Positions 1 through 64,000 of a DNA stretch of 64,000 bases are shown here, one piece after another. Each line of letters starts with the position of its first letter. Position 1 is the stretch's first letter. The position numbers and the translations under genes are program-made. Location of the stretch: NCBI RefSeq assembly GCF_013402875.1, contig NZ_CP058579.1, forward strand, positions 2,170,001 to 2,234,000, given 5' to 3'. The stretch comes from Halorarum salinum (GTDB taxonomy: Archaea > Halobacteriota > Halobacteria > Halobacteriales > Haloferacaceae). The notes beneath the pieces are model-generated. The model was not told the origin of the DNA. It saw only the letters and a list, made by a program, of their open reading frames with translations, and did not search any database.

Positions 1-1
1 C

Positions 2-235
2 GACTGGTGTGGCCCGTGCAAGATGCTGGAGCCGACCGTCGAGGAACTGGCCGACGAGGTCGAGGACCTGCTCGTCCTGAAGGTCGACGTGGACGAACAC
101 CAGGCGCTCGCGGGGGAGGCCGGCGTCCGGGGCATCCCGGCGCTCCAGTTCTACGCCGACGGCGAGGAGGCCGAGCGGCTGGTCGGGGTTCAGGAGAAGG
201 GAGACCTCCTGCGCGTCGTCGAGTCGCTGCAGTAG
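2..235 (+). CDS. Thioredoxin, 5'-truncated by the window edge
   Basis: The frame is open from the first bases and reads DWCGPCK before the first internal Met, so this is the C-terminal three quarters of a thioredoxin. The WCGPC redox motif and the later cis-proline segment GIPALQFYADG are both visible. The fold is a cytosolic thiol-disulfide reductant for enzymes such as peroxiredoxins and reductases. About 30 N-terminal residues lie outside the window, so the start cannot be given. The stop is followed 6 nt later by the convergent end of the next gene. Confidence 0.93.
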   Translation, partial: DWCGPCKMLEPTVEELADEVEDLLVLKVDVDEHQALAGEAGVRGIPALQFYADGEEAERLVGVQEKGDLLRVVESLQ

Positions 236-241
236 CCGGAC

Positions 242-1045
242 TCAGTCGGACGACGGTCCGAAGGAGGCGACGAGTTCGTCGTGAGCGGCGCCGCCGGAGG
301 CCAGCAGCCCCGTCGCGCCGGGAACCCATCGATCGCCGTGGACGTCGGTGACGACGCCGCCCGCCTCGCGGATCAGGCAGACGCCGGCCGCTGTGTCCCA
401 GTCGTGGAGCTCGACCGTCGAGACGGCCGCGTCGAGCTCGCCGCAGGCGACTCCCGAGAGCGCCGCCTGCGCGCAGCCGAACCGCCGGAGGTCGCCGAAC
501 GAGGACAGCACCGTCCCGGCTGCCGCATGGAGTTCGCGGCGGTGATCCGGCGAGGTACCGAACAGCGGATTCACGAGGAAGGCCTCGGGGTCGGTCGTCG
601 TGCTCGGCGACGCCGACTCTCCGTTCCGAGTCGCGCGACCGGGACCAGCCGCGTACAGGTCGCCGGTGACGGGCGCGTAGTTCGCGCCGGCGACCGGTTC
701 GCCGTCCCGACAGAACGCCACGCTGGTCACCCAGTTGGCGTTACCGGACGCGTAGTTGGTCGTTCCGTCGATGGGATCGACGACCCAGGCCGGCCCGTCG
801 TCGGGGACTCGCTTCGACGCGTCCGACTCCTCGCCCACGACGGGATCGTCCGGGTACTCCGCACGGAGTCCGTCGAACACGTGCCGCTGGACGGCTCGGT
901 CGACCTCCGTGACGGCGTCCATCGGTCCCCGCTTGGTGTCGACGGCGAGTTCCGAGCGGAACGACTCGAGCGCGAGGTCTCCCCCGCTCTCGGCCGCCGC
1001 CACGCAACGGTTCAGCCGGTCGGCGTCCTCGCCGGTGCTCGTCAT
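242..1045 (-). CDS. Inositol monophosphatase family protein
   Basis: This 267-aa protein has the diagnostic Mg-dependent sugar-phosphatase motifs: VVGEE near residue 70, DPIDGTTNY near residue 90 and HDWDTAAG near residue 213. Those acidic residues bind the two or three catalytic metals. Family members hydrolyse myo-inositol-1-phosphate, fructose-1,6-bisphosphate or PAP; in archaea the substrate is often mixed IMP/FBP, so the exact substrate is open. Length is normal. It is convergent with the thioredoxin gene and probably monocistronic. Confidence 0.9.
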   Translation of the reverse strand: MTSTGEDADRLNRCVAAAESGGDLALESFRSELAVDTKRGPMDAVTEVDRAVQRHVFDGLRAEYPDDPVVGEESDASKRVPDDGPAWVVDPIDGTTNYASGNANWVTSVAFCRDGEPVAGANYAPVTGDLYAAGPGRATRNGESASPSTTTDPEAFLVNPLFGTSPDHRRELHAAAGTVLSSFGDLRRFGCAQAALSGVACGELDAAVSTVELHDWDTAAGVCLIREAGGVVTDVHGDRWVPGATGLLASGGAAHDELVASFGPSSD

Positions 1046-1075
1046 GGGACGACCGACGGTCGCCCCGCCAATACG

Positions 1076-1219
1076 TCACTCGATCCGCCCGACCGCCACC
1101 GAGTGGTCGGTGTCGGCCGCGTGAGTCGTCGCCAGGTCCTCCGCGGCGTTCGAGGAGTCGCGTAGCGACTCGGTCGGACACTCTCGGCACACGACGTGGT
1201 ACACGGGTCCATCGGTCAT
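1076..1219 (-). CDS. Small haloarchaeal protein with one CxxC knuckle
   Basis: A 47-aa acidic protein starting at MTDGPVYHVV. It contains CRECP, a single CxxC pair, and a histidine (THAAD) further on, so it may bind one zinc or be half a knuckle. The frame is open further upstream, but that extension is Arg-rich and crosses the intergenic promoter zone, so the internal ATG is preferred. Length and composition match small haloarchaeal zinc-finger-like proteins; no function is known. Confidence 0.6.
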   Translation of the reverse strand: MTDGPVYHVVCRECPTESLRDSSNAAEDLATTHAADTDHSVAVGRIE

Positions 1220-1334
1220 GTTCCGACGATGTGGTCCCATCGGTAAGGTTATGATCCCGTTAACGGCCGATATCGGGCGACCTACCGAGGCCGACGAGCG
1301 GGCGAGATCGGACCGTCGGCCCCGATCGCGCGGC

Positions 1335-2645
1335 TCAGGTCGAACCGGCTTCGATGCCGCGTTCGATCTCCGCCGCACGCGCCCTGACCTGCTCGACCAC
1401 GGGGAGCGGCGCCTCGAACTCCAGCGTGACCGTCTCCCCCTCCTCGTCGTAGCGCTCGCGCTCGACGTGCCCGTTGTCGTGGATCCACGAGACGAGGCTC
1501 ATCGTCCCGTCGGAGAGCGGCAGGAGAAGCCGCTCGTGCTTCCAGTCGGGGAGCTCCGCCTCGATGCGGTCGCGGAGGACGTCGACGTTCTCGCCGGTCA
1601 GCCCCGACACGGTGACCGGGTTCGGGGCGAGCGCCGAGAGCGCCTCCCGCTTCTCGCGGAGTTCGTCCGGGTCTAGCTGGTCGACCTTGTTGAACACGGT
1701 GACGAGCGGGGCCTCGTTGCGTTCGTACAGCGTGTCGTGACTCGTGACGAGCTTCTCGCGCATCTCCCGAATCGGCTCGCTCGCGTCGACCACGAGCAGC
1801 ACGAGGTCGGCGTAGTACACCGACTCGAGGGTGGACTGGAACGACTCCACGAGCCAGTGCGGGAGATCGGAGATGAACCCGACAGTGTCGGTGAGGAGCA
1901 CGTCGCGCTTCCCGGTGTCCGCCCGGCGGGTCGTCGTGCCGAGCGTCGTGAACAGGTCGTCCTCAGACTCGGCCGTCGCGTCGAGGTCCGGATGTCTGTC
2001 GGCGTTCTCGTCGACGTCGAGGTCCGCGGCCAGCCGACGCAGCAGCGTCGACTTCCCGGCGTTGGTGTAGCCGGCGAGCGCGACGAGGTCGAAGCCGGAC
2101 TCCCGACGGCGCTCGCGCCGCTCCTCCTCCTTGTCGGCGATGTCGTCGAGTTCGGACTTGATGCGGGAGATCCGGGACTTGATGTCCCGCTCGCGGGACT
2201 CGTCGTACTCGCCGAGCCCCATGAACCCCGGTCGCTCGTCCCGCTGGGCGAGACTGGCTTTCACCTCGGCGCGGGGAAGTTCGTACCGGAGTTCGGCGAG
2301 TTCGACCTGCAGTTGCGCCTTCCGCGTCCGGGCACGCTGGCCGAAGATCTCGAGGATGAGGGTGAAGCGGTCGACGACCTCGACGCCCTCCGGGAGCTTC
2401 CGTCCCAGGTTGAACGTCTGGTACGGGCCGACCTCGTTGTCGACGATCACGCACTCGACGTCGTACTCGGCGACGAGCGCGGCGAGTTCGTCGGCCTTCC
2501 CCTCGCCGAAGTGGTAGGCTGCGTCCTCCTCCCGGGTCTGGGTCAGCGTCGCGACGACCTCGTGGCCCGCCGCCTCCGCGAGGTCGACGATCTCCGAGAC
2601 GTCCGCGTGTCCGCGGTCGACCCGCTTCGCGACGAGCGCCCTCAC
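1335..2645 (-). CDS. hflX: GTPase HflX
   Basis: The 436-aa protein follows the HflX plan: an N-terminal nucleotide-binding-like domain (residues about 1-110), a coiled-coil region with RARTRKAQLQVELAEL, then a GTPase domain with P-loop GYTNAGKST near residue 200, G3 DTVGFI and G4 NKVD. HflX binds ribosomal large subunits and splits or rescues stalled ribosomes under stress. A linker rich in Asp/Glu between G1 and G3 is a typical halophile insertion. It ends about 115 nt before the small CxxC gene on the same strand. Confidence 0.95.
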   Translation of the reverse strand: MRALVAKRVDRGHADVSEIVDLAEAAGHEVVATLTQTREEDAAYHFGEGKADELAALVAEYDVECVIVDNEVGPYQTFNLGRKLPEGVEVVDRFTLILEIFGQRARTRKAQLQVELAELRYELPRAEVKASLAQRDERPGFMGLGEYDESRERDIKSRISRIKSELDDIADKEEERRERRRESGFDLVALAGYTNAGKSTLLRRLAADLDVDENADRHPDLDATAESEDDLFTTLGTTTRRADTGKRDVLLTDTVGFISDLPHWLVESFQSTLESVYYADLVLLVVDASEPIREMREKLVTSHDTLYERNEAPLVTVFNKVDQLDPDELREKREALSALAPNPVTVSGLTGENVDVLRDRIEAELPDWKHERLLLPLSDGTMSLVSWIHDNGHVERERYDEEGETVTLEFEAPLPVVEQVRARAAEIERGIEAGST

Positions 2646-2979
2646 GGTTTCACTGCCCGTCCTCCGAACGGGCGGTCGAAGGCACCGCTGGGGGCGTTCG
2701 CGCGTCGACGCGCCGGCGGGGTCGAACTCACCCGTGCCACGGGATCACGGGCGGGAGTCCGCCCCCTCGCGTTCGATTCCGACTGTCATGTTCGCGCGTA
2801 CGGCGTGCGGAGGTTTAACCGTGGTGCCGACGGGGCGCCACCCGGTCCCGTCGCACGCCGCCGGAACGTCGCTCGGGTGCGCGACCGCGAACCGCCGATC
2901 CGACTGGCCGCCGGAAACGGGACCATACCCCGCGTAAGCGTGTTACTATTATTGTCGGGTCGATACCTCTAGCCGCGGG
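2646..2979. other. Intergenic region between divergent genes
   Basis: This 334-nt stretch separates the divergently transcribed hflX and deacetylase genes. An AT-rich patch near 2941-2952 (gttactattattg) is about 30 nt upstream of the deacetylase ATG and could be its TATA element with a near-leaderless start. No convincing ORF, RNA gene or repeat was seen. Confidence 0.4.
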
Positions 2980-3906
2980 ATGGCCGGCACGCTGACGATC
3001 AGCATCGAGATCGAACTCGGCTGGGGGGTCCACGACCTCCCCACGCGACGACACCTCTCGGAGGGCGGGCGTCGCGAGCGGGAGTACCTCGGGAGGCTCC
3101 TCCGGAAGGCCGACGACTGCGGCGTTCCGATCAGCTTCGACGTCGTCGGCCACTTACTCCTGGCGGAGTGTGACGGGATCCACGACGGGCCGTACCCCGA
3201 GGGCTGGTTCGACGCCGACCCGGGCACCGACGTCGAGACGGACGGCCTGTTCTACGGGCCCGACACGGCACGGGCGGTTCTCGACGCGGACGTCGACCAC
3301 GAACTCTGTACCCACACCTTCTCGCATCTCCTGTGTGATCGGGCGAGCGACGACCTCCTGTCGACGGAGCTCGAACGCGTGGGGGAGTTACACGCCGACG
3401 TCGACGGCGACGTCGTCTCCATCGTCCCGCCACGCCACTACCGCCCGAACAACGAGGTGCTCCGTCGGAACGGCATCCGGGTCGCCCGCTACGCGCGGAC
3501 GGAGGAGTCGCCGACGCTCGCCCACCGTCTCAAACAGGTCACCGTCGGACCGCACCCCGAGTGGAACCTGCGCGTGAACGACGGGGTGCTCGAGACGTAC
3601 TGCACCACCTACCCGTCGCTGACCGCGGGAACCCTGCGTTCCGGACGGGAGCCCCCGCGAGCGGAGTTCCGCCACCTCCCCCTCGCTGCGCGGCAGCGCG
3701 CACACCGGTTCTACCTCGAACGGGCGACGAACAGGGCCATCGAGTCGGAAGTCCCCCTCCACCTCTGGTGTCACCTGTACGATCTGAGCAACGAGGAGCA
3801 GTGGTCCGTGCTGGGGGAGTATCTCGAGTTCCTGGGCGACCTCCCTGACGAGGAACTGGAGGTCCTGACGATGGAGTCGCTCGCCGACAGATACCTCGAG
3901 AACTGA
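2980..3906 (+). CDS. Polysaccharide deacetylase family protein
   Basis: This 308-aa protein looks like a carbohydrate-esterase-4/NodB-fold protein. The N-terminal strand TLTISIEIELGWGVHD occupies the place of the catalytic-base motif, FDVVGHLLL follows, and THTFSH near residue 112 matches the HxxxH/D metal-binding signature. Haloarchaeal members often sit near surface polysaccharide or agl-type genes; no such neighbour is visible here. Substrate unknown. No signal peptide is seen, so it is probably cytoplasmic and may act on nucleotide- or lipid-linked sugars. Confidence 0.8.
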   Translation: MAGTLTISIEIELGWGVHDLPTRRHLSEGGRREREYLGRLLRKADDCGVPISFDVVGHLLLAECDGIHDGPYPEGWFDADPGTDVETDGLFYGPDTARAVLDADVDHELCTHTFSHLLCDRASDDLLSTELERVGELHADVDGDVVSIVPPRHYRPNNEVLRRNGIRVARYARTEESPTLAHRLKQVTVGPHPEWNLRVNDGVLETYCTTYPSLTAGTLRSGREPPRAEFRHLPLAARQRAHRFYLERATNRAIESEVPLHLWCHLYDLSNEEQWSVLGEYLEFLGDLPDEELEVLTMESLADRYLEN

Positions 3907-4013
3907 GCCGCCGACCGCTTCGGGCGCTCCTCACGCCTCTCGGGCCCGTTCGTCAGCAACGGGGCCACCGCTCCGAGGGTACGAACGGTGCCGAGGTGGC
4001 TAGACGGGGGCGG

Positions 4014-4739
4014 TTACCTCGTGTCCAGGTCGTCCTCGTCCCTGATCATGCGCGTCTCCGCCTCGCCGCTCGACACCTCGTTCACGAGGTCGTAGAACTC
4101 GTTCTGGAGCCCGGCCGGGAACGTGACGACGCCGACCCACGAGCCGTCGGCCTGCCACTCCTCCCGCTCGAGGTCGCCGAACTCGCGCACCTTCGCCTGC
4201 CCGCTCCCGGCGTACTCGGGGGGGAGCTGGGCGGCGATGGTCACCTCGTCGAACCGGATGGGGATGACCGGTCGGAGCACGTCGAGCGCGTCGTCGACCT
4301 GGTTCTCGACCGGCTCCATCGGGTCGATCGTGAACCCGGCCTCCTCCAGGGCCCGCTCGATGCGCTCCGGGGGGTGGGGTGCGTCGTCCATCTGCGGGTT
4401 CACCGCGTTGCGGACGATCGTGTTGATCAGCTGTTTCCGCTTCTGTTCGGTCATCTCGCGGCGCTGCTCGGCGGTGATCTGGATGTCCCCCCGTTTCACC
4501 ACCTCCGGGATGATCTCCATCGGATCGGTCGTCCCGAACACCTCCTCGACGTCCTCCTCGGCCGGCCTGTCGCCCCGCGAGGCGTCCTCGAACACGTCCT
4601 CGGCGGCGATGATGTCCTCGAGGTCGCCCTCGAACTCGCCCCGCTTGATGGCGAGGGCGGCGTCGGGGTCGATGAGCACCTCGAACCGTGCGCCGTGGGA
4701 TTCGAGCCGCGCCGTCACGGCCTCGTCGAGCGAAATCAT
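4014..4739 (-). CDS. Ribosome maturation protein SBDS (SDO1)
   Basis: A 241-aa protein beginning [16 protein letters not shown], which is the archaeal SBDS start; upstream in-frame codons extend into the promoter and are not expected to be coding. The FYSH-like N-terminal domain (residues about 1-90) includes [13 protein letters not shown], followed by the helical middle domain and a C-terminal ferredoxin-like domain ([20 protein letters not shown]). SBDS works with an EF-2-like GTPase to release the anti-association factor aIF6 from new 50S subunits. Haloarchaea usually have one copy. Confidence 0.93.
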
Positions 4740-4869
4740 ACCCGGATGTATCGTGGCGGGGGGTAAAAGGTATCCCCCGGCGGCGCCGACGCGTCCACGA
4801 GCGGTGCTCACGCGTGGCGGGCAGCCCCGCACCACTTTTTATCCCCCCTACCCTATACCCGTCACCTGA

Positions 4870-5946
4870 ATGTCCGATGCAGACCGCCCCGTCACGACCG
4901 CTCCCGACGCCGACCTCGCCTGGTGTCACGAATCCGTGCAGGGCGTCTCGCGCACCTTCGCGCTCACCGTCGACGTGCTCGAGGAGCCGATGTCGTCGTA
5001 CATCTGTCTCGGATACCTCCTCTGTCGCGTCGCCGACACCGTCGAGGACACCGACCGCATCGACCCCGACGAGCAGGCCGACCTGCTCCGCCTGTACGAC
5101 GCCGTCCTCGACCCGACCGCCGACGCGACGCCGGCGGACTTCCGCCGGGCCGTCGACGACCACCTCCCGCCGGCCGACGACCGCTCGCCGGACTGGGAGG
5201 TCGTCGCGGAGTCCGAACGCGTCTTCGCCACCTTCGAGGAGCTCCCGGGGGACGTCCGCGGGGCCATCGTCCCGCCCGTGAGGGAACTCGTCGGCGGGAT
5301 GGCCGAGTTCGTCGACCGCTACGCCGACGAGGGGGGGCTCCGCATCGGCAGCCGGAGCGAACTCGAGGAGTACTGCTACTACGCCGCCGGCACGGTCGGC
5401 AACCTCGTCACGAACCTCCTCACCCGGGGCGACATCGCCGAGGAGCGCGCCCGCCGGCTCCACGAGACGGCCGAGGAGTTCGGCCTGCTCCTCCAGCTCG
5501 TGAACGTCGCGAAGGACGTCCACGACGACTTCGAGGAGGAGAACAACGTCTACCTCCCCGAGGAGTGGCTCGCGGCCGAGGACGTTCCGCAGGACGACCT
5601 CACCGCCGCGGAACACCGCGACGGGACCGCCGCGGTCGTCGGTCGGACCACCGACCACGCGCGGACGTTCCTCGACGACGCGCAGTCGTACCTCGAACAC
5701 CTCCCGCTCGTCGACGGCAACACGCTCGACGCGTGGGCCATCCCGTTCCTGCTCGCGGTCGGCACCCTCCGCGAACTCGCCGCCCAGCCCGAACGCGCCG
5801 TCGACGGCCGCGGCGTGAAGGTGAGCCGTCAGGAGGTGTTCGCGGTGGTGACGGCCATGTCCGAGCACGGCCGCGACTCGCTGCCCGAACTCCGGCGGGC
5901 CATCGCGGGCCAGCCGCTCCACCGGACGCCGTCGGCGGCCGACTGA
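4870..5946 (+). CDS. Squalene/phytoene synthase family protein, probably squalene synthase
   Basis: The 358-aa protein has the two aspartate-rich Mg-diphosphate motifs of head-to-head prenyl synthases: DTVED near residue 56 and DVHDDFEEE near residue 217. NNVYLPEEW just after the second motif and QLVNVAKD before it favour squalene synthase (two FPP to squalene) over phytoene synthase. In haloarchaea squalene is a membrane lipid precursor. The ATG lies 8 nt after CACCTG and about 25 nt after ttttta at 4837-4842, fitting a short-leader archaeal promoter. It is divergent from SBDS. Confidence 0.87.
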   Translation: MSDADRPVTTAPDADLAWCHESVQGVSRTFALTVDVLEEPMSSYICLGYLLCRVADTVEDTDRIDPDEQADLLRLYDAVLDPTADATPADFRRAVDDHLPPADDRSPDWEVVAESERVFATFEELPGDVRGAIVPPVRELVGGMAEFVDRYADEGGLRIGSRSELEEYCYYAAGTVGNLVTNLLTRGDIAEERARRLHETAEEFGLLLQLVNVAKDVHDDFEEENNVYLPEEWLAAEDVPQDDLTAAEHRDGTAAVVGRTTDHARTFLDDAQSYLEHLPLVDGNTLDAWAIPFLLAVGTLRELAAQPERAVDGRGVKVSRQEVFAVVTAMSEHGRDSLPELRRAIAGQPLHRTPSAAD

Positions 5947-6065
5947 CCGGGCCGGCGCGCCGTCGTCGTCACCGGTCGACCGTCAGGCGTCCCGACCGTC
6001 GACGGCCCCGACCGTCCCCGCGCGTTTTCAGCGGCCTTTTGTGCGACCGCCCCGAACCGCGCCCC

Positions 6066-6260
6066 ATGAGCGAGTTCGAGAAGGACGACAGCGTGGTTCT
6101 CTCCGACGAGCACAGCGAGTTCGACGGTCAGACCGGCACGGTGACCCAGGTGATGGAGACGATGTTCGGCGACGCGACGTACACGGTCTCCTTCGAGGAC
6201 GGACAGGAGCAGGGCGTCCCCGCCGACCAGCTTTCGGCGGCGGACGAGGACGAGGAGTAA
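6066..6260 (+). CDS. Small acidic SH3/KOW-like protein
   Basis: A 64-aa acidic protein. Its core (DDSVVLSDEHSEFDGQTGT, then YTVSFEDGQEQGVPADQL) has the alternation of short strands and Gly turns seen in KOW/SH3-barrel proteins such as those of the DUF1918 type. It is just short enough to be missed by length filters. The tattt-like upstream signal is weak. No function is known; a nucleic-acid or ligand-binding barrel is the best guess. Confidence 0.65.
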   Translation: MSEFEKDDSVVLSDEHSEFDGQTGTVTQVMETMFGDATYTVSFEDGQEQGVPADQLSAADEDEE

Positions 6261-6323
6261 CGCCGGGTCCGCCGACCGGACGCGGAATCCAACCCTTTTA
6301 CCCTCCGAGGTCGACCCACACCC

Positions 6324-6887
6324 ATGGCGAGCGTCCCCTTCCACTACGTCGACCTCCGGACCTTCTGTTACGCGACGGAGGACGAGAAGCGCGTCGAGCA
6401 GGCGCTCCGGACGTTCCTGCCCCGGGAGTTCCCGATAGACCGGGTGAAGAACGAGGGCCACCACGGCGACCGCATCGTCGTGCTGTCCGCGCGGGTCGAG
6501 AACGCCGACGACGTCCGTCACGTGCTGTCGGTGCTCTCGGAACTGCCGGAGATCGACCGCGTGCTTTCGGAACTGGACGAGCGCGTCGACGACAACAACT
6601 CCCTGTTCCTCAGACTCGACAAGCAGGCGGCGTTCGGCGGCGACGTCCGACTCGGCCCCGGGCTGACGCTCCGCGCGAAGGTCGAGGCGTACCCGGCGAA
6701 GCGCGAGGCGGCGGTCGCGAACGCCCGCGAGGCGCTCTCCGAGTTGGCGTCGGAGGCCCACGGGGCGGCGATTGCGGAGGGGTCGGACGCGGACGAGGCC
6801 GGCGGGGTAACCGACGCGTCCGAGGCTGACGCGTCCGAGGCTGACGCGGCGGGGAGGAGGGGGCCGGCGGACGCGGACGACGCCTGA
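6324..6887 (+). CDS. COG1325-type RNA-binding protein
   Basis: The first 130 residues (FHYVDLRTFCYATEDEKRVE to LTLRAKVEAYPAKREAA) match the archaeal RNA-binding family (COG1325) often called an exosome-associated subunit. The last 45 residues are a low-complexity acidic tail with a repeated DASEADASEADA segment, which is common in halophiles and probably disordered. A TATA-like ccttttaccc lies about 27 nt before the ATG. Role in RNA metabolism is inferred from the family only. Confidence 0.82.
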   Translation: MASVPFHYVDLRTFCYATEDEKRVEQALRTFLPREFPIDRVKNEGHHGDRIVVLSARVENADDVRHVLSVLSELPEIDRVLSELDERVDDNNSLFLRLDKQAAFGGDVRLGPGLTLRAKVEAYPAKREAAVANAREALSELASEAHGAAIAEGSDADEAGGVTDASEADASEADAAGRRGPADADDA

Positions 6888-7000
6888 GTCCGAGTTTCGA
6901 CGCTCACCCGACGCCACCTCTCCGTACGGTCGTGTATCCGTGGGTGACCTTTCATCGAGGGAGAGCGGAGGTACTTGGCCGTGGCTCCCGAACGACGCGT

Positions 7001-7438
7001 ATGTCCCTGACAGTGACCGAGACGGCGTCGGTATCGACGGCCACGGGGTGGATTCGAGGGTTCTGGGCGTTCTATCGGCGATACACCCGGACCGCGGTCC
7101 ACGCGATCGCGACGGCCGCGCTCACGGCGTTCGGCCTGCTCGTCTTCATCGACCCCCTCTTCTCGGTGGTGGCGATCGGCGCGTACGTGTTCCCTCCCGT
7201 CGTCATCTTCGCCGCCCGCGGCGACGTCGAGGGCACCTCCGAACCGTCGGGGGCGACCCCCCTCCGAACCGATTCCGGGCGGGACGCTGGCTCCGACGCC
7301 GACGCGGACGACGGGGACGGAGACTCCGATACGGACGGTGATGACGGGGATTCCGATTCGGACGGGGCGGACGCCGACGCGGATGCGGACGGAAGCGATG
7401 CCGACGCGGACGGAGCGGACGCCGACGCGGACGGCTGA
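7001..7438 (+). CDS. Two-TM membrane protein with Asp-rich repeat tail
   Basis: A 145-aa protein starting MSLTVTETASV. Two hydrophobic helices (about residues 35-55 and 58-77) are followed by about 60 residues of DADADG/DGDSD repeats. The tail has almost no hydrophobic or aromatic residues and is built from near-perfect hexamer/nonamer DNA repeats (gacgccgacgcggac type) at 7290-7436, which probably vary in number between strains. Resembles small unnamed haloarchaeal membrane proteins. No function assigned. Confidence 0.7.
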   Translation: MSLTVTETASVSTATGWIRGFWAFYRRYTRTAVHAIATAALTAFGLLVFIDPLFSVVAIGAYVFPPVVIFAARGDVEGTSEPSGATPLRTDSGRDAGSDADADDGDGDSDTDGDDGDSDSDGADADADADGSDADADGADADADG

Positions 7439-7471
7439 TCGACGGACGACCCCGTCACCTCCGGCCGCCGC

Positions 7472-8056
7472 TCAGTCGAGCCACTTGATCGAACAGCCGC
7501 GGCTCGGACGGTCCTCGTGGGGGACTTCCTCGCCGGCGAGGACCGCCTCGACGGCGTCGCGAACGTAGATCTCCTCCGGTTCGTCGTCGGGGTTGAGCGC
7601 GTCGTCCAGTCGGCCGTGGTAGGCCAGTTCGAACGTCCCGTCGCGGTTCCCGAACAGGAACGGGTCGGGCGTGCAGACCGCGCCGTAGGCGCGCGCGACC
7701 TCCTGTGACTCGTCCCGGAGGTACGCGTCGTAGGCGACGCGGCCGTCCGCGACGTACTCGGCCATCTTCCCGGCGGAGTCCTCGGGGTACTCCCCCGCGT
7801 CGTTGGGGTTGACGCCGACGACCGCGCAGTCGTCGTACTCGGCGGCCACGTCGTTCAGCAGGTCGAACTTCGCCCGCGCGTACGGACAGTGGTTGCAGGT
7901 GAAGACGACGAGGAGCGCTCCCGCGTCCGCGAAGTCCGCGAGCGAGTACGTCTCCCACTGCTCCGGCGGAACCGGCTCTCCGCCCAGCCCCGGAAGCTCG
8001 AAATCGGGCGCCGCGTCGCCCCGTTCGAGTTCGGAGTCGGATTCGGCGGCTACCAT
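7472..8056 (-). CDS. Redoxin-domain (AhpC/TSA-like) thioredoxin-fold protein
   Basis: The 194-aa protein has the redoxin layout: APDFELPGLGG at the N-terminus, then LLVVFTCNHCPYA, in which CxxC (CNHC) is the active site, then VVGVNPND and CTPDPFLFG. The CNHCPYA form is typical of a 'thioredoxin family protein' clade that differs from true peroxiredoxins, so disulfide exchange is more likely than peroxide reduction. The ATG at MVAAESDSELERGD is chosen over an upstream in-frame start because the latter lies in the promoter. Convergent with the Asp-rich gene. Confidence 0.85.
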   Translation of the reverse strand: MVAAESDSELERGDAAPDFELPGLGGEPVPPEQWETYSLADFADAGALLVVFTCNHCPYARAKFDLLNDVAAEYDDCAVVGVNPNDAGEYPEDSAGKMAEYVADGRVAYDAYLRDESQEVARAYGAVCTPDPFLFGNRDGTFELAYHGRLDDALNPDDEPEEIYVRDAVEAVLAGEEVPHEDRPSRGCSIKWLD

Positions 8057-8125
8057 GCCCGACACTCCCGGGCCGGGGAGTAAAACCGTTCCCACAACGG
8101 GGCGAGTGGGTCGGTTCCGTCCCGG

Positions 8126-8551
8126 CTACTCGCCCGCGACCAGCAGGACGGCGAGGACGGCGAACGCGACGCCGGCCACCTTCCGGGCGGTGACCGGCTC
8201 CTCCAGCGCGAGCACGCCGACCAGCGAGGAGGTGACGAAGAACATCGCGAACACGGGGGCGACGATGGAGACGGGCCCCATCGAGAGCGCGCGGTAGTAG
8301 GCGAGGATGCCGACGGCGAGGCAGGCGCCGGCGGCGAACACGTGGCGCATCTTCGGATCGTCGAGGTACCCGACGACGCCCTCGCCCGTGGCGCCGATGA
8401 CCGCCAGGGTGACCAGCACGAGCACGGCGTTCGCCACGAGCGCGGCGACGTTGCTCGGAATGGGGTTCGCGCCGCTGGTGGCGACCCGCATGAGCGGCGC
8501 GACCATCGAGTACGAGAGGAGCGCGAGGACGGCCCAGGGGAGGTAGTTCAT
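8126..8551 (-). CDS. Half-size EamA/DMT-family transporter
   Basis: A 141-aa protein with five predicted membrane helices. It is a single EamA domain rather than the usual tandem pair, and reads LPWAVLALLSYSMVAPLMR at the start and FAVLAVLLVAGE at the end. The segment YYRALSMGPVSIVAPVF is diagnostic for the drug/metabolite transporter superfamily. Single-domain members probably dimerise. The ATG at 8551 is preferred because everything upstream is hydrophilic and overlaps the repeat cluster. Substrate unknown. Confidence 0.85.
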   Translation of the reverse strand: MNYLPWAVLALLSYSMVAPLMRVATSGANPIPSNVAALVANAVLVLVTLAVIGATGEGVVGYLDDPKMRHVFAAGACLAVGILAYYRALSMGPVSIVAPVFAMFFVTSSLVGVLALEEPVTARKVAGVAFAVLAVLLVAGE

Positions 8552-8659
8552 TTGCGAGTCGGTCGGTTCCGTGGGGTAAATGGGTTCTGACCCGTGGCGA
8601 TCATCGGGTTTCGGTGAAGCCGTCTTCTCCGTAGTTGCTCCTGCTGGAAGTGGGAACGC

Positions 8660-9109
8660 CTCGAAAGCCCCCGCGGCGCTGGACTCGGTGCGGCCCCTTT
8701 CAGTCCCGCCCGACCGCACCGCTCCTCACCCTCCCCAACCGGCGAGGACCCTCCCTGCGGTCGGGACCTCGCCCCTCGCACGATCGGCCGCGCGGAGCGC
8801 GGCCGCCGCGCGCCACGTGGTTGGCCCGGGACGTACGGACGGCGCGTGCCGGCGGGCCTCCCTGCCTGCCGGATGAGCGAGCCGGAGGCGAGCGAATCGG
8901 CTGGGGAGGGCGTGGCTGCGGTGCAGTCGGGCGGGACTGAAAGGGACCGCGACGTTCACGGGCGCACGCGCCCGTGAATTCGGGAGAGTGTGCTCTCCCG
9001 TAACTCGGCGAACCCCGACCCCTCAAGCACCGCAGGAACGAGGCCGAAGGCCGAGTGACGAGGAGCGCGGAGCGTCTCGCGGGAGCCGAGAGTCGCGGGG
9101 GCTTTCGAG
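8660..9109. repeat. Nested inverted-repeat cluster in a 735-nt intergenic region
   Basis: The gap 8552-9286 has no convincing gene. It holds a perfect 16-bp inverted repeat (8660-8675 with 9094-9109, core gaaagcccccgcg), inside it a perfect 20-bp inverted repeat (8695-8714 with 926-945 of the same block, i.e. 8926-8945) whose pairing continues imperfectly for about 40 nt more, and two tight hairpins: stem 8955-8964/8969-8978 and stem 8981-8988/8993-9000. A third copy of gggggctttc lies at 9151-9160. The ends resemble a MITE or a structured RNA. Confidence 0.6.
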
Positions 9110-9286
9110 GTGGACGCCACGACGACCGAACCAACACCGAAGCAGAGAGCCGTGGGGGCTTTCCAGATAACACCGGCAATCCCCACGATGCTTGACCCGA
9201 GAAGTTTCGAATCTCCGCCACGCACCCAGAGCGGGGATTCCTGCGCCGGACGAAACCGCTTTCTCCGGCGCGCGTCACACCCCGCC

Positions 9287-9778
9287 ATGGACGACGAGAC
9301 GCGCGCCCTGCTCGACGCCCTGGTCGCCGACGCACGCGAATCCACGGAGGACATCGCACGCCAGACCGGCCTCCCCGCGGACGAGGTGGACGCACGTCTC
9401 GACGACCTCGAAGCGGCGGGCGTCCTCCGCGGCTACACCGCCGTCGTGGACTGGGACCGGGCGGAGGCGGACCGGGTCGCCGCCATCGTCGAGGTGAACG
9501 TGGAACTCGACCGGGAGACGGCCTACGAGGAGATCGCCCGCCGCATCGCCGAGTCGCCGACGGTCGACTCCCTGCGGCTCGTCTCGGGCGACTACGACTT
9601 CGCGCTGGACGTGAGCGCGGACACGATGCAGGCCGTCTCGCGGTTCGTAGCCGAGGAGGTCGCGCCGCTGCCGGCGGTGACCAGGACGGTGACCCACTAC
9701 GTGATGGAGACGTACAAGGAGCGCGGCGTCGTCTTCGACGACCGTGACGAGGACGACCGGCTCTCAGTGACGCCATGA
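9287..9778 (+). CDS. Lrp/AsnC family transcriptional regulator
   Basis: The 163-aa protein has an N-terminal winged HTH (DDETRALLDALVADARES to YTAVVDWD) and a C-terminal RAM domain (VAAIVEVNVELD to VTHYVMETYKERG). It begins at MDDETRALLDAL; longer in-frame openings cross the repeat region. It overlaps the aminotransferase start by 4 nt (ATGA), so the two are co-transcribed and the regulator probably senses an amino acid related to the enzyme's substrate. Confidence 0.92.
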   Translation: MDDETRALLDALVADARESTEDIARQTGLPADEVDARLDDLEAAGVLRGYTAVVDWDRAEADRVAAIVEVNVELDRETAYEEIARRIAESPTVDSLRLVSGDYDFALDVSADTMQAVSRFVAEEVAPLPAVTRTVTHYVMETYKERGVVFDDRDEDDRLSVTP

Positions 9779-11037
9779 GCGAGGGCGACGAGTCCGGCGA
9801 CCCGACCGACGGGGGCACCGACCTGACCGCGGACGGCGACGTGGATGGGAGCGGAGGGGCCGCCGCCGACGAGGGGGACCGGTTCACCCCGGCGGATCGC
9901 GTCGACGCCGTCCCGCCCTCGGGCATCCGGGCGTTCTTCGAGGTGGCGGAGTCGCGCGAGGACGTCATCTCGCTCGGCGTCGGGGAACCGGACTTCACCG
10001 CGCCGTGGCCCGCCCGCTCGGCGGCCATCGAGTCGCTGGAGCGCGGCCGGACCAGCTACACCGCCAACCGGGGGAAGCCGAAACTCCGGCGGGAGATCGC
10101 ACGGCACGTCCGGCGGTACGACCTCGAGTACGACCCCGACGAGGAGGTGCTCGTCACCACGGGTGCGAGCGAGGCGGTCGACCTGGCGTTCCGGGCGCTC
10201 GTCGACCCCGGCGACGTCGTGGCGCTCCCGACGCCGACGTACGTCTCCTACGAACCGGGCGTCACCTTCGCCGGCGGCGAACCGCTGGCGGTGCCGACCT
10301 ACCACGAGGACGACTGGTCGCTGACGCCCGAGGCGCTCCTGGCTGCCGGGGCCGACGAGGCCGACGTGCTCGTGCTCTGCTACCCGAACAACCCGACCGG
10401 CGCGACGATGTCCCGGGCCGAACTGTCCGCGGTCGCCGACTTCTGCCGCGAGTACGACCTGGTGGTCGTCTCGGACGAGATCTACGCCGCGCTCACCTAC
10501 GGCGACGAGCACGTCTCCATCGCGACGCTGCCGGGGATGCGGGAGCGGACCGTCGTCGTCAACGGCTTCTCGAAGGCGTACGCGATGACGGGGCTCCGAC
10601 TCGGCTACGCGCTCGCGCCCCCGACGGCCTCGGCGGCGATGACGAAGGTCCACCAGTACGCGATGCTGTCGGCGCCGACCACGGCACAGCACGCGGCCGT
10701 CGCCGCGCTCCGGCGGTGCGAGGACGACGTCCGGGAGATGCGACGCGAGTACGACCGGCGACGCCGGTACCTCACGACCAGGCTCCGCGAACTGGGGCTC
10801 GCGGTCGCCGAACCGCGCGGGGCGTTCTACGCGTTCCCCCGCGTGGCGGAGGTGGCTCCCGACGGCGACGACGAGGCGTTCGCCGAGACGCTGCTGGAGG
10901 AGACGGGCGTCGCGGCCGTCCCTGGCGGCGCGTTCGGCGACGGCGGCGCGGGTCACCTGCGGCTCTCGTACGCGACGGGGATGGACGAACTGAAGGAGGC
11001 GACCCGCAGGCTCGAGACGTTCCTGGCGGAGCGCTGA
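9775..11037 (+). CDS. Class I/II pyridoxal-phosphate aminotransferase
   Basis: This 420-aa protein is an AspC/AAT-I-fold enzyme. Landmarks are YPNNPTGA near residue 204, SDEIYAALTYG near 236, and the PLP-lysine segment NGFSKAYAMTGLRLGYA near 264. The first 35 residues are an acidic Gly-rich extension absent from most homologues, so an internal start (for example at residues after VDGSGGA) is possible. It follows the Lrp gene with an ATGA overlap. Substrate (aspartate, alanine, aromatic) cannot be told. Confidence 0.92.
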   Translation: MSEGDESGDPTDGGTDLTADGDVDGSGGAAADEGDRFTPADRVDAVPPSGIRAFFEVAESREDVISLGVGEPDFTAPWPARSAAIESLERGRTSYTANRGKPKLRREIARHVRRYDLEYDPDEEVLVTTGASEAVDLAFRALVDPGDVVALPTPTYVSYEPGVTFAGGEPLAVPTYHEDDWSLTPEALLAAGADEADVLVLCYPNNPTGATMSRAELSAVADFCREYDLVVVSDEIYAALTYGDEHVSIATLPGMRERTVVVNGFSKAYAMTGLRLGYALAPPTASAAMTKVHQYAMLSAPTTAQHAAVAALRRCEDDVREMRREYDRRRRYLTTRLRELGLAVAEPRGAFYAFPRVAEVAPDGDDEAFAETLLEETGVAAVPGGAFGDGGAGHLRLSYATGMDELKEATRRLETFLAER

Positions 11038-11248
11038 CCCGGTTCGGCGGCCCCGCCCGACCGGTCGCGTCCGCTCGACGAACCCCGACCCGTCGGACGA
11101 CGTGCCGCCGGACGATGTGCCGTCGGAGGACCCCCCGCGACGATGCACCGCTCGACGGCGCGCTGCCGGCCGACGCACGGCCCGACAACTGGGAGCCCGC
11201 TGTTCGCCGTTTCACGGAGTTTAGGTACCCGGTGTGAGAGGATGCCGC

Positions 11249-12403
11249 ATGGAGTTCGCGCTCACCGACGAACAACGGCAGCTACGGGAGGAGGTCCGAC
11301 GGTTCGCGGAGAACGAGATCGCCCCGGTCGCGACCGAACACGACGTCGAGGAGTCCTACCCGTACGAGGTCATGGAGGAGGCGGCCGAGATGGGGCTCGC
11401 CGGGCCGCACATCCCCGTCGAGTACGGCGGCGTCGGCTACGACTCCTTCGAGACGGCCATCATCACCGAGGAGCTGTTCGCGGTCGACCCGGGCATCGGG
11501 CTCTGTATCACCTCCGCGGCGTTCGGCGCCGAGGCGATCATGGGCTTTGGCACCGACGAGCAGAAGGAGGAGTACCTCGCCCCCGTCACGGACGGCGAGA
11601 CGGTCATGGGCGCGGCGATCAGCGAGCCACAGGCGGGCTCTGACGTGACCGGCATCACCACCCGCGCGGAGAAGGACGGCGACGAGTGGGTGATCAACGG
11701 CAACAAGATGTGGATCACGAACGGCTCGGTCGGCGACTACTTCGTCGTGATGTGCGAGACGGACCCCGACCAGGAGGACCGTTACATGGGCTACTCCCAG
11801 ATCATCGTCGAGTCCGACCGCGACGGCTTCGACGCCGAGAAGATCACCGGCAAGATGGGCATCCGCGCGAGCGACACTGCCGAACTCGTCTTCGACGACG
11901 TGCGCGTGCCCGAGGAGAACCTCGTCGGCTCGCGCGGCATGGGCTTTCTCCAGCTCATGCAGTTCTTCGACGAGACCCGGACCGCCGTCGCGGCCCAGGG
12001 CGTCGGCATCGCGAAGGGGGCCGCCGAGCGCGCGCTGGAGTACGCCAAGGAACGCGAGCAGTTCGGCCGGTCCATATCGGAGTTCCAGGCCGTCAAGCAC
12101 GAGCTCGCCGAGGCGTTCACGAACGTCCGGGCCGCGCGGAACCTCACGTACGAGTCGGCCTGGGCCGTCGAGAACGACCCCGACGGGCTGACGAAGCTCG
12201 CGTCGATGGCCAAGGAGTTCGCCTCCCGGACGGCCGTGGAGACCGCCGACACGGCCGTCCAGCTCCACGGCGGCGCCGGCTTCGTGAACGACCACGACGT
12301 CGAGCGGCTCTACCGCGACGCGAAGATCACCCAGATCTACGAGGGAACGACCCAGATCCAGAAGAACATCGTCGCGCGCGAACTGCTCGACGAGGGGTTC
12401 TAG
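11249..12403 (+). CDS. Acyl-CoA dehydrogenase
   Basis: A 384-aa protein with the ACAD domain order: N-terminal helical (residues 1-115), middle beta (MGAAISEPQAGSDVTG, WVINGNKMWITNG) and C-terminal helical (EREQFGRSISEFQAVKH, LHGGAGF, YEGTTQIQ). It is a FAD enzyme that oxidises acyl-CoA to enoyl-CoA and passes electrons to ETF. The Glu of IYEGTTQIQ is the usual catalytic base position in medium/short-chain members. The start at MEFALTDEQ is preferred to a GTG five codons upstream. Chain length specificity unknown. Confidence 0.95.
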   Translation: MEFALTDEQRQLREEVRRFAENEIAPVATEHDVEESYPYEVMEEAAEMGLAGPHIPVEYGGVGYDSFETAIITEELFAVDPGIGLCITSAAFGAEAIMGFGTDEQKEEYLAPVTDGETVMGAAISEPQAGSDVTGITTRAEKDGDEWVINGNKMWITNGSVGDYFVVMCETDPDQEDRYMGYSQIIVESDRDGFDAEKITGKMGIRASDTAELVFDDVRVPEENLVGSRGMGFLQLMQFFDETRTAVAAQGVGIAKGAAERALEYAKEREQFGRSISEFQAVKHELAEAFTNVRAARNLTYESAWAVENDPDGLTKLASMAKEFASRTAVETADTAVQLHGGAGFVNDHDVERLYRDAKITQIYEGTTQIQKNIVARELLDEGF

Positions 12404-12485
12404 GCGACCGCCCCGGGCGACTCGAAACCGGGCTACCCCGAGCGATACTCGACGGAGTTAGCCGAACAGAACCGTCCGAGCCGCC

Positions 12486-13085
12486 TCAGAACTCGAATCC
12501 GTCGTCGGTGTCGTTCCCGCGATCGAGGTCGCGGAACGCCAGGTCGAAGTCGTCGTGTTCGTCCAGTTCCTCGAGCGTCTCGTCGAGTTCGCCGCGGAGC
12601 GTCCCCAGCCGGTCGTCGAGTTCGTGGTACTCCTCGGAGCTCTCGAGCGCGGTGCGGGCCTTCTCCGACTCGAGCACCGCCTTCTTCGATGCGAGCGCGA
12701 ACAGTTCCTGGACTCCGCTGTCGTACTCCCCCCGCCGGAGCAGGCTCTCGACGGTTCCCGTGAGCGCGTCGCGGGTGACCGGCTTCACGAGGTAGTCGTC
12801 GAAGCCCATCGCCACGATGTCGAAGTCCGGTTCGACGGCGGTGACCATCGCGACCCGGCAGTCGATGCCGCGGTCGCGGACCGCCACGAGCACCTCGTCG
12901 CCGGAGAGTCCGGGCATCCGCCGGTCGAGGAGGACGACGTCCACCGCCTCGTCGAGCCCGTCGAGCGCCTCGTGACCGCCGTAGGCGGTGCGGACGTCGT
13001 ACTCGTCGCCCAGCCACGCGGCGTACAGGTCCGCGAGGTCGGGCTCGTCTTCGACGACCAGAACGACGGGGGCGTCCTCACTCAT
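12486..13085 (-). CDS. HalX-domain response regulator
   Basis: A 199-aa protein with a receiver domain (residues 6-120): acid pocket VVEDEPD, phosphoacceptor D54 in LLDRRMPG, and K near residue 103 in DDYLVKPVT. The C-terminal 65 residues (YDSGVQELFALASKKAVLES) form the haloarchaeal HalX helical domain of unknown function. No DNA-binding domain is present, so output is probably by protein-protein contact. A TATA-like stretch ttatcaatata is at 13126-13136, about 40 nt upstream of the ATG. No adjacent kinase. Confidence 0.9.
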   Translation of the reverse strand: MSEDAPVVLVVEDEPDLADLYAAWLGDEYDVRTAYGGHEALDGLDEAVDVVLLDRRMPGLSGDEVLVAVRDRGIDCRVAMVTAVEPDFDIVAMGFDDYLVKPVTRDALTGTVESLLRRGEYDSGVQELFALASKKAVLESEKARTALESSEEYHELDDRLGTLRGELDETLEELDEHDDFDLAFRDLDRGNDTDDGFEF

Positions 13086-13178
13086 GCTTCGGCTCCGTGT
13101 GTACTCCACCTTTCACGGAGCGGTACTTATCAATATACCTCTTGGTCGCCGACCCCCTCCGCGGTCCGGACCGCGGGG

Positions 13179-13427
13179 TCAGTCCCCCTCCCTGACCTCG
13201 TGTATCTCGTCGGCGACGAGGCCGTGGGCCTCGCGGTGGACCGCCTCGCCGGCCTCCTTGTCGGGCGCCTCGAACAGGCAGAAGACGGCTCCCTGGTCGT
13301 CGTCGACCCAGTACTGCTGGTAGTTCACGCCGTGTTTCTCCTGGACCTCGAGGTCCTTCGCGTGGGCCCTGGCGACCTCGTCCGCACTCGCATCCACGTT
13401 CCGGTGTACGTCCATGTACAGAGGCAT
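13179..13427 (-). CDS. DUF4242 domain protein
   Basis: The 82-aa protein begins MPLYMDVHRNVDASADEV and contains HGVNYQQYWVDDDQG and FCLFEAPDKEAGEAVHREAHG, which match the small DUF4242 family (SCO4226-like). Structures from that family are ferredoxin-like dimers, and a nickel-binding function has been proposed for one bacterial member. The internal ATG is used since the upstream extension is Arg-rich shadow sequence. Monocistronic. Confidence 0.8.
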   Translation of the reverse strand: MPLYMDVHRNVDASADEVARAHAKDLEVQEKHGVNYQQYWVDDDQGAVFCLFEAPDKEAGEAVHREAHGLVADEIHEVREGD

Positions 13428-13631
13428 GTGTAACGATGGGGCTCCACGCAGGATAGCCGTGTTCACGCGATTGTTTCCTCGTACGGACTCCGCGCGGCCA
13501 CGGCGGACGGGGCCGCCGGGGTGACTGGTCACCGTCGGGCGTCGGCCGGAGCGGTTCACTCGAGCACTCCGGTACCACTCCCCGTCCGGCGTGCCTCGTC
13601 CGCCTCGTCTGTGTCCCTCGTCCGCTCCGTC

Positions 13632-15128
13632 CTACTCTCCGGGCGTGTAGTTCGGCGCCTCGTCCGTGATGGTCACGTCGTGCGGGTGGCCCTCCGTCTG
13701 GCCGGCCTGCGAGACGCGGACGAACTCGGCGCGCTCCTTGAACGCCGGGATCGAGTCCGCGCCGACGTAGCCCATCCCCGAGCGCATCCCGCCGACGAGC
13801 TGGTGGAGCTCGGAGGCGAGGCTCCCCTTGTACGGCGTCGCCGCCTCCACGCCCTCGGGGACGAACTCCTCGTCCTCCTCGGCGTCCTTGAGGTAGCGGT
13901 CGCCGCCGCCCTCGCTCATCGCGCCGACCGAGCCCATGCCGCGGTACTGCTTGTAGCGCTTGCCGTTCATCGTGATGACCCGGCCGGGCGCCTCGTCGGT
14001 GCCCGCGAAGTAGGAGCCGAGCATCACCGCGTCCGCGCCGGCCGCGACGGCCTTGATGGCGTCGCCGGAGTAGCGGATGCCCCCGTCGGCGATGACCGGG
14101 ACGTCGTGTTCGCTGGCCACGTCCGCGACCTGCGCGACCGCGGTGATCTGGGGCATGCCCGCCCCGGAGACGACGCGCGTGGTGCAGATGGAGCCGGGAC
14201 CGATGCCGACCTTCAGCCCGTCCGCGAAGTCGACGGCGGCCTCGGCGGCCTCCCGCGTGCCGACGTTCCCGACGACCACGTCGGCGTCGACGCCGTCCTT
14301 GATGGCCCGCGCGGAGTCGAGGACGTTGAGGTTGTGCGCGTGCGCGCAGTCGATGAACAGCACGTCCGCCCCGGCGTCGTCGGCGGCGACCGCGCGCTCC
14401 TCCTCGAACGGGCCGACGGCGACGCCGACGACCAGCGCCCCGTCGCCGTCGCGGGCGGCGTCGCCGTGTTCGCGCCGCTGGAGGACGCCCTGCATCGTCA
14501 CGAGGCCCACGAGGCGGTTCTCGTCGTCGACGACCGGGACGCGCTCGATCTTGTGGTCGTACATCAGTTCGAGCGCCTCGCGGGCGGTCACGTCCTCGTC
14601 GGCGGTGATGACCTCGTCGGTCATCGCCTCCCTGACCGCGTCGGACTCGCCCACCTCGAGGTACGGACGGATGTCCGTCCCCGAGATGATGCCGAGGACC
14701 GCGTCGTCGTCGTCGACGACGGGGGCGCCCGAGACGCCCTCGTGCTCCATCATCGCGTCGACCTCGCTGACCGTCTGGTCGGGCGCGGCGGTGACGACCT
14801 GCTCCCGCCGGATGACGAGTTCGTCGGCGCGCTTGACGCGCTCGACCTCCGCGGCCGTCTCCTCGACGGTCATGTTCCGGTGGAGCACGCCGAGGCCGCC
14901 CTCGCGGGCCATCTCGGCGGCGAGGTCGCTCTCGGTGACGGTGTCCATCGCCGCCGAGAGCACCGGGATGTTCAGTTCCACGTTCCGCGAGACGCGCGTG
15001 CCGACGTCCGCGTCGTCGGGTTCGACGCGGCTCTCCTTCGGCCGGAGCAGCACGTCGTCGAACGTCAGCGCCTCGGGCACCGCCAACTTCTCGGAGAAAG
15101 CCCCCTGGTCGGAAACGTCGTTCGCCAT
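13632..15128 (-). CDS. guaB: IMP dehydrogenase
   Basis: This 498-aa protein has the complete IMPDH plan: N-terminal barrel start [10 protein letters not shown], two CBS domains (residues about 100-215, [20 protein letters not shown] and [16 protein letters not shown]), catalytic-loop [13 protein letters not shown] with the active Cys near residue 304, and [11 protein letters not shown]. It oxidises IMP to XMP with NAD, the first step of GMP synthesis. A dense flap sequence MGSVGAMS follows. Start MANDVSDQG matches the family; upstream in-frame sequence is not conserved. Confidence 0.97.
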
Positions 15129-15432
15129 GTCATCGGTGGTCGTCGGGGTCCCAAAAGCGTTGCGAGGGCGGCCGCCCGCGTCACTTCGTGTCGGGGTTCC
15201 GGTCGAACTGCCGCCACCCCGGCTCACGTGGGGCTCCGATCGTCGAGGAACGCGTAACGTCGCCCTCGCAAAGGTTGCCCGAACCGACGCGCTGCGACGA
15301 TGGAACGTCGACTATCACGGATAGAATCCGTGAGATAGTAGGAGGAGTACATAAATGTGGCCGTGGTTTCTCGTGTGCCGTGCGCCCCAATCCCACACAA
15401 CGTTTATTGCCGGCTCGCGGCATCGTGGGTGT
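15129..15432. promoter_or_regulatory. Divergent promoter region with an inverted repeat
   Basis: About 300 nt between guaB (minus) and the 15433 gene (plus). A near-perfect inverted repeat sits at 15311-15340, whose core is tcacggat-aga-atccgtga (15315-15333). An AT-rich patch tttattg at 15404-15410 lies about 23-29 nt before the plus-strand ATG and is a good TATA candidate. The repeat could be an operator or a hairpin; nothing else was found here. Confidence 0.45.
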
Positions 15433-15648
15433 ATGGACTCCGTGTCCCACTACGGTGAACGCACTGTCGGCCAGGCGAGCCTCGGCGACGCGCTCGCGAC
15501 ATTCTTCCGGCAGACGGCGAAACCGACGGTGGAACGCGGAGCGACGGGGTTCCGGTGGCCCTTCCGGTTCGGGTTCCGCTCGCACGCGCACGCGGACTCG
15601 CCCCATCGCCACCGCCGCGCCGTCGGTGAGGCGCACGGCCGTCGGTAG
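15433..15648 (+). CDS. Small basic hypothetical protein
   Basis: A 71-aa ORF (MDSVSHYGERTVGQASL) whose stop TAG abuts the ATG of the next gene, which suggests translational coupling. The C-terminal half is unusually basic and aromatic for a haloarchaeon (FRWPFRFGFRSHAHADS then HRHRRAVGEAHGRR). That composition could mean a nucleic-acid-binding peptide or a translated non-coding leader. No family recognised. The main support is position and a proper TATA-like patch upstream. Confidence 0.5.
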   Translation: MDSVSHYGERTVGQASLGDALATFFRQTAKPTVERGATGFRWPFRFGFRSHAHADSPHRHRRAVGEAHGRR

Positions 15649-16671
15649 ATGAGCACGTCCAGGCACCCGATCGCGCTCCGCCTCGAGCGGCACGTGGGCG
15701 GTGCCACGCGCCTGCTCGCGACCGTCATGGCGCTCCCGCTCGTGGACGGCATCTTCCCGGCGCTCGTCATCGCGGGGGCGCTCACGGTGCCGTTCGGCAT
15801 CGTCGAGACGGGGCTGCTCATCTTCGGCGGATCGGCCACGATGGCGGTCGTGCTCGCCGAGATGGAAGGGACGCCCCGCGAGAAGGCGGTCTCCATCCTG
15901 TTGCTGGGGGCCGTCATCGTCCCGCTCGCGGTCGCGGAGGCCGCGCTGGCCCAGACCATCGAGAGCCTCCTCACGGAGACGTTCCACCGCTTCGCGGGGC
16001 TCGTCATCCTCGCCGTCGCGGCGAAGACGGCGAGCGCGCAGGTCGGCGAGTACCTCCCCCGGCCGGGCGCCATCATCCTGCTCGGTCTCGTCGCGAGTTT
16101 CGACCCGAACGGCGCCCAGCTAGGGGTGACGCTCGATCCCGGCCTGCTCGCCCGCGCGGCCGCCGCAGCGGGCGTCGGCGTCGGGTTCGCCCTCGCGGTC
16201 GCACTCGCGGGCGACCACCTGCGCGACAGGGTGGACATCGACCGCTTCCGCTTCGGCTCGGCGGTCGCGCTCGGCATGCTCGCGCTGTCGGTGCTCGGAC
16301 TCCTCCCGACCGAACAACCCGTCGCGCTCGGGGTGCTCTGCGTGACTGCGGTGTTCTCGTACGACCCCGAGGCCGCCGGCGACCCCGCGTCGTCCGATGG
16401 GGTCGGGCCGGACGCGACGCCGGCGAACGCGGACGGCGAGTCCGACGCTCCCGCCTCGCGGGTCGGCGCGGACGGGGGTGGGGGCTCCGGCGACGCCGTC
16501 GGGTCGGCGCCCGCCGCCACGACGGCGGGCGGCGTCGACTCGGCCGGCACCGTCGACGTCGACGCCGAGGGGACGAACCCGACCGGCATCGACCCCGTGG
16601 ACGGCGGCACGACCGCGGACGTGAACGAGGGCGAGAGCGACGACGGGCCGAACCGGGCCCCCTGGCTGTAG
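15649..16671 (+). CDS. Haloarchaeal multi-pass membrane protein (DUF5794-like)
   Basis: A 340-aa protein. Residues 15-230 hold about seven membrane helices (for example LVIAGALTVPFGIVETGLLI, AVILLGAVIVPLAVAEAAL-like stretches, FGSAVALGMLALSVLGLL). The last 110 residues are a disordered Gly/Ala/Asp-rich tail. It fits an uncharacterised family restricted to haloarchaea that I recall as DUF5794; the companion downstream gene fits DUF5795. No transport signature is visible. Function unknown. Confidence 0.72.
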   Translation: MSTSRHPIALRLERHVGGATRLLATVMALPLVDGIFPALVIAGALTVPFGIVETGLLIFGGSATMAVVLAEMEGTPREKAVSILLLGAVIVPLAVAEAALAQTIESLLTETFHRFAGLVILAVAAKTASAQVGEYLPRPGAIILLGLVASFDPNGAQLGVTLDPGLLARAAAAAGVGVGFALAVALAGDHLRDRVDIDRFRFGSAVALGMLALSVLGLLPTEQPVALGVLCVTAVFSYDPEAAGDPASSDGVGPDATPANADGESDAPASRVGADGGGGSGDAVGSAPAATTAGGVDSAGTVDVDAEGTNPTGIDPVDGGTTADVNEGESDDGPNRAPWL

Positions 16672-16777
16672 GTCCCCGGACCGTCCTCCGCTCGGGGTGA
16701 CCGCCCCGTCGCCGGACGGCTCGACTCGCCACGGTAGCGACCGCGGGCTTTACTTCGGCCGACCGTCTTCGACGGAC

Positions 16778-16999
16778 ATGAGCAACCGCGTCGTCGAGGG
16801 CCGGATGGTCACGCCGGGAAAGCTCGCGGAGCTGATCGAGGGCGAACCGGCAATGGAGACCGAGGACATCGAGGACGCCGACCGGACGTGCCCGGACTGC
16901 GGCGGCGACGTCCTCTCGGTGGGGTACATGCCCTCCGTCACGGAGTTCGTCGTCGGCTACAAGTGCCAGGAGTGCCCCTGGAGCGAGACGGACCGCTGA
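16778..16999 (+). CDS. Small zinc-ribbon protein (DUF5795-like)
   Basis: The 73-aa protein has two CxxC knuckles, CPDCGGD and CQECPW, spaced about 25 residues apart, which make a classical zinc ribbon. The N-terminal half (MSNRVVEGRMVTPGKLAELIEGE) is conserved-looking and non-zinc. This arrangement matches a short haloarchaeal family often found by the preceding membrane protein. A TATA-like gctttactt (16747-16755) is about 25 nt upstream of the ATG. Role unknown. Confidence 0.75.
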   Translation: MSNRVVEGRMVTPGKLAELIEGEPAMETEDIEDADRTCPDCGGDVLSVGYMPSVTEFVVGYKCQECPWSETDR

Positions 17000-17147
17000 C
17001 CGAACCGTTCCGTCGGCCTCCCCTTTCACGGACGCCATCGGGGCGAATCGGCCGCGACGAGGAACCTGCTCCGTCGGCCGCTCGTCCGCTGTGACGGCGA
17101 TTCGAAGAGAACAAGCCTTACGGCTGTGCTTCCACATGTGACGGCGT

Positions 17148-19156
17148 ATGGCTTCGTCCGACGCGGAGGGGGAGGAACTCCGGTCGCGCATCCGCCAGCA
17201 GGAAGCCGTCGCCGAACTCATCCGGCGAGCGCTCGAGACCGATACGCTCGACGAACTGCTCCGCGACGCGGTCGTCACCGTCTCCGACACGTTGGACGTC
17301 GAGTACTGCCAGGTGATCGAGTTGCTGTCCGAGGAGGACGAGTTCGTCCTCCGCCAGGGTACCGGCTGGGCCGATGGCGCCGTCGGGGACGCCGTCGTAC
17401 CCACGAGGGAGGAGTCACGGGCGGGATACTCGCTGCTCTCGGAGGAGCCGGTCATCGCCGACGACCTGCGCGAGGAGGACCGCTTCTCGGGCGATCGACT
17501 GCTGGTCGACCACGAGGTCGTCAGCGGGATCACCGTCGTCGTCGGTTCGGTGGAGTCGCCGTGGGGCGTGCTCGGAACGTTCACGTCCGAACGCCGGGAG
17601 TTCACGGAGAACGACGACAACTTCGTCCGGAGCGTCGCGAACGTCCTCGCGTCGACGGTCGACCGTTCGATGAAGGAGCGCCGGCTGCGAAACCGCGAGA
17701 AGCAACTACACCTCGCGACCGAGGCCGCCTCGATCGGCCTCTGGAGTTGGGACGTCCGGGAGGACCTCGTCACGGGGGACGAGTTCGTCGCGGAAACGTA
17801 CGGCAAGGAGTCGGACGTGGCGACGGGAGGCGCATCGATGGAGACGTTCTTCGAACCGATCCACGAGGACGACGTCGAGGAGACGTGGGAACGGCTCCAG
17901 CGGGCGCTACGGACGGGCGAACTCGACGCCGAGTATCGGACCAGGGACGCGAACGGCGAGCTCACGTGGCTGGTGGCCCGGGGTGAGGTCGAGTTCGACG
18001 CCGCCGGCGAGCCCGTTCGGCTGTACGGCGCCGTCACCGACATCACCGAGCGCAAACGCCGCGAACGGGCGCTCGAGGAGAGGGAGAAGCGGTATCGGAA
18101 CCTGTTCACGTCGATGTCCGAGGGGTACTGCGTCATCGAGCGGATGGGGGCTCCGGGGGAGCCGACCGACTTCCGCTACGTGGAGGCGAACTCGGCCTTC
18201 GAGGAACACACCGGCATCGAAAACGCGGTCGGGGAGACGCTCCGGGGCGTCGTTCCGAAGGACGTTCGAAAGTGGGTGGACACGTACGAGAGCGTCGTCC
18301 GGACCGGCGAACCGGTCTCGTTCGAACGCGGACTCGTGGCGCGGGGGCGGGTGCTGGAGTGTTACGCGTTCCCGGTCGGGGACGAGACGTCGGAGCTGGT
18401 CGGGGTGATGTTCACGGACGTCAGCGACCGGGTCGAGCGCGAACGTCGGTTGGAGGAACTGGTCGACGAGTTGGAGGAGTCGAACGAGCGCCTTGAGCAG
18501 TTCGCGTACGCCGCCTCCCACGACCTCCGGGAGCCCCTGCGGATGGTCTCGAGCTACCTCCAGTTGATCGAGCAACGGTACGCCGACGCGCTGGACGAGG
18601 ACGGCGAGGAGTTCCTCGAATTCGCCGTCGACGGCGCCGACCGCATGCGGGGGATGATCGAGGGCCTGCTCCGGTACTCGCGCGTCGAATCGCGTGGCGA
18701 CCCGTTCGAACCGGTGGACCTCGACGTGGTGCTCGACGACGTGTTGTCGGACCTCCGGATCCAGATCGGGGAGAGCGACGCCGAGATCACCGCCGACGAA
18801 CTCCCCGCGTTCACGGCGACGAGAGACAGTTACGGCAGGTGTTCCAGAACCTGCTGGACAACGCCATCGTGTATTCCGGCGACGAACCGCCGCGGATCCA
18901 CGTCACCGCCGAGCGCGACGGGTCTAGGTGGCTCGTCTCGGTACACGACCAGGGGATCGGCATCGATCCGTCGGATGGCGACCGCGTCTTCGAGGTGTTC
19001 CAGCGGCTTCACTCCCGAGGCGAACACGCCGGCACGGGGATCGGGCTCGCGCTCTGCCACCGGATCGTCCAGCGCCACGGGGGCGACATCTGGGTGGAGT
19101 CCGAACTCGGAGCGGGAGCGACGTTCTCGTTCACGCTTCCGGCCGAGAGCGACTGA
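17148..19156 (+). pseudogene. GAF-PAS-PAS sensor histidine kinase, frameshifted
   Basis: Domains in order: GAF (about residues 20-170), PAS (185-305), PAS (315-430), then HisKA with phospho-His H458 in YAASHDLREPLRM. The frame then breaks. The ATPase domain (DERQLRQVFQNLLDNAI, HDQGIGI, GTGIGLALCHRIV) continues in the other frame from about 18812, so one base is missing near 18812. In the starting frame translation runs on as Ser/Arg-rich nonsense to 19481. Restoring one base gives a normal kinase of about 670 aa ending at 19156. Either a real inactivation or a sequencing error. Confidence 0.85.
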
Positions 19157-19312
19157 ACTCGGGAGCGCCCCTCCGTGGAGGGCGGTACGACCCGGTCCCG
19201 GACCAGGTGGTATCACCGATCGGTCCGAACGCTCCTCCCGGGTGGTGGCGCGCGCAACGTCGGATCGTGAACCCGTCCGGCGCGTTTCACCCCGCCGATC
19301 GTCGGGGCGGCG

Positions 19313-19693
19313 TCAGGGGGCGACGGTAGCTTCCCCGTACAGCGGTATCGTGATCAGGAGTAGCCCGACCGCGCAGAACGCAGCGAGGGCCGTCGCTCGC
19401 CAGCGTCCGGTCGACGGGTTCGACCGGACGGCGACTCCGGCGAGGCCGACGAGTGCGACCTGGACGGCGAACTCGAGGTAGGACGCGCCCAGTCCGAGGT
19501 CGCCTCGGAGGACCGACACCGTGAGAGCCGTCGAGAGGAGGGCGAGACCCGCCGCCACGCCCGTGATGGCCGTTCCGGGGCTCCGTGACCTGGCCACGAG
19601 CACGGCCAGGGCGCCGTTAGCCAGCGTCCGCGCTCCGACGATCAGCGCGAGAACGGCGGGGTTCGTCCACGTCGGAAAGAGCCACTCGAACAC
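19313..19693 (-). CDS. Four-helix membrane protein
   Basis: A 126-aa protein with four hydrophobic helices (NPAVLALIVGARTLANGALAVL, AITGVAAGLALLSTALTV, YLEFAVQVALVGLAGVAV, ALAAFCAVGLLLITIPL). No charged motif suggests a known transporter; similar small unnamed membrane proteins are common in haloarchaea. It ends about 160 nt past the kinase gene and converges on it. Confidence 0.65.
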   Translation of the reverse strand: MFEWLFPTWTNPAVLALIVGARTLANGALAVLVARSRSPGTAITGVAAGLALLSTALTVSVLRGDLGLGASYLEFAVQVALVGLAGVAVRSNPSTGRWRATALAAFCAVGLLLITIPLYGEATVAP

Positions 19694-19851
19694 GTTGAAA
19701 CGGCCCGTACGGGACCTATCAATCTTCCGCTCGGACTCGCCGTTCGTCGTACCCGCCGTAGCAACGCGGATCCGGTCACCGTTCGAGGGGTTCGGCGGGG
19801 CCGACCGAACCGAAATCCCTTTAGGCGAATCGGGGGAAGGAACGGACGCGA

Positions 19852-20030
19852 GGGGTCGTGGCCAAGCCCGGCATGGCGACTGACTCCAGAGGCAGACCGC
19901 CCGGTGACGAACTCCAGACTGATATACCGAGCGTCCGACTGATCATCGGCCGCGACGACGACCCTCTGGAGGACCGAGGCGCGACACCGGAGATATCAGT
20001 CGATCGGGGGTTCAAATCCCTCCGACCCCA
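19852..20030 (+). tRNA. tRNA-Trp (anticodon CCA) with a ~105-nt intron
   Basis: All stems were checked by hand. Acceptor ggggtcg (19852-19858) pairs with cgacccc (20023-20029), the D stem is gcca/tggc, the anticodon stem is actga (19879-19883) with tcagt (19996-20000), and the loop holds CCA at 19886-19888. The T arm ggggg-ttcaaat-ccctc has one G-U. The exon is split after position 37; the intron is about 19890-19994. The 3' CCA is not encoded. In halophilic archaea this intron is known to hold a box C/D guide for 2'-O-methylation of tRNA-Trp itself, and C/D-like gtgacga and ctga boxes are visible here. Confidence 0.93.
20018..20030 (+). other. attL: tRNA-Trp 3' end used as integration site
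   Basis: The 13 bases ccctccgacccca form the 3' end of tRNA-Trp (half of the T stem, acceptor and discriminator base). An exact copy lies at 59080-59092, 57 nt after the integrase stop. Tyrosine recombinases of archaeal elements commonly cross over in the 3' half of tRNA genes and regenerate it, so these two copies are read as attL and attR. Confidence 0.75.
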
Positions 20031-20106
20031 TTGCGATCTTAGCGCTAACTTATCATTCCCGAGAGATACCTCTCAAAGCTAAACAATCTCAGGGAGGTGA
20101 GGGTGC

Positions 20107-20352
20107 GTGACCCTCGGCGACCAGAACCGAGGTCGGCTCACGACCGAGGGCGTCGGCGAGTTCCGATGTCCCATCTGTCGCGCGCGGTGTACCGAATCGC
20201 AATCCTCGGACGTCCCCGGCGAGTTCGGCCACTATCCGGGCTGTCCTGAGCGCCCGGACCACCTCCCGAACGGGGGTAGCCACTACTTCAAGCCTGACGA
20301 GGAGGATATCGGCCGCGTTGCTGCCGACGGCGGCGAGGAGGTGGATCCGTGA
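20107..20352 (+). CDS. Element small zinc-motif protein
   Basis: An 81-aa protein with CPICRARC and a later HYPGCPER segment, giving a C-x2-C plus H/C pattern likely to bind zinc. The GTG start is supported by a strong Shine-Dalgarno-like ggaggtga at 20093-20100, about 8 nt upstream. Its stop overlaps the GTG of the next gene, and it opens the left-arm operon of the element immediately after tRNA-Trp. Function unknown. Confidence 0.7.
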   Translation: MTLGDQNRGRLTTEGVGEFRCPICRARCTESQSSDVPGEFGHYPGCPERPDHLPNGGSHYFKPDEEDIGRVAADGGEEVDP

Positions 20353-21341
20353 GTCTCGACAAGTACGGCGTCACGTCCTGGCCGTCGCTTCGCGAGCTCA
20401 AGCGGGACGAGCACGGGGACGTGATCGACCCCGTCTCGGAGCTCCCGATCACACACTCCCGCGGGGAACTGGAAATCCCCGTCGTACGTCTCGCGGACGA
20501 TGACCTCCGAGACGCGCTCCAGGAGGCAGGCGTCGAGACCGTTCGTTCACGAGGCTACGACAGTTCCTACAATGACCTTCTCGTACCTGAGACGGTCGGC
20601 GGCCCCTCCGCGAACGGATATTCGAGCCGGATGGTCGGCATTCTGGCCGAGATTAGCAATCGTAACCCGGTGTGGATTCCCGTCTACCGGGAGGACCTCG
20701 AGCCGGCAGAGGACGCGCTGGAGGCCGCACTCTCACCCGAGGCACTCGGTGACGGTGGCGGGTCCGCTGATATCCGTGGCACGACGCGTACTCCTGACGG
20801 GTCAGCGGGGCGACCCAACGGCGCCCGTGCGCGGAAGGAACGACTCGCCGAGCAGACCGGCGAACATCCGGAGGCGGCGATCCTCACGCGGCCCGCAGTA
20901 GTCGCTGAGTTGGGTCTCCCGACCGAGTACCCGGACGGTAGCCCCCGGTTCACGTACGTCGGACACACACAGTATGACAGCCCTGACGTGTACGCCGGCC
21001 GGCACGGCTCGGAGGGAGAGCACGACCTCGTCACGTCGGAGATCGGCGAGGCGGGATGGCTGGGGAATCCGTACCCGGTAGGCTCTCTCGGAACTCGCGA
21101 GGAGGTCGTCGAGGCGTTCCAAGCAGCACTGTGGACGCTCTTAGAGCGAAACGCCGAGCTCCGCCGGGCACTGTACGCGCGCTGTCGGGGTCGCGTCCTC
21201 GGCTGTTGGTGCCACCGTCTCGAGGAGACCGGGGACGAGGACGCCCCGCGCTGTCACGCCGACGTGATAGCCGAGACGGTCGATAAACACCTCCGCATCA
21301 CCCCCGAGAGTGCCTGGAGTCGCGGAGGTGAAGACGAGTGA
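20349..21341 (+). CDS. Protein with C-terminal DUF4326 domain
   Basis: A 330-aa protein. The last 110 residues (VYAGRHGSEGEHD, AGWLGNPYPVG, REEVVEAFQAALW, RVLGCWCHRL, CHADVIAE) match DUF4326, a small domain found in phages and plasmids whose conserved Cys/His suggest a nucleotide or metal role. The N-terminal half (residues 1-190) is unrecognised and has a linker rich in Gly/Arg/Thr. The start is GTG, overlapping the upstream stop. Left-arm operon. Confidence 0.75.
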   Translation: MSLDKYGVTSWPSLRELKRDEHGDVIDPVSELPITHSRGELEIPVVRLADDDLRDALQEAGVETVRSRGYDSSYNDLLVPETVGGPSANGYSSRMVGILAEISNRNPVWIPVYREDLEPAEDALEAALSPEALGDGGGSADIRGTTRTPDGSAGRPNGARARKERLAEQTGEHPEAAILTRPAVVAELGLPTEYPDGSPRFTYVGHTQYDSPDVYAGRHGSEGEHDLVTSEIGEAGWLGNPYPVGSLGTREEVVEAFQAALWTLLERNAELRRALYARCRGRVLGCWCHRLEETGDEDAPRCHADVIAETVDKHLRITPESAWSRGGEDE

Positions 21342-21607
21342 CGTCCTGCGTACCGCGCATCTCCTCGCACGCCGAGGGCCGCTGGCTCGTCCGCTCCGCC
21401 GATTCCACTCTGGACCCGGCCGGCGCATGGCTCGACGCGAAGGAGATCCATCGTCACGGACTCGACGGCGACGAGGCGCGCTATCACCGCCCCTCGGATA
21501 CGGTCCTGGTTCGGAAGGACGATACCCTCGTGACGGTGATCTCTCTAGAGAACGCGAAGTACAGCGTTCACGCCGCCGTCGCACACCTTCGAGGTGGTCA
21601 GTCGTGA
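21338..21607 (+). CDS. Element hypothetical protein
   Basis: An 89-aa protein (SSHAEGRWLVRSADSTLDPAGAW, SDTVLVRKDDTLVTVISLEN). A GTGA overlap with both neighbours shows it is part of the operon. The alternating polar/hydrophobic pattern suggests a small beta-rich fold. No recognised family. Confidence 0.6.
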   Translation: MTSCVPRISSHAEGRWLVRSADSTLDPAGAWLDAKEIHRHGLDGDEARYHRPSDTVLVRKDDTLVTVISLENAKYSVHAAVAHLRGGQS

Positions 21608-22113
21608 GTTCAGGATGCGCCGAAGCGAACGAGATCGGCGAAGACCTGGAGCTTCGGATCACCGAGTCCGAATCCGCCCTCGAGCACGTTCCGAAGACGG
21701 AGACGTTCCGGTACGACGCGCGGACGACGACGCTCCTCGAGGGACGCCCCGAGCGTCCGCTGGCCGGCGTGCTTCTCTTGGAGGAAGGAACGCCGGTCGA
21801 AATCAAGACCACGCGTCCGTGGGTGAGGAACGGCGTAGGGCGGTGTCGCGGTCGATTCTACATCAAACAGCCGTCCCACGAGGTCCTCCTCGAAGCGGGC
21901 GGCGCCTACTACCTCGCCGTTTACGAACGGCGCCAGACGCCCTCCGGGCCCGAGGTGGAGATCGTCGCCGCCATCATCGTTCCCGCGAGTATCGTCGAGG
22001 AACTCCGTGGCTCCTGGTGCGAAACTGGCCGCGCTGACGGCCCGGTCGCGCGACTCTCGTGGACCGCGGTCCTCCGCGAGGATGACCTCGAGAGCGGGGT
22101 GGTCGTCGCATGA
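21604..22113 (+). CDS. PD-(D/E)XK-like nuclease-fold protein
   Basis: The 169-aa protein has GVLLLEEGTPVEIKTT, where E66-I-K68 is in the position of the ExK part of a restriction-endonuclease-like core, then a long basic segment RGRFYIKQPSHEVLLEAGG and strand YYLAVYER. It resembles Holliday-junction-resolvase or Cas4/RecB-like folds, but an upstream catalytic Asp is not certain. A paralogue with the same layout is at 59266-59781, just beyond the att repeat. Start GTG at 21604 overlaps the upstream TGA. Confidence 0.6.
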   Translation: MSSGCAEANEIGEDLELRITESESALEHVPKTETFRYDARTTTLLEGRPERPLAGVLLLEEGTPVEIKTTRPWVRNGVGRCRGRFYIKQPSHEVLLEAGGAYYLAVYERRQTPSGPEVEIVAAIIVPASIVEELRGSWCETGRADGPVARLSWTAVLREDDLESGVVVA

Positions 22114-23951
22114 GTCTCGACGCCCCGACGCCCGCAGAACCGCCGACGGACAACGGTGGGCTCCTCCGGCTTGAGGGCATCACGACCACTACCGAGCAGC
22201 TGCCGGAGCCCACTCGCCACGGTGGGAACCTCCACGTCGTCCTGAACGACCAGTACCGGCCGGCTGCGGAGATCGAACACGATTCCGGCGATCGCGACCT
22301 ACCCGACGGATCAGCATATCAGACCGCCCGCGCTCGGTGGTACGAGGCCGCGGACGCCGACGAAGTCCACACCGTCGAAACGCCGAAGGGATACGAGCGA
22401 GAGTACGTCGTTCTCGAGGACGAGTACGAACTCTTCGACGAGCCGGTCGCTGTCACGCTGAACTCGTCCAGGTGCGAACTCGGCCAGGTCACCAGCGCCG
22501 GGAACTTCCGCGCCTACTTCAAGTACAACCTCACGCTGAAACCACTGGACGACGACGGCGAGGTTCGCTGGTTCGGGACGCCGACCACGTCGCTGAACGT
22601 CACGATCCGCCCCCAGGACGCGGGGCTCGCCCGGAAGACCCAGGAGGAGGGAATCGTCCAGAAGTGGAGTCCGCCGTACGGGAGTGGCACGGAGATCAGA
22701 GCTCAGACGACTTGGGCGGAGAGTACCCAGGAGATTCAGGGCCGCATCGAGACGCTCCTGTACGACGTACTGGGCTACGAGTGGGACGACCTCGACGCTC
22801 AGAACGAGAGCCGAACGTTCTGGAAGAGCGAGGTCCACCACCGCGTCGCCGAGGAGGTCGCGCCGGAGATCGTCCACACGATGCGTCAGTCGGCGGAGCT
22901 CCTCGCTCGCCACGAGGCGGACCTCAAAGAGGAGACCGTCCACTCCGAGGGAACGTGGAAGATCGTGAAGCTTCGGACCGACGGCTGGGAGCAGCTCGGA
23001 TTTCCGATCCTCCGCGGCCAGGACGTTCAGATAAAGCTCTACATGCCGGATGCGCCGGCCGAGTATCTCGAGTACCCGATGGACCAGCCGAAGGTCGAGG
23101 TCTCTCTCGAGGGCCGTCCGCGTGGCGGAGACGCCTATCACGTCGATCGGTGGGAGCAGATTACGCACGTCCTCGAGTCCATCCTCCTCTCTCACCTGAG
23201 ATGGGCCGACGTCGGAACCGAGCACATCCTCCAGGACGACATGAGCTTGGGGCCGGCCGCGGATCTCCTCTCATGGGAGCATCCCGAGGGCCGTCGTGCG
23301 TGGCTTCGTGACCACTACGAGAGCCTCACGCCCCGCGTGTACGCCGAAGCTCGGAAGAGCCAGACGACGGCCGTGTACGACATCCTCCACAGTATCAAAC
23401 GCCGCGACATCGCGACGTATGCGGAGATCGCCCAGGATGTCGGGCTCGTCGAGCGGACGGTCCGCGGCCACGTCGCCCGTCTCACGGGGACCGCGAAGGA
23501 GCCGGGTATCCTGAAGACGATTCCCGACGCGGTCACGTTCGTCACGTTCAGTGCCGAGTGGTGGGAGGACGATGCTCGCGAGGCTCTGGACCGCGTCTAC
23601 CCGAACGACACGGCCGAGGACCGCTCCCGGCGCCGGCAGACGCGCGTCGAGGAACGCCTCTTGAAGCGGACGCTTGGTCTCACGCCCGCGTCCTCGAGCT
23701 CGTCCAGCGACGGCGAAAGCGAGGACGACCAGGTGCCCATCGTGGACGTCGACGACGACAGCGACCAGGAGGACGACAGGGACGATGACGATCGTGGTCG
23801 CGATGGCACACCGGACCAGCGTTGCTGGCGATACTTCCACGATGTCGACCTCGACGGCGCCCAGCTCGGGATCGCCCTCGACCGCGGGTACCTTCCGGAG
23901 GACCACGTCCGCGTCCGCATTGACGACTCGCCTCTGTTCAGCGGAGGCTGA
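22110..23951 (+). CDS. Large element protein with winged helix, replication candidate
   Basis: A 613-aa protein ending the left-arm operon. The first 400 residues are a large uncharacterised domain (I recall DUF7845 for haloarchaeal element proteins of this kind). Residues about 420-500 hold a winged HTH: YDILHSIKRRDIATYAEIA, LVERTVRGHVARL. An acidic Ser/Asp-rich linker follows and a short conserved C-terminal tail (WRYFHDVDLDGAQLGIALDRGYL). It is the largest DNA-binding-type protein of the left arm and could be the replication initiator, as inferred from size and position only. No Rep, polymerase or helicase motif was seen. Confidence 0.6.
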   Translation: MSLDAPTPAEPPTDNGGLLRLEGITTTTEQLPEPTRHGGNLHVVLNDQYRPAAEIEHDSGDRDLPDGSAYQTARARWYEAADADEVHTVETPKGYEREYVVLEDEYELFDEPVAVTLNSSRCELGQVTSAGNFRAYFKYNLTLKPLDDDGEVRWFGTPTTSLNVTIRPQDAGLARKTQEEGIVQKWSPPYGSGTEIRAQTTWAESTQEIQGRIETLLYDVLGYEWDDLDAQNESRTFWKSEVHHRVAEEVAPEIVHTMRQSAELLARHEADLKEETVHSEGTWKIVKLRTDGWEQLGFPILRGQDVQIKLYMPDAPAEYLEYPMDQPKVEVSLEGRPRGGDAYHVDRWEQITHVLESILLSHLRWADVGTEHILQDDMSLGPAADLLSWEHPEGRRAWLRDHYESLTPRVYAEARKSQTTAVYDILHSIKRRDIATYAEIAQDVGLVERTVRGHVARLTGTAKEPGILKTIPDAVTFVTFSAEWWEDDAREALDRVYPNDTAEDRSRRRQTRVEERLLKRTLGLTPASSSSSSDGESEDDQVPIVDVDDDSDQEDDRDDDDRGRDGTPDQRCWRYFHDVDLDGAQLGIALDRGYLPEDHVRVRIDDSPLFSGG

Positions 23952-24444
23952 CGTCCGCCAGCGGCCGGTGTTCGCCGGCGATCGATAGCGCCAGCGCCGT
24001 CCTGTGACCCTTCTTTTCGCCGTCTCGTGGCGCGTTTCCTTCCTTGACTCATACATGTCTACACACAGAGGATCGTTGACCGCTCATTTCACTTCCACAA
24101 AGGTGTATGCGAAAGAGCTCCACCTAATTTCGACCAAATTTTCATCTAAATATCGGTAGGTTCACGGCTGCTGAGAAGCCCGACCGGCTCAGTGAACCCT
24201 CCAGAGACCGGCTCAATCCGGGTCCGGGTGGTATGGGGGTGTTCCGGGGTCCCTTACGATGAGTGCCCCTGGGGGGAAGAGAGAAAACGGCCGGAGCCAT
24301 AACGGCTCCGGCCTGCCACACCGCACAACAGGGCCGAGCACGGCTGCTCACTGGGTCGAGAGACGCTCACGAAAGAAGCCCCCCACGTCAACAGTCAGGA
24401 AGGGACCTCTTCCGGAATTAGTTAGGTCGACGCCGAGACGTCCG
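23952..24444. other. Convergent intergenic region with a hairpin
   Basis: About 490 nt between the plus-strand left arm and the minus-strand operon. A perfect 10-bp stem with a 5-nt loop lies at 24289-24313 (listed separately). AT-rich stretches lie at 24115-24165. No ORF with a plausible start and codon bias was seen. Confidence 0.4.
24289..24313. terminator. Perfect 10-bp hairpin downstream of the membrane operon
   Basis: Stem ggccggagcc / ggctccggcc with loop ataac. It lies about 130 nt beyond the last stop of the minus-strand operon (24445), which is where a transcript end or 3'-stabilising structure is expected. Archaeal termination mainly uses oligo-T, and no clear T-run follows the stem, so a processing or stability role is equally possible. 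Confidence 0.4.
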
Positions 24445-24851
24445 CTATCGCGCCACCCGCTCCCGGATGCTCGCGGCCCGCTTCTCCCCGATGTCTGGCA
24501 CGGCCTCGAGGTCATCGCGAGACGCACTCGCGAGGTCCGCCTCCGACTCGAACGCCTCCGCGACCGCCCAGGACCACTCAGACCCGATGCCCGACACGCA
24601 CTCAACCACGCGCCGAAGCTCGTCGTTTCGCGGGTCGAGCACGACCTCGAGACGGCGCTCCATCTCCCTCTCCGAGATGTAGCCGCGCGAGTAGGTGAGC
24701 CGGATCTCTTCGGCGGTCTCTGGGTCCTCGAGTCGAGGTCACCGATCCACACCCGCAGGCCCGTCGGGAGCCGGTGCACGTAGCGGTCGAGGAGGAAGGT
24801 GCCGATCGCGATGACCCAGAACACCAACGCAAGTGATTCGAGGGCCGTCAC
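24445..24851 (-). pseudogene. One-TM protein with SHOCT-like and HhH segments, frameshifted
   Basis: In minus-strand order: a GTG start at 24851 overlapping the upstream TGA, one membrane helix (LESLALVFWVIAIGTFLLDRY), then GDLDS. The frame breaks near 24730 and continues one base over as EDPETAEEIRLTYSRGYIS, a SHOCT-like short helix pair, then a helix-hairpin-helix (LEAVPDIGEKRAASIRERV) at the end. A single missing base would explain it. The intact form would be about 135 aa. It is the last gene of the membrane operon; an HhH can bind DNA non-specifically, so this could tether DNA to the membrane. Confidence 0.6.
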
Positions 24852-25156
24852 GCCTCGACCCCCCGCTCGTCGACGTCCTCGACGAGCTCCTCGGTCGGCT
24901 CGACCACGGCCGCCCAGGCGTCCGCAACCGCGAGCCCGTGGTAGTGGCCGAGCAGGCCCGCCGGGACGCCCGAGACGATGAATAGCAGGCTCCCGCGGGC
25001 GCCCTCCAGCTGGGCCGACTCGAGGAGCAGCATCCCCGCGAGCGTGAACACGACCACCCAGGCGCTCAAGAAGTAGCCCAGGAACACGACCAGCGAGACC
25101 GCGGTGGCCGCCCGGCGCCGGAGGCGCGCCTCCCGCCGGGAGATGGACAGCGTCAC
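24848..25156 (-). CDS. Small membrane protein of the element operon
   Basis: A 102-aa protein from a GTG at 25156 that overlaps the upstream stop by 4 nt. It has two hydrophobic helices (ATAVSLVVFLGYFLSAWVVVF and LLFIVSGVPAGLLGHYHGLA) and an acidic C-terminus (VEPTEELVEDVDE). Topology suggests both termini face the cytoplasm. No family recognised. Confidence 0.65.
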   Translation of the reverse strand: MTLSISRREARLRRRAATAVSLVVFLGYFLSAWVVVFTLAGMLLLESAQLEGARGSLLFIVSGVPAGLLGHYHGLAVADAWAAVVEPTEELVEDVDERGVEA

Positions 25157-25449
25157 GGGAGCACTCCGTCGAGCAGCGCCCGCCACTCGACTGCCTGGGT
25201 AGCCTGCCACAGCTCTTGTGTGCGACTCCCGTCCCAGTTCACGATGCCGACCAGCAGCGCCAGCAGGAGGACGCCAGCGGCCACCTGCAGGTCGTGCGTG
25301 GCCCGCGCGCCTGCCGAGACGGCCATGCCCCCGACCGTGCTTGCCTTCTGGGCGTATAGGAGGAACGCGAGCAGGAGCGCGACCACGGCCACGCTCACGC
25401 CCTGGAGCCCGAGCATCGCGAGCGCCTGGGCGAGGAGGTCGCGAATCAC
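25153..25449 (-). CDS. Small membrane protein of the element operon
   Basis: A 98-aa protein from the GTG at 25449. Two hydrophobic stretches (VSVAVVALLLAFLLYAQK, LQVAAGVLLLALLVGIVNW) end in a hydrophilic tail with ELWQATQAVEWRALL. The short GTGA junctions on both sides show strict coupling. Unknown function. Confidence 0.65.
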   Translation of the reverse strand: MIRDLLAQALAMLGLQGVSVAVVALLLAFLLYAQKASTVGGMAVSAGARATHDLQVAAGVLLLALLVGIVNWDGSRTQELWQATQAVEWRALLDGVLP

Positions 25450-25673
25450 GCCGCGTCCCCTCCGATCGGGACGGGGTGACCCAGGAACGGCGGCCACCCA
25501 GGACGCCGCTCGCGACGGTCCTCGGTCGGCCACGTCCGCGCCGCCTTGTCGTGTGCCGAGAGCGGCGGGGGGTTCCAGTCGCCCTCGTCGTCCTCCTCGA
25601 GGGCCGCGATCGCCGAGTCGAGCGCCTCGAGCATGGCGGTCGCGACCTCGGCGACGAGCTCGAGGAGGCTCAT
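25446..25673 (-). CDS. Small acidic helical protein
   Basis: A 75-aa soluble-looking protein, ATG overlapping the stop of the 952-aa gene. The N-terminal 35 residues (LELVAEVATAMLEALDSAIAALEEDDEG) should form an amphipathic helix; the rest is Pro/Trp-rich (GDWNPPPLSAHDKAARTWP). Possibly a scaffold or chaperone for its neighbours; this is a guess from position. Confidence 0.6.
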   Translation of the reverse strand: MSLLELVAEVATAMLEALDSAIAALEEDDEGDWNPPPLSAHDKAARTWPTEDRRERRPGWPPFLGHPVPIGGDAA

Positions 25674-28528
25674 CGCCGTCCCCCGAGGTCGAACGTCACT
25701 TCGGTCTCGGGCGTGGCGGCCTCCTCGCGGCGCGACTGCCACCACGAGAACACCGAGTAGCCCGCGATACCGAACGCGACCAGGCCGCCGAGCGGCACGA
25801 TCTCCTCGACGCCCCCGGCGACCGCGCCCGAGACCGACCCGGGCCGGAGCACTTCGATCGAGAGCAGCGCCGACCCGGCGCTCACCGCACCGACGAGCAT
25901 CCAGCGCGGCCGGCCCCGGACGCTCGAGCGGCCCGTGGCGGCGACCAGGAGCACGACCAGGAGGACCCAGCCACCGACGATCCCCGCATCCCGGAGCGTC
26001 GTCTCGGGCGGGTTCTGGGTCCACGAGCCGCCTCCGCCGATGCCCGTGCCGCCGCCACTACTGTCGTCGCTGGTCGCCCCGCGGATGCGGAACGTCTCCT
26101 CGCCGTCGGTCGCGCTGAACTCGACGGCCTCGGCGTCCGCGTCGCTTTTCTCGAGGACGCGGCCCCGCGAGACCGAATAGAGCTCGTACGACTCGCCGGA
26201 GGTGGCCCCGTAGTAGCGGAGGAGGACGTCGTCGCTCGAGCTCACTTCGCCGGGCCCGAGGGTGAACGTCGGGTCGTCCGGGTTGGCGACGTGCACCGAG
26301 ACGTCGCCCGAGCTGGGCTCGGCCTCGAGCGGGATGGTCGTGACGCGGAACGTGTCGCCCTCCTGGGCGTTCGGGAGGTGGAGGTCCTGGTCACCGTCGG
26401 CGTCGATGACCACGTACTCGTCGGCCTCGCTCCAGCTCTCCTCGTACGTGTAGTGGACGCGGTCGCCCAGCCACGTCCCCGCGACCCCGATCTCAAAGCC
26501 GGTCGTGCGGAAGTCGAGCCGGACCTCGGAGTCGAGCGTCGAGTCGTCCGGCGTCGTCGGGTCGAGCACGGTGAGGTCGCCGTTCCGGACGTCGATCTTG
26601 TAGCCCGAGGCGTGGACGGCGACTGTGTCTCCCGCGTCCACTTTGCCATCGCCGTCGCCATCGTCGAGCTCGACCAGGAGCGTGGTCCCGTTCTGCAGCT
26701 CCCAGCGGTCGCTCGAGACCGACTCCCAGCTCCCCCCGTTCACACTGGTCTCGACCTCCCGAATCTCGTAGATGTGCGTGCTGAATGGGATGGTGAGCGT
26801 CGGTGTCTCTCGGTCGTCGGCGAACGTGTGTGAGACGTCATAGGACTCCTCCCAGCCGTTTGCAGCGTATTGAGTGGTCGCCTCCACCTGCGAGGAGTGC
26901 GAGTATTGCAGGTCGACCTGGGGGGTAGGGGCGTCCGCCGAAAGGGTGTCGTCGCCCACTTGGACGGTGACGGTGTTCGTCCCGTCCTGGAGCCACGACT
27001 CATCCCCCGTGTAGGTCACGGACTCCCCCTCCGCGAGCGTCCCCGAGTGCGACAGTGTCTCGTTGTTGATGGAAACGGCCGGGTCCCGCGTCTCGGTGTG
27101 CTCCTGGAGCGCCACGTCGACGTCCACCGTCCCGCCGCCCGAGACGGCCACGTCGAGCGAGTCCGACGACGTCGACAGGTCGAGCGCGCCCGAGGCCGTC
27201 TCACCGTCCTCGAGCGACCCGAACTCTGCCGACGACCCCGTCGCCGGGTCGGTGACTGTCGCGGAGTTGACGGGTTTCGCGATGCCGAGCGACACATCGG
27301 GATATGCAGACAGGCCAAGGGGCCCGCTCCCGTCGTTCGTAGTTATCCAGTCATCCGACGCGGACGTATCCGTCGCGATCCTGACCAAGTCCTCACTCCC
27401 GTCACCGTCGGTCGAATCGGTCACAAACTCCAGCGCATACGTCTCTCCCGCCACAACCGACGGGGACGAATCAAGTTGTATCTCTTGCTCGCCGGTCGAC
27501 CACTCCGGAGACCACGTCGCGATTTTGTCCCCCTCCCGGGATGTCCAGTCGGGCCCCTCGTTCACGAGATACACGTCCACCGTCGGCCCGTAATCCGCCC
27601 CGGCCGTCGACTCGATATTAACCGTTAGCGAGTCTAACTCGCCCGAGGACGTCGGAACGACTTTCAACTCGGGATTTAGTGCGCCGTCCCCGGTGTCGCC
27701 CGCAAGGTCCGCATTGTCGCCCGCGTCGCCCGAACCGTCGTCGTCCACCGGATTGTAGGTGGACGACGGGACCGACGCCGTCAGCGTCACCTCGGGGTCG
27801 CCGTTTGCGGGGCCGGTCGGGTCAAGATCCCCCGCCACGTCGATCGACACGGTACCGCCGTCGGCCACGTCCGCCACGGACTCGTTATCCCACTCGGTTG
27901 CGGTCGAGCCCGTGAACGTCACGTTCGGCGCGGTCACCGCCTCGGGGTTGCCGAGGTCGTACGAGTAGCTCGAGCCGTCCTGTGCCGGTGTGGCCTCGAT
28001 GACCGTCTCGCCCTCGAACGTCACCGTATTTGAACTGAACTTCGGAATCTCGAAGATGAGCAGCCCGTTCCGCGCCTCTACCTGGGAGGTCCATTCGGTC
28101 CCGTCCTCGTGGACGCCGTGGACGACTTTCGGCAGGTAGCCGACCGAGTCACGGATGGCGTCCGCCGGCACCGCGACCTCGCGCCCCTCGTGCTCGGTGT
28201 CGTCCCGGAAGACGAGCGCGACGCTCCCGCTGCCGACGACCGACCCGTTCGTGTAGTCGGTCGCCCGATCGGGCGTCGTCACCACGACCTCGAGGCTCGA
28301 GGCGTGGTCGGAGGCCATCACCGAGCCCTCGAGGTCGCTCGCGCGGAGCGAGGCGTTCTCGCCGACCGGGAGGTCCTCGTGGACGTTACTGTCCGGGAGC
28401 GTCACGAACCCGTCCGGCGGCGCCGTCGACGCGGCCGCCGTGTCGACGAGCGCGGCCGGCCCGATCGGCGCGCCGACCAGGAGCAGCGCCACCACGATCG
28501 TCGCGAACTGCCGGAGCCGCGCGCTCAT
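25670..28528 (-). CDS. 952-aa secreted surface protein with C-terminal TMs
   Basis: Signal peptide at residues 1-33 (TIVVALLLVGAPIGPAALVDTAAAS). Residues 40-830 form a long extracellular region with beta-rich segments, many N-x-S/T sites and acidic Ser/Thr/Asp spacers; one stretch resembles CARDB/adhesion-type strands (TVTVQVGDDTLSA). A Gly-rich hinge (GGGTGIGGGGSWTQ) precedes three C-terminal helices (IVGGWVLLVVLLVAA, MLVGAVSAGSALLSIEVL, LGGLVAFGIAGYSVFSWW). This suits a cell or particle surface protein, for attachment or fusion. Preceded by SD-like ggaggtg. Confidence 0.75.
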   Translation of the reverse strand: MSARLRQFATIVVALLLVGAPIGPAALVDTAAASTAPPDGFVTLPDSNVHEDLPVGENASLRASDLEGSVMASDHASSLEVVVTTPDRATDYTNGSVVGSGSVALVFRDDTEHEGREVAVPADAIRDSVGYLPKVVHGVHEDGTEWTSQVEARNGLLIFEIPKFSSNTVTFEGETVIEATPAQDGSSYSYDLGNPEAVTAPNVTFTGSTATEWDNESVADVADGGTVSIDVAGDLDPTGPANGDPEVTLTASVPSSTYNPVDDDGSGDAGDNADLAGDTGDGALNPELKVVPTSSGELDSLTVNIESTAGADYGPTVDVYLVNEGPDWTSREGDKIATWSPEWSTGEQEIQLDSSPSVVAGETYALEFVTDSTDGDGSEDLVRIATDTSASDDWITTNDGSGPLGLSAYPDVSLGIAKPVNSATVTDPATGSSAEFGSLEDGETASGALDLSTSSDSLDVAVSGGGTVDVDVALQEHTETRDPAVSINNETLSHSGTLAEGESVTYTGDESWLQDGTNTVTVQVGDDTLSADAPTPQVDLQYSHSSQVEATTQYAANGWEESYDVSHTFADDRETPTLTIPFSTHIYEIREVETSVNGGSWESVSSDRWELQNGTTLLVELDDGDGDGKVDAGDTVAVHASGYKIDVRNGDLTVLDPTTPDDSTLDSEVRLDFRTTGFEIGVAGTWLGDRVHYTYEESWSEADEYVVIDADGDQDLHLPNAQEGDTFRVTTIPLEAEPSSGDVSVHVANPDDPTFTLGPGEVSSSDDVLLRYYGATSGESYELYSVSRGRVLEKSDADAEAVEFSATDGEETFRIRGATSDDSSGGGTGIGGGGSWTQNPPETTLRDAGIVGGWVLLVVLLVAATGRSSVRGRPRWMLVGAVSAGSALLSIEVLRPGSVSGAVAGGVEEIVPLGGLVAFGIAGYSVFSWWQSRREEAATPETEVTFDLGGRR

Positions 28529-28757
28529 CGCGCCACCTCCCGAACCGAGGGGTGGGGGGTTGACTGTATTCCCTTTTCCCCGCGCGGGCGCGTATGGCCT
28601 GGGAGCGCGTTCGTCGACGAATTGTCTGTCAGCGGCTCACAGAACGGCCAACCCGGCCAAATCCGGCCGGTCTGAGCGGTATCCTTTCCAGCGACACCCC
28701 CGGCCGTCCATTTCCGGGGGGTCGCCCCGATCGGGGCGCTCGAGGTCGTCGACGAGC
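28529..28757. other. 229-nt gap inside the membrane operon
   Basis: The only sizeable gap in the operon, between the ATPase stop and the 952-aa protein's start (minus strand). It contains an SD-like gggaggtg (minus strand) close to the downstream ATG. A second promoter for the surface-protein segment is possible. No gene is evident. Confidence 0.35.
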
Positions 28758-30131
28758 TCACGCGCCGAGCACCTCCTGGACCTCGGGGAACCGGATGTGT
28801 AACTGGCCGGGTACTTTGAACTCTGCCGGGACGTCGCTCCAGGAGAACTCCGCGAAGTTCTGACTGTTCCACGAAAGCGCCTGGCCGAGCCGCATTCCCT
28901 GGGTATAGTTCCGCGCCATCGGCGCGTCGCCCATCCCGACGGTCTTCCCCGTCGGGTTGTCGGCGCCGGCGAGCGTGATTCGCCACCGCTGCTTCTTCCG
29001 CATGAGGTTGTGGAGGTCCTCGGGGTCGTGGCCGATGCCGTACAGCGAGAACTTGTTCCGCCGGGCGTCGACGTACTTGTCTCGGACGGCCGAGATGCGG
29101 TCGTGGAGCCGGTGGTAGTCGTTGCTCGCGTGCTCGGGCATCCAGTTCCCGATCTCGTCGGCGAGCAGCGAGACCCAGATAGGCGGGCCGTTGTCGATCT
29201 TGTCGACGACGTACGCGAACCACCACATCTCGGACGGGGTAACGTCCTCCGGCCCGAGCTCCTCGTCGGCCGCGACGTCCCAGGCGCTCGTGTGGCCGAC
29301 CTCCTGAATCTCGTCGGCCTCCCGGAACGCCTGGGTGGCGCCCCTGAACCGGGGGTCCGGGTACACCACGTGGAACATGCCCTCCCGGAGCACCTCGTGG
29401 TTCAGCTCGCGAATCGACGAGTACCGGACGACCTCGTGAACCATGCGCTCGAGGTCGACCGGGATGGCGTCCATGTCGTCGCTCGGCGGCTCCAGGAGCG
29501 CCTCGACCTCGAGGTCCGCGGGGAGGCACAGTCGCGTCCAGGCCCGCAGCGGGAGCCACTCGGCCCGCGCCGACGAGCCGCGCCACACGACCGCGTCCGG
29601 GTTCACCTCGAGGTTCCGAATGACCGCGAGCGCGATGGCCATCGTCGACTTTCCCGAGCCTTTCGGGCCGAACGCGCCCCAGTCGGTGCCGCCGATCCGG
29701 AGGTCCTGGACGACGTCGGGCCGCTCGGCGAGCCACCGGAACAGCGCCCGGCGCTCCCGCGGGAGGTCGGTGAGGTCGTCGTGTTCGATCCGGAGCTTGT
29801 CCAGGTCGTCGAGATGAACCAGGTGGTCCAGGAACGCCCGCGGGTGGTGGATGATGGGATGGCTCCCGCCTTCGATGGCGGGGTGGTCCATCCGCTCGAG
29901 GTCCGCGAGGACGTTCGACCAGCACCGGAAGCCGAACGCCCGCCGCATGTTCTCGCCGACCGTGTGCCGGTTCTTCTCGCCCGTCAGCTGTCGCGTCTCG
30001 TCGAGCCCCGGGGCGGTCGCGCCCTCGAGGCGGGCTTTCAGGAGCTCGGGGTCCTGGACGACCTCGAGCATACTGTGCGCGTCGTGAGCGGCCGTCTCGG
30101 GCCGCCGGTTGATGGTGTCAGATTCGCTCAT
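28758..30131 (-). CDS. P-loop ATPase of the membrane operon (HerA/FtsK/VirB4-like candidate)
   Basis: The 457-aa protein has Walker A GPKGSGKST at residues 155-163 and a Walker-B-like hydrophobic strand IWVSLLADEIGNW with D325-E326. The downstream segment QRWRITLAGADNP could be a sensor strand. The N-terminal 150 residues and the C-terminal 110 are unrecognised. No signal or TM. The D-E pair and the spacing fit ATPases that pump DNA or protein through membranes, such as HerA/FtsK or VirB4, but I see no diagnostic motif to pick one. Five nt after the 311-aa gene. Confidence 0.7.
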   Translation of the reverse strand: MSESDTINRRPETAAHDAHSMLEVVQDPELLKARLEGATAPGLDETRQLTGEKNRHTVGENMRRAFGFRCWSNVLADLERMDHPAIEGGSHPIIHHPRAFLDHLVHLDDLDKLRIEHDDLTDLPRERRALFRWLAERPDVVQDLRIGGTDWGAFGPKGSGKSTMAIALAVIRNLEVNPDAVVWRGSSARAEWLPLRAWTRLCLPADLEVEALLEPPSDDMDAIPVDLERMVHEVVRYSSIRELNHEVLREGMFHVVYPDPRFRGATQAFREADEIQEVGHTSAWDVAADEELGPEDVTPSEMWWFAYVVDKIDNGPPIWVSLLADEIGNWMPEHASNDYHRLHDRISAVRDKYVDARRNKFSLYGIGHDPEDLHNLMRKKQRWRITLAGADNPTGKTVGMGDAPMARNYTQGMRLGQALSWNSQNFAEFSWSDVPAEFKVPGQLHIRFPEVQEVLGA

Positions 30132-30136
30132 GATAG

Positions 30137-31072
30137 TTATGTGATAGAGCCGGTGCCGGTCTCGCCACGGAACCCGCGCGCGGCCGTGACCTCGCTCGCC
30201 CGCTTCCCCAGCGCGTCAGCCGCGCGATTGAACGCCGGCAGGAGGTACTCGGCCGCCCAGCCCTCCCGGACGAACATGTCCTCGGGAGTGGGGTCCGTGC
30301 CGATGAGCCGGCGCCGGAGCGGCCGCTCGAAGTACGGCGCCGTGACCGTCTCTCGGTCGATGTTCGCGTACGAGGCACCGACGACCCGAAGCGACCACGC
30401 GAGCAGCGCCTCGGAGCCCGCGAAGCCCTCGAGGAGCTCGCCCAGCGCGGCCGCCTGTTGCCCGTCCAGTTCCCCAAAGGCGGGCCGCATGAGCGGGTAC
30501 TGTTGGTCGAGCGGGTCGATCGGGTCGACGTCGTCGCCGTCCCGATCGTCGTCGAGGTGGTCGACGCGCTCGACCGCGGCCCAGCGCGCGACCTCGTGAG
30601 CCGCGTGGAACGCCGGCAGGAGGTCTTTGGCGACCATGCCCCGCCGGACCTCGAGCGCGAGCTCGGCCGGCATCTCCTCGACCGTCCCCCAGGGCCGCCC
30701 GAGCAGCGCGGAGACCGTCGGGGAGTCGGCCGCCGTCCGCGAATACCAGGCGTCCTCGAGCTGGCCGACCGTCTGGATGACGAGGTCCTGCTGCCACTCG
30801 AGCAGCGCCCGCCGATCGGGGAAGCCCTCGAGGACGTCGACGAGGAGGTCCGCCTGGTCGTGGACGAGCTTCGCCGAGGCGGGCCGCGTCGGGGCGTCCA
30901 CGCCGGCGCTCGTGAGCGTCTCGTGGACGTGGGTCCGGATGGCCTCGGCATCGAACGCGACGCCGCCACGGGCGTCCTCGGCGCTCTCAGCGGGGGCGTC
31001 GTCCAGCATGTCCGCGAGCGCGTCCATGCCGGCCTCGAGGCCCTGGACGACCCGGACCTCCGACTCAGTCAT
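30137..31072 (-). CDS. Hypothetical protein with an internal duplication
   Basis: A 311-aa soluble, acidic protein. Two halves look like repeats: the first has LLEWQQDLVIQT and GMVAKDLLPAFHAAHEVAR, the second has LLAWSLRVVGAS and GWAAEYLLPAFNRAADALG; the LLPAF motif with its flanking helices is shared. This points to a tandem helical-bundle fold. It overlaps the upstream gene by 8 nt and is followed by the ATPase, so a partner or adaptor of the ATPase is plausible. No family known. Confidence 0.7.
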   Translation of the reverse strand: MTESEVRVVQGLEAGMDALADMLDDAPAESAEDARGGVAFDAEAIRTHVHETLTSAGVDAPTRPASAKLVHDQADLLVDVLEGFPDRRALLEWQQDLVIQTVGQLEDAWYSRTAADSPTVSALLGRPWGTVEEMPAELALEVRRGMVAKDLLPAFHAAHEVARWAAVERVDHLDDDRDGDDVDPIDPLDQQYPLMRPAFGELDGQQAAALGELLEGFAGSEALLAWSLRVVGASYANIDRETVTAPYFERPLRRRLIGTDPTPEDMFVREGWAAEYLLPAFNRAADALGKRASEVTAARGFRGETGTGSIT

Positions 31073-32834
31073 CCGCGGGCGCCTCCTCGCCGTCCTCGCG
31101 GCCGCTGTGGCCGTTCCTGACGGGTGCCTCGTCGGTCCCCGTCCCCACGTAGCGGTCGAACAGCTTGCCCATCTGCGACTCGCTCCGGTCGTCCAGGAGG
31201 TCGCGCCGATCGGCGTGCGACTCGGCCTCGCTCTCCGTGTAGTTCCGGAACCAGTCGTCCCAGGATTTGGCGTCCGCCAGGCCGCGAGCGTGCGTCAGCA
31301 TCGACCCGACGGCGTGGTGGTAATGGATGGGTGCGAGGTTCGCGTGGAGCTTGCCGTCACGCGGCTGGGCGATCTTGAACGCGAACAGCAGCACGCTCCC
31401 GACGAGCAGGCCCAGCAGGCCCGTTCCCGCCGCGAGGCTCCCGATGCCGTACGAGAAGCCGAGCGCGGCGATGCCGGCGATGTACGGAACCGGGTGGAGC
31501 TGGCGGTTGCCCTCCTCGTCGTACGTGATGAGGTCGGGCCACTCGAGCGCGTGGTGCTCGGGCTGGTAGTCCAGCGGCGCCTCGTCCTCCGGGTCGAGGA
31601 GGTAGAGCTCCTCGATCGGGCCGTCCACCTCGATCCGCGTCTGCATGTTGCCCTCGACCTCGAGGTCCGACGTCGCGCCCCGGGCCCGCGCCCAGAACCG
31701 CCGGATGCCCTTCCGGATGGCCGACCGCTCGCCGGTGTCCCCGCGAGCGAACTTCGCCACGTTGAACCGGGCTTTCAACACTCCGGGGGCGTCCTTCGGG
31801 TCGCCGTCCTCCTCGGCCTCCTCGGCCTCCTCGGCCTCTTTGGCAGCCTCCTCGACGGCGTCCGGGTCCGTCGGGTCGAACCCGTCCGCGAGTTGGAACT
31901 GCAGGAACCCGGCGCCGTACGTGGTGCGCCCGAACCACTCGACCGCGATGACGCCGAGCAGGATGCCGCCGGCCGCCGAGACCAGATACGGCGCGCGGAT
32001 GAGCGTCGCCGACATCCAGTCCCACGCGAGGACGACGAAGAACATCCCCACGACCGCCGTGAGGACCCACCAGATGGCCGATATTTGCGGGCCGGCTTTG
32101 GCCTTCTCGACCGCTTTCCGGCCGCCGTAGAGCGTGAACACCGTCGAGATGAAGAACGGGAAGAGCAGCGAGAGCATCCCCCAGCCGAGGCGGGCGCCCG
32201 CGCTGTTCGTCTCGACTGGGAGCGTCGCCTGACTCGAGGCGTGGTAGAACGTCCAGCGCGTGTCGGTCGGGTTCCGGAGACAGCTGGGGTCGGTCGGTCC
32301 GCGGACGCACATCACGGTCCGGACCCGGTCGTCGTAGTGCTCGCGGAGGTCGATCTCCGCGTAGTCGTAGCCGCCCGCGAACGTCACCGAGCGCGAGTAG
32401 GTGGTGACGTTCACCGCGGCCCGCTGCTGGGAGGTGGTGCCGTCCTCGTGGGTCACCGTTTTCTGCCCGACCTGGTAGTGAGCGACCTCGACGACGTAGT
32501 CCTCCTCGGGAACGCCGTAGGCGCGCTTCGACCAGAGCTGCAGGTGGTTCCGTTTGACCGTCTCGCCCGGTTGCATGTACCGCCAGGAGTTGCTGTCCTC
32601 GGCCTCGTCGACGAGCAGGCCCGTCGGGAGCGTCTTTACCGCGAACTCGCCGTACTGGCCGTTCTGCCGAATGGAGTCGGGCGCGTTCGCCGGTTTCTCG
32701 CCGCCCGGCGTGAGCTCCTCGAGCGTGAGGTTGCGGGCCGCCGCGCCCCCGTCGTCATTCTGTGCAACCGCGGGCGCGACGGCTCCGGCGACCACGAGCA
32801 CGACGAGCGCCAGGAGCACGGCGGACCGCCTCAC
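31065..32834 (-). CDS. 589-aa membrane protein with signal peptide
   Basis: GTG start at 32834 gives a signal peptide (RRSAVLLALVVLVVAGAVAPAVAQ). A lumenal/extracellular domain (residues about 30-220) is followed by three TM helices (LGWGMLSLLFPFFISTVFTL, AIWWVLTAVVGMFFVVLAW, APYLVSAAGGILLGVIAV), a charged cytoplasmic region including an EEAEEAEEAEE run, and a later hydrophobic hairpin (IAALGFSYGIGSLAAGTGLLG, LVGSVLLFAFKIA). The size and topology recall polytopic channel or scaffold subunits such as VirB6, but no homology is evident. Confidence 0.7.
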   Translation of the reverse strand: MRRSAVLLALVVLVVAGAVAPAVAQNDDGGAAARNLTLEELTPGGEKPANAPDSIRQNGQYGEFAVKTLPTGLLVDEAEDSNSWRYMQPGETVKRNHLQLWSKRAYGVPEEDYVVEVAHYQVGQKTVTHEDGTTSQQRAAVNVTTYSRSVTFAGGYDYAEIDLREHYDDRVRTVMCVRGPTDPSCLRNPTDTRWTFYHASSQATLPVETNSAGARLGWGMLSLLFPFFISTVFTLYGGRKAVEKAKAGPQISAIWWVLTAVVGMFFVVLAWDWMSATLIRAPYLVSAAGGILLGVIAVEWFGRTTYGAGFLQFQLADGFDPTDPDAVEEAAKEAEEAEEAEEDGDPKDAPGVLKARFNVAKFARGDTGERSAIRKGIRRFWARARGATSDLEVEGNMQTRIEVDGPIEELYLLDPEDEAPLDYQPEHHALEWPDLITYDEEGNRQLHPVPYIAGIAALGFSYGIGSLAAGTGLLGLLVGSVLLFAFKIAQPRDGKLHANLAPIHYHHAVGSMLTHARGLADAKSWDDWFRNYTESEAESHADRRDLLDDRSESQMGKLFDRYVGTGTDEAPVRNGHSGREDGEEAPADD

Positions 32835-33268
32835 GGGAGTCCCCCCGTCCGGAAGTCGGCCCGGTACGCGACCGCCAGGACGACGAGCACGGTCGTGAGG
32901 AGCACGAAGTGCCACCACTCCAGGATGATGAGGTCCGAGAGCCCGAGCGCCCCCAGCCCGATCGTCATCGCCGTGGCCGTCAGTACCGGCACTTCGGGCG
33001 CCAGCGTGAGCACGAAGCCGATCGCCTCGCCCGCCGTCTGGAAGGTCGTCGCGGCCCAGCCGACGAGCGCGACCACGCTCACGAGCACGATGTTCAGCGC
33101 GCCGCCCGTCCCGCGCTTCGCCCGGCCGCCGAAGCCCGCGAGGGCCTCGCGGCGGTCGTTCGCCTCCTGGTAGGACTCGTACGCCCAGGCGAGCGCGACC
33201 AGCCCCAGGACGCCCGTCAGCACGAGCGCCGGGTGGCTCGTCGCCCAGGTCACCGGGTTTACGGGCAT
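32831..33268 (-). CDS. Membrane protein with four hydrophobic helices
   Basis: 145 aa, ATG at 33268. Helices: ALVLTGVLGLVALAWAYESY, ALNIVLVSVVALVGWAAT, VLTATAMTIGLGALGLSDL and FVLLTTVLVVLAVAYR, with a positively charged loop EANDRREALAGFGGRAKRG after the first, suggesting cytoplasmic side. Followed by the 589-aa gene with a GTGA overlap. Confidence 0.68.
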   Translation of the reverse strand: MPVNPVTWATSHPALVLTGVLGLVALAWAYESYQEANDRREALAGFGGRAKRGTGGALNIVLVSVVALVGWAATTFQTAGEAIGFVLTLAPEVPVLTATAMTIGLGALGLSDLIILEWWHFVLLTTVLVVLAVAYRADFRTGGLP

Positions 33269-33326
33269 GTAAGGCCCTCCGGCGGCGGTGTCTGTTCTCG
33301 GTCGGTCCTCTCGGTTTCGTGATGTA

Positions 33327-33563
33327 TCATAGTGTGTCGTCCACCTCGTCTTTGGCGTCCCAGAGGTCCGCGAGCCGGAGTCCCAGGTAACACAGCGTGA
33401 GGAACAGGAACGGCCCGCGGAGGTCCGGCAGCGCCGTCTCCGGGGCGATGAACCGGATGTACGTCGCGACCACGCTGAACCAAATCTCCTCGCTGCTCGC
33501 GACCCACGCGAACAGGTTCCCCAGGGCGGCGACGAGCGGGCCGGCGGCGTCGCGGAGGCTCAT
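33327..33563 (-). CDS. Small membrane protein
   Basis: 78 aa, ATG at 33563 overlapping the stop of the next upstream gene (ATGA). One clear helix region (LVAALGNLFAWVASSEEIWFS) and a second weak one (GPFLFLTLCYLGLRL), then an acidic tail. Unknown. Confidence 0.6.
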   Translation of the reverse strand: MSLRDAAGPLVAALGNLFAWVASSEEIWFSVVATYIRFIAPETALPDLRGPFLFLTLCYLGLRLADLWDAKDEVDDTL

Positions 33564-34030
33564 CTGAGCGCCTCCAGCGCGCCTTCGGCGGCGTCGCTTC
33601 CCGGGATGAGGTAGAGGATGGCGAACGCGGTCACCGCCAGGATGGTGACCAGGAGCGCCACCGTGAACGCGGCCGCGATCGGGGCCGCGATGCCGAGCGC
33701 CTCGAGCGAGCCCTGGATGCCCGCGTACAGCGTTTCGATGCCGCCGACGGCCGCACTCTCGACGATGGTGTACGGCGTCGCGATCGGCCCGGCGACGTCG
33801 AGCATGACGTTCCGGACGGTCGTGAACGCGTAGATGGCCCAGCCGAGGACGTACGCGGCCGCGTCGAGGATGCCCCCGACGACCCACTCGGCGATGATGA
33901 CCCGGACCCACTGCTCGGGGTTGCTCGCGATGGTGAGCAGCGTCGAGACGACCGGCGCGAGCGCCTGGACCGTCCGAACGTCGGACCAGCTCACGCCGCG
34001 GACGGTCAGTCCGTCCGGGTTCGTGCTCAT
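33560..34030 (-). CDS. Membrane protein, three to four helices
   Basis: 156 aa. Hydrophobic segments include VIIAEWVVGGILDAAAYVLG, IATPYTIVESAAVGGIETLYA and AAFTVALLVTILAVTAFAILYL. Short loops and few charges resemble small integral membrane proteins of vesicle- or pleomorphic-virus-like particles. Coupled to both neighbours by ATGA-type overlaps. Confidence 0.65.
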   Translation of the reverse strand: MSTNPDGLTVRGVSWSDVRTVQALAPVVSTLLTIASNPEQWVRVIIAEWVVGGILDAAAYVLGWAIYAFTTVRNVMLDVAGPIATPYTIVESAAVGGIETLYAGIQGSLEALGIAAPIAAAFTVALLVTILAVTAFAILYLIPGSDAAEGALEALR

Positions 34031-34410
34031 GCGAACCTCCGGCGGGCCCAGATGAGCAGCGCCGTCGCGAACACGACCTCGAGCGAGAAGAACACCGGAG
34101 CGAACACCGGACTCGCCTCCACGGCGGCCTCAAAGCCGGCGGCCCAGGAGAGGCGGAGCGTCTCCGCGCCGCCCCCACCGATGGCCGTGATGATGTTGAC
34201 GTACATGCGCTCGACGGCGCCGAGCGCCTCGAGATGGATGAGGACGTACGCCTCGAGGATGGCGATCCACCCCGACATGAGCACGAGCCACCCCGCGCCC
34301 AGGAGCGTCCCGACGAGCTTGCCGATGAGGATCTCGCCGCCGTCGACGAACTCCTCCTCGAGGGGAACGCTGCCGCCGCCGCCGGTGTCGAGGTTCGGTC
34401 CAGAGCTCAT
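34027..34410 (-). CDS. Membrane protein, two to three helices
   Basis: 127 aa beginning MSSGPNLDTGGGGSVPLEEE, so the N-terminus is hydrophilic. Helices: GKLVGTLLGAGWLVLMSGWI, YVLIHLEALGAVERMYVN (partly), FAPVFFSLEVVFATALLIWARR. The similar start to the next upstream gene (MSSSGPRLDQ) suggests an ancient duplication between these two genes. Confidence 0.65.
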   Translation of the reverse strand: MSSGPNLDTGGGGSVPLEEEFVDGGEILIGKLVGTLLGAGWLVLMSGWIAILEAYVLIHLEALGAVERMYVNIITAIGGGGAETLRLSWAAGFEAAVEASPVFAPVFFSLEVVFATALLIWARRRFA

Positions 34411-34412
34411 GG

Positions 34413-34868
34413 TCAGTCGTTCTCGTCCTCCAGGTCGCCGCCCGTGTCGAGCTCGATGAACGGCAGGTCGAGCCCGGTGAACGTGTCGAAGTCCATCGCG
34501 TCCAGGTACCACACGATGATGAGCATGAACAGCACCACCACGATGGCACCCAGGACGGCGATGAACGGCCCGAGCTGCATCCACGGGTCGAGCCCGACCG
34601 CGACCGCCGCGGTGTTCCACACCGATTGCAAGAACCGAGCGGGGGCGCCGAACCCGGCGTCGATGAGCAGCACGGTGACGTTCGTGAACGCGTCCGTCGG
34701 CGAGATGATGAGATTCGCGAACGCCTCCCCCAGGCCGATGAGGATGGTGAACGCGGCCGCTGCCAGCCCGCCGACGCCGGCGACGAACGTTTCAGCGAAC
34801 CCGCCCAGGTCCCGCGAGAACGTGATGTACGTCCGCGCCTGGTCGAGTCGCGGTCCACTCGAGCTCAT
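34413..34868 (-). CDS. Membrane protein paralogous-looking to its neighbour
   Basis: 151 aa starting MSSSGPRLDQARTYITFS. Two helices: GGLAAAAFTILIGLGEAFANLII and FIAVLGAIVVVLFMLIIVWYL, followed by an acidic tail ending DTGGDLEDEND. The N-terminus and helix spacing resemble the 34027-34410 product, so the two may be paralogues. Three nt after the spike-like gene. Confidence 0.65.
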   Translation of the reverse strand: MSSSGPRLDQARTYITFSRDLGGFAETFVAGVGGLAAAAFTILIGLGEAFANLIISPTDAFTNVTVLLIDAGFGAPARFLQSVWNTAAVAVGLDPWMQLGPFIAVLGAIVVVLFMLIIVWYLDAMDFDTFTGLDLPFIELDTGGDLEDEND

Positions 34869-34871
34869 CGG

Positions 34872-36368
34872 TTACTTCCCCACGAAGCGGCCGAGTCCGA
34901 GCATCGTCATGAGGCCGACCACGCCGCCCGCCAGCCAGTTGTACAGGCTGTGGAACGGACTCCTGCCCGCCGAGTCGCCCCAGAACCCGCCCGTGCCGCC
35001 CGCGACGGGCTGCAGCGCGTTGTACTGGCTCTCGACCAGTTTGACCTCGGTCTCCACCACGTACGTCGAGTCGGGTTGGACCGTGTCGTCGACGGCGATC
35101 GTGGTGTTCTTCTCGCCGAGCGAGTCGGAGAGGTCGATCCACTCGTCGTCGGAGACGTTCTCCGCGTCCGTGTCGCCGACGCCCTCCGCGTAGCGGAGCT
35201 GGACGTACCGCTCACCGAGGAACGTCTGCTCGGTCGTGAGCTCGAGGTTGCCGTGGGTGAGGTCGTACGCCGTAGGCACGCTCAGGCGCGTCGAGGAGTC
35301 CCAGAGGTACGGGAAGTTCGGGTACGCGTCGGCCTCCGGGAACAGGATGCTCGTCGTCCCCGGCGAGTCCTGCATCCGGTACTCGACGTTGTAGTAGACG
35401 AGCTTGTGGATCGTCGCGTCGGTGAACGTGTCGCCCATGCCCTGCAGGCTCGACGCTTCGATGACGCCGCCCTCCGGGCGCTCGGTGACCTTCACGTCCG
35501 TGTAGTCGTCGTCCTCGTCGGTCGAGGTGTCCAGGACCCGCTCGTCGCCGAAGTCCCACTGGGACTTCTTCTCGACGTTCAGGCCGGTCATGGTGACCGT
35601 CGCGTCGCCGTCGCGGACGACCACGCGGACCTCCTCGACGGCGTCGAGCGAGCCGTCACCCGAGCCCTCGACCGGGAGCTGCCCGAGCTGCTCCTGGTAG
35701 ATGACGCCCGAGGCCGTGCTGTTCGCGAACACGTCGTCGGCCGTGCCGTCTCGCGAGGAGTTGGCGACCGCTTCGACGTAGTCGCCGTCGTCGTCACGGA
35801 CCTGGATGGCGACCTCGGAGCCCGCGGTGAGCTCGTCGACGTTCACGACGAACTGGAGGTACCGCTTCTCGACGTCGTCGGTGAGCGAGCCCTCAGCGTA
35901 CGCGGCGTGGCTGCTCGAGCCGTCGGTGACGTCGGCGGTCACTTCGATGGAGTCGACGCCGGAGCCGGTCGCGCCGTCGGTGTCGCTGACGGTCGCGCCG
36001 CTCTCGGTCCAGTTGGTCGTGTCGAGCCAGGTGACCGAGTTGTTTTCCTCGCCGTCGACGCGCGGGTACCTCCCCAGCGCGTCGGCGTCGATCAGGTCGG
36101 CGCGGTACGCGACGTTGATGTCACCCTCCGTGCCGTTCACGGTGGCGTTCAGGTCGGTCACCTCGCCGTTGTCGTTCTCGTACTCGAGCCACCCCATCTC
36201 GGTGCGGTCGTGGCTCTCGACGGTCAGCTCGTCTTCGACGATCTTCGTTTCGGGGTACTGGTCGGCCTCGGGGTTCGCCCCGAGGGTGGCCGCTGCAGCG
36301 ATGCCCGCCGAGCTCACGAGGAGCAGGACCATCGCGAACGCGGCGAAGCGTGTTCTGGTGAGTTTCAT
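34872..36368 (-). CDS. Spike-like secreted protein with C-terminal anchor
   Basis: 498 aa. Signal peptide (RTRFAAFAMVLLLVSSAGIAAAA), a 430-residue acidic extracellular domain rich in Asp, Ser and Thr with repeated N-x-S/T sites (VNGT, ENNS, ANSS, ANST), and a single anchor helix near the C-terminus (YNWLAGGVVGLMTMLGLGRF). The long Ser/Thr/Asn-rich ectodomain plus one anchor is the plan of pleomorphic-virus or vesicle spikes and of S-layer-type proteins. First large gene of the operon. It may be the adhesin. Confidence 0.72.
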   Translation of the reverse strand: MKLTRTRFAAFAMVLLLVSSAGIAAAATLGANPEADQYPETKIVEDELTVESHDRTEMGWLEYENDNGEVTDLNATVNGTEGDINVAYRADLIDADALGRYPRVDGEENNSVTWLDTTNWTESGATVSDTDGATGSGVDSIEVTADVTDGSSSHAAYAEGSLTDDVEKRYLQFVVNVDELTAGSEVAIQVRDDDGDYVEAVANSSRDGTADDVFANSTASGVIYQEQLGQLPVEGSGDGSLDAVEEVRVVVRDGDATVTMTGLNVEKKSQWDFGDERVLDTSTDEDDDYTDVKVTERPEGGVIEASSLQGMGDTFTDATIHKLVYYNVEYRMQDSPGTTSILFPEADAYPNFPYLWDSSTRLSVPTAYDLTHGNLELTTEQTFLGERYVQLRYAEGVGDTDAENVSDDEWIDLSDSLGEKNTTIAVDDTVQPDSTYVVETEVKLVESQYNALQPVAGGTGGFWGDSAGRSPFHSLYNWLAGGVVGLMTMLGLGRFVGK

Positions 36369-36376
36369 TGATTGAA

Positions 36377-36760
36377 TTAGGTGTTGCAGCGGTTCCGGTC
36401 GCCACCCGTGGCTGCTGCACTCTCCAGCGCCTCGCGGACCCGGTCCTCGCGGACGTGCTCGAGGCCACCGTAGCGGTCGGCTGACTCGAGGACCTTCACG
36501 GGCGTCGCCGGGACGATTTCGCCGCCACCGTCCGTCGCCGGTGTCGGGGTGGTCCCCTTCTCGGCGACCGCGTCCTCGGCTTCACGCCGGAGTCGGCTGG
36601 CGAGGACGTCGAACGCGACGTTCCCGAGATACGTGAGCGTCGCCAGGCCGAAGGTGGCGCCGGCGGCCGCGCCGATCGGGCCGCTCCAAGTCGCCGAAGC
36701 GAGCACGGTCGCGATCGTGCCGTAGCCGGCAAGGTGGACGACTCGCTCGGAACGATTCAT
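36377..36760 (-). CDS. Small membrane protein with charged tail
   Basis: 127 aa: two hydrophobic helices (TIATVLASATWSGPIGAA, ATFGLATLTYLGNVAFDVLA) then a 75-residue charged cytoplasmic tail with HVREDRVREALESAA. Start overlaps the upstream stop by 4 nt. No family recognised. Confidence 0.62.
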   Translation of the reverse strand: MNRSERVVHLAGYGTIATVLASATWSGPIGAAAGATFGLATLTYLGNVAFDVLASRLRREAEDAVAEKGTTPTPATDGGGEIVPATPVKVLESADRYGGLEHVREDRVREALESAAATGGDRNRCNT

Positions 36761-36996
36761 GCGGCTGCCCTTGCGTCCAGGTCGTTCTCATCGAGTACCG
36801 CTGGGAGGTGCTCGACGCATAGCCCCACGGCGACCCCACCCAGCCGGTAGATCGTGGCTGCATCGCCACAGCGCCCGGCCGGCGTAACGTACCGACAGCG
36901 GGCGCGCTCGGCCGGTGGTGGTGTGTCTGTTCCTCGTCGGTCGTCTCCCTCCGAAAAGGAGGGTTTCGGGCCGCGTGGCCCGCTGTTTCGGATCAT
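36757..36996 (-). CDS. Small Cys/His-rich protein at the head of the operon
   Basis: 79 aa from ATG at 36996. Cys residues in CRYVTPAGRCGD and GLCVEHLP give a likely C...C...C-x2-H zinc site near residues 34-65. It precedes the membrane proteins and could be a regulatory or assembly factor. A divergent AbrB-like gene lies about 200 nt away on the plus strand. Function unknown. Confidence 0.6.
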   Translation of the reverse strand: MIRNSGPRGPKPSFSEGDDRRGTDTPPPAERARCRYVTPAGRCGDAATIYRLGGVAVGLCVEHLPAVLDENDLDARAAA

Positions 36997-37166
36997 GGTC
37001 GGTATCCCGGCCCCGATGTGGAGCGACCACACCGACGGCCGTTGGTCCCGAACCTGCGGCAGAGGCCCTATAACAGCGGAAATTACGGAGTTTCAGGGGT
37101 AAAAACGGGGAGATTCAGGGCGGATTCATCTCTATTTCAGAGGAGAACGTATCTCGTTCGGTGTAC

Positions 37167-37173
37167 TTTTTAA
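37167..37173 (+). promoter_or_regulatory. TATA box of the AbrB-like gene
   Basis: tttttaa, 23 nt upstream of the ATG at 37196, a spacing typical of leaderless haloarchaeal transcripts. The rest of the 200-nt divergent region (36997-37195) must also hold the promoter of the membrane operon; a ttatagg-like element on the minus strand is near 37070. Confidence 0.45.
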
Positions 37174-37195
37174 CCAATCTCATTGTAAACGGGTC

Positions 37196-37375
37196 ATGGT
37201 CGGAATCAAGGGCCGCTTCGCGGACACCCGGACTACCCAACAAAAGAACGGGTCCATCACGGTGACCGTCCCGGCACCGCTGGCGCACGAATGGGAGCTC
37301 GAGGACGGCGACGAACTTCTCTTTCTCGCGACCGAAGGCGACGATCGGGCCGAAGTGCAGCGGCCGTCGAAGTAA
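37196..37375 (+). CDS. AbrB/SpoVT-like small DNA-binding protein
   Basis: A 59-aa protein, too short for usual filters. It reads MVGIKGRFADTRTTQQK, then SITVTVPAPLAHEWELEDGD and ELLFLATE, the swapped-hairpin AbrB pattern: ITVTVP near the start and WELEDGDELLF typical of the second strand. It is divergently placed to the long membrane operon with its own TATA box, so it is the most likely repressor or switch of that operon, or an antitoxin-type protein. The latter would need a toxin partner, which is not seen. Confidence 0.7.
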   Translation: MVGIKGRFADTRTTQQKNGSITVTVPAPLAHEWELEDGDELLFLATEGDDRAEVQRPSK

Positions 37376-38052
37376 CGGGCACCTCGAAAGCATATCGCCT
37401 CATCGCCTGTTCTCGCCACTTCCTGGAAGTGGCATCTACCACAACAACACAAAGTGGTATCGTGAACAGTGTATCCGAGCTGCGGTAGGTGTCCTCTCGC
37501 CTGGCGGATCCATGGGGCGGATATCAGTAGTTGAAAACACGCCTATTCTATTCAGTAGTGCTTCCAAGCTCTGGTCGGTATTAGAAGAGGGCTCAGAGCA
37601 AGAGGAATACCGTTGTCCACACACGTAAGAATACAATCAATTTGGCCTTCAGACTCAGATATTAGGCTCTGTTGAAATCCTCTGAAACTGATAGAGCCGG
37701 TGTGCGAGATACAGAGGATATATTCAGCAAACTCGTGGTATTCGTTTCACTCTCCAAGTGGTGGAACAACTGTTAGGTAGGTCTGCGAACCTAACTACGG
37801 TGTCTTGACAAGCAGTTTCCGGCTCGTTTGCAGGCCTGTGAGCTCTCCAACGAGAAACATTTCGCTCAGTCCGTTCGTTGGCGTGCTCGTCAGTCTCGAC
37901 GACGCCGCGAGGCACACCCTCGTCTCTAGACGCCGGTGGATGCGCTCTGGAGTTCCGGCATCTATCAGCTGCTGCTTTGAAGCTCCACAGGAGGATTGAA
38001 TCTCATTTCAGTCCACCAAAGATACTTTATAAAACAGTGATGATTCCAGTCC
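37376..38052. other. AT-rich intergenic region with an IS6-like end
   Basis: About 680 nt with no supported gene. It contains ggctctgttgaaat at 37665-37678, close to the terminal repeat of IS6-family transposons (listed separately), and an imperfect hairpin gttaggt...acctaac near 37770-37795. A TATA box tttataaaa (38026-38034) serves the next gene. The sequence may be remnants of deleted genes or IS copies. Confidence 0.4.
37665..37678 (+). mobile_element. Solitary IS6-like terminal repeat
   Basis: ggctctgttgaaat resembles the IS6-family terminal inverted repeat (bacterial members have GG(C/T)xCTGTTGCAAA). No transposase lies nearby and no opposite end was found within 1 kb. A second such end occurs at 60226-60239 in the same orientation. 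This is a likely scar, not a live element. Confidence 0.45.
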
Positions 38053-39561
38053 GTGCTTAGCGCTCGAGCCCTCCAACTGACAGTAATACTGCTCGCTGCT
38101 GTCGCCCCTGTCACAGGCGCCGCAGTGGCGCCGTCTGATTCCGCCGCCGCAATCACTCCTCACGACAAAGTCGAGGATCCGGACGGAAACATCACCATCC
38201 TCCGCGGCCCCGGATCGCTGTACAAGTCAATTGATGCCCCCAGCGATCTCACGGCTGCACGCGACGACGGCCGGCTCCGAACCCCCGAGTCTCTGGCTCC
38301 TGGCGATCTCCTCTCACTTCAGTTCGACTCCGAGCGCGTCGCCGACACCTACACTGCAACGAATGGCACGAACCCGACTGACCGGTTCTTCCGAATGCTG
38401 GAGTCGTCTGCGACCAACTTCAGTATCATCGGTCTGAATCACGGTACAGGACAGCTTCCCTCGAAGTTCGCCCTGAATCGGAGCAACGTCAAGGTACTCT
38501 ACAACGCCAGTTCAGACACGTTTTCACTCCTCGTCGACACCACCAACGTCTCCGTCGTCAATCGAGAGTCCGGTGACCAGATTCGACAGACGCTCGAACA
38601 TCGAGAGTTCCAGGCCATCCTCGAAATTTCGACCGAGAACAGTACTCGCGTCTTGGCTGGCTCGTCGCAGTTCACCGGTATCGGCGCCAGACTAGAAAGC
38701 CCGATGGAGGGAGTGCAGATTGCGGGGCTTTTGACCCCCACCGTGACGACGAGTGAAGCCCAGAATCTGACTCTCACTGGCACGACGCCGTTCCTTCCCA
38801 GCACGAATATCACAATTCGAGCCGAAGCGGCTGACAGCCCGTCGATGGTGACGCGAACCGTCCAAACTCAGAACGCGAACGCGTCGACGGACGGCTTCGG
38901 ACCCAGTGCGTTCCAAACGACGCTTCCCCTCAGGGACGTCAACCGCAACTCTACCGTCGATATCACGGTCGTCACGGAGGGTACCGTCCTCGCCGAACAG
39001 ACCCTGCTTGTTGGGAAGCCAGCGAAGATGTACAACACCTCAGCTCGGTTGGTAACGTCGGGGCCGCACGAAGGCGAGGTGGCGGTCACCGCAACCATGC
39101 GGCTGCCAGAACCGGGCTTGTTGCTGGTGTACATCGACGGGGAGCCTCAGACGGTTTCGGTTCCCGAACACGAAGCTGTCGAGCGCACCCTCTACGTCAG
39201 CCAGGAGGCGGTCGACGACCATCATAACGTGTACGTTCTGACGATATGGGACCGGAACGAGAATGGCGTCTACGACCCAGACATCGACACGATGTTCCGG
39301 ACGACGGCCGACGTTGGTGCGTCAGCTCAGGACATCGAGCTTGACACGCAGATTCGGGTCGACGGCTGGCCGCCGAAGACGACGAGGCGGACGACTGAGC
39401 AACCTGCAACCACCACCTCCGGAACGTCGAGCACACCAACGGGCGGGACCCCCACAGCGCCCACGACCTCGGAGCCGTCATCGACGACGATTCCTGGCTT
39501 CGGGTTTGGTGTCGGCCTTGCTGGCATCGTCGCTGCTGCGCTACTCGCCATGCGCAATTAG
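38053..39561 (+). CDS. Secreted PGF-CTERM surface protein (BGTF-like)
   Basis: A 502-aa protein with GTG start, signal peptide (QLTVILLAAVAPVTGAAVA), a long extracellular domain with strands typical of haloarchaeal BGTF surface domains, then a Thr/Pro-rich stalk (TTTSGTSSTPTGGT) and a C-terminal PGF-CTERM sorting signal: PGFGFGVGLAGIVAAALLA plus a short basic end. Archaeosortase A is known to process this signal and link the protein to lipid. A TATA box is about 20 nt upstream. Lower GC than the core. Cargo, unclear role. Confidence 0.78.
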   Translation: MLSARALQLTVILLAAVAPVTGAAVAPSDSAAAITPHDKVEDPDGNITILRGPGSLYKSIDAPSDLTAARDDGRLRTPESLAPGDLLSLQFDSERVADTYTATNGTNPTDRFFRMLESSATNFSIIGLNHGTGQLPSKFALNRSNVKVLYNASSDTFSLLVDTTNVSVVNRESGDQIRQTLEHREFQAILEISTENSTRVLAGSSQFTGIGARLESPMEGVQIAGLLTPTVTTSEAQNLTLTGTTPFLPSTNITIRAEAADSPSMVTRTVQTQNANASTDGFGPSAFQTTLPLRDVNRNSTVDITVVTEGTVLAEQTLLVGKPAKMYNTSARLVTSGPHEGEVAVTATMRLPEPGLLLVYIDGEPQTVSVPEHEAVERTLYVSQEAVDDHHNVYVLTIWDRNENGVYDPDIDTMFRTTADVGASAQDIELDTQIRVDGWPPKTTRRTTEQPATTTSGTSSTPTGGTPTAPTTSEPSSTTIPGFGFGVGLAGIVAAALLAMRN

Positions 39562-40009
39562 TGGCGTAGGTAGTTTTCCCAAACCGCGCCCTAGCTGATT
39601 TGATAAGAGACTCCTGAGCCGGTGTCGCAGCATGCCGGATTATACGAAACAGCGTCTTTCTGAAACAGCCGTTCGGGAGAGATGCGAAAGAATCAATTGA
39701 ATCGGTGACGAACGCCGAAATAATGTCCCCAGAAACGATGTTTATCAGTAGTTGGTAGCACGGTTTCTTTATTCAGTGAGAAGAGTGAAATTCGCGTTCA
39801 GTATAGGTGGTGTACTTAACAGGCGTACCACGAATCAATCGAACCGTCTTCTTTTATCGCAATACCGATATCTTCACTGTCACAGTCGATGTCTAAATCG
39901 GGTGTATACTTCCACGTAGCGGAGCTACCTTCTAGAGTAAAAGCAGTCACTGTTGACGGGGTCGCTTGGAGTTCGAGGCCGAACTCGCCGCTCGCGTGGA
40001 GGCTGAGTC
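39562..40009. other. AT-rich junction region
   Basis: This 448-nt segment carries the left arm of a 33-bp inverted repeat (39744-39776), and the 3' tail of a lost gene (from about 39957) that enters the RAMP-like operon. Otherwise it has no gene. A TATA-like cttttatcg lies at 39851-39859. Confidence 0.4.
39744..39776 (+). repeat. Left 33-bp inverted repeat flanking the RAMP-like genes
   Basis: Its reverse complement (ctgaataaagaaaccgtgct...) matches 41721-41753 at 29 of 33 positions by eye. The two arms enclose about 2 kb containing two complete RAMP-like genes and no transposase. Arms of this kind look like IS ends or MITE ends. Confidence 0.65.
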
Positions 40010-40013
40010 GTGA
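39957..40013 (+). pseudogene. C-terminal tail of a lost upstream gene
   Basis: The frame ending TGA at 40011-40013 reads GRLEFEAELAARVEAES, an amphipathic, codon-biased haloarchaeal end, and is stopped upstream by a TGA at 39954-39956. It shares the GTGA junction with the next gene, as an operon partner would. The rest of the gene is absent; the GC and codon use of these 18 codons match the RAMP-like genes, not the AT-rich junction. Confidence 0.5.
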
Positions 40014-40750
40014 CGGACGCGATGCTCGCCGCCTTCCGGCACGACGCCCACAAGTTCACCGGCGAGAGCCACGGTGACGCCTGCGAGGAGTTCGCTGGCG
40101 TTCCCGTGAACCAGTCGGTTCCGGAGGGCGCAGACTGTGATGCAGCGGCGCTCTCGCGGCCTCAGCACAAGCAGGAGCAGACCGTCCCGACCCACGACGA
40201 TCACTACCGGCTGTCCCTGCTCACCGGTGAGACCGCCTACGACCCCGTCGAGTTCTCGCGGGCGACCATCGAGAGCGAAGTCCGCGACCTCTTCGCCGTC
40301 GAACAGGCTGAGACCGCGCACGAGCGGTGGCTGGCGTCCGACGTTGCCGCCGCGTTCAACGAGTCGGTCTACCACCCGTACACGAGCCTCAAGTACCACA
40401 CGCTGCTCGTGGCAGCGCTGCTGGACAACTACCGTGCCGGGAACGAGTTCCCCGATCTCCGGCTCATCGTTGAGCCGGCGGGCGAGGTCGTCCCGTTCCG
40501 CACCGTCTTCGACGGTGAGCGGTTTGCGCTCCGCATCGGTATCGAGGACGGCGACTGTCCGTCAGCTCGCCTCGGGAGTCGTCCGTGGCGGTCGTGGGCG
40601 TCGGCGTGGAACCGCCTCACTGCGCACCCACTCGACACCGGCCACGATAAGTACGACATGACGCTCGATGCGAACCTGCGACGGACGCAGTCTTGGAGCA
40701 CGGCGCTCCAGTACATCGAGGACTACCACGAGTGGAGGCCCAACCGATGA
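40010..40750 (+). CDS. Hypothetical partner of the RAMP-like gene
   Basis: A 246-aa protein with GTG start. Segments: GESHGDACEEFAG, SLLTGETAYDPVEFSRATIES, VYHPYTSLKYHTLLVAALLDNY, and a mostly helical C-terminal half ending ALQYIEDYHEWRPNR. The Tyr/His-rich helix block could be RNA-binding, but no RAMP loop is seen. It overlaps the next gene by 4 nt (ATGA). Could be a small-subunit-type helical protein of a RAMP complex. This is inferred from position. Confidence 0.6.
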   Translation: MTDAMLAAFRHDAHKFTGESHGDACEEFAGVPVNQSVPEGADCDAAALSRPQHKQEQTVPTHDDHYRLSLLTGETAYDPVEFSRATIESEVRDLFAVEQAETAHERWLASDVAAAFNESVYHPYTSLKYHTLLVAALLDNYRAGNEFPDLRLIVEPAGEVVPFRTVFDGERFALRIGIEDGDCPSARLGSRPWRSWASAWNRLTAHPLDTGHDKYDMTLDANLRRTQSWSTALQYIEDYHEWRPNR

Positions 40751-41652
40751 CGGCGATTCAGCAGGTGCTGTGGGAGCTGCGGATGGACTACATCGGCCAC
40801 CCGTACTACGTCTCGGGGAACGCCATTCTGCACGCCCTCAGCCAGCACCTCGATCCCGAGACCCACGCGGCGGTGTCGGCCAGTCACGGCGTCTTCGTCC
40901 CCGGCCAGTTCGGGACGTTCCCCGAGGAACACAGTCAGTCGGGCATCCGCCCGTACCTCGGGAGCGGTCTCCCCGACGTCGAGGCCTACGACGACCTGTT
41001 CCTCCAGCGGGAGGCGATGCACCCGTGGCTACTGGATACGCGCGCCCGGGACGCACTGAACACCCACGATCTCCGCGTCCACGGCGGCCACCCGGCGCTC
41101 GCTCACGAGACCATCATGGGCCGCCGGGAAGACCAGCGGAAACAGCAGCAGACGACGAAGTGGTACGTCCACGCCTACCTGCACGCCGATGACCCGACGG
41201 TTCTCCCGCTCGACGAGGACGTGCTGGAGGGCCTCCAGTTCGGCGGCAAGCGCAACTACGGCTACGGCGAGGTCGAGCTGAAGGACACGCAGATGGTTGA
41301 CCTCGACGAACTGGACTACTCACGGCTCGAAGGCGCGGAGACGTACCTCATCGAGTTGGTGACGCCGTTCGTCCTAGCGTCGGAGTATCCAGAGGCGAAC
41401 GACCGCACTATCCCGTGGTGGTGGGCTGAGAACCGCGACGATCTCCGGCTCCGCGAAGAGAAGATACTGGAGCAACGCGAGGTGTTCCGGCTGGAGACGG
41501 TCGATCACGGTCAGGTCGTGAAGTATCTCGGCGACCGACCGGTGGAGACCGCGAAGAACGGCCTCCAGCGGGTCGGGTCTCACTCCCGGTACGGCTTCGG
41601 AGAACTGCGGCTGAAGCCCCTCGGCGAACAGTATCAAGAACCAGAGAAGTAA
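40747..41652 (+). CDS. RAMP-like (Cas5/Cas6/Cas7-type) protein with two Gly-rich loops
   Basis: A 301-aa protein. Residues 16-24 read GHPYYVSGNA, then ILHALSQHL, the place where RAMP proteins have a G/S-rich hairpin before a helix. Two glycine-rich loops follow, one in each presumed RRM-like half: FGGKRNYGYGEVEL near residue 165 and GSHSRYGFGELRLKPL near residue 280. These G-rich loops define RAMPs (Cas5/6/7 and relatives). No CRISPR array, cas1/2/3 or effector is nearby. HRAMP modules (RAMP genes without CRISPR, described in haloarchaea) fit best. Confidence 0.6.
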   Translation: MTAIQQVLWELRMDYIGHPYYVSGNAILHALSQHLDPETHAAVSASHGVFVPGQFGTFPEEHSQSGIRPYLGSGLPDVEAYDDLFLQREAMHPWLLDTRARDALNTHDLRVHGGHPALAHETIMGRREDQRKQQQTTKWYVHAYLHADDPTVLPLDEDVLEGLQFGGKRNYGYGEVELKDTQMVDLDELDYSRLEGAETYLIELVTPFVLASEYPEANDRTIPWWWAENRDDLRLREEKILEQREVFRLETVDHGQVVKYLGDRPVETAKNGLQRVGSHSRYGFGELRLKPLGEQYQEPEK

Positions 41653-41720
41653 CGACTAACAGGCCACCAATGCAACACCAGAATCAGGATGAATCGGGCA
41701 AGAAAAATACAGCGGTGCGG

Positions 41721-41753
41721 CTGAATAAAGAAATCGTATTACCAACAACTGAT
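41721..41753 (-). repeat. Right 33-bp inverted repeat flanking the RAMP-like genes
   Basis: Inverted partner of 39744-39776. It lies 69 nt beyond the RAMP stop codon. The rest of the 343-nt gap to 41995 holds no gene; a palindrome gggcatgccc lies at 41875-41884. Confidence 0.6.
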
Positions 41754-41995
41754 ATTCAGACCCAACTCAGTGGGAGTGAAACTCCGTCTATCCAGTCGTA
41801 TTAACGAAGTAGTGAGTGAAGTGCGAATTTGACCATCAGTTTTCATTATATGCAAACTGTGCTACCGGCTATGTGGGCATGCCCAAGGGGATGACAGGGA
41901 TATCCCGAACCGGCTTCAGCGGTAGAATCTCTCTTGGAGCCGGTTCCCCATTTCGATATACGTAGTGGTGAAAATCGATTGTCCTCGCAGTACGG

Positions 41996-42820
41996 CTATG
42001 AAGAGGAAATCTTTGGCTGTCGTTTGACTTTGGCCTTTAGCTTTGACCGCGGAATTGATTCTCGGTCTGCCTTCTCATGGCAGTTAGGACAAAGAACGAT
42101 CAAGTTATTGGGCTTGTTCGGTCCACCCTCGCGACGTGGTTGAATGTGGTGGACATGAGGATGGTCAAAGCTCTCTTCACACCATTCGCATTGCTGGGAA
42201 GCACGGTCAAAGATCAGCTTGTTCTTCAATTTCTCGGGAGCCGGTGGGGTTCTCTTTTTCTGGTTCGTAGAGTCCTGCGATGAGTTCTCGTCAACAGCTA
42301 CTAGGAACTCAAAGGCCTCAGACCACCCTTCAGTTTTGTAGATGACCGCGGCCCATGCGAAAATTGCTACACCGCCTAATGCCAAAACTGCACTGAATAA
42401 GAACGTAGGTGAGTTAGGTGCAAACCCGGTTGTCTGAAGGAAGATTCCACCGGTTACAAGAAGAGCAACGGCGATTCCACCCGGAGGGAGATCGGTGGCA
42501 TCAAAGTCGCCATCGTCGTTTCCACCGAAGTCAATCATACCCCCGAGGTCGGTTTGGTTACCTGACGCCCCACTGCTGCCAAGCGATCCCATCCCGATTG
42601 GAGGACCACCATGGGCCTTTTCTTCAAACAATCCTTCTGCTTCGGAGTACGAGCTTACCTCCCGAACGGGAACTGCATCGAGAGTTGGACCACCCATCAT
42701 CCCCGTGTTATGATCTGCAGTTAAGACCCTCACCTGGATTTTTCTTTGATAGGTGATCTCGTAAACACCTTCCCCCTGTTTTTCGAGTCGCCAGTCTCCT
42801 TCACGTCGAACAACGCCCAT
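41996..42820 (-). CDS. Membrane-anchored HNH endonuclease
   Basis: A 274-aa protein. The N-terminal half has a short conserved lead (YEITYQRKIQVRVLTADH) and a Gly-rich spacer, then two membrane helices (GGIAVALLVTGGIFLQTTGF, FLFSAVLALGGVAIFAWAAVI). The C-terminal 75 residues form a Cys-rich HNH domain: CEWCEESF, HVHHIQPRREGGPN, NLIVLCPNCHEKAD, with the CxxC zinc knuckles and the H-N-H core. Anchoring an HNH nuclease to the membrane suits a defence role against incoming DNA. AT-richer than core genes. Solitary on the minus strand. Confidence 0.8.
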   Translation of the reverse strand: MGVVRREGDWRLEKQGEGVYEITYQRKIQVRVLTADHNTGMMGGPTLDAVPVREVSSYSEAEGLFEEKAHGGPPIGMGSLGSSGASGNQTDLGGMIDFGGNDDGDFDATDLPPGGIAVALLVTGGIFLQTTGFAPNSPTFLFSAVLALGGVAIFAWAAVIYKTEGWSEAFEFLVAVDENSSQDSTNQKKRTPPAPEKLKNKLIFDRASQQCEWCEESFDHPHVHHIQPRREGGPNKPNNLIVLCPNCHEKADRESIPRSKLKAKVKRQPKISSS

Positions 42821-42953
42821 GTAATTGTGCCATACAGTTCGAGCACAAATAATTTAGTAAAATTAGAATCCTCTGCGTCATCCTATGAGATTAGCTGTGA
42901 AGGAGGGTCAAAATTCGCAGGCACCGAGCCTTTCGACAAATCCAGAGAATCTG

Positions 42954-43253
42954 CTATTCCTCGTCGTTTCCGATGGACCAAGTGGCCGGTTCGTACTGAA
43001 CCGGTAGCTCGTCGACCGCGAGGATCTCCGCGATCTCCGCCGCCGACAACCCCCCGCGCTCGTCCGCGGTCGCGAGGAGATCGCCGAATGCACCGCGTCC
43101 AGGTTCGACGGCGTTCCCGCCGACGAGTCGGAGGTACGCGCGAACGGCGTCGTCGAGGGCCTTTGCTTTGGTGTTCTGGACGGTCCGTTCCTCGAGGTCG
43201 ACGAGCAGCTGGTCGCGACGGCCGGTGAGCCGCCAGCGGAATGAGTCGGGCAT
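42954..43253 (-). CDS. Ribbon-helix-helix-like regulator
   Basis: 99 aa. The first 45 residues (FRWRLTGRRDQLLVDLEER, then NTKAKALDDAVRAYLRLV) fit the RHH plan: a beta strand then two helices. The remaining half (GLSAAEIAEILAVDELPVQYEP) looks like a flexible extension found in haloarchaeal CopG-type proteins. Such proteins are DNA-binding repressors or antitoxins. No toxin is adjacent. An inverted repeat 125-173 nt upstream of the ATG may be its operator. Confidence 0.65.
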   Translation of the reverse strand: MPDSFRWRLTGRRDQLLVDLEERTVQNTKAKALDDAVRAYLRLVGGNAVEPGRGAFGDLLATADERGGLSAAEIAEILAVDELPVQYEPATWSIGNDEE

Positions 43254-43377
43254 TTCTGAACACACACCCCGATTTGGTGGGGTACGCGAGGAACTCAAAC
43301 CGGATGAGTATATAAAGCGGACAGCACGACGGGCGAGATCGGGACGTTGGGCGGGAGAACTACGCGCGTCAGAGGTG

Positions 43378-43426
43378 GAAATTGAACACGGGTCGTGAAA
43401 AGCGACCTCGAAACGTGTTCAATTTC
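43378..43426. promoter_or_regulatory. Perfect 13-bp inverted repeat upstream of the RHH gene
   Basis: gaaattgaacacg (43378-43390) and its exact reverse complement (43414-43426), with a 23-nt spacer. It lies upstream of the RHH-like gene (minus) and just beyond the stop of the convergent-side membrane gene, so it could be an operator for the RHH protein or a transcript hairpin. Gap 43254-43522 holds nothing else. Confidence 0.5.
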
Positions 43427-43522
43427 GGGGTTGGCGATCTTCGGACGTGCGACCCTGTGTTATCGTGTTAATGGACGTTTGGCAGATAGGCTTAGTAGAC
43501 TATAGAGTCTACTTTTGTTATT

Positions 43523-44473
43523 CTATTCTCTCTGGGTCATCTTCGATTCGCTAGTAAGATCTAGAGACTTCTCTACTTTGGAATCTATGGATATGGTTCG
43601 GTCCACACGATTGACAAATGAGTTATACCGCATTTCCCCATTCATTAACTGTCTACACCACAGAGAGCGAATCTGAAAATGTATAACTGTATTATCAGAG
43701 GTCTTTAGGCTAAAATCTGCTTGATTAATGGGGTATGGTGACCGATGAACGACCGAACAAAAGACTACAGCGATACATTTGATGTCTTGTTTTACAGACT
43801 CAGCGAATTCGTACTCAACTTTACAATTGTATTGAAATGCCCCGCCCTCACTGGGCTCATAGTATCCGCCTGTGACCGAAATGCTCTCCGCATCGAGCAT
43901 AAATGCGAAATTCTCAAGAATATCATGCAACTCTGGATCCATATTGGGAAACTCCCGGTTCAAATTACTCGCATTTGGCCAAAGGGCTTCCATCGCGCCA
44001 TAGATCACGAGGGCTACGAGCGCGAATAGCAATATAGCACCGATAAAACCTATTTCAAATAGATGAATGTAGAGGCTATAGACTGCTATTATATACATTG
44101 GAGTTAGTAGCAATTGGAATAATGACAGAACTGCAACGATCACCCCCCAGCGTTTTGAATGCAAATTCCCTTCCTCAAGCATCTCTTGTGAAGATGTCGC
44201 GGAATATTTGTGTGGAGGTTTGTCTCTGTGAAGCATCGTTCCAACACGCTGAATTACCCCCTCATCGCTAAGCTCCCTCTTTTCTTCACCCCCTGGACCA
44301 TACATTGCTTCGCCGGCAGAATGCCGACTTGCTGCTCCAAGCAACGCAACCATTGCAAGCAGCAGATATATCCCCTTCCCCCTTTGCGAAAACAGAAAGA
44401 CGAATGATACAGGGATGATATAATATAGCTCGTAATTTGCCCCAGATCGAGGGATTAGGGAAATAGGATTCAT
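43523..44473 (-). CDS. Membrane hypothetical protein, AT-rich
   Basis: 316 aa. N-terminal helices (YIIPVSFVFLFSQ, GIYLLLAMVALLGAAS), then a central pair (WGVIVAVLSLFQLLLTPMYIIAVYSLY, FIGAILLFALVALVIYGAM), and a 150-residue soluble C-terminal domain (VKYEFAESVKQDIK-like, IHFQIRSLWCRQL). Codon use is distinctly AT-rich compared with the flanking chromosome. No recognised family; an effector with a sensor domain is possible in a defence cluster. Confidence 0.6.
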   Translation of the reverse strand: MNPISLIPRSGANYELYYIIPVSFVFLFSQRGKGIYLLLAMVALLGAASRHSAGEAMYGPGGEEKRELSDEGVIQRVGTMLHRDKPPHKYSATSSQEMLEEGNLHSKRWGVIVAVLSLFQLLLTPMYIIAVYSLYIHLFEIGFIGAILLFALVALVIYGAMEALWPNASNLNREFPNMDPELHDILENFAFMLDAESISVTGGYYEPSEGGAFQYNCKVEYEFAESVKQDIKCIAVVFCSVVHRSPYPINQADFSLKTSDNTVIHFQIRSLWCRQLMNGEMRYNSFVNRVDRTISIDSKVEKSLDLTSESKMTQRE

Positions 44474-44642
44474 GGCCCAAGATATGAAATAGAGGTTATT
44501 AAAATGGAAGTAAAAGGATCTTTGACTTTATGAGTCAGTCAAGGTACTGTAGAGCAATGAGACTTCAAGTCGCAATCTCCGATTATTACTAGGGGAATTC
44601 CTTACCCTCACACTTACAAGTCCTTCCTCAAATTCCAGGTCA

Positions 44643-47600
44643 ATGGTAAGGCACTCGAATACGTGGGTATTCAATATCTCTCCCGAAAATTGGGAGAGCT
44701 GTGTAGACGGTCCTGCTGATCCTAATTTTCATGGAAAGACGCATGTCGGGAATCCGTGGCATGGGACCCGACGAGAGTCGGAGCCTGATATCGAATCTGG
44801 TGATCTCATACTGGCACGCATTACCAGTGCTGATGGTGCAAACGCTGATTTCGGCGTAAAGGGCGTTTGGGTCTTTGATGAAGCCCGGAAGGTAAATTCC
44901 CAAGACGAGGTTCCCTGGACCGACGCCGAGTATGAGTGGGCCCTCTATTGCCGCCCACTACATCGCGAGCTCACTGAACCCTTCACTGAGGACTTCGGGA
45001 ATGAGCCATCATTCAGTAGCAATACCCTTCAGGGTTCCATCAAGAGTCTGGAACCGGCGGATAAACAGGAGTACCTGACGACGCTGCTCAATAATATCGA
45101 AATTTCCACGGAAGCCAGGGAGCGAATTCAGAGTGAATATGATGAAGATGCCATGCCTAAACGAACGAAATTCGCCGAGGGGACCCCTAGTAATGATTCT
45201 CCCTCGATCTGGTTCGAGAAAACTTATGTCGACGGTCGTGATTATAAGCAATCAGGCGAATTAGCGCTTGGCAAGGCGATTTATTCACCAGCGTTTGGCA
45301 CCGACGGGAGTGATAAGTATCCGACAATGCGAGAATGCAAAGTTGGTGATATCGTACTCCATCTTGTTCAGGATAATCATGAGATAGTTGGTGCGTCTCG
45401 GATTAGTAGCGAACTTCAGACGGATTTTGAGGGATTGCCGGAATTCGGCTGGACAGAGGAACAGTACGAATCGGGGGGCTATCTTCGCCGGCTCAGCAAT
45501 TACGAAGAATTTGATGAGTCACTGAAATTCTATGACGAAGTACTGGAGAAGGAGCAGTACAAAGAACCTCTACTTGAAATCCGCGAAAACCATATGTATT
45601 TGCCCTTCACCCGACGGCTCGCGTTTACTCAGGGAGACTATCTTGCCCGTTGTCCAAAGAAACTTGCAAGTATTCTAGCTGCAGAGAACGAGAGCCTCAA
45701 AGATTATATCGACCAAGCGAACGTAAAGCTCCCAAATCCCCCGGAAGGGGCGAATAACACGGGGGAAAAGACGAACGACGATAAATTCAATTCAACTTCA
45801 TTCGAGAAGATTGGGCCGGCTACAGAGGAAATTCTCAATCGACTAGAAAAGAGTAGCTATCCGAACATTCTTCGGCGGCACTCGGATCTCTCGCGGTTTG
45901 AGGAGTGGAGTCGTGCTCTATACGGCTTCCAACCGAGCTCATTCGTCACGCCCGAGGATGAGACTGTATTACTTGACCTTGAATCAGTCCTCTACGATTT
46001 ACAACCTCAACTTGCGGAGATAGCGGGAGACCTCAACATCGGAAAATTAAATCATGCTGACCCCTGGGAAGTAGTCTTTCTCGCATTGCTTCGGGACATT
46101 CAGGCGGATCTCCATGGACGGGGCGCAATCGATTTCGAACCGAACGCGAACCAACCGAAACTGAACGTCATCAAAAGACGGGCTTATGACGCGTTTGACC
46201 ATCCAGAACACCCGCTCATCAAGCCACTCCTGGACCAAGACGTTTGTGTTTACAAACTCACTGCACCGCCAGACTATTGGTTAACGGCACTCCGATACCG
46301 GGCAATCGGATTCGAGCCTGACGGAGAAACACTCTGGAACGGAATATCTGAGGGCGTTTCTGAAGGTGACCTCCTACTCTTTCATGCTGCCGGTGACCCG
46401 GCGCATACAGAGCTCGAGAAACAGTCCGGGTATGTATTCGGTGGGGCGCTCGTGGATATGACGTTCGAGGACGACAGTGAATGGTGGCTCGAAGCGCAAA
46501 CGGGGGAGCGGTCGTACCCGATGCGAGTCGCTTTCGAACGCCTCTTCCTGACACAAGGGGCAGCCTCACTGGGCGATCCTCCATCGACAAACGAGCCAGT
46601 CTCAAGATTATCTGCGGCAATTGCACGGCTCCAAGAGAGTGCACTCCCGATTTCGTGTGTCAATGAACTTTGCGATGACGCTGTGGAGAGTGCTTTTCCT
46701 ACGCGAACGGCCGCTGTGGAACTGACGGACGATGTTGATTGGGGTCGTAGAGAGGCGGTACTTGATGCGTTGTCATGGGAAGTAACAGAGGTATCCCCAG
46801 TAGCGATACATCGACGTTTCGAGGGCCGTATTCCCGCTGAGACGTACAGTCACCTCCACTTTCCGGAAAATTGCGGTGTCGCTACTGAGACTGAAATCGC
46901 ACAACAGGTGACGGCGGCTCTCCGTTCTGGAAAGCATATTATCTTCACAGGACCGCCAGGAACCGGGAAGACCGAGATCGCTGAGGCCACTACGGAGCAT
47001 CTGGAAAATGCGTATCCGAACCTCTTCAGTGGATCACGGCTGACTACCGCGACAGCTGACTGGTCGACCTTCGATACCGTTGGTGGGTATATGCCTGACC
47101 CAGACGTCGACGGCGACCAGCTGGACTTCCATCCAGGTGTAATTCTCAACCGATTCAAGAACCCGGACACTGGCATTCAGGCAAACGAGCCGACGATCAT
47201 CGACGAGATCAATCGGGCAAACATCGACAAAGCGTTCGGACAGCTTTTCACTACGCTCTCCGGTCAAACAGTGACGCTCCCATATCGTCTCAAGGCAGCA
47301 CCGGGTCAGGAGCTGGAAATTGTCTCCCATGACGAGGCGAACCTACTGGTATCTCGTGCCCGGTTTGTGATACCTGCCTCCTGGCGGATCTTCGGGACGA
47401 TGAACACCTTCGATAAGACGTCGCTCTATGAGATGAGCTACGCTTTCATGCGGCGGTTCTCGTTCATCCGTATCGGCGTTCCGGACATCCCCTCAGATGG
47501 AGCAGAACAGGAGGCTTTGCTCTCGAAATACACTGATGACGACGTCTGGAACATCGATGCCAGTCCCCAGCAACTTCGATACGTTGCAGCCGTCTGGCGT

Positions 47601-47873
47601 GCAACGAATACTGCGGTAGCGGAGCGTTCCATCGGCCCAGCAATCGTCGAGGATATCCTCTTGTATATCACCGCGCACGAGACTGCTAGCGATCTCTCAC
47701 CTCGACTGACCGAGGCTGTGATTAGCTACATTTTCCCGCAGCTGGAAGGTGTACCCGAGCGTAAAGAAATCGTCCGGAGCATCGCCGGTGTGTCCGATAT
47801 CGACGAAGAGGAGCTGGAGCGAGCCGCAAGTGACATGCTCGGTATCTCTGATCTCGATCAGGACTCCGAATAA
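44643..47873 (+). CDS. Multi-EVE McrB-like AAA+ protein
   Basis: 1,076 aa. The N-terminus has EVE/PUA-like domains: residues 1-115 (TWVFNISPENWES, GDLILARITSADG), a second at about 195-370 (IWFEKTYVDGRDYK, VGDIVLHLVQDNHEIVGASR), and a possible third at about 530-650 (VSEGDLLLFHAAGDP, YVFGGALV). The C-terminal 300 residues are a McrB-type AAA+ GTPase: Walker A GPPGTGKTE near 770, Walker B IIDEINRANIDKAFGQLF near 852, sensor/R-finger region MNTFDKTSLYEMSYAFMRRF. EVE domains read modified bases, so this is the recognition-motor subunit of a modification-dependent restriction system. The McrC-like gene starts 3 nt after the stop. Confidence 0.85.
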   Translation: MVRHSNTWVFNISPENWESCVDGPADPNFHGKTHVGNPWHGTRRESEPDIESGDLILARITSADGANADFGVKGVWVFDEARKVNSQDEVPWTDAEYEWALYCRPLHRELTEPFTEDFGNEPSFSSNTLQGSIKSLEPADKQEYLTTLLNNIEISTEARERIQSEYDEDAMPKRTKFAEGTPSNDSPSIWFEKTYVDGRDYKQSGELALGKAIYSPAFGTDGSDKYPTMRECKVGDIVLHLVQDNHEIVGASRISSELQTDFEGLPEFGWTEEQYESGGYLRRLSNYEEFDESLKFYDEVLEKEQYKEPLLEIRENHMYLPFTRRLAFTQGDYLARCPKKLASILAAENESLKDYIDQANVKLPNPPEGANNTGEKTNDDKFNSTSFEKIGPATEEILNRLEKSSYPNILRRHSDLSRFEEWSRALYGFQPSSFVTPEDETVLLDLESVLYDLQPQLAEIAGDLNIGKLNHADPWEVVFLALLRDIQADLHGRGAIDFEPNANQPKLNVIKRRAYDAFDHPEHPLIKPLLDQDVCVYKLTAPPDYWLTALRYRAIGFEPDGETLWNGISEGVSEGDLLLFHAAGDPAHTELEKQSGYVFGGALVDMTFEDDSEWWLEAQTGERSYPMRVAFERLFLTQGAASLGDPPSTNEPVSRLSAAIARLQESALPISCVNELCDDAVESAFPTRTAAVELTDDVDWGRREAVLDALSWEVTEVSPVAIHRRFEGRIPAETYSHLHFPENCGVATETEIAQQVTAALRSGKHIIFTGPPGTGKTEIAEATTEHLENAYPNLFSGSRLTTATADWSTFDTVGGYMPDPDVDGDQLDFHPGVILNRFKNPDTGIQANEPTIIDEINRANIDKAFGQLFTTLSGQTVTLPYRLKAAPGQELEIVSHDEANLLVSRARFVIPASWRIFGTMNTFDKTSLYEMSYAFMRRFSFIRIGVPDIPSDGAEQEALLSKYTDDDVWNIDASPQQLRYVAAVWRATNTAVAERSIGPAIVEDILLYITAHETASDLSPRLTEAVISYIFPQLEGVPERKEIVRSIAGVSDIDEEELERAASDMLGISDLDQDSE

Positions 47874-47876
47874 GAC

Positions 47877-49238
47877 ATGGACGACAGCGAGCTCATCGAG
47901 GCAGTTTCGAGGGACCTGTTCGCTTACGTCCTCGACGGAGAGTTGCCCGAAGACGACATCGCGGAGCTCATCAAACCCGCTGACTTCCCCGAGCAGTACG
48001 CCGATTACGACCGTCTAGTCTCGCTTCACTTCCTCCTCCGTCAGAAAGTCCAGGACTTCGTCGAGTCACTCCCAGATGATATCCGTTCCATCAAGACCGA
48101 AACAACCACAGAGGCTAACGTGCAGCGTGAAGGGGTCGACGGACGAATCAATTGGGAATCAACGTATCAAGCCCGAGCGACCACCAGTCCAAAAGACAGT
48201 GGCCTCCACGTCATTGAGTCACAGACTGAGCAGTACAACATTCCTGAGAATATCGTTCTAAAGGCACTCGTCAACCTCATCGACGGCGCGATTGGAGACG
48301 TTGACCGATATCTCGATTCGAACCGTTCCTGGGTCACAGAATCCTGGGTTGGAGAGGAACGAACTCGGGAACGTTTCCAAACACTCGTCGAGCGGAATAT
48401 CCACCTTCAGCGCATTCCCTCTCCAACGTCAAACGCACCGACTCCCAGGATGCTAACCAGAGCACAGCAGTCGCGAAGAGAACTCTATCGAACTGCTGGC
48501 TCACTCTTAGCAGAACGACGAGCGTACGACTCGTCGAAGAGTGCTATTCAGTCCTTGCTCCAGGAGACAACGATCACCCCGTCAGGGTCCCAAACACTCT
48601 TCGAGCTTTTCACCCTCTTTCGCGTTCTCGACGGGTTGCGCAACGTGGGAGGCCCAGAAATCGGAAAGCCGACGTACCACACGCTTGCATCTGGGCGCAC
48701 GGCTGCAGCTACTTATGATGGTGACCGTGGCCTCAACGTCTTCTACAATCAAACGCCAGACGACCCGTCGATTGAGTTCAAATCACTGCCCGATGAGGAG
48801 CCAGCGACGGCGCGGTCAGACATCGCCCTCCGGACCGCAACACAGATCGCTGACGCGTATTTCACCGATACGGACGTCCGACAGCACACGAATCGACCCG
48901 ACGTACTCATCACTACTGATGACAATGACCCGCCATCTCGGAGCTACCTCATCGTCGAGGTAAAGTACTCTACGAACAAGCAAACGATCCGACAAGGGAT
49001 TCGAGAAATCGTCGAATACATCTCGTACCTACGTCGCGACGGGAATTACCCGTTCAAATCGAATGAGTTCGGGACGGGATTGAACGGACTTCTCGTTGTT
49101 CAAGACCTCGACGATTCGGAGATCGAACCTGCGTCCCTTGCCCAACAATCCCGTGAGGGCCTTCCAGTTCGGATCGTCCAGGCGAAGGATCTCGACGCTG
49201 TTCTTCCAAGTCTTATACGGCGCACCTTCCTCATGTAG
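47877..49238 (+). CDS. McrC-like PD-(D/E)XK nuclease subunit
   Basis: 453 aa, co-transcribed with the McrB-like gene. Its C-terminal half has RPDVLITTDD, an Asp in the D position, followed by YLIVEVKYSTNKQTIRQG with an E-x-K: the PD-(D/E)XK core. The N-terminal 250 residues (LHFLLRQKVQDFVESLP, LVERNIHLQRIPSP) have the helical architecture seen in McrC partners but little identity. It cuts DNA after McrB translocation. Together the pair forms a type IV-like system. Confidence 0.82.
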   Translation: MDDSELIEAVSRDLFAYVLDGELPEDDIAELIKPADFPEQYADYDRLVSLHFLLRQKVQDFVESLPDDIRSIKTETTTEANVQREGVDGRINWESTYQARATTSPKDSGLHVIESQTEQYNIPENIVLKALVNLIDGAIGDVDRYLDSNRSWVTESWVGEERTRERFQTLVERNIHLQRIPSPTSNAPTPRMLTRAQQSRRELYRTAGSLLAERRAYDSSKSAIQSLLQETTITPSGSQTLFELFTLFRVLDGLRNVGGPEIGKPTYHTLASGRTAAATYDGDRGLNVFYNQTPDDPSIEFKSLPDEEPATARSDIALRTATQIADAYFTDTDVRQHTNRPDVLITTDDNDPPSRSYLIVEVKYSTNKQTIRQGIREIVEYISYLRRDGNYPFKSNEFGTGLNGLLVVQDLDDSEIEPASLAQQSREGLPVRIVQAKDLDAVLPSLIRRTFLM

Positions 49239-49345
49239 TAGATTTGGCTCGACTGCGAGACACGATTTATTCCGTCACCGCTTCACTTTCACTTCACCTC
49301 CATGGCCCGACCATTTACCTAGCGAACCAGTTCGAACGATTGCAA

Positions 49346-50398
49346 ATGCCCGAGAGCAAGTCGAGGCGAGTTTCCATCAACCTCGATAACGAAGCCGACC
49401 GCTGGCGGTACGTCTGCCCCCAAGGTCACCGCAACTGGGAACCGACGAACAATCACTTCTGGTGCCAGAGCTGCGCGGCGAGCTGGCAGGACGTCGACGC
49501 GGAATTCAGCGAACTCTACGACCAGCGGGACGAACGGTCGCTTCCCCGCGACGCCGTGTTTCTGGTGACGTCTGCTGGTAGCTACCGCGACCTCTACAAG
49601 AACGGAGGGCACGCCTGGATGGCGGACGCCGTGTTCCCGTACCCCGGCGGGAAGTCCCGCCTCGCGTCGTGGATCCTCGACCTCGTGCCCGAGCACGACT
49701 GTTTCGTCACCGTCTTCGGCGGCGCTGGCGGCGTGCTCGTGAACAAGGACCCGGACACCAGCACCGTCGAGGTGTACAACGACCGGGACGGCGACCTGGT
49801 CCACTTCTTCGAGACGCTCCGGGAACGGACGGACGAACTCGTCGACTGGCTCGGAGACGTCCCCTATTCGCGAGAGGTCCACAAGAACTGGGCGGACCAC
49901 TTCTTCCGGGGCTACCGCCCACTGGACGACGTCGAGCGCGCCGGACGATTCTTCTACCTTCGATACTCCCAGTTCGGTGCGAAGTACGATGCACCGAATG
50001 GTTTCGGGACGAGTAAGGTAAGCAGTCGGGCGTTGAGCTACTCAAACAAGATCGACCGGCTCCATGAGTTCGCCGACCGGTTCAACGACGTCGTCGTCGA
50101 GCACCTGGACTGGGCGGCGGTGCTCTCGAAGTATGACCAGCCCGAGACGGTCTTCTACTGTGACCCGCCCTACATCGGGGTGGAGGACGAGTATCCGGTG
50201 TCGGAGGTTGACCACGAGGAACTGGTTCGACGGATGAAGGCGCTGGAGGGGTCCTGTATTTGCTCGTACGAGGACCTCCCGGAGAACGTGGACGGGCTGT
50301 ATCTGGTGGGTCGAGACGAGAAGCGGTTCATCAACAATGGGATTTCGGGGTCCGCGAAGGAGGCGAGGGAGCATCTGCTGCTGAACTTCGATCCTTAA
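49346..50398 (+). CDS. Zinc-ribbon fused to DNA adenine methylase (Dam, D12 class)
   Basis: 350 aa. Residues 1-78 (MPESKSRRVSINLDN, YVCPQGHRNW, NHFWCQSCAASW) form a four-ligand zinc-ribbon-like domain. Residues 90-350 are a D12-type N6-adenine methylase: FPYPGGKSRLASW (SAM loop), DCFVTVFGGAGGVLVNK, and catalytic DPPYIG near residue 272. The methylase alone would begin at the ATG at 49619. The joint contains tggatgg where a tga-tg stop-start overlap would need one base fewer, so the fusion may be one base old. A decayed copy of the ribbon part is at 63343-63603. It could protect DNA from the neighbouring McrBC. Confidence 0.78.
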   Translation: MPESKSRRVSINLDNEADRWRYVCPQGHRNWEPTNNHFWCQSCAASWQDVDAEFSELYDQRDERSLPRDAVFLVTSAGSYRDLYKNGGHAWMADAVFPYPGGKSRLASWILDLVPEHDCFVTVFGGAGGVLVNKDPDTSTVEVYNDRDGDLVHFFETLRERTDELVDWLGDVPYSREVHKNWADHFFRGYRPLDDVERAGRFFYLRYSQFGAKYDAPNGFGTSKVSSRALSYSNKIDRLHEFADRFNDVVVEHLDWAAVLSKYDQPETVFYCDPPYIGVEDEYPVSEVDHEELVRRMKALEGSCICSYEDLPENVDGLYLVGRDEKRFINNGISGSAKEAREHLLLNFDP

Positions 50399-50620
50399 GC
50401 GGCGTCGATTTTTCACCTCTTCAAGGATGGTAAAGGAATCACCTTCACAGGACAAAAACTGCCAAATTGAGGTTGCTTGAGTAGTATTTCACTTCCACTG
50501 CGGCCCATGCTTACTTACTTGTTGTTGCACGCCAAAACAGACATTGAAAGCAGCTCACGAAAGAGGACAGAGACTTATACCTTAAGGGCTGAAACAAACT
50601 CAGTCAGACAATACCCCATC

Positions 50621-51397
50621 ATGCAAGTTCCAAACGTCGGGATTGACGCCCTGCAACAGGTGGCAGGACTTCTAGCCACAATCCTCGGTACATTTCTGGG
50701 TGCAATGGCGACGTTATTCCTCCAACGCGTTCTCCCAAACCGATTCAAACTGAAACTTCGCTATTATGCCGGTTATATCGATAAGCGACTTTTTAATGGC
50801 GATTTTACAATCAGCACAAAATTAGTTCGGAGCTATACCGTGGAAGAAGATGTCGAGTTATATGAGCTAAGTAATGAGCTCTGGGAGCGTTTTCGGACTC
50901 AAGCAACAGGCATGAATGACCATTTTGAGTTTACTCGTGATCGCGGTGGAACTTCTTATGATGTAGACGTTCGCCTTTTCCACGAGCCAGGCTCTGATTC
51001 CCCTGAGATCTCTTTAGAGTCCCACGATATGACTGATATTGAGCCGGATGGGGGTACAGAAAGGTACGTGAATTCAATCCGAATTGAGGTTGATTCACGG
51101 CTCCCTTACAGCGGTCTGAAAAATAAGCTATTTCGGGCGTACGATCTTCTGCGCGACGTTGAGTCCGAAGTGCCTGTTGAAACAGAAGGAGGCACGTATT
51201 CGTTATCTTGTGAAACCGGAGAACCTCCAGTAATCAGCGGTATGCTTAGTGAGATGAATTTCTCAAATATCAAGGCGTTTGATGGTACACTTGAATTTGA
51301 ATACAACGAGGAGGAGGTCAAGGTGAGAAACTACGAGGAGGGTGAAGTGGATGAGGTAATTGAAACAGTATATAAGATGGCGACTTTGTTTGGCTAA
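50621..51397 (+). CDS. One-TM hypothetical protein
   Basis: 258 aa from ATG 50621. The first 35 residues contain one membrane helix (QVAGLLATILGTFLGAMATLFL), after which the rest is soluble (RFKLKLRYYAGYIDKR, FTRDRGGTSYDVDVRLF). The frame is open further upstream, but that part is AT-rich and lacks protein-like composition. Codon use is AT-rich. No family. The gene ends convergently with the next one. Confidence 0.55.
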   Translation: MQVPNVGIDALQQVAGLLATILGTFLGAMATLFLQRVLPNRFKLKLRYYAGYIDKRLFNGDFTISTKLVRSYTVEEDVELYELSNELWERFRTQATGMNDHFEFTRDRGGTSYDVDVRLFHEPGSDSPEISLESHDMTDIEPDGGTERYVNSIRIEVDSRLPYSGLKNKLFRAYDLLRDVESEVPVETEGGTYSLSCETGEPPVISGMLSEMNFSNIKAFDGTLEFEYNEEEVKVRNYEEGEVDEVIETVYKMATLFG

Positions 51398-52098
51398 TTC
51401 AAATTCGGCAATACAATTCTGGTCCAATACCTCTCCATTTCCGCGTCATCCCAGTCTCCCCAGAACACAACAGCATCATTTTTCACAGTTATTCCAACTT
51501 TCCTCTCAAATGACCTTGACTCGAAGATCACCCAACGTTTATTCCCCCGTTGATTGAACTCATCTGCTGGACCTGATTCACCTAGGGCCCCAGCAAGAGA
51601 TGCGCTGGTTGTATTCTCATCAATAGAATCATACGTAGCCCGAGACTCTACGTGACCGTCATCGCGAAGAATCGAAGTTAACTCCTCTTCGGAAATCTCA
51701 ACCCTGGTCATTCCAAGACTGTCCGTGGTATCAGGACTGGACGGATCTGGACCAAGTCCGAAGAAGTCGAGCAGCCTCGATGCAATTTCGCTTTGATAAT
51801 CTCCTTTAGCTACTACGAGAACAGCCCCTTCGCCGACAGAATCTGTAAATCTAATTCGGGATTGCTTTCGTTCTCTTTCGTATGTTACGTCATCCCATCC
51901 AGGACGCTTTTGCTCAACTTCATAGATAATAGCACAGGAAACCCCATTTGTCGTACGGTTAATCGCTTCGAACTTTGTCCGAAGCGGTCCATTTGCACGC
52001 TCAGAGCGCCGTTCTAGCTGTACCTCTGAAAGTCGGGAAATAAGATCTTCACTCTCAAAACCTCCCTCAATCTCATATATGGCGGTCGACACTGGCAT
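51394..52098 (-). CDS. Soluble hypothetical protein
   Basis: 234 aa. Segments: YEIEGGFESEDLISRLSEVQ, VSCAIIYEVEQKRPGWDDV, RVEISEEELTSILRDDG, and RKVGITVKNDAVVFWGDWD. Balanced charge and strands suggest a compact alpha-beta protein. It converges on the one-TM gene with a 4-nt overlap of the stops. Unrecognised. Confidence 0.55.
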   Translation of the reverse strand: MPVSTAIYEIEGGFESEDLISRLSEVQLERRSERANGPLRTKFEAINRTTNGVSCAIIYEVEQKRPGWDDVTYERERKQSRIRFTDSVGEGAVLVVAKGDYQSEIASRLLDFFGLGPDPSSPDTTDSLGMTRVEISEEELTSILRDDGHVESRATYDSIDENTTSASLAGALGESGPADEFNQRGNKRWVIFESRSFERKVGITVKNDAVVFWGDWDDAEMERYWTRIVLPNLN

Positions 52099-52159
52099 TG
52101 TCTTGCTGGGTAGTTGTTAGCTTATCATATAATTATTGTGTAACCTGGCTCCAGTAGAA

Positions 52160-52855
52160 TTACTTTGCCTCTAAATGTGGAATGATCTCCTCAATAACGT
52201 ACTTCGTATATTGCTCAGTGGAAAAATTACTTGGCTGATATATCTCTACATAGGAGGTTTCTGAGGCAAACATACGGATCGGGAGTGAATTAAACTCATA
52301 ATCAAGGCCAATCTGGTTTTTCTTTGCGGCGTTCAGGGTGTCTCCTACCACTTCATCGTGAAGGAGCGAGTCTCCGTGGACGACACCATTTTCAGCGGAG
52401 CCAAGATTATCGTAGAAGCCGATCTTCCAGGGGTTGGCATCTCCATTACTGGAGTTTTTTCGCTCAATGAACTCATCAACATTGAAATTGGAAGGTGTAA
52501 TTGAGATAGAGGAGTGATTACGAAGTACTTCTATTGCAAAATTACCTGCACTACTCGAAACAGCGAAAAACTTCCCTGGGTGGTAGAGAAAATCAGTGAC
52601 CTGAACGACCTTCTCCTCATCAGTGTACTCAGCGATCCCATCTTCTCTAATCCTTGGGTCATCAACCTCCACTATGCGCTCGACGGCGACTTTTCCTTGT
52701 TGGACAACAGAGTTATCTTCTAATCCAATTTCCCTATCAACCTCAATAGCTTCAGTCACTGAATCAAATTTAGCACCATCTGGAAGTTCTACGGCCTTTT
52801 GAAAGTCAGTAATCCTCGTATCTGACTCTGCTATATGAATAACTCCGGCTTTCAT
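52160..52855 (-). CDS. Soluble hypothetical protein
   Basis: 231 aa starting MKAGVIHIAESDTRI. Repeated short strands and helices (VVQVTDFLYHPGKFFAVSSSAGNF, IEVLRNHSSISI, SYVEIYQPSNFSTEQY). The upstream region contains an 18-bp palindrome about 19 nt from this ATG, so its promoter is probably shared with the divergent DUF2971 gene. No known family. Confidence 0.55.
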   Translation of the reverse strand: MKAGVIHIAESDTRITDFQKAVELPDGAKFDSVTEAIEVDREIGLEDNSVVQQGKVAVERIVEVDDPRIREDGIAEYTDEEKVVQVTDFLYHPGKFFAVSSSAGNFAIEVLRNHSSISITPSNFNVDEFIERKNSSNGDANPWKIGFYDNLGSAENGVVHGDSLLHDEVVGDTLNAAKKNQIGLDYEFNSLPIRMFASETSYVEIYQPSNFSTEQYTKYVIEEIIPHLEAK

Positions 52856-52873
52856 GGCCGGAACTCGTATCGA

Positions 52874-52891
52874 CAATAGTTATAACTATTG
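52874..52891. promoter_or_regulatory. Perfect 18-bp palindrome between two divergent genes
   Basis: caatagttataactattg reads identically on both strands. It is centred 19-28 nt from the ATGs of the flanking genes (52855 minus, 52910 plus), where the TATA box (tataact) of both would lie. Such a site can act as a symmetric operator or a two-way TATA element. Confidence 0.6.
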
Positions 52892-52909
52892 CATATTGTA
52901 GTGGTAATT

Positions 52910-53707
52910 ATGGGGTATACTAGACACCCATCTTGTAATCCTCCGGGGACAGATGACCCGGACAAAATTTGGAGATATATGGACTTCACACAACTTGTGT
53001 CCTTACTGGAAAACGATGAACTCTACTTCCCTAGAGCCGACAGTCTCGAAGATCCATTTGAAGGATCACTTCCTGTATCTCATAAAAATAATGTCAGAGA
53101 AGAAATTTTTAATGAAAAATCTGTAAACTGGGCTGTTCAGCACCTTCCAAAATTCAGAAAGATATGCCGTAAGTTTACCTTCCTTAGCTGTTGGCACATG
53201 AATAGGGGAGAATCTGCAGCCATGTGGGATATCTACCTTAAGTCTAACCAAGGAATCTGCATACAGTCAACCATAGACGACTTGATTGAGGGTCTAAATA
53301 CTGAATACAACGTCTATTTAAGTAAGGTAAAATACATAGACTACACCGACGCAAAAATACCCGGGTGGACTGGCCTTGGAGACACGATTTCACCGTTCAT
53401 CTACAAGAGAGAAAGCTTCAAACATGAATCTGAAGTTCGGGCGATTATCCATGAGCTTCCTTGGCATTATTCAGATGAGGGTGGGAAAATAACGTCGGAG
53501 GATATCGGCGATGAGGATTTAGAAGAAGGTGACTATGAATCGGGGAAAACTGTTGACGTAGATTTGGATAGATTGATCAATTCAATTCGAGTTTCTCCAC
53601 AGGCTCAACCATGGGTAGCAGAACTAACGGAAGATGTTTGTGAGACATACGGGCTAGGAGCTGACTTTGTCGTTGATTCTCCGATGGAAAGAGAACCCTA
53701 TCATTAG
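52910..53707 (+). CDS. DUF2971 family protein
   Basis: 265 aa. The N-terminus has the DUF2971 hallmark WRYMDFTQLVSLLENDELYFPRADSLEDPFEG, followed by SCWHMNRGESAAMWDIYLKSN (the W-H/S-M-W-Y cluster) and SEVRAIIH. DUF2971 proteins occur in many mobile elements and are suspected effectors or ADP-ribosyl/acetyl-like enzymes; their reaction is not established. Chosen ATG is 18 nt from the palindrome. AT-rich codon use. Confidence 0.75.
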   Translation: MGYTRHPSCNPPGTDDPDKIWRYMDFTQLVSLLENDELYFPRADSLEDPFEGSLPVSHKNNVREEIFNEKSVNWAVQHLPKFRKICRKFTFLSCWHMNRGESAAMWDIYLKSNQGICIQSTIDDLIEGLNTEYNVYLSKVKYIDYTDAKIPGWTGLGDTISPFIYKRESFKHESEVRAIIHELPWHYSDEGGKITSEDIGDEDLEEGDYESGKTVDVDLDRLINSIRVSPQAQPWVAELTEDVCETYGLGADFVVDSPMEREPYH

Positions 53708-54378
53708 GCCATCACAAAATCGAATGCTAACTTGGCTGCAGTCATCACCGCGAGATCACCCTGTACAATTACTATATTGTCTTGAACCGTGATTTTGATA
53801 CCCTCTTCAGAGGAAGCCAATTCCCCACCTTCTGTTGTATTCATCAATTCATTCTTCTGATTAGGGCTTCCTGTTTGATCTAAGCTAAATGGGTCCGAAT
53901 CTGAATCTATTTCAACTGAACCCTCACTAGTGGAATCAGGCAAACTCATTCTATTAGCATCTATATCAAGGGATTTTAACATCTGCTCGCCAGCGATATC
54001 AGTGTGTGATTGAAGGAATAACGTATCTCCAATATTCACAAAATAGATGTTTTCTGCGTCGGATTTCACAATACGCTTTCTCTTCTTTTTTAGTTTATCC
54101 TCAGTCTCTTTAAGCTCCATTTGATGAAACCGGTCAATATGCAGATAATACTCTTTTGCCTGCTGATTATCACCACTATCCTCATCAACTTCTCCGACAA
54201 CCTCTGTCGCATCAATTATACAATTTCCAAGGTGGACAGTATTACCACGAAAATCTCCTTTTCCTTTCAAATCAACCTTAACCCTTTGAGTAGTTCCTAC
54301 ATCTTCATCGAAACTTGCAATATACATTCCGGTCTTAATATCCAAATCCGAATTAAAGACTTCAAACGTGTGTTCCAT
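53704..54378 (-). CDS. Soluble hypothetical protein, AT-rich
   Basis: 224 aa. First 140 residues (FEVFNSDLDIKTGMYIASFD, YLHIDRFHQMELKETED, NIYFVNIGDTLFLQ) look like a beta-rich binding domain followed by a Lys-rich helix KETEDKLKKKRKR; the rest is acidic, low-complexity and ends with a hydrophobic patch. Converges on the DUF2971 gene with overlapping stops. Unknown. Confidence 0.5.
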   Translation of the reverse strand: MEHTFEVFNSDLDIKTGMYIASFDEDVGTTQRVKVDLKGKGDFRGNTVHLGNCIIDATEVVGEVDEDSGDNQQAKEYYLHIDRFHQMELKETEDKLKKKRKRIVKSDAENIYFVNIGDTLFLQSHTDIAGEQMLKSLDIDANRMSLPDSTSEGSVEIDSDSDPFSLDQTGSPNQKNELMNTTEGGELASSEEGIKITVQDNIVIVQGDLAVMTAAKLAFDFVMA

Positions 54379-54421
54379 AGTACATGAGGTCTTATACCAG
54401 CATGCCTTAAATTTTTGTAGT

Positions 54422-54604
54422 TTACACCGGTGTAGAAGAGATTAATGCAGAACTGTAGAGATCCGTTAAGAGGGCTGATGGTCTTGAATATCTAGAGTCT
54501 TCGTTTAAAATGTAATCTAGTATAGTATGGACCCTTAGGTGGGTTCCTGACATAGTTTTACTACCATTCCGCACATGGCTCGCTCTTAATTCAAATTCAG
54601 CCAT
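54422..54604 (-). CDS. Doubtful small hypothetical protein
   Basis: A 60-aa minus-strand ORF (MAEFELRASHVRNGSKTMSG). It lies in a 267-nt gap between two minus-strand genes and could be a small regulatory protein. No composition or neighbour evidence beyond position; it may be random. Confidence 0.25.
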   Translation of the reverse strand: MAEFELRASHVRNGSKTMSGTHLRVHTILDYILNEDSRYSRPSALLTDLYSSALISSTPV

Positions 54605-54646
54605 ACGCTGTGGCCACGTGACAGGGACAAATACTCAAAACGGCGC

Positions 54647-54742
54647 TTACTCAACGAAAAGTACGAATAGCCCGAGCGAGCAGACGAGAATCAATGCGAC
54701 AACCCCCCAAAGGAGCTTCTCTATCGTCCGGATGGGAAGCAT
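54647..54742 (-). CDS. 31-aa single-TM peptide downstream of the winged-helix gene
   Basis: Starts ATG 54742, one nt after the stop of the wHTH gene, and reads MLPIRTIEKLLWGVVALILVCSLGL; one membrane helix with a basic N-terminus. The spacing suggests translational coupling. Small TM peptides following phiH-type repressors are common in haloarchaeal elements; role not known. Confidence 0.5.
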   Translation of the reverse strand: MLPIRTIEKLLWGVVALILVCSLGLFVLFVE

Positions 54743-54743
54743 A

Positions 54744-54992
54744 TCAGTCCTTGACTTCCTTATGGAGGAACGCGCGCCCCTCGTCGGTAAGCCACCACGC
54801 TCGACCCTGACCAATTTTCTTGCTATCCAAAAGCCCTCGATGCTGAAGGTCACGGAGTCGCTGGTACGTTCCCGTATCTCCAATGGAGAGCTTCTCGGAT
54901 ATCTCCGGAGAGGCAAGCACTGGATCAGGGGAATCCGCGAAAACCGTGAGAATATCGGCATCAGAGACAGTCGGCTTGCGGCCCCCAGGCAT
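54744..54992 (-). CDS. Winged-helix repressor-like protein (phiH-repressor type)
   Basis: 82 aa. GGRKPTVSDADILTVFADSPDP, then a wHTH with VLASPEISEKLSIGD and RLRDLQHRGLLDSKKIGQG, wing AWWLTDEGRAF. Start ATG 54992. This fold resembles the phiH1-type repressor of haloviruses. It faces the 55417 operon across a 424-nt gap and may control it or itself. A TATA-like gattata (minus) is about 30 nt upstream. Confidence 0.72.
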   Translation of the reverse strand: MPGGRKPTVSDADILTVFADSPDPVLASPEISEKLSIGDTGTYQRLRDLQHRGLLDSKKIGQGRAWWLTDEGRAFLHKEVKD

Positions 54993-55416
54993 AATAATAC
55001 GGTTCGAGATTCCGGTGACTATAATCTGCCTGTCATAATCTACCCCAGCGTAGTTAGTTACTCCAGAAACACTAAGTACTCTCCGTATAACGGACCTGTT
55101 ACGGGGCGAACACGCGGCGCTGTCGCTCCGCGACAAGTCGCCGTAGAATGCGGACCCGGTGTAGACGCACCGGCCCGCGTGAGGTCCCGTATCCGAGGTA
55201 CGGCACCCATGTACGAAACTCTCGCCGGGGAACTTCAAGACCCCGTTCGACCGGACGCACCACCGCCCACTTCTGGAGTACCACGTCCCGACAGTGACCT
55301 GACCAACCGCGACGCCCCCAGTCCTTCCACAAACCGGGACGTCGCGGTGAGGGTCACGACCCTGAATCGCCCGCGCAGTACGCGCGAAAAGCACGACTCG
55401 CAGTACGACCAGAGCC
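54993..55416. other. Divergent intergenic region
   Basis: 424 nt between the wHTH repressor (minus) and the right-arm operon (plus). It should contain both promoters and probably operators for the repressor. No protein-like ORF with good start/codon bias was identified. Confidence 0.4.
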
Positions 55417-55656
55417 ATGTCTAACAACGCCACGCAGTCCGAAAAGTGTACCGAGGGTAACGATACCGACGAGACACCTATTCACGAGATCGGCACGATC
55501 CGCCACGTCGTCGTAGGCGAGGAGACCGTCCGCCTCGAAAGTACGAGCGAAGGGGTCGAGTTCCGCTTTTTGACGCCCGAACTCGCCCGTGGAACCGCCC
55601 AAGGGCTCCTGCCGGACGGCTACTCCGTCGTTCGCGACGACGAGGTGCGCAGATGA
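55417..55656 (+). CDS. Small hypothetical protein, first gene of the right-arm operon
   Basis: 79 aa. Contains TIRHVVVGEETVRLESTSEGVEFRFL, a pattern of short beta strands, then a helix (TPELARGTAQGLLPDGYSVV). Stop overlaps the ATG of the PadR gene by 4 nt. No family. Confidence 0.55.
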   Translation: MSNNATQSEKCTEGNDTDETPIHEIGTIRHVVVGEETVRLESTSEGVEFRFLTPELARGTAQGLLPDGYSVVRDDEVRR

Positions 55657-55988
55657 GCGCCGACCTCGACGATGGGTCAGCCATCGAGTGGACCGACCTC
55701 ACCGCGTTCGAGGGGAACGTCCTCTACGCCATCGCCCGCCTGCAGAGCCACGAGGAGACCTCCTACGGGCTCGCAATCAAGCGCGTCCTGCAGGACCTCT
55801 ACGGGAAGGAGATCAACCACGGCCGACTCTACCCGGCGCTCGACGACCTCAACGAGTACGGCCTCGTCGAGAAGTCCGCGCTGGACAAGCGGACGAACGA
55901 GTATCTCCTGACCGATGCCGGCCGCCAGCTCCTCCGCGAGCGCATCGACCTGCTCGCCGACGCGGTCGTCGGGGGTGATGAGGTGTGA
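55653..55988 (+). CDS. PadR-family transcriptional regulator
   Basis: 111 aa with LTAFEGNVLYAIARLQ, SYGLAIKRVLQDLYGKEINHGRLYPALDDLNEYGLVEK, where the INHGRLYPAL helix is the PadR recognition helix, and YLLTDAGRQLL wing/strand. A phenolic-acid or stress sensor in bacteria; in elements these are often autoregulators. Overlaps the next GTG. Confidence 0.82.
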   Translation: MSADLDDGSAIEWTDLTAFEGNVLYAIARLQSHEETSYGLAIKRVLQDLYGKEINHGRLYPALDDLNEYGLVEKSALDKRTNEYLLTDAGRQLLRERIDLLADAVVGGDEV

Positions 55989-56785
55989 GCGACGAGCCCC
56001 TTCTGGCGCTCGCCGAGAAACTCGACCAGCGGGCGGATAAGTTCGCCAAGGCGGCGAACTGTGCTGACGGTCAGCTCGAGGTGACAGTCGCGGACGTTCG
56101 GGCCGACACGTACGCCGAATCCGCAGCCATCGCCCGCGAGATGGCCAATGAATCCGAGGACGTGGACGTAGGAGACAGTACTGCGACCGACGGCGGGTCA
56201 GTGCTTCAAGGCCACCGCCAGGAGACCGAGGATAACGAGTACGCGACGCCGCCGGAGATCTGGCGCCCGCTGGCCCGCGCCACCGGCGGGTTCGACGTCG
56301 ACCCGGCGAGCGGGGCGGAGCCAGTTTCCATCGCCCCCATACGCTACACGGAGGCCGAGGACGGCCTCTCGAAAGCATGGGAGGGGTCGGTGTTTCTCAA
56401 CCCGCCGTGGTCGTCGAACGGCGATGGGAGCGCGAAGGAGACGTGGCTCCGGAAGGCCCGGAACGAGGCGAACCGTGCGAAGGTCGACGTGGTTGTCGTC
56501 GTTCTCCCGGCGGACACGTCCGCACACTGGTTCCACGACCACGTGCTCGCCGCCGAAGCGGTCTGTCTCGTCGGCCCTGGACGCATCCCCTTCGTTGGCG
56601 AGGATCGAAACCCATCGTTCCAGCTCGCGGTCGCGGCGTTCGGCGACGTCGACCGTGACCTCGTCGACGCCCTCGAGACGCTCGGAGCTGTCATCCGTGG
56701 ACACACCGTCGTCGACGACACTACCCAAGCATCGCTTGGGGCGATTGACGAGGCCTCGACTGTCTCAGGGGGTGATAGACGATGA
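55985..56785 (+). CDS. Phage-type N6-adenine DNA methyltransferase
   Basis: 266 aa, GTG start overlapping the PadR stop. EYATPPEIWRPLARATGGFDVDPAS matches the phage Dam (pfam05869-type) N-terminal signature, and VFLNPPW near residue 139 is the catalytic NPPW motif. LPADTSAHWFHDHV supports it. The first 75 residues are a poorly conserved helical extension. It would methylate element DNA, giving resistance to host restriction. Confidence 0.83.
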   Translation: MSDEPLLALAEKLDQRADKFAKAANCADGQLEVTVADVRADTYAESAAIAREMANESEDVDVGDSTATDGGSVLQGHRQETEDNEYATPPEIWRPLARATGGFDVDPASGAEPVSIAPIRYTEAEDGLSKAWEGSVFLNPPWSSNGDGSAKETWLRKARNEANRAKVDVVVVVLPADTSAHWFHDHVLAAEAVCLVGPGRIPFVGEDRNPSFQLAVAAFGDVDRDLVDALETLGAVIRGHTVVDDTTQASLGAIDEASTVSGGDRR

Positions 56786-56898
56786 ACAAATCCGAGCGTG
56801 CCCCGCTGGCTTACGTTGTTGCGGACGGAAGCTTCGTTCTCTTCGGAGGCGGCGACGCCTGGGCGAAGACCGACCTGGTCGCGGAGGTCCGGAGATGA
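56782..56898 (+). CDS. 38-aa small protein
   Basis: Short coding frame MNKSERAPLAYVVADGSFVLFGGG to VAEVRR, with ATG following the methylase stop and a stop overlapping the ATG of the next gene (ATGA). The tight overlaps on both sides support translation. No function. Confidence 0.45.
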   Translation: MNKSERAPLAYVVADGSFVLFGGGDAWAKTDLVAEVRR

Positions 56899-57377
56899 AC
56901 GCCGACCCCGCCTCGTTCCCCAACGAAGCAGGGAGCGACGCGCGCGCCATCGCCGACGGCGGTGAAGATCTGCCCCACTTCTGCGATATCTGCGGAACCG
57001 GGTTTCGAACGATCGCCGGCCTCGCTGACCACGACTGTAACGAACAGCCGGTCGTGACCGACGGCGGGACAAAACTCGACGTGCATCGCTACAGGGTAGG
57101 GCGCCCCGCCTCGGTCACCTACGGCCCAGGCTCGTCGGACGGCGACGACTGGGAACTCCGGTTTTCGACGATCGGCGGCGAGCGCATTGTCGCGGAGCTC
57201 GCCCGGGAGCAGATGTACGAACTGTGGATCGAGGTGAAGGGCGTGCCGTGGCCGAAGTCAGTCGACGACTACCGCCGGCGGGACGACCTTCTCGGGGAAC
57301 TCGTCGAGCGGGCGAATATGGCGTGCAATGAACAGCTCCGTGACGCGCTCACCGCCATCGGAGGTGAGACGCAGTGA
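56895..57377 (+). CDS. C2H2 zinc-finger protein
   Basis: 160 aa. Residues 28-50 read HFCDICGTGFRTIAGLADHDC, a near-canonical C2H2 zinc finger. The remaining 110 residues (LRFSTIGGERIVAELAREQMYELW, RRRDDLLGELVERANMA) form an uncharacterised alpha-beta domain. Operon member; could regulate or bind element DNA. Confidence 0.68.
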   Translation: MNADPASFPNEAGSDARAIADGGEDLPHFCDICGTGFRTIAGLADHDCNEQPVVTDGGTKLDVHRYRVGRPASVTYGPGSSDGDDWELRFSTIGGERIVAELAREQMYELWIEVKGVPWPKSVDDYRRRDDLLGELVERANMACNEQLRDALTAIGGETQ

Positions 57378-57964
57378 CGTCGCTCGACTGGCCGGCGGAG
57401 TTCCGGCGAACTCCGCCGGCGGACCGCTCGCCGAACCGGAGCTTCGAGGTGTCGCTTCACGATGCCGTCGAGGATCTCGCCAAGGAGATGGGTCGTCTCG
57501 ACGTCGACGACTGGCGACTCTCGACCGCAATGGACCACCAGACGCGGAACCCGAACTACCCGTACGCGAATCAGCCCGAACCGGACGACCCGGGCGTCGT
57601 CCTCCGCTGGTCGATGGACGGCGACCAGTTCGCCGTCGCGTGCGACTGGTACAACCGCGTTCGGGATAACCTCCGGTCCGTCGGCCTCTACGTCGCCGAG
57701 AAGCGGAAGATGGGGACCCGTCCCGTGACCACGGGCGAGACGGAGTTCGCGAACGCTCGACTGCCGCCGGGCGACGACGAGGAGTCCGCGGTTCCCGTCA
57801 CTCCCAGTCCACACAGCGTGCTCGGCGTCGATCGCGGCGCCGACGACGAGGAGGTGAACGCGGCCGCGCGGGAGTTGCTGAAGGAGCACCACCCGGACCA
57901 TGGAGGCGAACGTCAGGCGTTCATGCGCGTCAAGTGGGCCAGGGAGGTGATTCTCAGTGAATAG
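57374..57964 (+). CDS. Protein with C-terminal J-domain
   Basis: 196 aa. The last 50 residues (HSVLGVDRGADDEEVNAAAREL, LKEHHPDHGG, FMRVKWAREVI) form a DnaJ-type J-domain with the HPD motif at residues about 176-178, so it should stimulate an Hsp70. The N-terminal 140 residues are unrecognised (SLHDAVEDLAKEMG, DWRLSTAMDHQTRN). J-domain proteins in elements may recruit host chaperones for replication or integration. Confidence 0.75.
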   Translation: MTSLDWPAEFRRTPPADRSPNRSFEVSLHDAVEDLAKEMGRLDVDDWRLSTAMDHQTRNPNYPYANQPEPDDPGVVLRWSMDGDQFAVACDWYNRVRDNLRSVGLYVAEKRKMGTRPVTTGETEFANARLPPGDDEESAVPVTPSPHSVLGVDRGADDEEVNAAARELLKEHHPDHGGERQAFMRVKWAREVILSE

Positions 57965-59023
57965 AAGCCCACCCTCGGACCTCACTATCACCGAAGCCAT
58001 CGAACTCTACATCCATCGCAAGAGCCCGGACTGGAAGGGTGAGACCGAGCGGACGTACCGCCGGAACCTCCGGGTCTTCGAGGACTACGCCGCCGAGAAC
58101 GACCTCGAAACGATCGAGGACCTCACACGCTGGACGATCGGCGGCTTCACCGACTACCTCCTGGAGCAGGACTTCGCCCGCGTCACCGTCGCGAGCCGGC
58201 AGAAGACGGCCAAGACGTGGTTGAAGTACCTCGAATCCCAGGGTGTCCTCGACCTTGGCCTCCATCTCGCGATTGACACCATCAAGACCACGGACGAGGA
58301 GGAGTCATCCGACCAGCAGCTCGCGCCGTCGGACGCCCGCGACCTCCTCGCCTTCTATCGGAACAGTACTGCGTGGCGCGGAACCCGCCGGCACGCGATG
58401 CTGGAGATCTTCTGGCATGTCGGGTGTCGGTCTTCCGCGGTCCGCGGGCTGGATATCGACGACTACGAGGACGGTGTCCTGAAGTTCCGGAACCGCCCCG
58501 ACACTGGGACGCGGCTAAAGAGCGGCAACGAGCACGAGCGGAACGTCGTGCTCTCGGAGAAACCGCGGAAGGTTCTCGAGCTCTTCATCGCTCGTGAGCG
58601 CATCAACAAGCGTGACGAGCACGGGCGCGCGCCGCTGTTCACCAGTCGGCGGGGACGGCCGACGCTCAACACGATTCGAAGCTGGATGTACCTGACGACA
58701 CAGCCGTGCATGGCCGTCGAGTGCCGCACGGCAACCGGCGGCCGAACTGCGAATACGTTCCCCGTGACCAAGCTAGCAAGTGCCCGTCGACGCGTGGTCC
58801 GCATGCGATTCGCCACGGGTCGATCACGTGGCAGCGGAATCTCGGCTTCGACGAGGATACCGTCGCTGCGCGGGTGGCGGCGACTCCGCAGGTCATCCGG
58901 CGGTACTACGACGACCCCGACTTCGACGACGAGCTCGAACGCCGTCGTTCGGAGACCGAGGTGATCGACATCGAGGAGCATCTCCACCCGACGGATCTGG
59001 GGGCGGAAGAGGAGGATGCCTGA
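57957..59023 (+). pseudogene. Tyrosine recombinase (integrase), frameshifted near its 3' end
   Basis: GTG start 57957, with SD ggaggtga about 8 nt upstream. N-terminal SAM-like core-binding domain (residues 10-100), catalytic domain with Arg I in VGCRSSAVRGLDI, then LKSGNEHERNVVL. At about 58724 one C appears lost (tgccgc where tgcccgc is expected). The other frame continues with zinc ligands CEYV/SKCP, then HAIRHGSITWQRN (HxxR), a conserved region and the tyrosine segment VIRRYYDDP. The second copy at 63602 differs only silently where they overlap, which argues that the frame loss is recent or an error. Confidence 0.85.
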
Positions 59024-59079
59024 CCATGTTTAGAAGCTCTCAGACGGGCGATATAGTACGAATTCCGGCACGGGAATCG

Positions 59080-59092
59080 CCCTCCGACCCCA
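59080..59092 (+). other. attR: 13-bp copy of the tRNA-Trp 3' end
   Basis: ccctccgacccca, identical to 20018-20030, 57 nt after the integrase stop. Only the 3' 13 nt of the tRNA are duplicated, so no full tRNA is present here. It is also the presumed left border of the next, decayed element. Confidence 0.72.
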
Positions 59093-59265
59093 CTCCATTT
59101 AAATACTGAGCGACAGCCGTACTCGGCAAATTCACCGCTCAGATCCTTCGACGGGGCCCTCTGGAAGCGAGGGTCAAATCGGGTCTCAATACTTGCGGGA
59201 AATCTGAGAAGTCGGGCCTATCGAGCCCGTCGTACCGGCGATGATCTCCTCGGAGGTGAGCTTCG

Positions 59266-59781
59266 TTGACCGCCTCCTCCGGGGGCGCCCTCGCGCACGC
59301 GAAGGCGATCGGGCACGACGTCGAGGAGTTCGTCGTCGACGCGATCGACGCGTTCGAACTCGCGTACGAAACCGACGTGCACCACGACGCGATCGTCACC
59401 GAGCCCGTCAGCTGTGACCTCGAGGCCGCCGGTGGCGTCCCGGTCGTCTTCGTTGGCCTGGTCACGCTCGAGGCCGACCAGCTCGTCGAGGTCAAAGCGT
59501 GCGTCCGGAGTGCGTCGAACGGCGACGCGACCACGCCCGGCCGATGGCTGTTCAAGGGAGCCGACGAGGGGCAGCACGGCGCGCTCGTCGATGAGGACGC
59601 CGTCTACGCGCTCACAGTCTACGATGGAGAAGGTGCGTCGCGGGAGTTGCTCGCGATCGTTCCCGCAGACGTCGTCGACGAGCTCATCTCCGACTCCTGG
59701 TACGGCGTCGACCGGCGGGAGAACTGGGTCGCGAAACTCGGCTGGACGCACGTCCTCGACGAGGAGGTGGTCCGGGCGTGA
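59266..59781 (+). CDS. PD-(D/E)XK-like protein, paralogue of the 21604 gene
   Basis: 171 aa. TTG start with SD ggaggtga 7-14 nt upstream. The core has VVFVGLVTLEADQLVEVKAC with E75-V-K77 as the ExK element, a basic loop WLFKGADEGQHGALVD, then YALTVYDGEGASRELLAI. Same layout as 21604-22113 on the other side of the att repeat, so it is probably the left-arm gene of a second, tandem element. Promoter tttaaata at 59098-59105. Confidence 0.6.
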   Translation: MTASSGGALAHAKAIGHDVEEFVVDAIDAFELAYETDVHHDAIVTEPVSCDLEAAGGVPVVFVGLVTLEADQLVEVKACVRSASNGDATTPGRWLFKGADEGQHGALVDEDAVYALTVYDGEGASRELLAIVPADVVDELISDSWYGVDRRENWVAKLGWTHVLDEEVVRA

Positions 59782-60200
59782 CGTCCGACCGCTTCACCGA
59801 ATCGTTCCCCAGCCTTCGCGAAGAGATCGGCGAGGACCCGGCGCGGTTCCTGGACGTCCCGCTGCTCGGATCGACCGGCGCGTCGACGCCGTTCGGGCTC
59901 GCCCGAGCCCGGATCCGCGGCATCGACGAGATCGGCACGGCAAAGGCGTGGCTCGCAGTCGAGCGCGCGCTCGGTCGAGGTGACGATGACGGTCCGCGTG
60001 AGCGGGTCGTCGACCTCCTCGAGGCGCGGATCGACGATCTCGAGGAGCACGGCGAGCGTCCGAGCAACGAGCAGCTGGTGATGAGTTGGGGCGGCTGGGC
60101 CCAAACGTCGACGGGGCGCGAGACGTTCCTGCAGAACTACCTCGGGCCAGTCCCCGACCACGTTACAGCGCAGGCGTTCGACGAACTTCCGCTGGCGTAA
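59778..60200 (+). CDS. Hypothetical protein, second-element left arm
   Basis: 140 aa, GTG overlapping the upstream TGA. Helix-rich: FPSLREEIGEDPARFLDVPL, ARIRGIDEIGTAKAWLAVERAL, NEQLVMSWGGWAQTS. Its coupling to the nuclease-like gene suggests a functional pair. No family recognised. Confidence 0.55.
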   Translation: MTSDRFTESFPSLREEIGEDPARFLDVPLLGSTGASTPFGLARARIRGIDEIGTAKAWLAVERALGRGDDDGPRERVVDLLEARIDDLEEHGERPSNEQLVMSWGGWAQTSTGRETFLQNYLGPVPDHVTAQAFDELPLA

Positions 60201-60225
60201 CTCCCTCCAGTTTTCCTGAGCTAAC

Positions 60226-60239
60226 GGCTCTGTTGAAAA
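60226..60239 (+). mobile_element. Second solitary IS6-like terminal repeat
   Basis: ggctctgttgaaaa, in the same orientation as the copy at 37665-37678. It lies 26 nt after the stop of the 59778 gene, where the GC-rich arm ends and AT-richer DNA starts, so the second element's remainder may have been lost through an IS here. Confidence 0.45.
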
Positions 60240-60419
60240 CCTCAAAGAGCGCCTTATTGAATCCCTCTAGCGGTGATAGGTCCCCAGAATCCTGCTGAAT
60301 AAATAGCGCAAATTCATCAGTACAATCACTTCGACCCGTTAGACGGAACGAACCAACCGTGGCACGTCAGTTTACGCTGCCCACTCGGTCAGAGTTTTGA
60401 TAGAGGTACTGTGTCACGG

Positions 60420-61637
60420 TCACTCGCGCATACGCCGTAAGGCCCCCCCGGCGAGAACGACGACGACCCCGGCAGTAGAGAGTATCACCAAGCCGGGAAT
60501 GAACGACCCCGTGACCTCATGGAACGTACCGATGAGTACTGGTCCGAGGAATCCACCGATTTCGCCAACTGAAAAGACAAACCCCATAGCCGTCCCGGTG
60601 AGCCGCGCACCGACTCCATCTAGATCCGGAGGTATCGCTCGAATGAGTGGCGAGAGCCCGCCCACTCCGATACCGGTGACGACAACGCCAGCGAACATCA
60701 AAAATCGTACACCTCCTAGCACTATCCCGACAATTCCAATGCAGGTGATACTTCCACACGTTATCAAGGCCGCTTGGCGGGCGGAATATCGATCGGCGAT
60801 TGCGGGAACGGACAGGATCCCGACAGCAACGGCTGCAACGAATACACTCGTGGTTTGACCAGCCCGGTCCGGTGAAAGTCCACGTGATTCCAAAATTGTT
60901 GGAAGCCAGCCCTGGACACCGTGGTTGACGAACAGATACATCGTCCCGATGATGACGATGAGTTGAAGCTCTCTGTGCGAGAGGATGAGCCCGAGGTCGT
61001 GGCTGATCGAGTCGACCGAGAACGACGAATCGTGCTCGGCGGTGCGATCGTCAATTCCTGCCTGCCATGCAACGGCGAACCAGATTACAGCATAGCCGAC
61101 CGCGATGAGACCGCTCCAGAAAAAGAGGGGGCGCCATCCACCGAGCAGCGGACCGAATATTGGCCGACCGACACTGAATACGCCAGCCGATCCCACGGAG
61201 GCTCCGATGAGATAGATCGAGGACGGGAGGCCAGTTCGCTCTGGGGGAAAGAGAAACGAAACGAGCTTTGGGAGTCCAAACGTGATTGCGGTCGCGCCGA
61301 CGCCAATCAGAAGGGTGAATGCAAGGAGCGACGGGAATCCCTGTGCGATACTTCGGCCGATTTGGGCGACACCGTAAATCAGGATACCGGTCGCAAGACT
61401 TCGGCCGGGTCCCACACGGTCGATGATAATCCCCGAAAACAGCGCGAGTGGAATATAGGTTAACGGGACTGCACCGACTAGTACGCCAGCCTGTGTGCCA
61501 GTGAGACCCATTTCCGAAATGATCGGAGAGAGATAGGCCGGCAGTGAGAACCAGATAAACATCAGGCACGTATATCCAAACGACGCAGTGACGACTAGTC
61601 CGTACGCATGACGGGTCTCATCTGCCAGCTTCCCCAT
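60420..61637 (-). CDS. MFS transporter
   Basis: 405 aa, twelve helices. N-terminal half: YLSPIISEMGLTGTQAGVLVG, GIIIDRVGPGRSL (MFS motif A region), GATAITFGLPKLVSFLFPPE. The C-terminal half starts after a hydrophilic loop with HDLGLILSHRELQ and has AIADRYSARQAALIT. The overall pattern fits small-anion/drug or nitrate-type MFS (CynX/NarK-like), but substrate unknown. ATG at 61637. Confidence 0.85.
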   Translation of the reverse strand: MGKLADETRHAYGLVVTASFGYTCLMFIWFSLPAYLSPIISEMGLTGTQAGVLVGAVPLTYIPLALFSGIIIDRVGPGRSLATGILIYGVAQIGRSIAQGFPSLLAFTLLIGVGATAITFGLPKLVSFLFPPERTGLPSSIYLIGASVGSAGVFSVGRPIFGPLLGGWRPLFFWSGLIAVGYAVIWFAVAWQAGIDDRTAEHDSSFSVDSISHDLGLILSHRELQLIVIIGTMYLFVNHGVQGWLPTILESRGLSPDRAGQTTSVFVAAVAVGILSVPAIADRYSARQAALITCGSITCIGIVGIVLGGVRFLMFAGVVVTGIGVGGLSPLIRAIPPDLDGVGARLTGTAMGFVFSVGEIGGFLGPVLIGTFHEVTGSFIPGLVILSTAGVVVVLAGGALRRMRE

Positions 61638-61969
61638 CGAAGAGGCAGTTTCAAAGAGACGAATATAAGCCTATTTACTCCACGAGGAGCGCGAGGAACC
61701 AGTGTACTGAATACACCCTCTATATGCAGCAAGTCACTCCTGGCAGAGATCGGATAGTTCTGTCAGTTAATGCTGAATACAGGGCGCTTGTGCAGCACTG
61801 AACTCGCGGAGACAGAAACTGAATCAAGTTGACACAGAGAGTGATAGAACTGGTCGTCGCACTCGCAGCGACCTTTCCGACCCTCTAAGACTTCACTGAG
61901 AAATAGTGATGTGGGCAAAAGCCTTCGATCAGTTCCGTTTCCTTCAGGCGATCTCTACCAGATGGGATA
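61638..61969. other. AT-richer intergenic region with repeat-like motifs
   Basis: 332 nt. Two tgctgaataca / actgaataca motifs (near 61708 and 61784) resemble those at 60290 and may be remnants of IS ends. No gene supported. Confidence 0.3.
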
Positions 61970-63049
61970 TCACCGAGCCATCGTGGCCGGGAGTCGCAAC
62001 TCGACGACGGCACCCTGAGGATCGTTCTCCCGGAAGTCGAGTTCGCCCCCGGACCTCATGACCGTCCAATAGATCACCCAAAGGCCGAGTCCTTCCCCGT
62101 GTGATAGCTGCGTCTCAGTCGGTTGAAAGAGCGCATTTACTTCGTCGAGAGGCAACCCGCTGCCCGTATCGGCGATCGAAAGCCGCACCTGCTCCGTTTG
62201 AACTGGGCTCGAACACTCGATCGCGATTTCGACCTCCCCGTCGTTGTGGATGACCGCGTTCTCGAGCGCTTCATCGATCGCCCGCGGAAGCGCCGAGTGC
62301 CCGCGAATCGTGTACCCTTCTGGAATCTCTGTCGAGACGGGAACCTCCGGGTGGTCCCGTCTGAACCGCTGGACACGCTCGTCGACGAGTTTCCGAACCG
62401 GGAACTTCTGGATCGTATCATCCTCCCAAATCGAAACGATCCGCCGGGAGCTCTCGCTCAGATTAAGAAGCTCCTCCAAATGGTCCTTCACCCGCCGGAC
62501 GTCCGGATTATCCGACCCGAGTTTCGCTTCTACATTCTCCAGATGGCCGAGGGCGATGGCTAGCTCATTTCGCAAGTTGTGCCGGAGGACGCGCTGATTC
62601 ACGTTGAGCAACTTCGTGAGTTCGCGGACGTGTTCGGACTCCTCCTCCGACTCGACTACACACAAGTTCGCCTGTCCCCCGTACGCTCCCCCGAGCACTC
62701 CACCAAAGAGAACCATGAACTGTGACTCCGGGAAGGCTGGGTGTTGGACGAACTGAATACTGGTGATCGCGAGGCCAAGGAGTGCGAACGCAAAGATCGA
62801 TAGACAGGTCTTGATTAGCGCGTGGCGCGATCCGCTGTCGGAGATATCGCGGGTGGTGAGGTCATAGCCGGAGTAGATGATAACGCACGATAGCGACGCT
62901 ATGATGATCGCTTCCAGTACCGTTCCGAATCTCGTCCCCTCGGTCAAAAGGTGAACGACGGAGAGGCCGAGGCCGGTAGAACCCAGCATGTAAAATCCAC
63001 TGGCGGGCCACAGCTCCCGCCTGGATGCAGTGCCGAACGCGTTCGTCAT
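61970..63049 (-). CDS. Membrane sensor histidine kinase
   Basis: 359 aa. Four N-terminal helices (residues 15-125: GFYMLGSTGLGLSVVHLL, AIIIASLSCVIIYSGYDL, CLSIFAFALLGLAITS, QFMVLFGGVLGGAYGG), then HisKA with LNVNQRVLRHNLRNELAIA, which contains the phospho-His, and an ATPase domain (DEALENAVIHND, IADTGSGLP, HGEGLGLWVIYWTV). Typical haloarchaeal kinase. No response regulator follows. A natural cargo gene of the second element. Confidence 0.85.
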   Translation of the reverse strand: MTNAFGTASRRELWPASGFYMLGSTGLGLSVVHLLTEGTRFGTVLEAIIIASLSCVIIYSGYDLTTRDISDSGSRHALIKTCLSIFAFALLGLAITSIQFVQHPAFPESQFMVLFGGVLGGAYGGQANLCVVESEEESEHVRELTKLLNVNQRVLRHNLRNELAIALGHLENVEAKLGSDNPDVRRVKDHLEELLNLSESSRRIVSIWEDDTIQKFPVRKLVDERVQRFRRDHPEVPVSTEIPEGYTIRGHSALPRAIDEALENAVIHNDGEVEIAIECSSPVQTEQVRLSIADTGSGLPLDEVNALFQPTETQLSHGEGLGLWVIYWTVMRSGGELDFRENDPQGAVVELRLPATMAR

Positions 63050-63342
63050 ACCCTCTACCTTAAGGGATACTGTATAATTTTGTCTCTTTGTAGTGGTACT
63101 TTGTATAGGTATGACATAAAAATATAGTATTGAATCGAGGATCAGATAAAATTATCATCTTCTCCCCGGCCTCCGAATTCGAATTAATGCTCATGAGATG
63201 CCATAGACCGCGAATTACGCAGATCCTCGCACTACTACACTCCCTAACACTTTCGGGCAATCCTTGCCTCCCGACCAGGTCGAAACTGTATCACTACGGT
63301 CATATTCGAGACCACTTCCACCTTACATAAATGTACTTACCA

Positions 63343-63603
63343 TTTACCGAGCGAACCAGTCCGGATGAATGCAAATGCCCGAGAGCAAATCGAGGCGAGT
63401 TACCATCAACCTCGATAACGAAACCGATCGCTGGCGGTACGTCTGCCCACAGGGACATCGCAACTGGGAACCGACGAACAATCACTTCTGGTGCCAAAGC
63501 TGCGCGGCGAGCTGGCAGGAAGTCGACGCGGAATTCAGTAAACTCTACGACCAACGGGACGAGCAGACGCTCCCTCGCGACGCCGTGTTCCTGGTCACCT
63601 CGG
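63343..63603 (+). pseudogene. Truncated copy of the zinc-ribbon domain
   Basis: MPESKSRRVTINLDN through VFLVTSA (63375-63603) matches residues 1-77 of the ribbon/Dam protein at 49346, with about six substitutions in 77 residues. The DNA homology starts about 63343, before the ATG, so it includes upstream sequence. It stops abruptly at a junction with an integrase fragment (listed next). The methylase part is missing. Confidence 0.7.
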
Positions 63604-64000
63604 CCTTCACCTCGCGATTGACACCATCAAGACCACGGACGAGGAGGAGTCCTCCGACCAGCAGCTCGCGCCGTCGGACGCCCGCGACCTCCTCGCGTTC
63701 TATCGGAACAGCACCGCGTGGCGCGGAACCCGCCGGCACGCGATGCTGGAGATCTTCTGGCACGTCGGGTGCCGGTCGTCCGCGGTCCGCGGGCTGGATA
63801 TCGACGACTACGAGGACGGCGTCCTGAAGTTCCGGAACCGCCCCGACACCGGGACGCGGCTGAAGAGCGGCAACGAGCACGAGCGGAACGTCGTGCTCTC
63901 GGAGAAACCGCGGAAGGTTCTCGAGCTCTTCATCGCTCGTGAGCGCATCAACAAGCGTGACGAGCACGGGCGCGCGCCGCTGTTCACCAGTCGGCGGGGA
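63602..64000 (+). pseudogene. Second integrase copy, 5'-truncated, runs off the window
   Basis: Corresponds to codons 101-233 of the 57957 integrase (58257-58655). About a dozen base differences in 399 nt, all silent by my comparison, and the last about 145 nt look identical. The N-terminal core-binding domain is absent, replaced by the ribbon fragment in a different frame, so this is not an in-frame fusion. The intact C-terminus and an attR may lie beyond 64000. Confidence 0.75.

Follow-up and report, generated by a model that had tools for sequence, protein, structure and literature searches.

Virus-like integrative element of Halorarum salinum carries a conserved cassette of membrane proteins and a pump-type ATPase, a candidate particle-assembly and DNA-packaging module

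LSV-48N (PP151251, PMC12714723) is an integrative Haloferax virus that was shown to make lemon-shaped particles (PMC12714723), and reportedly encodes a DUF7845 Rep protein (PMC13107129). A DUF7845 protein is reportedly also carried by the spindle virus PAV1 (PMC12934983, PMC13107129), together with two membrane-anchored lectin-type proteins, a class conserved in spindle viruses (PMC12934983). PAV1 ORF375 is homologous to gene 8 of the Thermococcales plasmid pTN2, a family that also lies in the A3 VLP cassette of Methanococcus voltae; in 2013 its role was termed obscure and the family likened to ABC transporters (PMC3543421). The pR1SE/apHPV plasmids combine a membrane and surface gene block with one VirB4/HerA/B204-like ATPase and have MCM or Orc1 nearby (PMC10818511). 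In the pT26-2 family, integrative plasmids of Thermococcales and Methanococcales, the core module as described combines a HerA/VirB4/B204-like ATPase with membrane proteins and a protein bearing a carbohydrate-binding domain (PMC6972569). Pleolipoviridae (HRPV-1, HGPV-1) have an anchored spike with a signal peptide, small membrane proteins and an ATPase late in the block. All of these recall an operon of Halorarum salinum, the likeness to pT26-2 being drawn from its published description only.

This operon is only a part of a 39-kb mobile element, which occupies positions 20,018-59,092 of the window (the whole 64-kb stretch of DNA analysed here). It has the hallmarks of an integrative element: an integrase gene, att sites formed by direct repeats at the 3' end of a tRNA gene, and relatives in which the site is empty (Table 1). 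The site is empty in two congeners, G312 and G026, in which the stretch 19,800-20,031 is 94-96% identical; in G312, window position 20,031 is joined straight to 59,080. The intron-containing target tRNA was missed by ARAGORN and detected by Rfam. An intron of about 105 nt is typical of tRNA-Trp in haloarchaea, and the target is presumably tRNA-Trp because its intron has about this length. The element has three non-structural genes in common with LSV-48N, namely the integrase (E-value = 2e-50), a Dam methylase (1e-88) and LSV29 (2e-15). The DUF7845 domain (PF25227) scores 41.6 bits against a cut-off of 27, and includes a YFKY motif, which may or may not correspond to the catalytic tyrosine motif. 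The protein belongs to the Rep-Arvir family and is a putative replication initiator; the family includes a demonstrated rolling-circle initiator (PMC13107129).

Table 1. Features of the integrative element and its operon (window coordinates).
Feature	Position	Strand	Evidence and remarks
Integration target tRNA gene, intron-containing	19852..20030	+	Rfam RF00005, 45.3 bits
attL core CCCTCCGACCCCA	20018..20030	.	tRNA 3' end; exact 13-bp repeat of 59080-59092
DUF7845 protein, Rep-Arvir family	22110..23951	+	PF25227 1.4e-10; phrog_15150 3e-68
TM + helix-hairpin-helix (HhH) protein, broken	24445..24851	-	PF14520; intact relatives
102-aa membrane protein	24848..25156	-	sequence
98-aa two-helix membrane protein	25153..25449	-	36 loci
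75-aa small protein	25446..25673	-	overlaps surf952 stop
surf952, 952 aa	25670..28528	-	hydropathy; 56 loci
ATPase, 457 aa, FtsK/HerA superfamily	28758..30131	-	phrog_22963, predicted fold
p311, 311 aa, soluble, tandem-duplicated domain	30137..31072	-	family consensus; 62 loci
mp589, 589 aa, multi-pass	31065..32834	-	60 loci; hydropathy
mp145, 145 aa, three-helix membrane protein	32831..33268	-	53 loci; hydropathy
mp78, 78 aa, small membrane-type protein	33327..33563	-	27 loci
mp156, 156 aa, two-helix membrane protein, layout like mp151	33560..34030	-	60 loci; alignment
127-aa mp151 paralog	34027..34410	-	hhalign + alignment
mp151, 151 aa, two-helix membrane protein	34413..34868	-	60 loci
sp498, 498 aa	34872..36368	-	AlphaFold2, Foldseek; 56 loci including the window
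127-aa small protein, N-terminus weakly hydrophobic	36377..36760	-	homologs in 7 other loci
79-aa Cys/His zinc-finger-like protein	36757..36996	-	sequence; homologs in only 2 other loci
Tyrosine recombinase/integrase	57957..58964	+	adjoins attR; Pfam integrase domains; phrog_1 7.7e-15
attR core	59080..59092	.	exact 13-bp repeat of attL; G312 junction

The sixteen co-directional, mostly overlapping genes of the initial annotation are all confirmed on the minus strand, where they span 24,445-36,996 (about 12 kb), with refined gene calls as listed in Table 1. Adjacent genes mostly overlap by 4 nt (by 8 nt in one case) or are spaced by 2-8 nt, the larger gaps being of 58 nt (33269-33326) and 229 nt (28529-28757). 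The operon genes scored have a GC3 of about 0.83-0.97 and positive coding scores; as their order moreover recurs in about 60 haloarchaeal loci, they are real genes, well beyond chance. In the family libraries searched, the genes of the recurring cassette carried no annotation of function, and by sequence no cassette protein matched any capsid, spike or matrix protein that is known. No earlier description of the cassette was found in the literature searched.

The operon had been thought to lack any clear homology mark; its ATPase nevertheless matches phrog_22963 (E-value = 7.7e-12), as do 37 of 43 members. The GxxGxGKST and DE motifs are conserved. A profile built from haloarchaeal ATPases only finds the pTN2 protein with 73.5 bits, and the pTN2 gene 8 protein itself matches phrog_22963 with an E-value of 9.5e-181. 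On these profile matches, we assign the ATPase to the pTN2 gene 8/PAV1 ORF375 family, the link to PAV1 being made through the published homology. Some of the elements that carry this family, such as pTN2 and pNG100-400, are called plasmids. In contrast, pTN2 has no homolog of sp498, mp589, p311 or surf952. The predicted ATPase model (pLDDT 92.6) has HerA, VirB4, FtsK and B204 as its best Foldseek matches, all with probability 1.00, and superposes on the STIV2 packaging NTPase B204 with a TM-score of 0.70. If the present reading is true, this fold suggests a DNA-pump function for the whole PAV1 ORF375/pTN2 gene 8 family.

Members of this ATPase superfamily also act in conjugation and in DNA repair. 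Conjugation machines had been named among the analogues of the operon, and the cassette might be an archaeal conjugation-type apparatus for contact-dependent DNA transfer, in which the ATPase would act as a motor of the VirB4/CedB type and mp589 as the channel, with the two-helix proteins as pilin-like or channel subunits and the surface proteins as adhesins for mating. The ATPase model does match VirB4 from both R388 and Thermoanaerobacter, besides HerA, which ranks above VirB4. DUF7845 has been compared structurally with Rep_trans proteins, NicK of ICEBs1 listed among them, and its family is reported from integrative and conjugative elements too (PMC13107129). However, a VirD4/TraG-type coupling protein (PF02534) is absent from the whole genome, although detected in five control genomes, and the cassette has one pump ATPase only. 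The matches of mp151 to TrbL/VirB6 (E-value = 0.014, below the cut-off) and of its profile to 74-aa pilins (E-value = 0.16-0.6) are weak and not significant, and the non-structural genes point to a virus, LSV-48N. We regard a conjugation apparatus as rather unlikely.

Two large proteins of the cassette are predicted to be exposed at the cell surface. According to an AlphaFold2 model (pLDDT 85.9), sp498 has a signal peptide, an all-beta ectodomain and a C-terminal helix. Foldseek finds a CBM11-like jelly-roll, i.e. a carbohydrate-binding-like fold, within the predicted ectodomain; no pleolipovirus spike is among the fold matches shown. The modelled fold makes sp498 a candidate spike or receptor-binding protein, comparable to the lectin-type proteins of spindle viruses. 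The hydropathy profile of surf952 indicates a signal peptide, a large ectodomain and three C-terminal membrane helices (at 848, 876 and 910), a layout similar to that of LSV-48N gene 12 with its signal peptide, long ectodomain and three terminal helices. The terminal helices, together with a published description (PMC9259645), raised the idea of a fusexin (Fsx1); at the sequence level, surf952 has no PDB match at E-values up to 5, though Fsx1 is deposited (7P4L).

Between these surface proteins lie the small membrane proteins, mp589 and p311. The product of the gene next to mp151 is a paralog of it (hhalign probability 98% over 107 columns), and the two families fall on the same ORF in about 24 of 60 loci. 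That mp156 is a third paralog is not established by hhalign. We consider mp151 a candidate envelope or coat subunit. Spindle-shaped archaeal viruses have a hydrophobic two-helix hairpin as their major capsid protein; the small two-helix proteins of the cassette, which lie in tandem, have no match among solved spindle-virus coat proteins or in His1. By hydropathy, mp589 has a signal peptide, an ectodomain, several membrane helices and cytoplasmic parts. The duplicated fold proposed for p311, whose gene adjoins the ATPase gene, is borne out by a tandem repeat visible in the family consensus; p311 is present in 33 of 148 genomes of the family. A relationship of p311 to PAV1 ORF137 found no support; its sequence shows no relation to the ORF137-type protein whose gene precedes that of the ATPase in the PAV1/pTN2 group.

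The ATPase is patchily distributed, being present in 70 of 391 haloarchaeal genomes and absent from the two congeners and from Haloferax volcanii, so that the operon is no universal haloarchaeal housekeeping system. Since it is at the same time 72-79% identical to relatives in Halorussus, Halobellus and Haloarcula, it appears to have spread horizontally. Carrier strains include Halobellus inordinatus YC20, Halorussus amylolyticus YC93 and Haloarcula argentinensis DSM 12282. Most of the 61 haloarchaeal loci retrieved by way of the ATPase gene keep the gene order (sp498, small membrane proteins, mp589, p311, ATPase, large surface protein), with cassette proteins mostly 20-45% identical across about 60 loci. 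The cassette is recurrently linked to integrases and replication genes, and one 24-kb contig combines it with an LSV-48N-type integrase, Orc1/Cdc6 and a DUF7845 Rep. It is also found on plasmids, such as one of Halosegnis marinus, and on a 37-kb contig whose 15-bp ends are identical. Narrow scans of phage records and of IMG/VR (the latter queried with three ATPases, one alignment) returned no relatives. A provirus of the Halfvol2 type is unsupported, since the H. volcanii control genome, from which alone this was judged, has no phrog_22963 match.

Two large surface proteins, one with a carbohydrate-binding-like fold, could also be host-interaction or secretion cargo: they could form a surface structure for adhesion or antagonism, useful to the host and simply carried along by the element, and archaeal dark-matter islands often encode membrane systems (PMC4158269). 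It is however the cassette that is constant and the flanking genes that vary; no toxin-like variable module was seen, and transfer of the element is the better fit for the DNA-pump ATPase and for the recurrent association with integrase and replication genes. Such host cargo is very improbable.

The structural block belongs to none of the described systems to which it was compared by profile searches. Pleolipoviruses and pR1SE, both named as analogues by the initial annotation, fail as relatives: convincing homologs were found neither in two pleolipoviruses nor in His1, and in one pR1SE-type plasmid the only one is the accessory HhH protein, homologs of cluster 2 being lacking. Membership in the LSV-48N block is likewise rejected. 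Despite a similar gene block, in which a large surface protein accompanies small membrane proteins, the cassette core proteins have no convincing homologs in that virus, whose genome is of 24.9 kb, against 39 kb for the element. Element DNA might still be loaded into host-derived membrane vesicles in the manner of pR1SE, by unrelated proteins. The gene logic of the apHPV plasmids (PMC10818511) is similar, with membrane and surface proteins and one such ATPase next to MCM or Orc1 replication genes, and the plasmid-borne cassettes and the contig with identical ends would suit such an export. Yet the core proteins have no homology to those of an apHPV plasmid, and the cassette lacks the hallmark S8 peptidase (ORF7) and any ORF6 homolog. 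We hold this form of vesicle export to be improbable.

The proposal that a mobile element here carries a system for particle formation or DNA export agrees with the att and empty sites, the pump-type ATPase and the anchored surface protein, and gains further support from the conserved cassette and the non-structural genes in common with LSV-48N. We consider it moderately probable that the operon is the particle-assembly and DNA-packaging, i.e. dissemination, module of a virus-like integrative element; the cassette probably disperses the element in an as yet undescribed particle that resembles a virus or a vesicle. We infer particle formation, as well as excision, replication, packaging and the role of each subunit, as follows. 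The integrase would excise the element from the tRNA gene, and the Rep-Arvir protein would replicate the excised circle. Signal peptides would bring sp498 and surf952 to the cell surface, where their C-terminal membrane helices would hold them, while mp151, its paralog and probably mp156, mp78 and mp145 would, as subunits of a coat or matrix, crowd into the membrane and shape it. At a membrane docking site formed by mp589 and p311, the HerA/FtsK-type ATPase would pump the element DNA into a budding membrane particle, which the carbohydrate-binding-like surface proteins may then attach to the next host.

There is about an even chance that such elements are viruses with membrane particles, or proviruses transmitted by vesicles, and form a so far unrecognised family widespread in haloarchaea, with an entire structural set unrelated in sequence to known virus families, an ATPase lineage linking haloarchaea to PAV1 and Thermococcus plasmids, and replication and integration genes exchanged with lemon-shaped viruses. 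If the present reading is right, about one sixth of haloarchaeal genomes would carry a dissemination machine, which could explain some of the extensive gene exchange between haloarchaea. The cultured genera Halobellus, Halorussus and Haloarcula offer systems for separating the virion, vesicle and conjugation models.

At the downstream end of the operon, the 102-aa membrane protein has no homolog among the cassette loci compared. The final small gene was correctly recognised as present, but its 72-aa ORF (24445-24663; PF14520, E-value = 2.3e-9) is the C-terminal part of a TM and HhH protein gene split by a frameshift near 24,738. The intact form would be of about 134 aa, and relatives carry it unbroken with 132-139 aa.

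The co-directional 16-gene block proposed in the initial annotation was confirmed on the minus strand (36,996 to 24,445), with mostly 4-nt overlaps or gaps of a few bases. The window lies inside the 4.02-Mb main contig of the source genome (2,170,001-2,234,000), and the block there is part of an element, about 39.1 kb long, that has integrated into the chromosome. This is indicated by the 13-base repeats at both ends (see the table below) and by the element-free tRNA region in two congener genomes: in G312, the sequence equivalent to position 20,031 abuts that of 59,080 (an empty site), and in G026 the tRNA region is likewise without the element. The tRNA is presumably a tRNA-Trp, judging from its intron. 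Outside the operon the element also encodes a DUF4326 protein, two adenine methylases and a DUF7845 protein. One DUF7845 member has been shown to be a rolling-circle replication initiator, and the family has been named Rep-Arvir (PMC13107129). The element exhibits a low-GC cargo with a McrB-like AAA protein, a D12 methylase and a PDC-S31 candidate defence gene. The stretch coding for the first two probably represents restriction-type defence cargo; its 453-aa protein exhibits a weak match to TnsA-like endonucleases.

Features of the integrated element outside the operon (window positions)
Feature	Position	Remark
Intron-bearing tRNA gene	19,852-20,030	Rfam; long intron
13-base att repeat CCCTCCGACCCCA	20,018-20,030	tRNA 3' end; second copy 59,080-59,092
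DUF7845 gene	22,110-23,951	on element
HNH protein	41,996-42,820	near 44,643-50,398 stretch
AAA_5 (McrB-like) 1076-aa protein, 453-aa protein, D12 adenine methylase	44,643-50,398	GC 43-57%
PDC-S31 candidate defence gene	52,889-53,707	near 44,643-50,398 stretch
Tyrosine integrase	57,957-58,964	repeat copy 59,080-59,092 shortly after

None of the ten operon genes tested exhibited a significant Pfam match, and the only significant PHROG match of the operon was that of the ATPase to phrog_22963 (E-value = 7.7e-12). Relatives of the ATPase beyond haloarchaea were found in other archaea of the phylum and in the Thermococcus plasmid pTN2; none were found there for the other cassette proteins. A profile made without pTN2 matches pTN2 gene 8 at 73.5 bits, and gene 8 is a nearly full-length member of phrog_22963. 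According to Krupovic and colleagues (PMC3543421), from whom we take the link of this ATPase family to PAV1 ORF375, gene 8 is homologous to that spindle virus protein and lies within a cassette common to the A3 VLP of Methanococcus voltae, its function being obscure. In three loci of other archaea (L141, L143, L144), a 117-132 aa protein is encoded immediately upstream of the ATPase, and small membrane proteins downstream; the layout of the ATPase and its upstream protein resembles the ORF137-ORF375 pair of PAV1. The confident AlphaFold2 model of the ATPase (43 sequences, pLDDT 92.6) has as its top PDB matches HerA, VirB4, FtsK and B204, the packaging NTPase of STIV2 (TM-score on B204, 0.70), which assigns the family to the DNA-pumping ATPases of the FtsK/HerA superfamily. 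Such a motor fold would by itself be compatible with transfer by conjugation, but this mode is less likely since a VirD4/TraG-type coupling protein was not found in the genome. We would group the cassette elements with a kind already known, the virus-like integrative elements that have a packaging-type ATPase, and do not regard them as categorically new.

As the model of sp498 (pLDDT 85.9) is all-beta, part of it resembling family-11 carbohydrate-binding modules and the HFTV1 turret, with no whole-length match among solved or viral structures, we regard this protein as a candidate receptor-binding spike. A pleolipovirus-type spike was unsupported by the fold matches. The large surface protein surf952 starts with a signal peptide and ends in three C-terminal membrane helices. 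The membrane protein gene mp151 is paralogous to the gene that follows it (hhalign 98%, 107 columns). The terminal gene (24,445-24,851) encodes a membrane-anchored helix-hairpin-helix (HhH) protein with a transmembrane segment; it is split near 24,738 by a frameshift that could be a true mutation or a sequencing error, intact relatives being 132-139 aa long.

The ATPase occurs in 70 of 391 haloarchaeal genomes (24 of 86 genera) and was found in neither of the two other species of the same genus as the source genome. The tandem-domain protein p311, present in 33 of the family's 148 genomes, adjoins it wherever comparison is possible. Using iterated profiles, we compared the window with 60 further genomic regions and a plasmid region bearing most cassette genes. 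Among these loci, which were picked via the ATPase so that the counts apply to ATPase-bearing cassettes, the genes recur as follows (window included): sp498 in 56, mp151 and its paralog in 60 each, the membrane proteins mp156, mp145 and mp589 in 60, 53 and 60, p311 in 62, surf952 in 56 and a 98-aa membrane protein in 36. Some elements may have a single mp151-type gene, because both profiles match the same ORF in about 24 loci. Gene order is kept, a few loci having surf952 ahead of mp589. The flanks differ between loci, with recurrent integrases (27 loci), DUF7845 (17), Orc1/Cdc6 (16) and MCM (10), names that are our reading of the cluster sequences, backed for DUF7845 by domain/family matches. 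The nearest ATPases, from Halorussus, Halobellus and Haloarcula, are 72-79% identical, a level that fits horizontal spread. The 163-kb Halosegnis marinus plasmid NZ_CP119803 apparently carries two copies of cassette parts, together with MCM and a type B DNA polymerase. On pNG300 (NC_006391; noted with related Haloarcula plasmids), ATPase and surf952-like genes are neighbours, one on either side of the record start, and sp498 has no match; this set is possibly a reduced form of the cassette.

Cassette profiles gave no convincing homologs in the pleolipoviruses HRPV-1 and HGPV-1, in His1, in the lemon-shaped virus LSV-48N, or in the apHPV (pR1SE-type) plasmid pHALXA03 except for the HhH accessory protein (1195-1581 of the fetched record; 5e-27), the sole protein clearly common to the latter and the present system. 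Three genes of the window element nevertheless have counterparts in LSV-48N, a virus shown to produce lemon-shaped particles (PMC12714723): the integrase (2e-50), a Dam methylase (1e-88) and one further gene (2e-15). In another species, the cassette lies on a 24.35-kb contig together with an LSV-48N-type integrase (3.6e-85), Orc1/Cdc6 (2.5e-98) and a DUF7845 protein resembling the one in the window (3.7e-118). A contig of 37.3 kb, whose 15-bp ends are identical, has the cassette alongside Rep and an LSV-48N-type integrase. Related backbones thus bear either the LSV-48N structural block or the present cassette. It is mainly this swapping of structural blocks that leads us to read the cassette as a dissemination module. 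We consider the finding real: a dissemination cassette conserved within a haloarchaeal element family that is patchy yet widespread. No earlier description of either was found in the literature searched; the supplements of PMC13107129 and PMC10818511, outside that search, may list some such elements.

From the anatomy, which alone is observed, we infer each functional step of the following working, which we take to be the likeliest. The element would be excised and then replicated. Coat-like two-helix proteins would insert into the membrane, with sp498 and surf952 displayed at the surface. The mp589-p311 pair would form a docking site, where DNA is loaded in an ATP-driven manner. Release would occur without lysis, and a new host would be attached via carbohydrate binding. 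The particle may be a vesicle or an enveloped virion, the sequence being compatible with both.

The 3' portion of the integrase gene and the att region occur a second time, as a 998-bp copy (95% identical) 5.3 kb downstream, at 2,233,597-2,234,593 of the main contig; the region with the repeated integrase/att spans 58,252-64,000 and 593 bp past the window end. The D12 methylase gene also has a 292-bp segment (49,284-49,575) that recurs at 63,313-63,604 with 87% identity. The downstream integrase/att copy is probably what is left of another element that had integrated in tandem.
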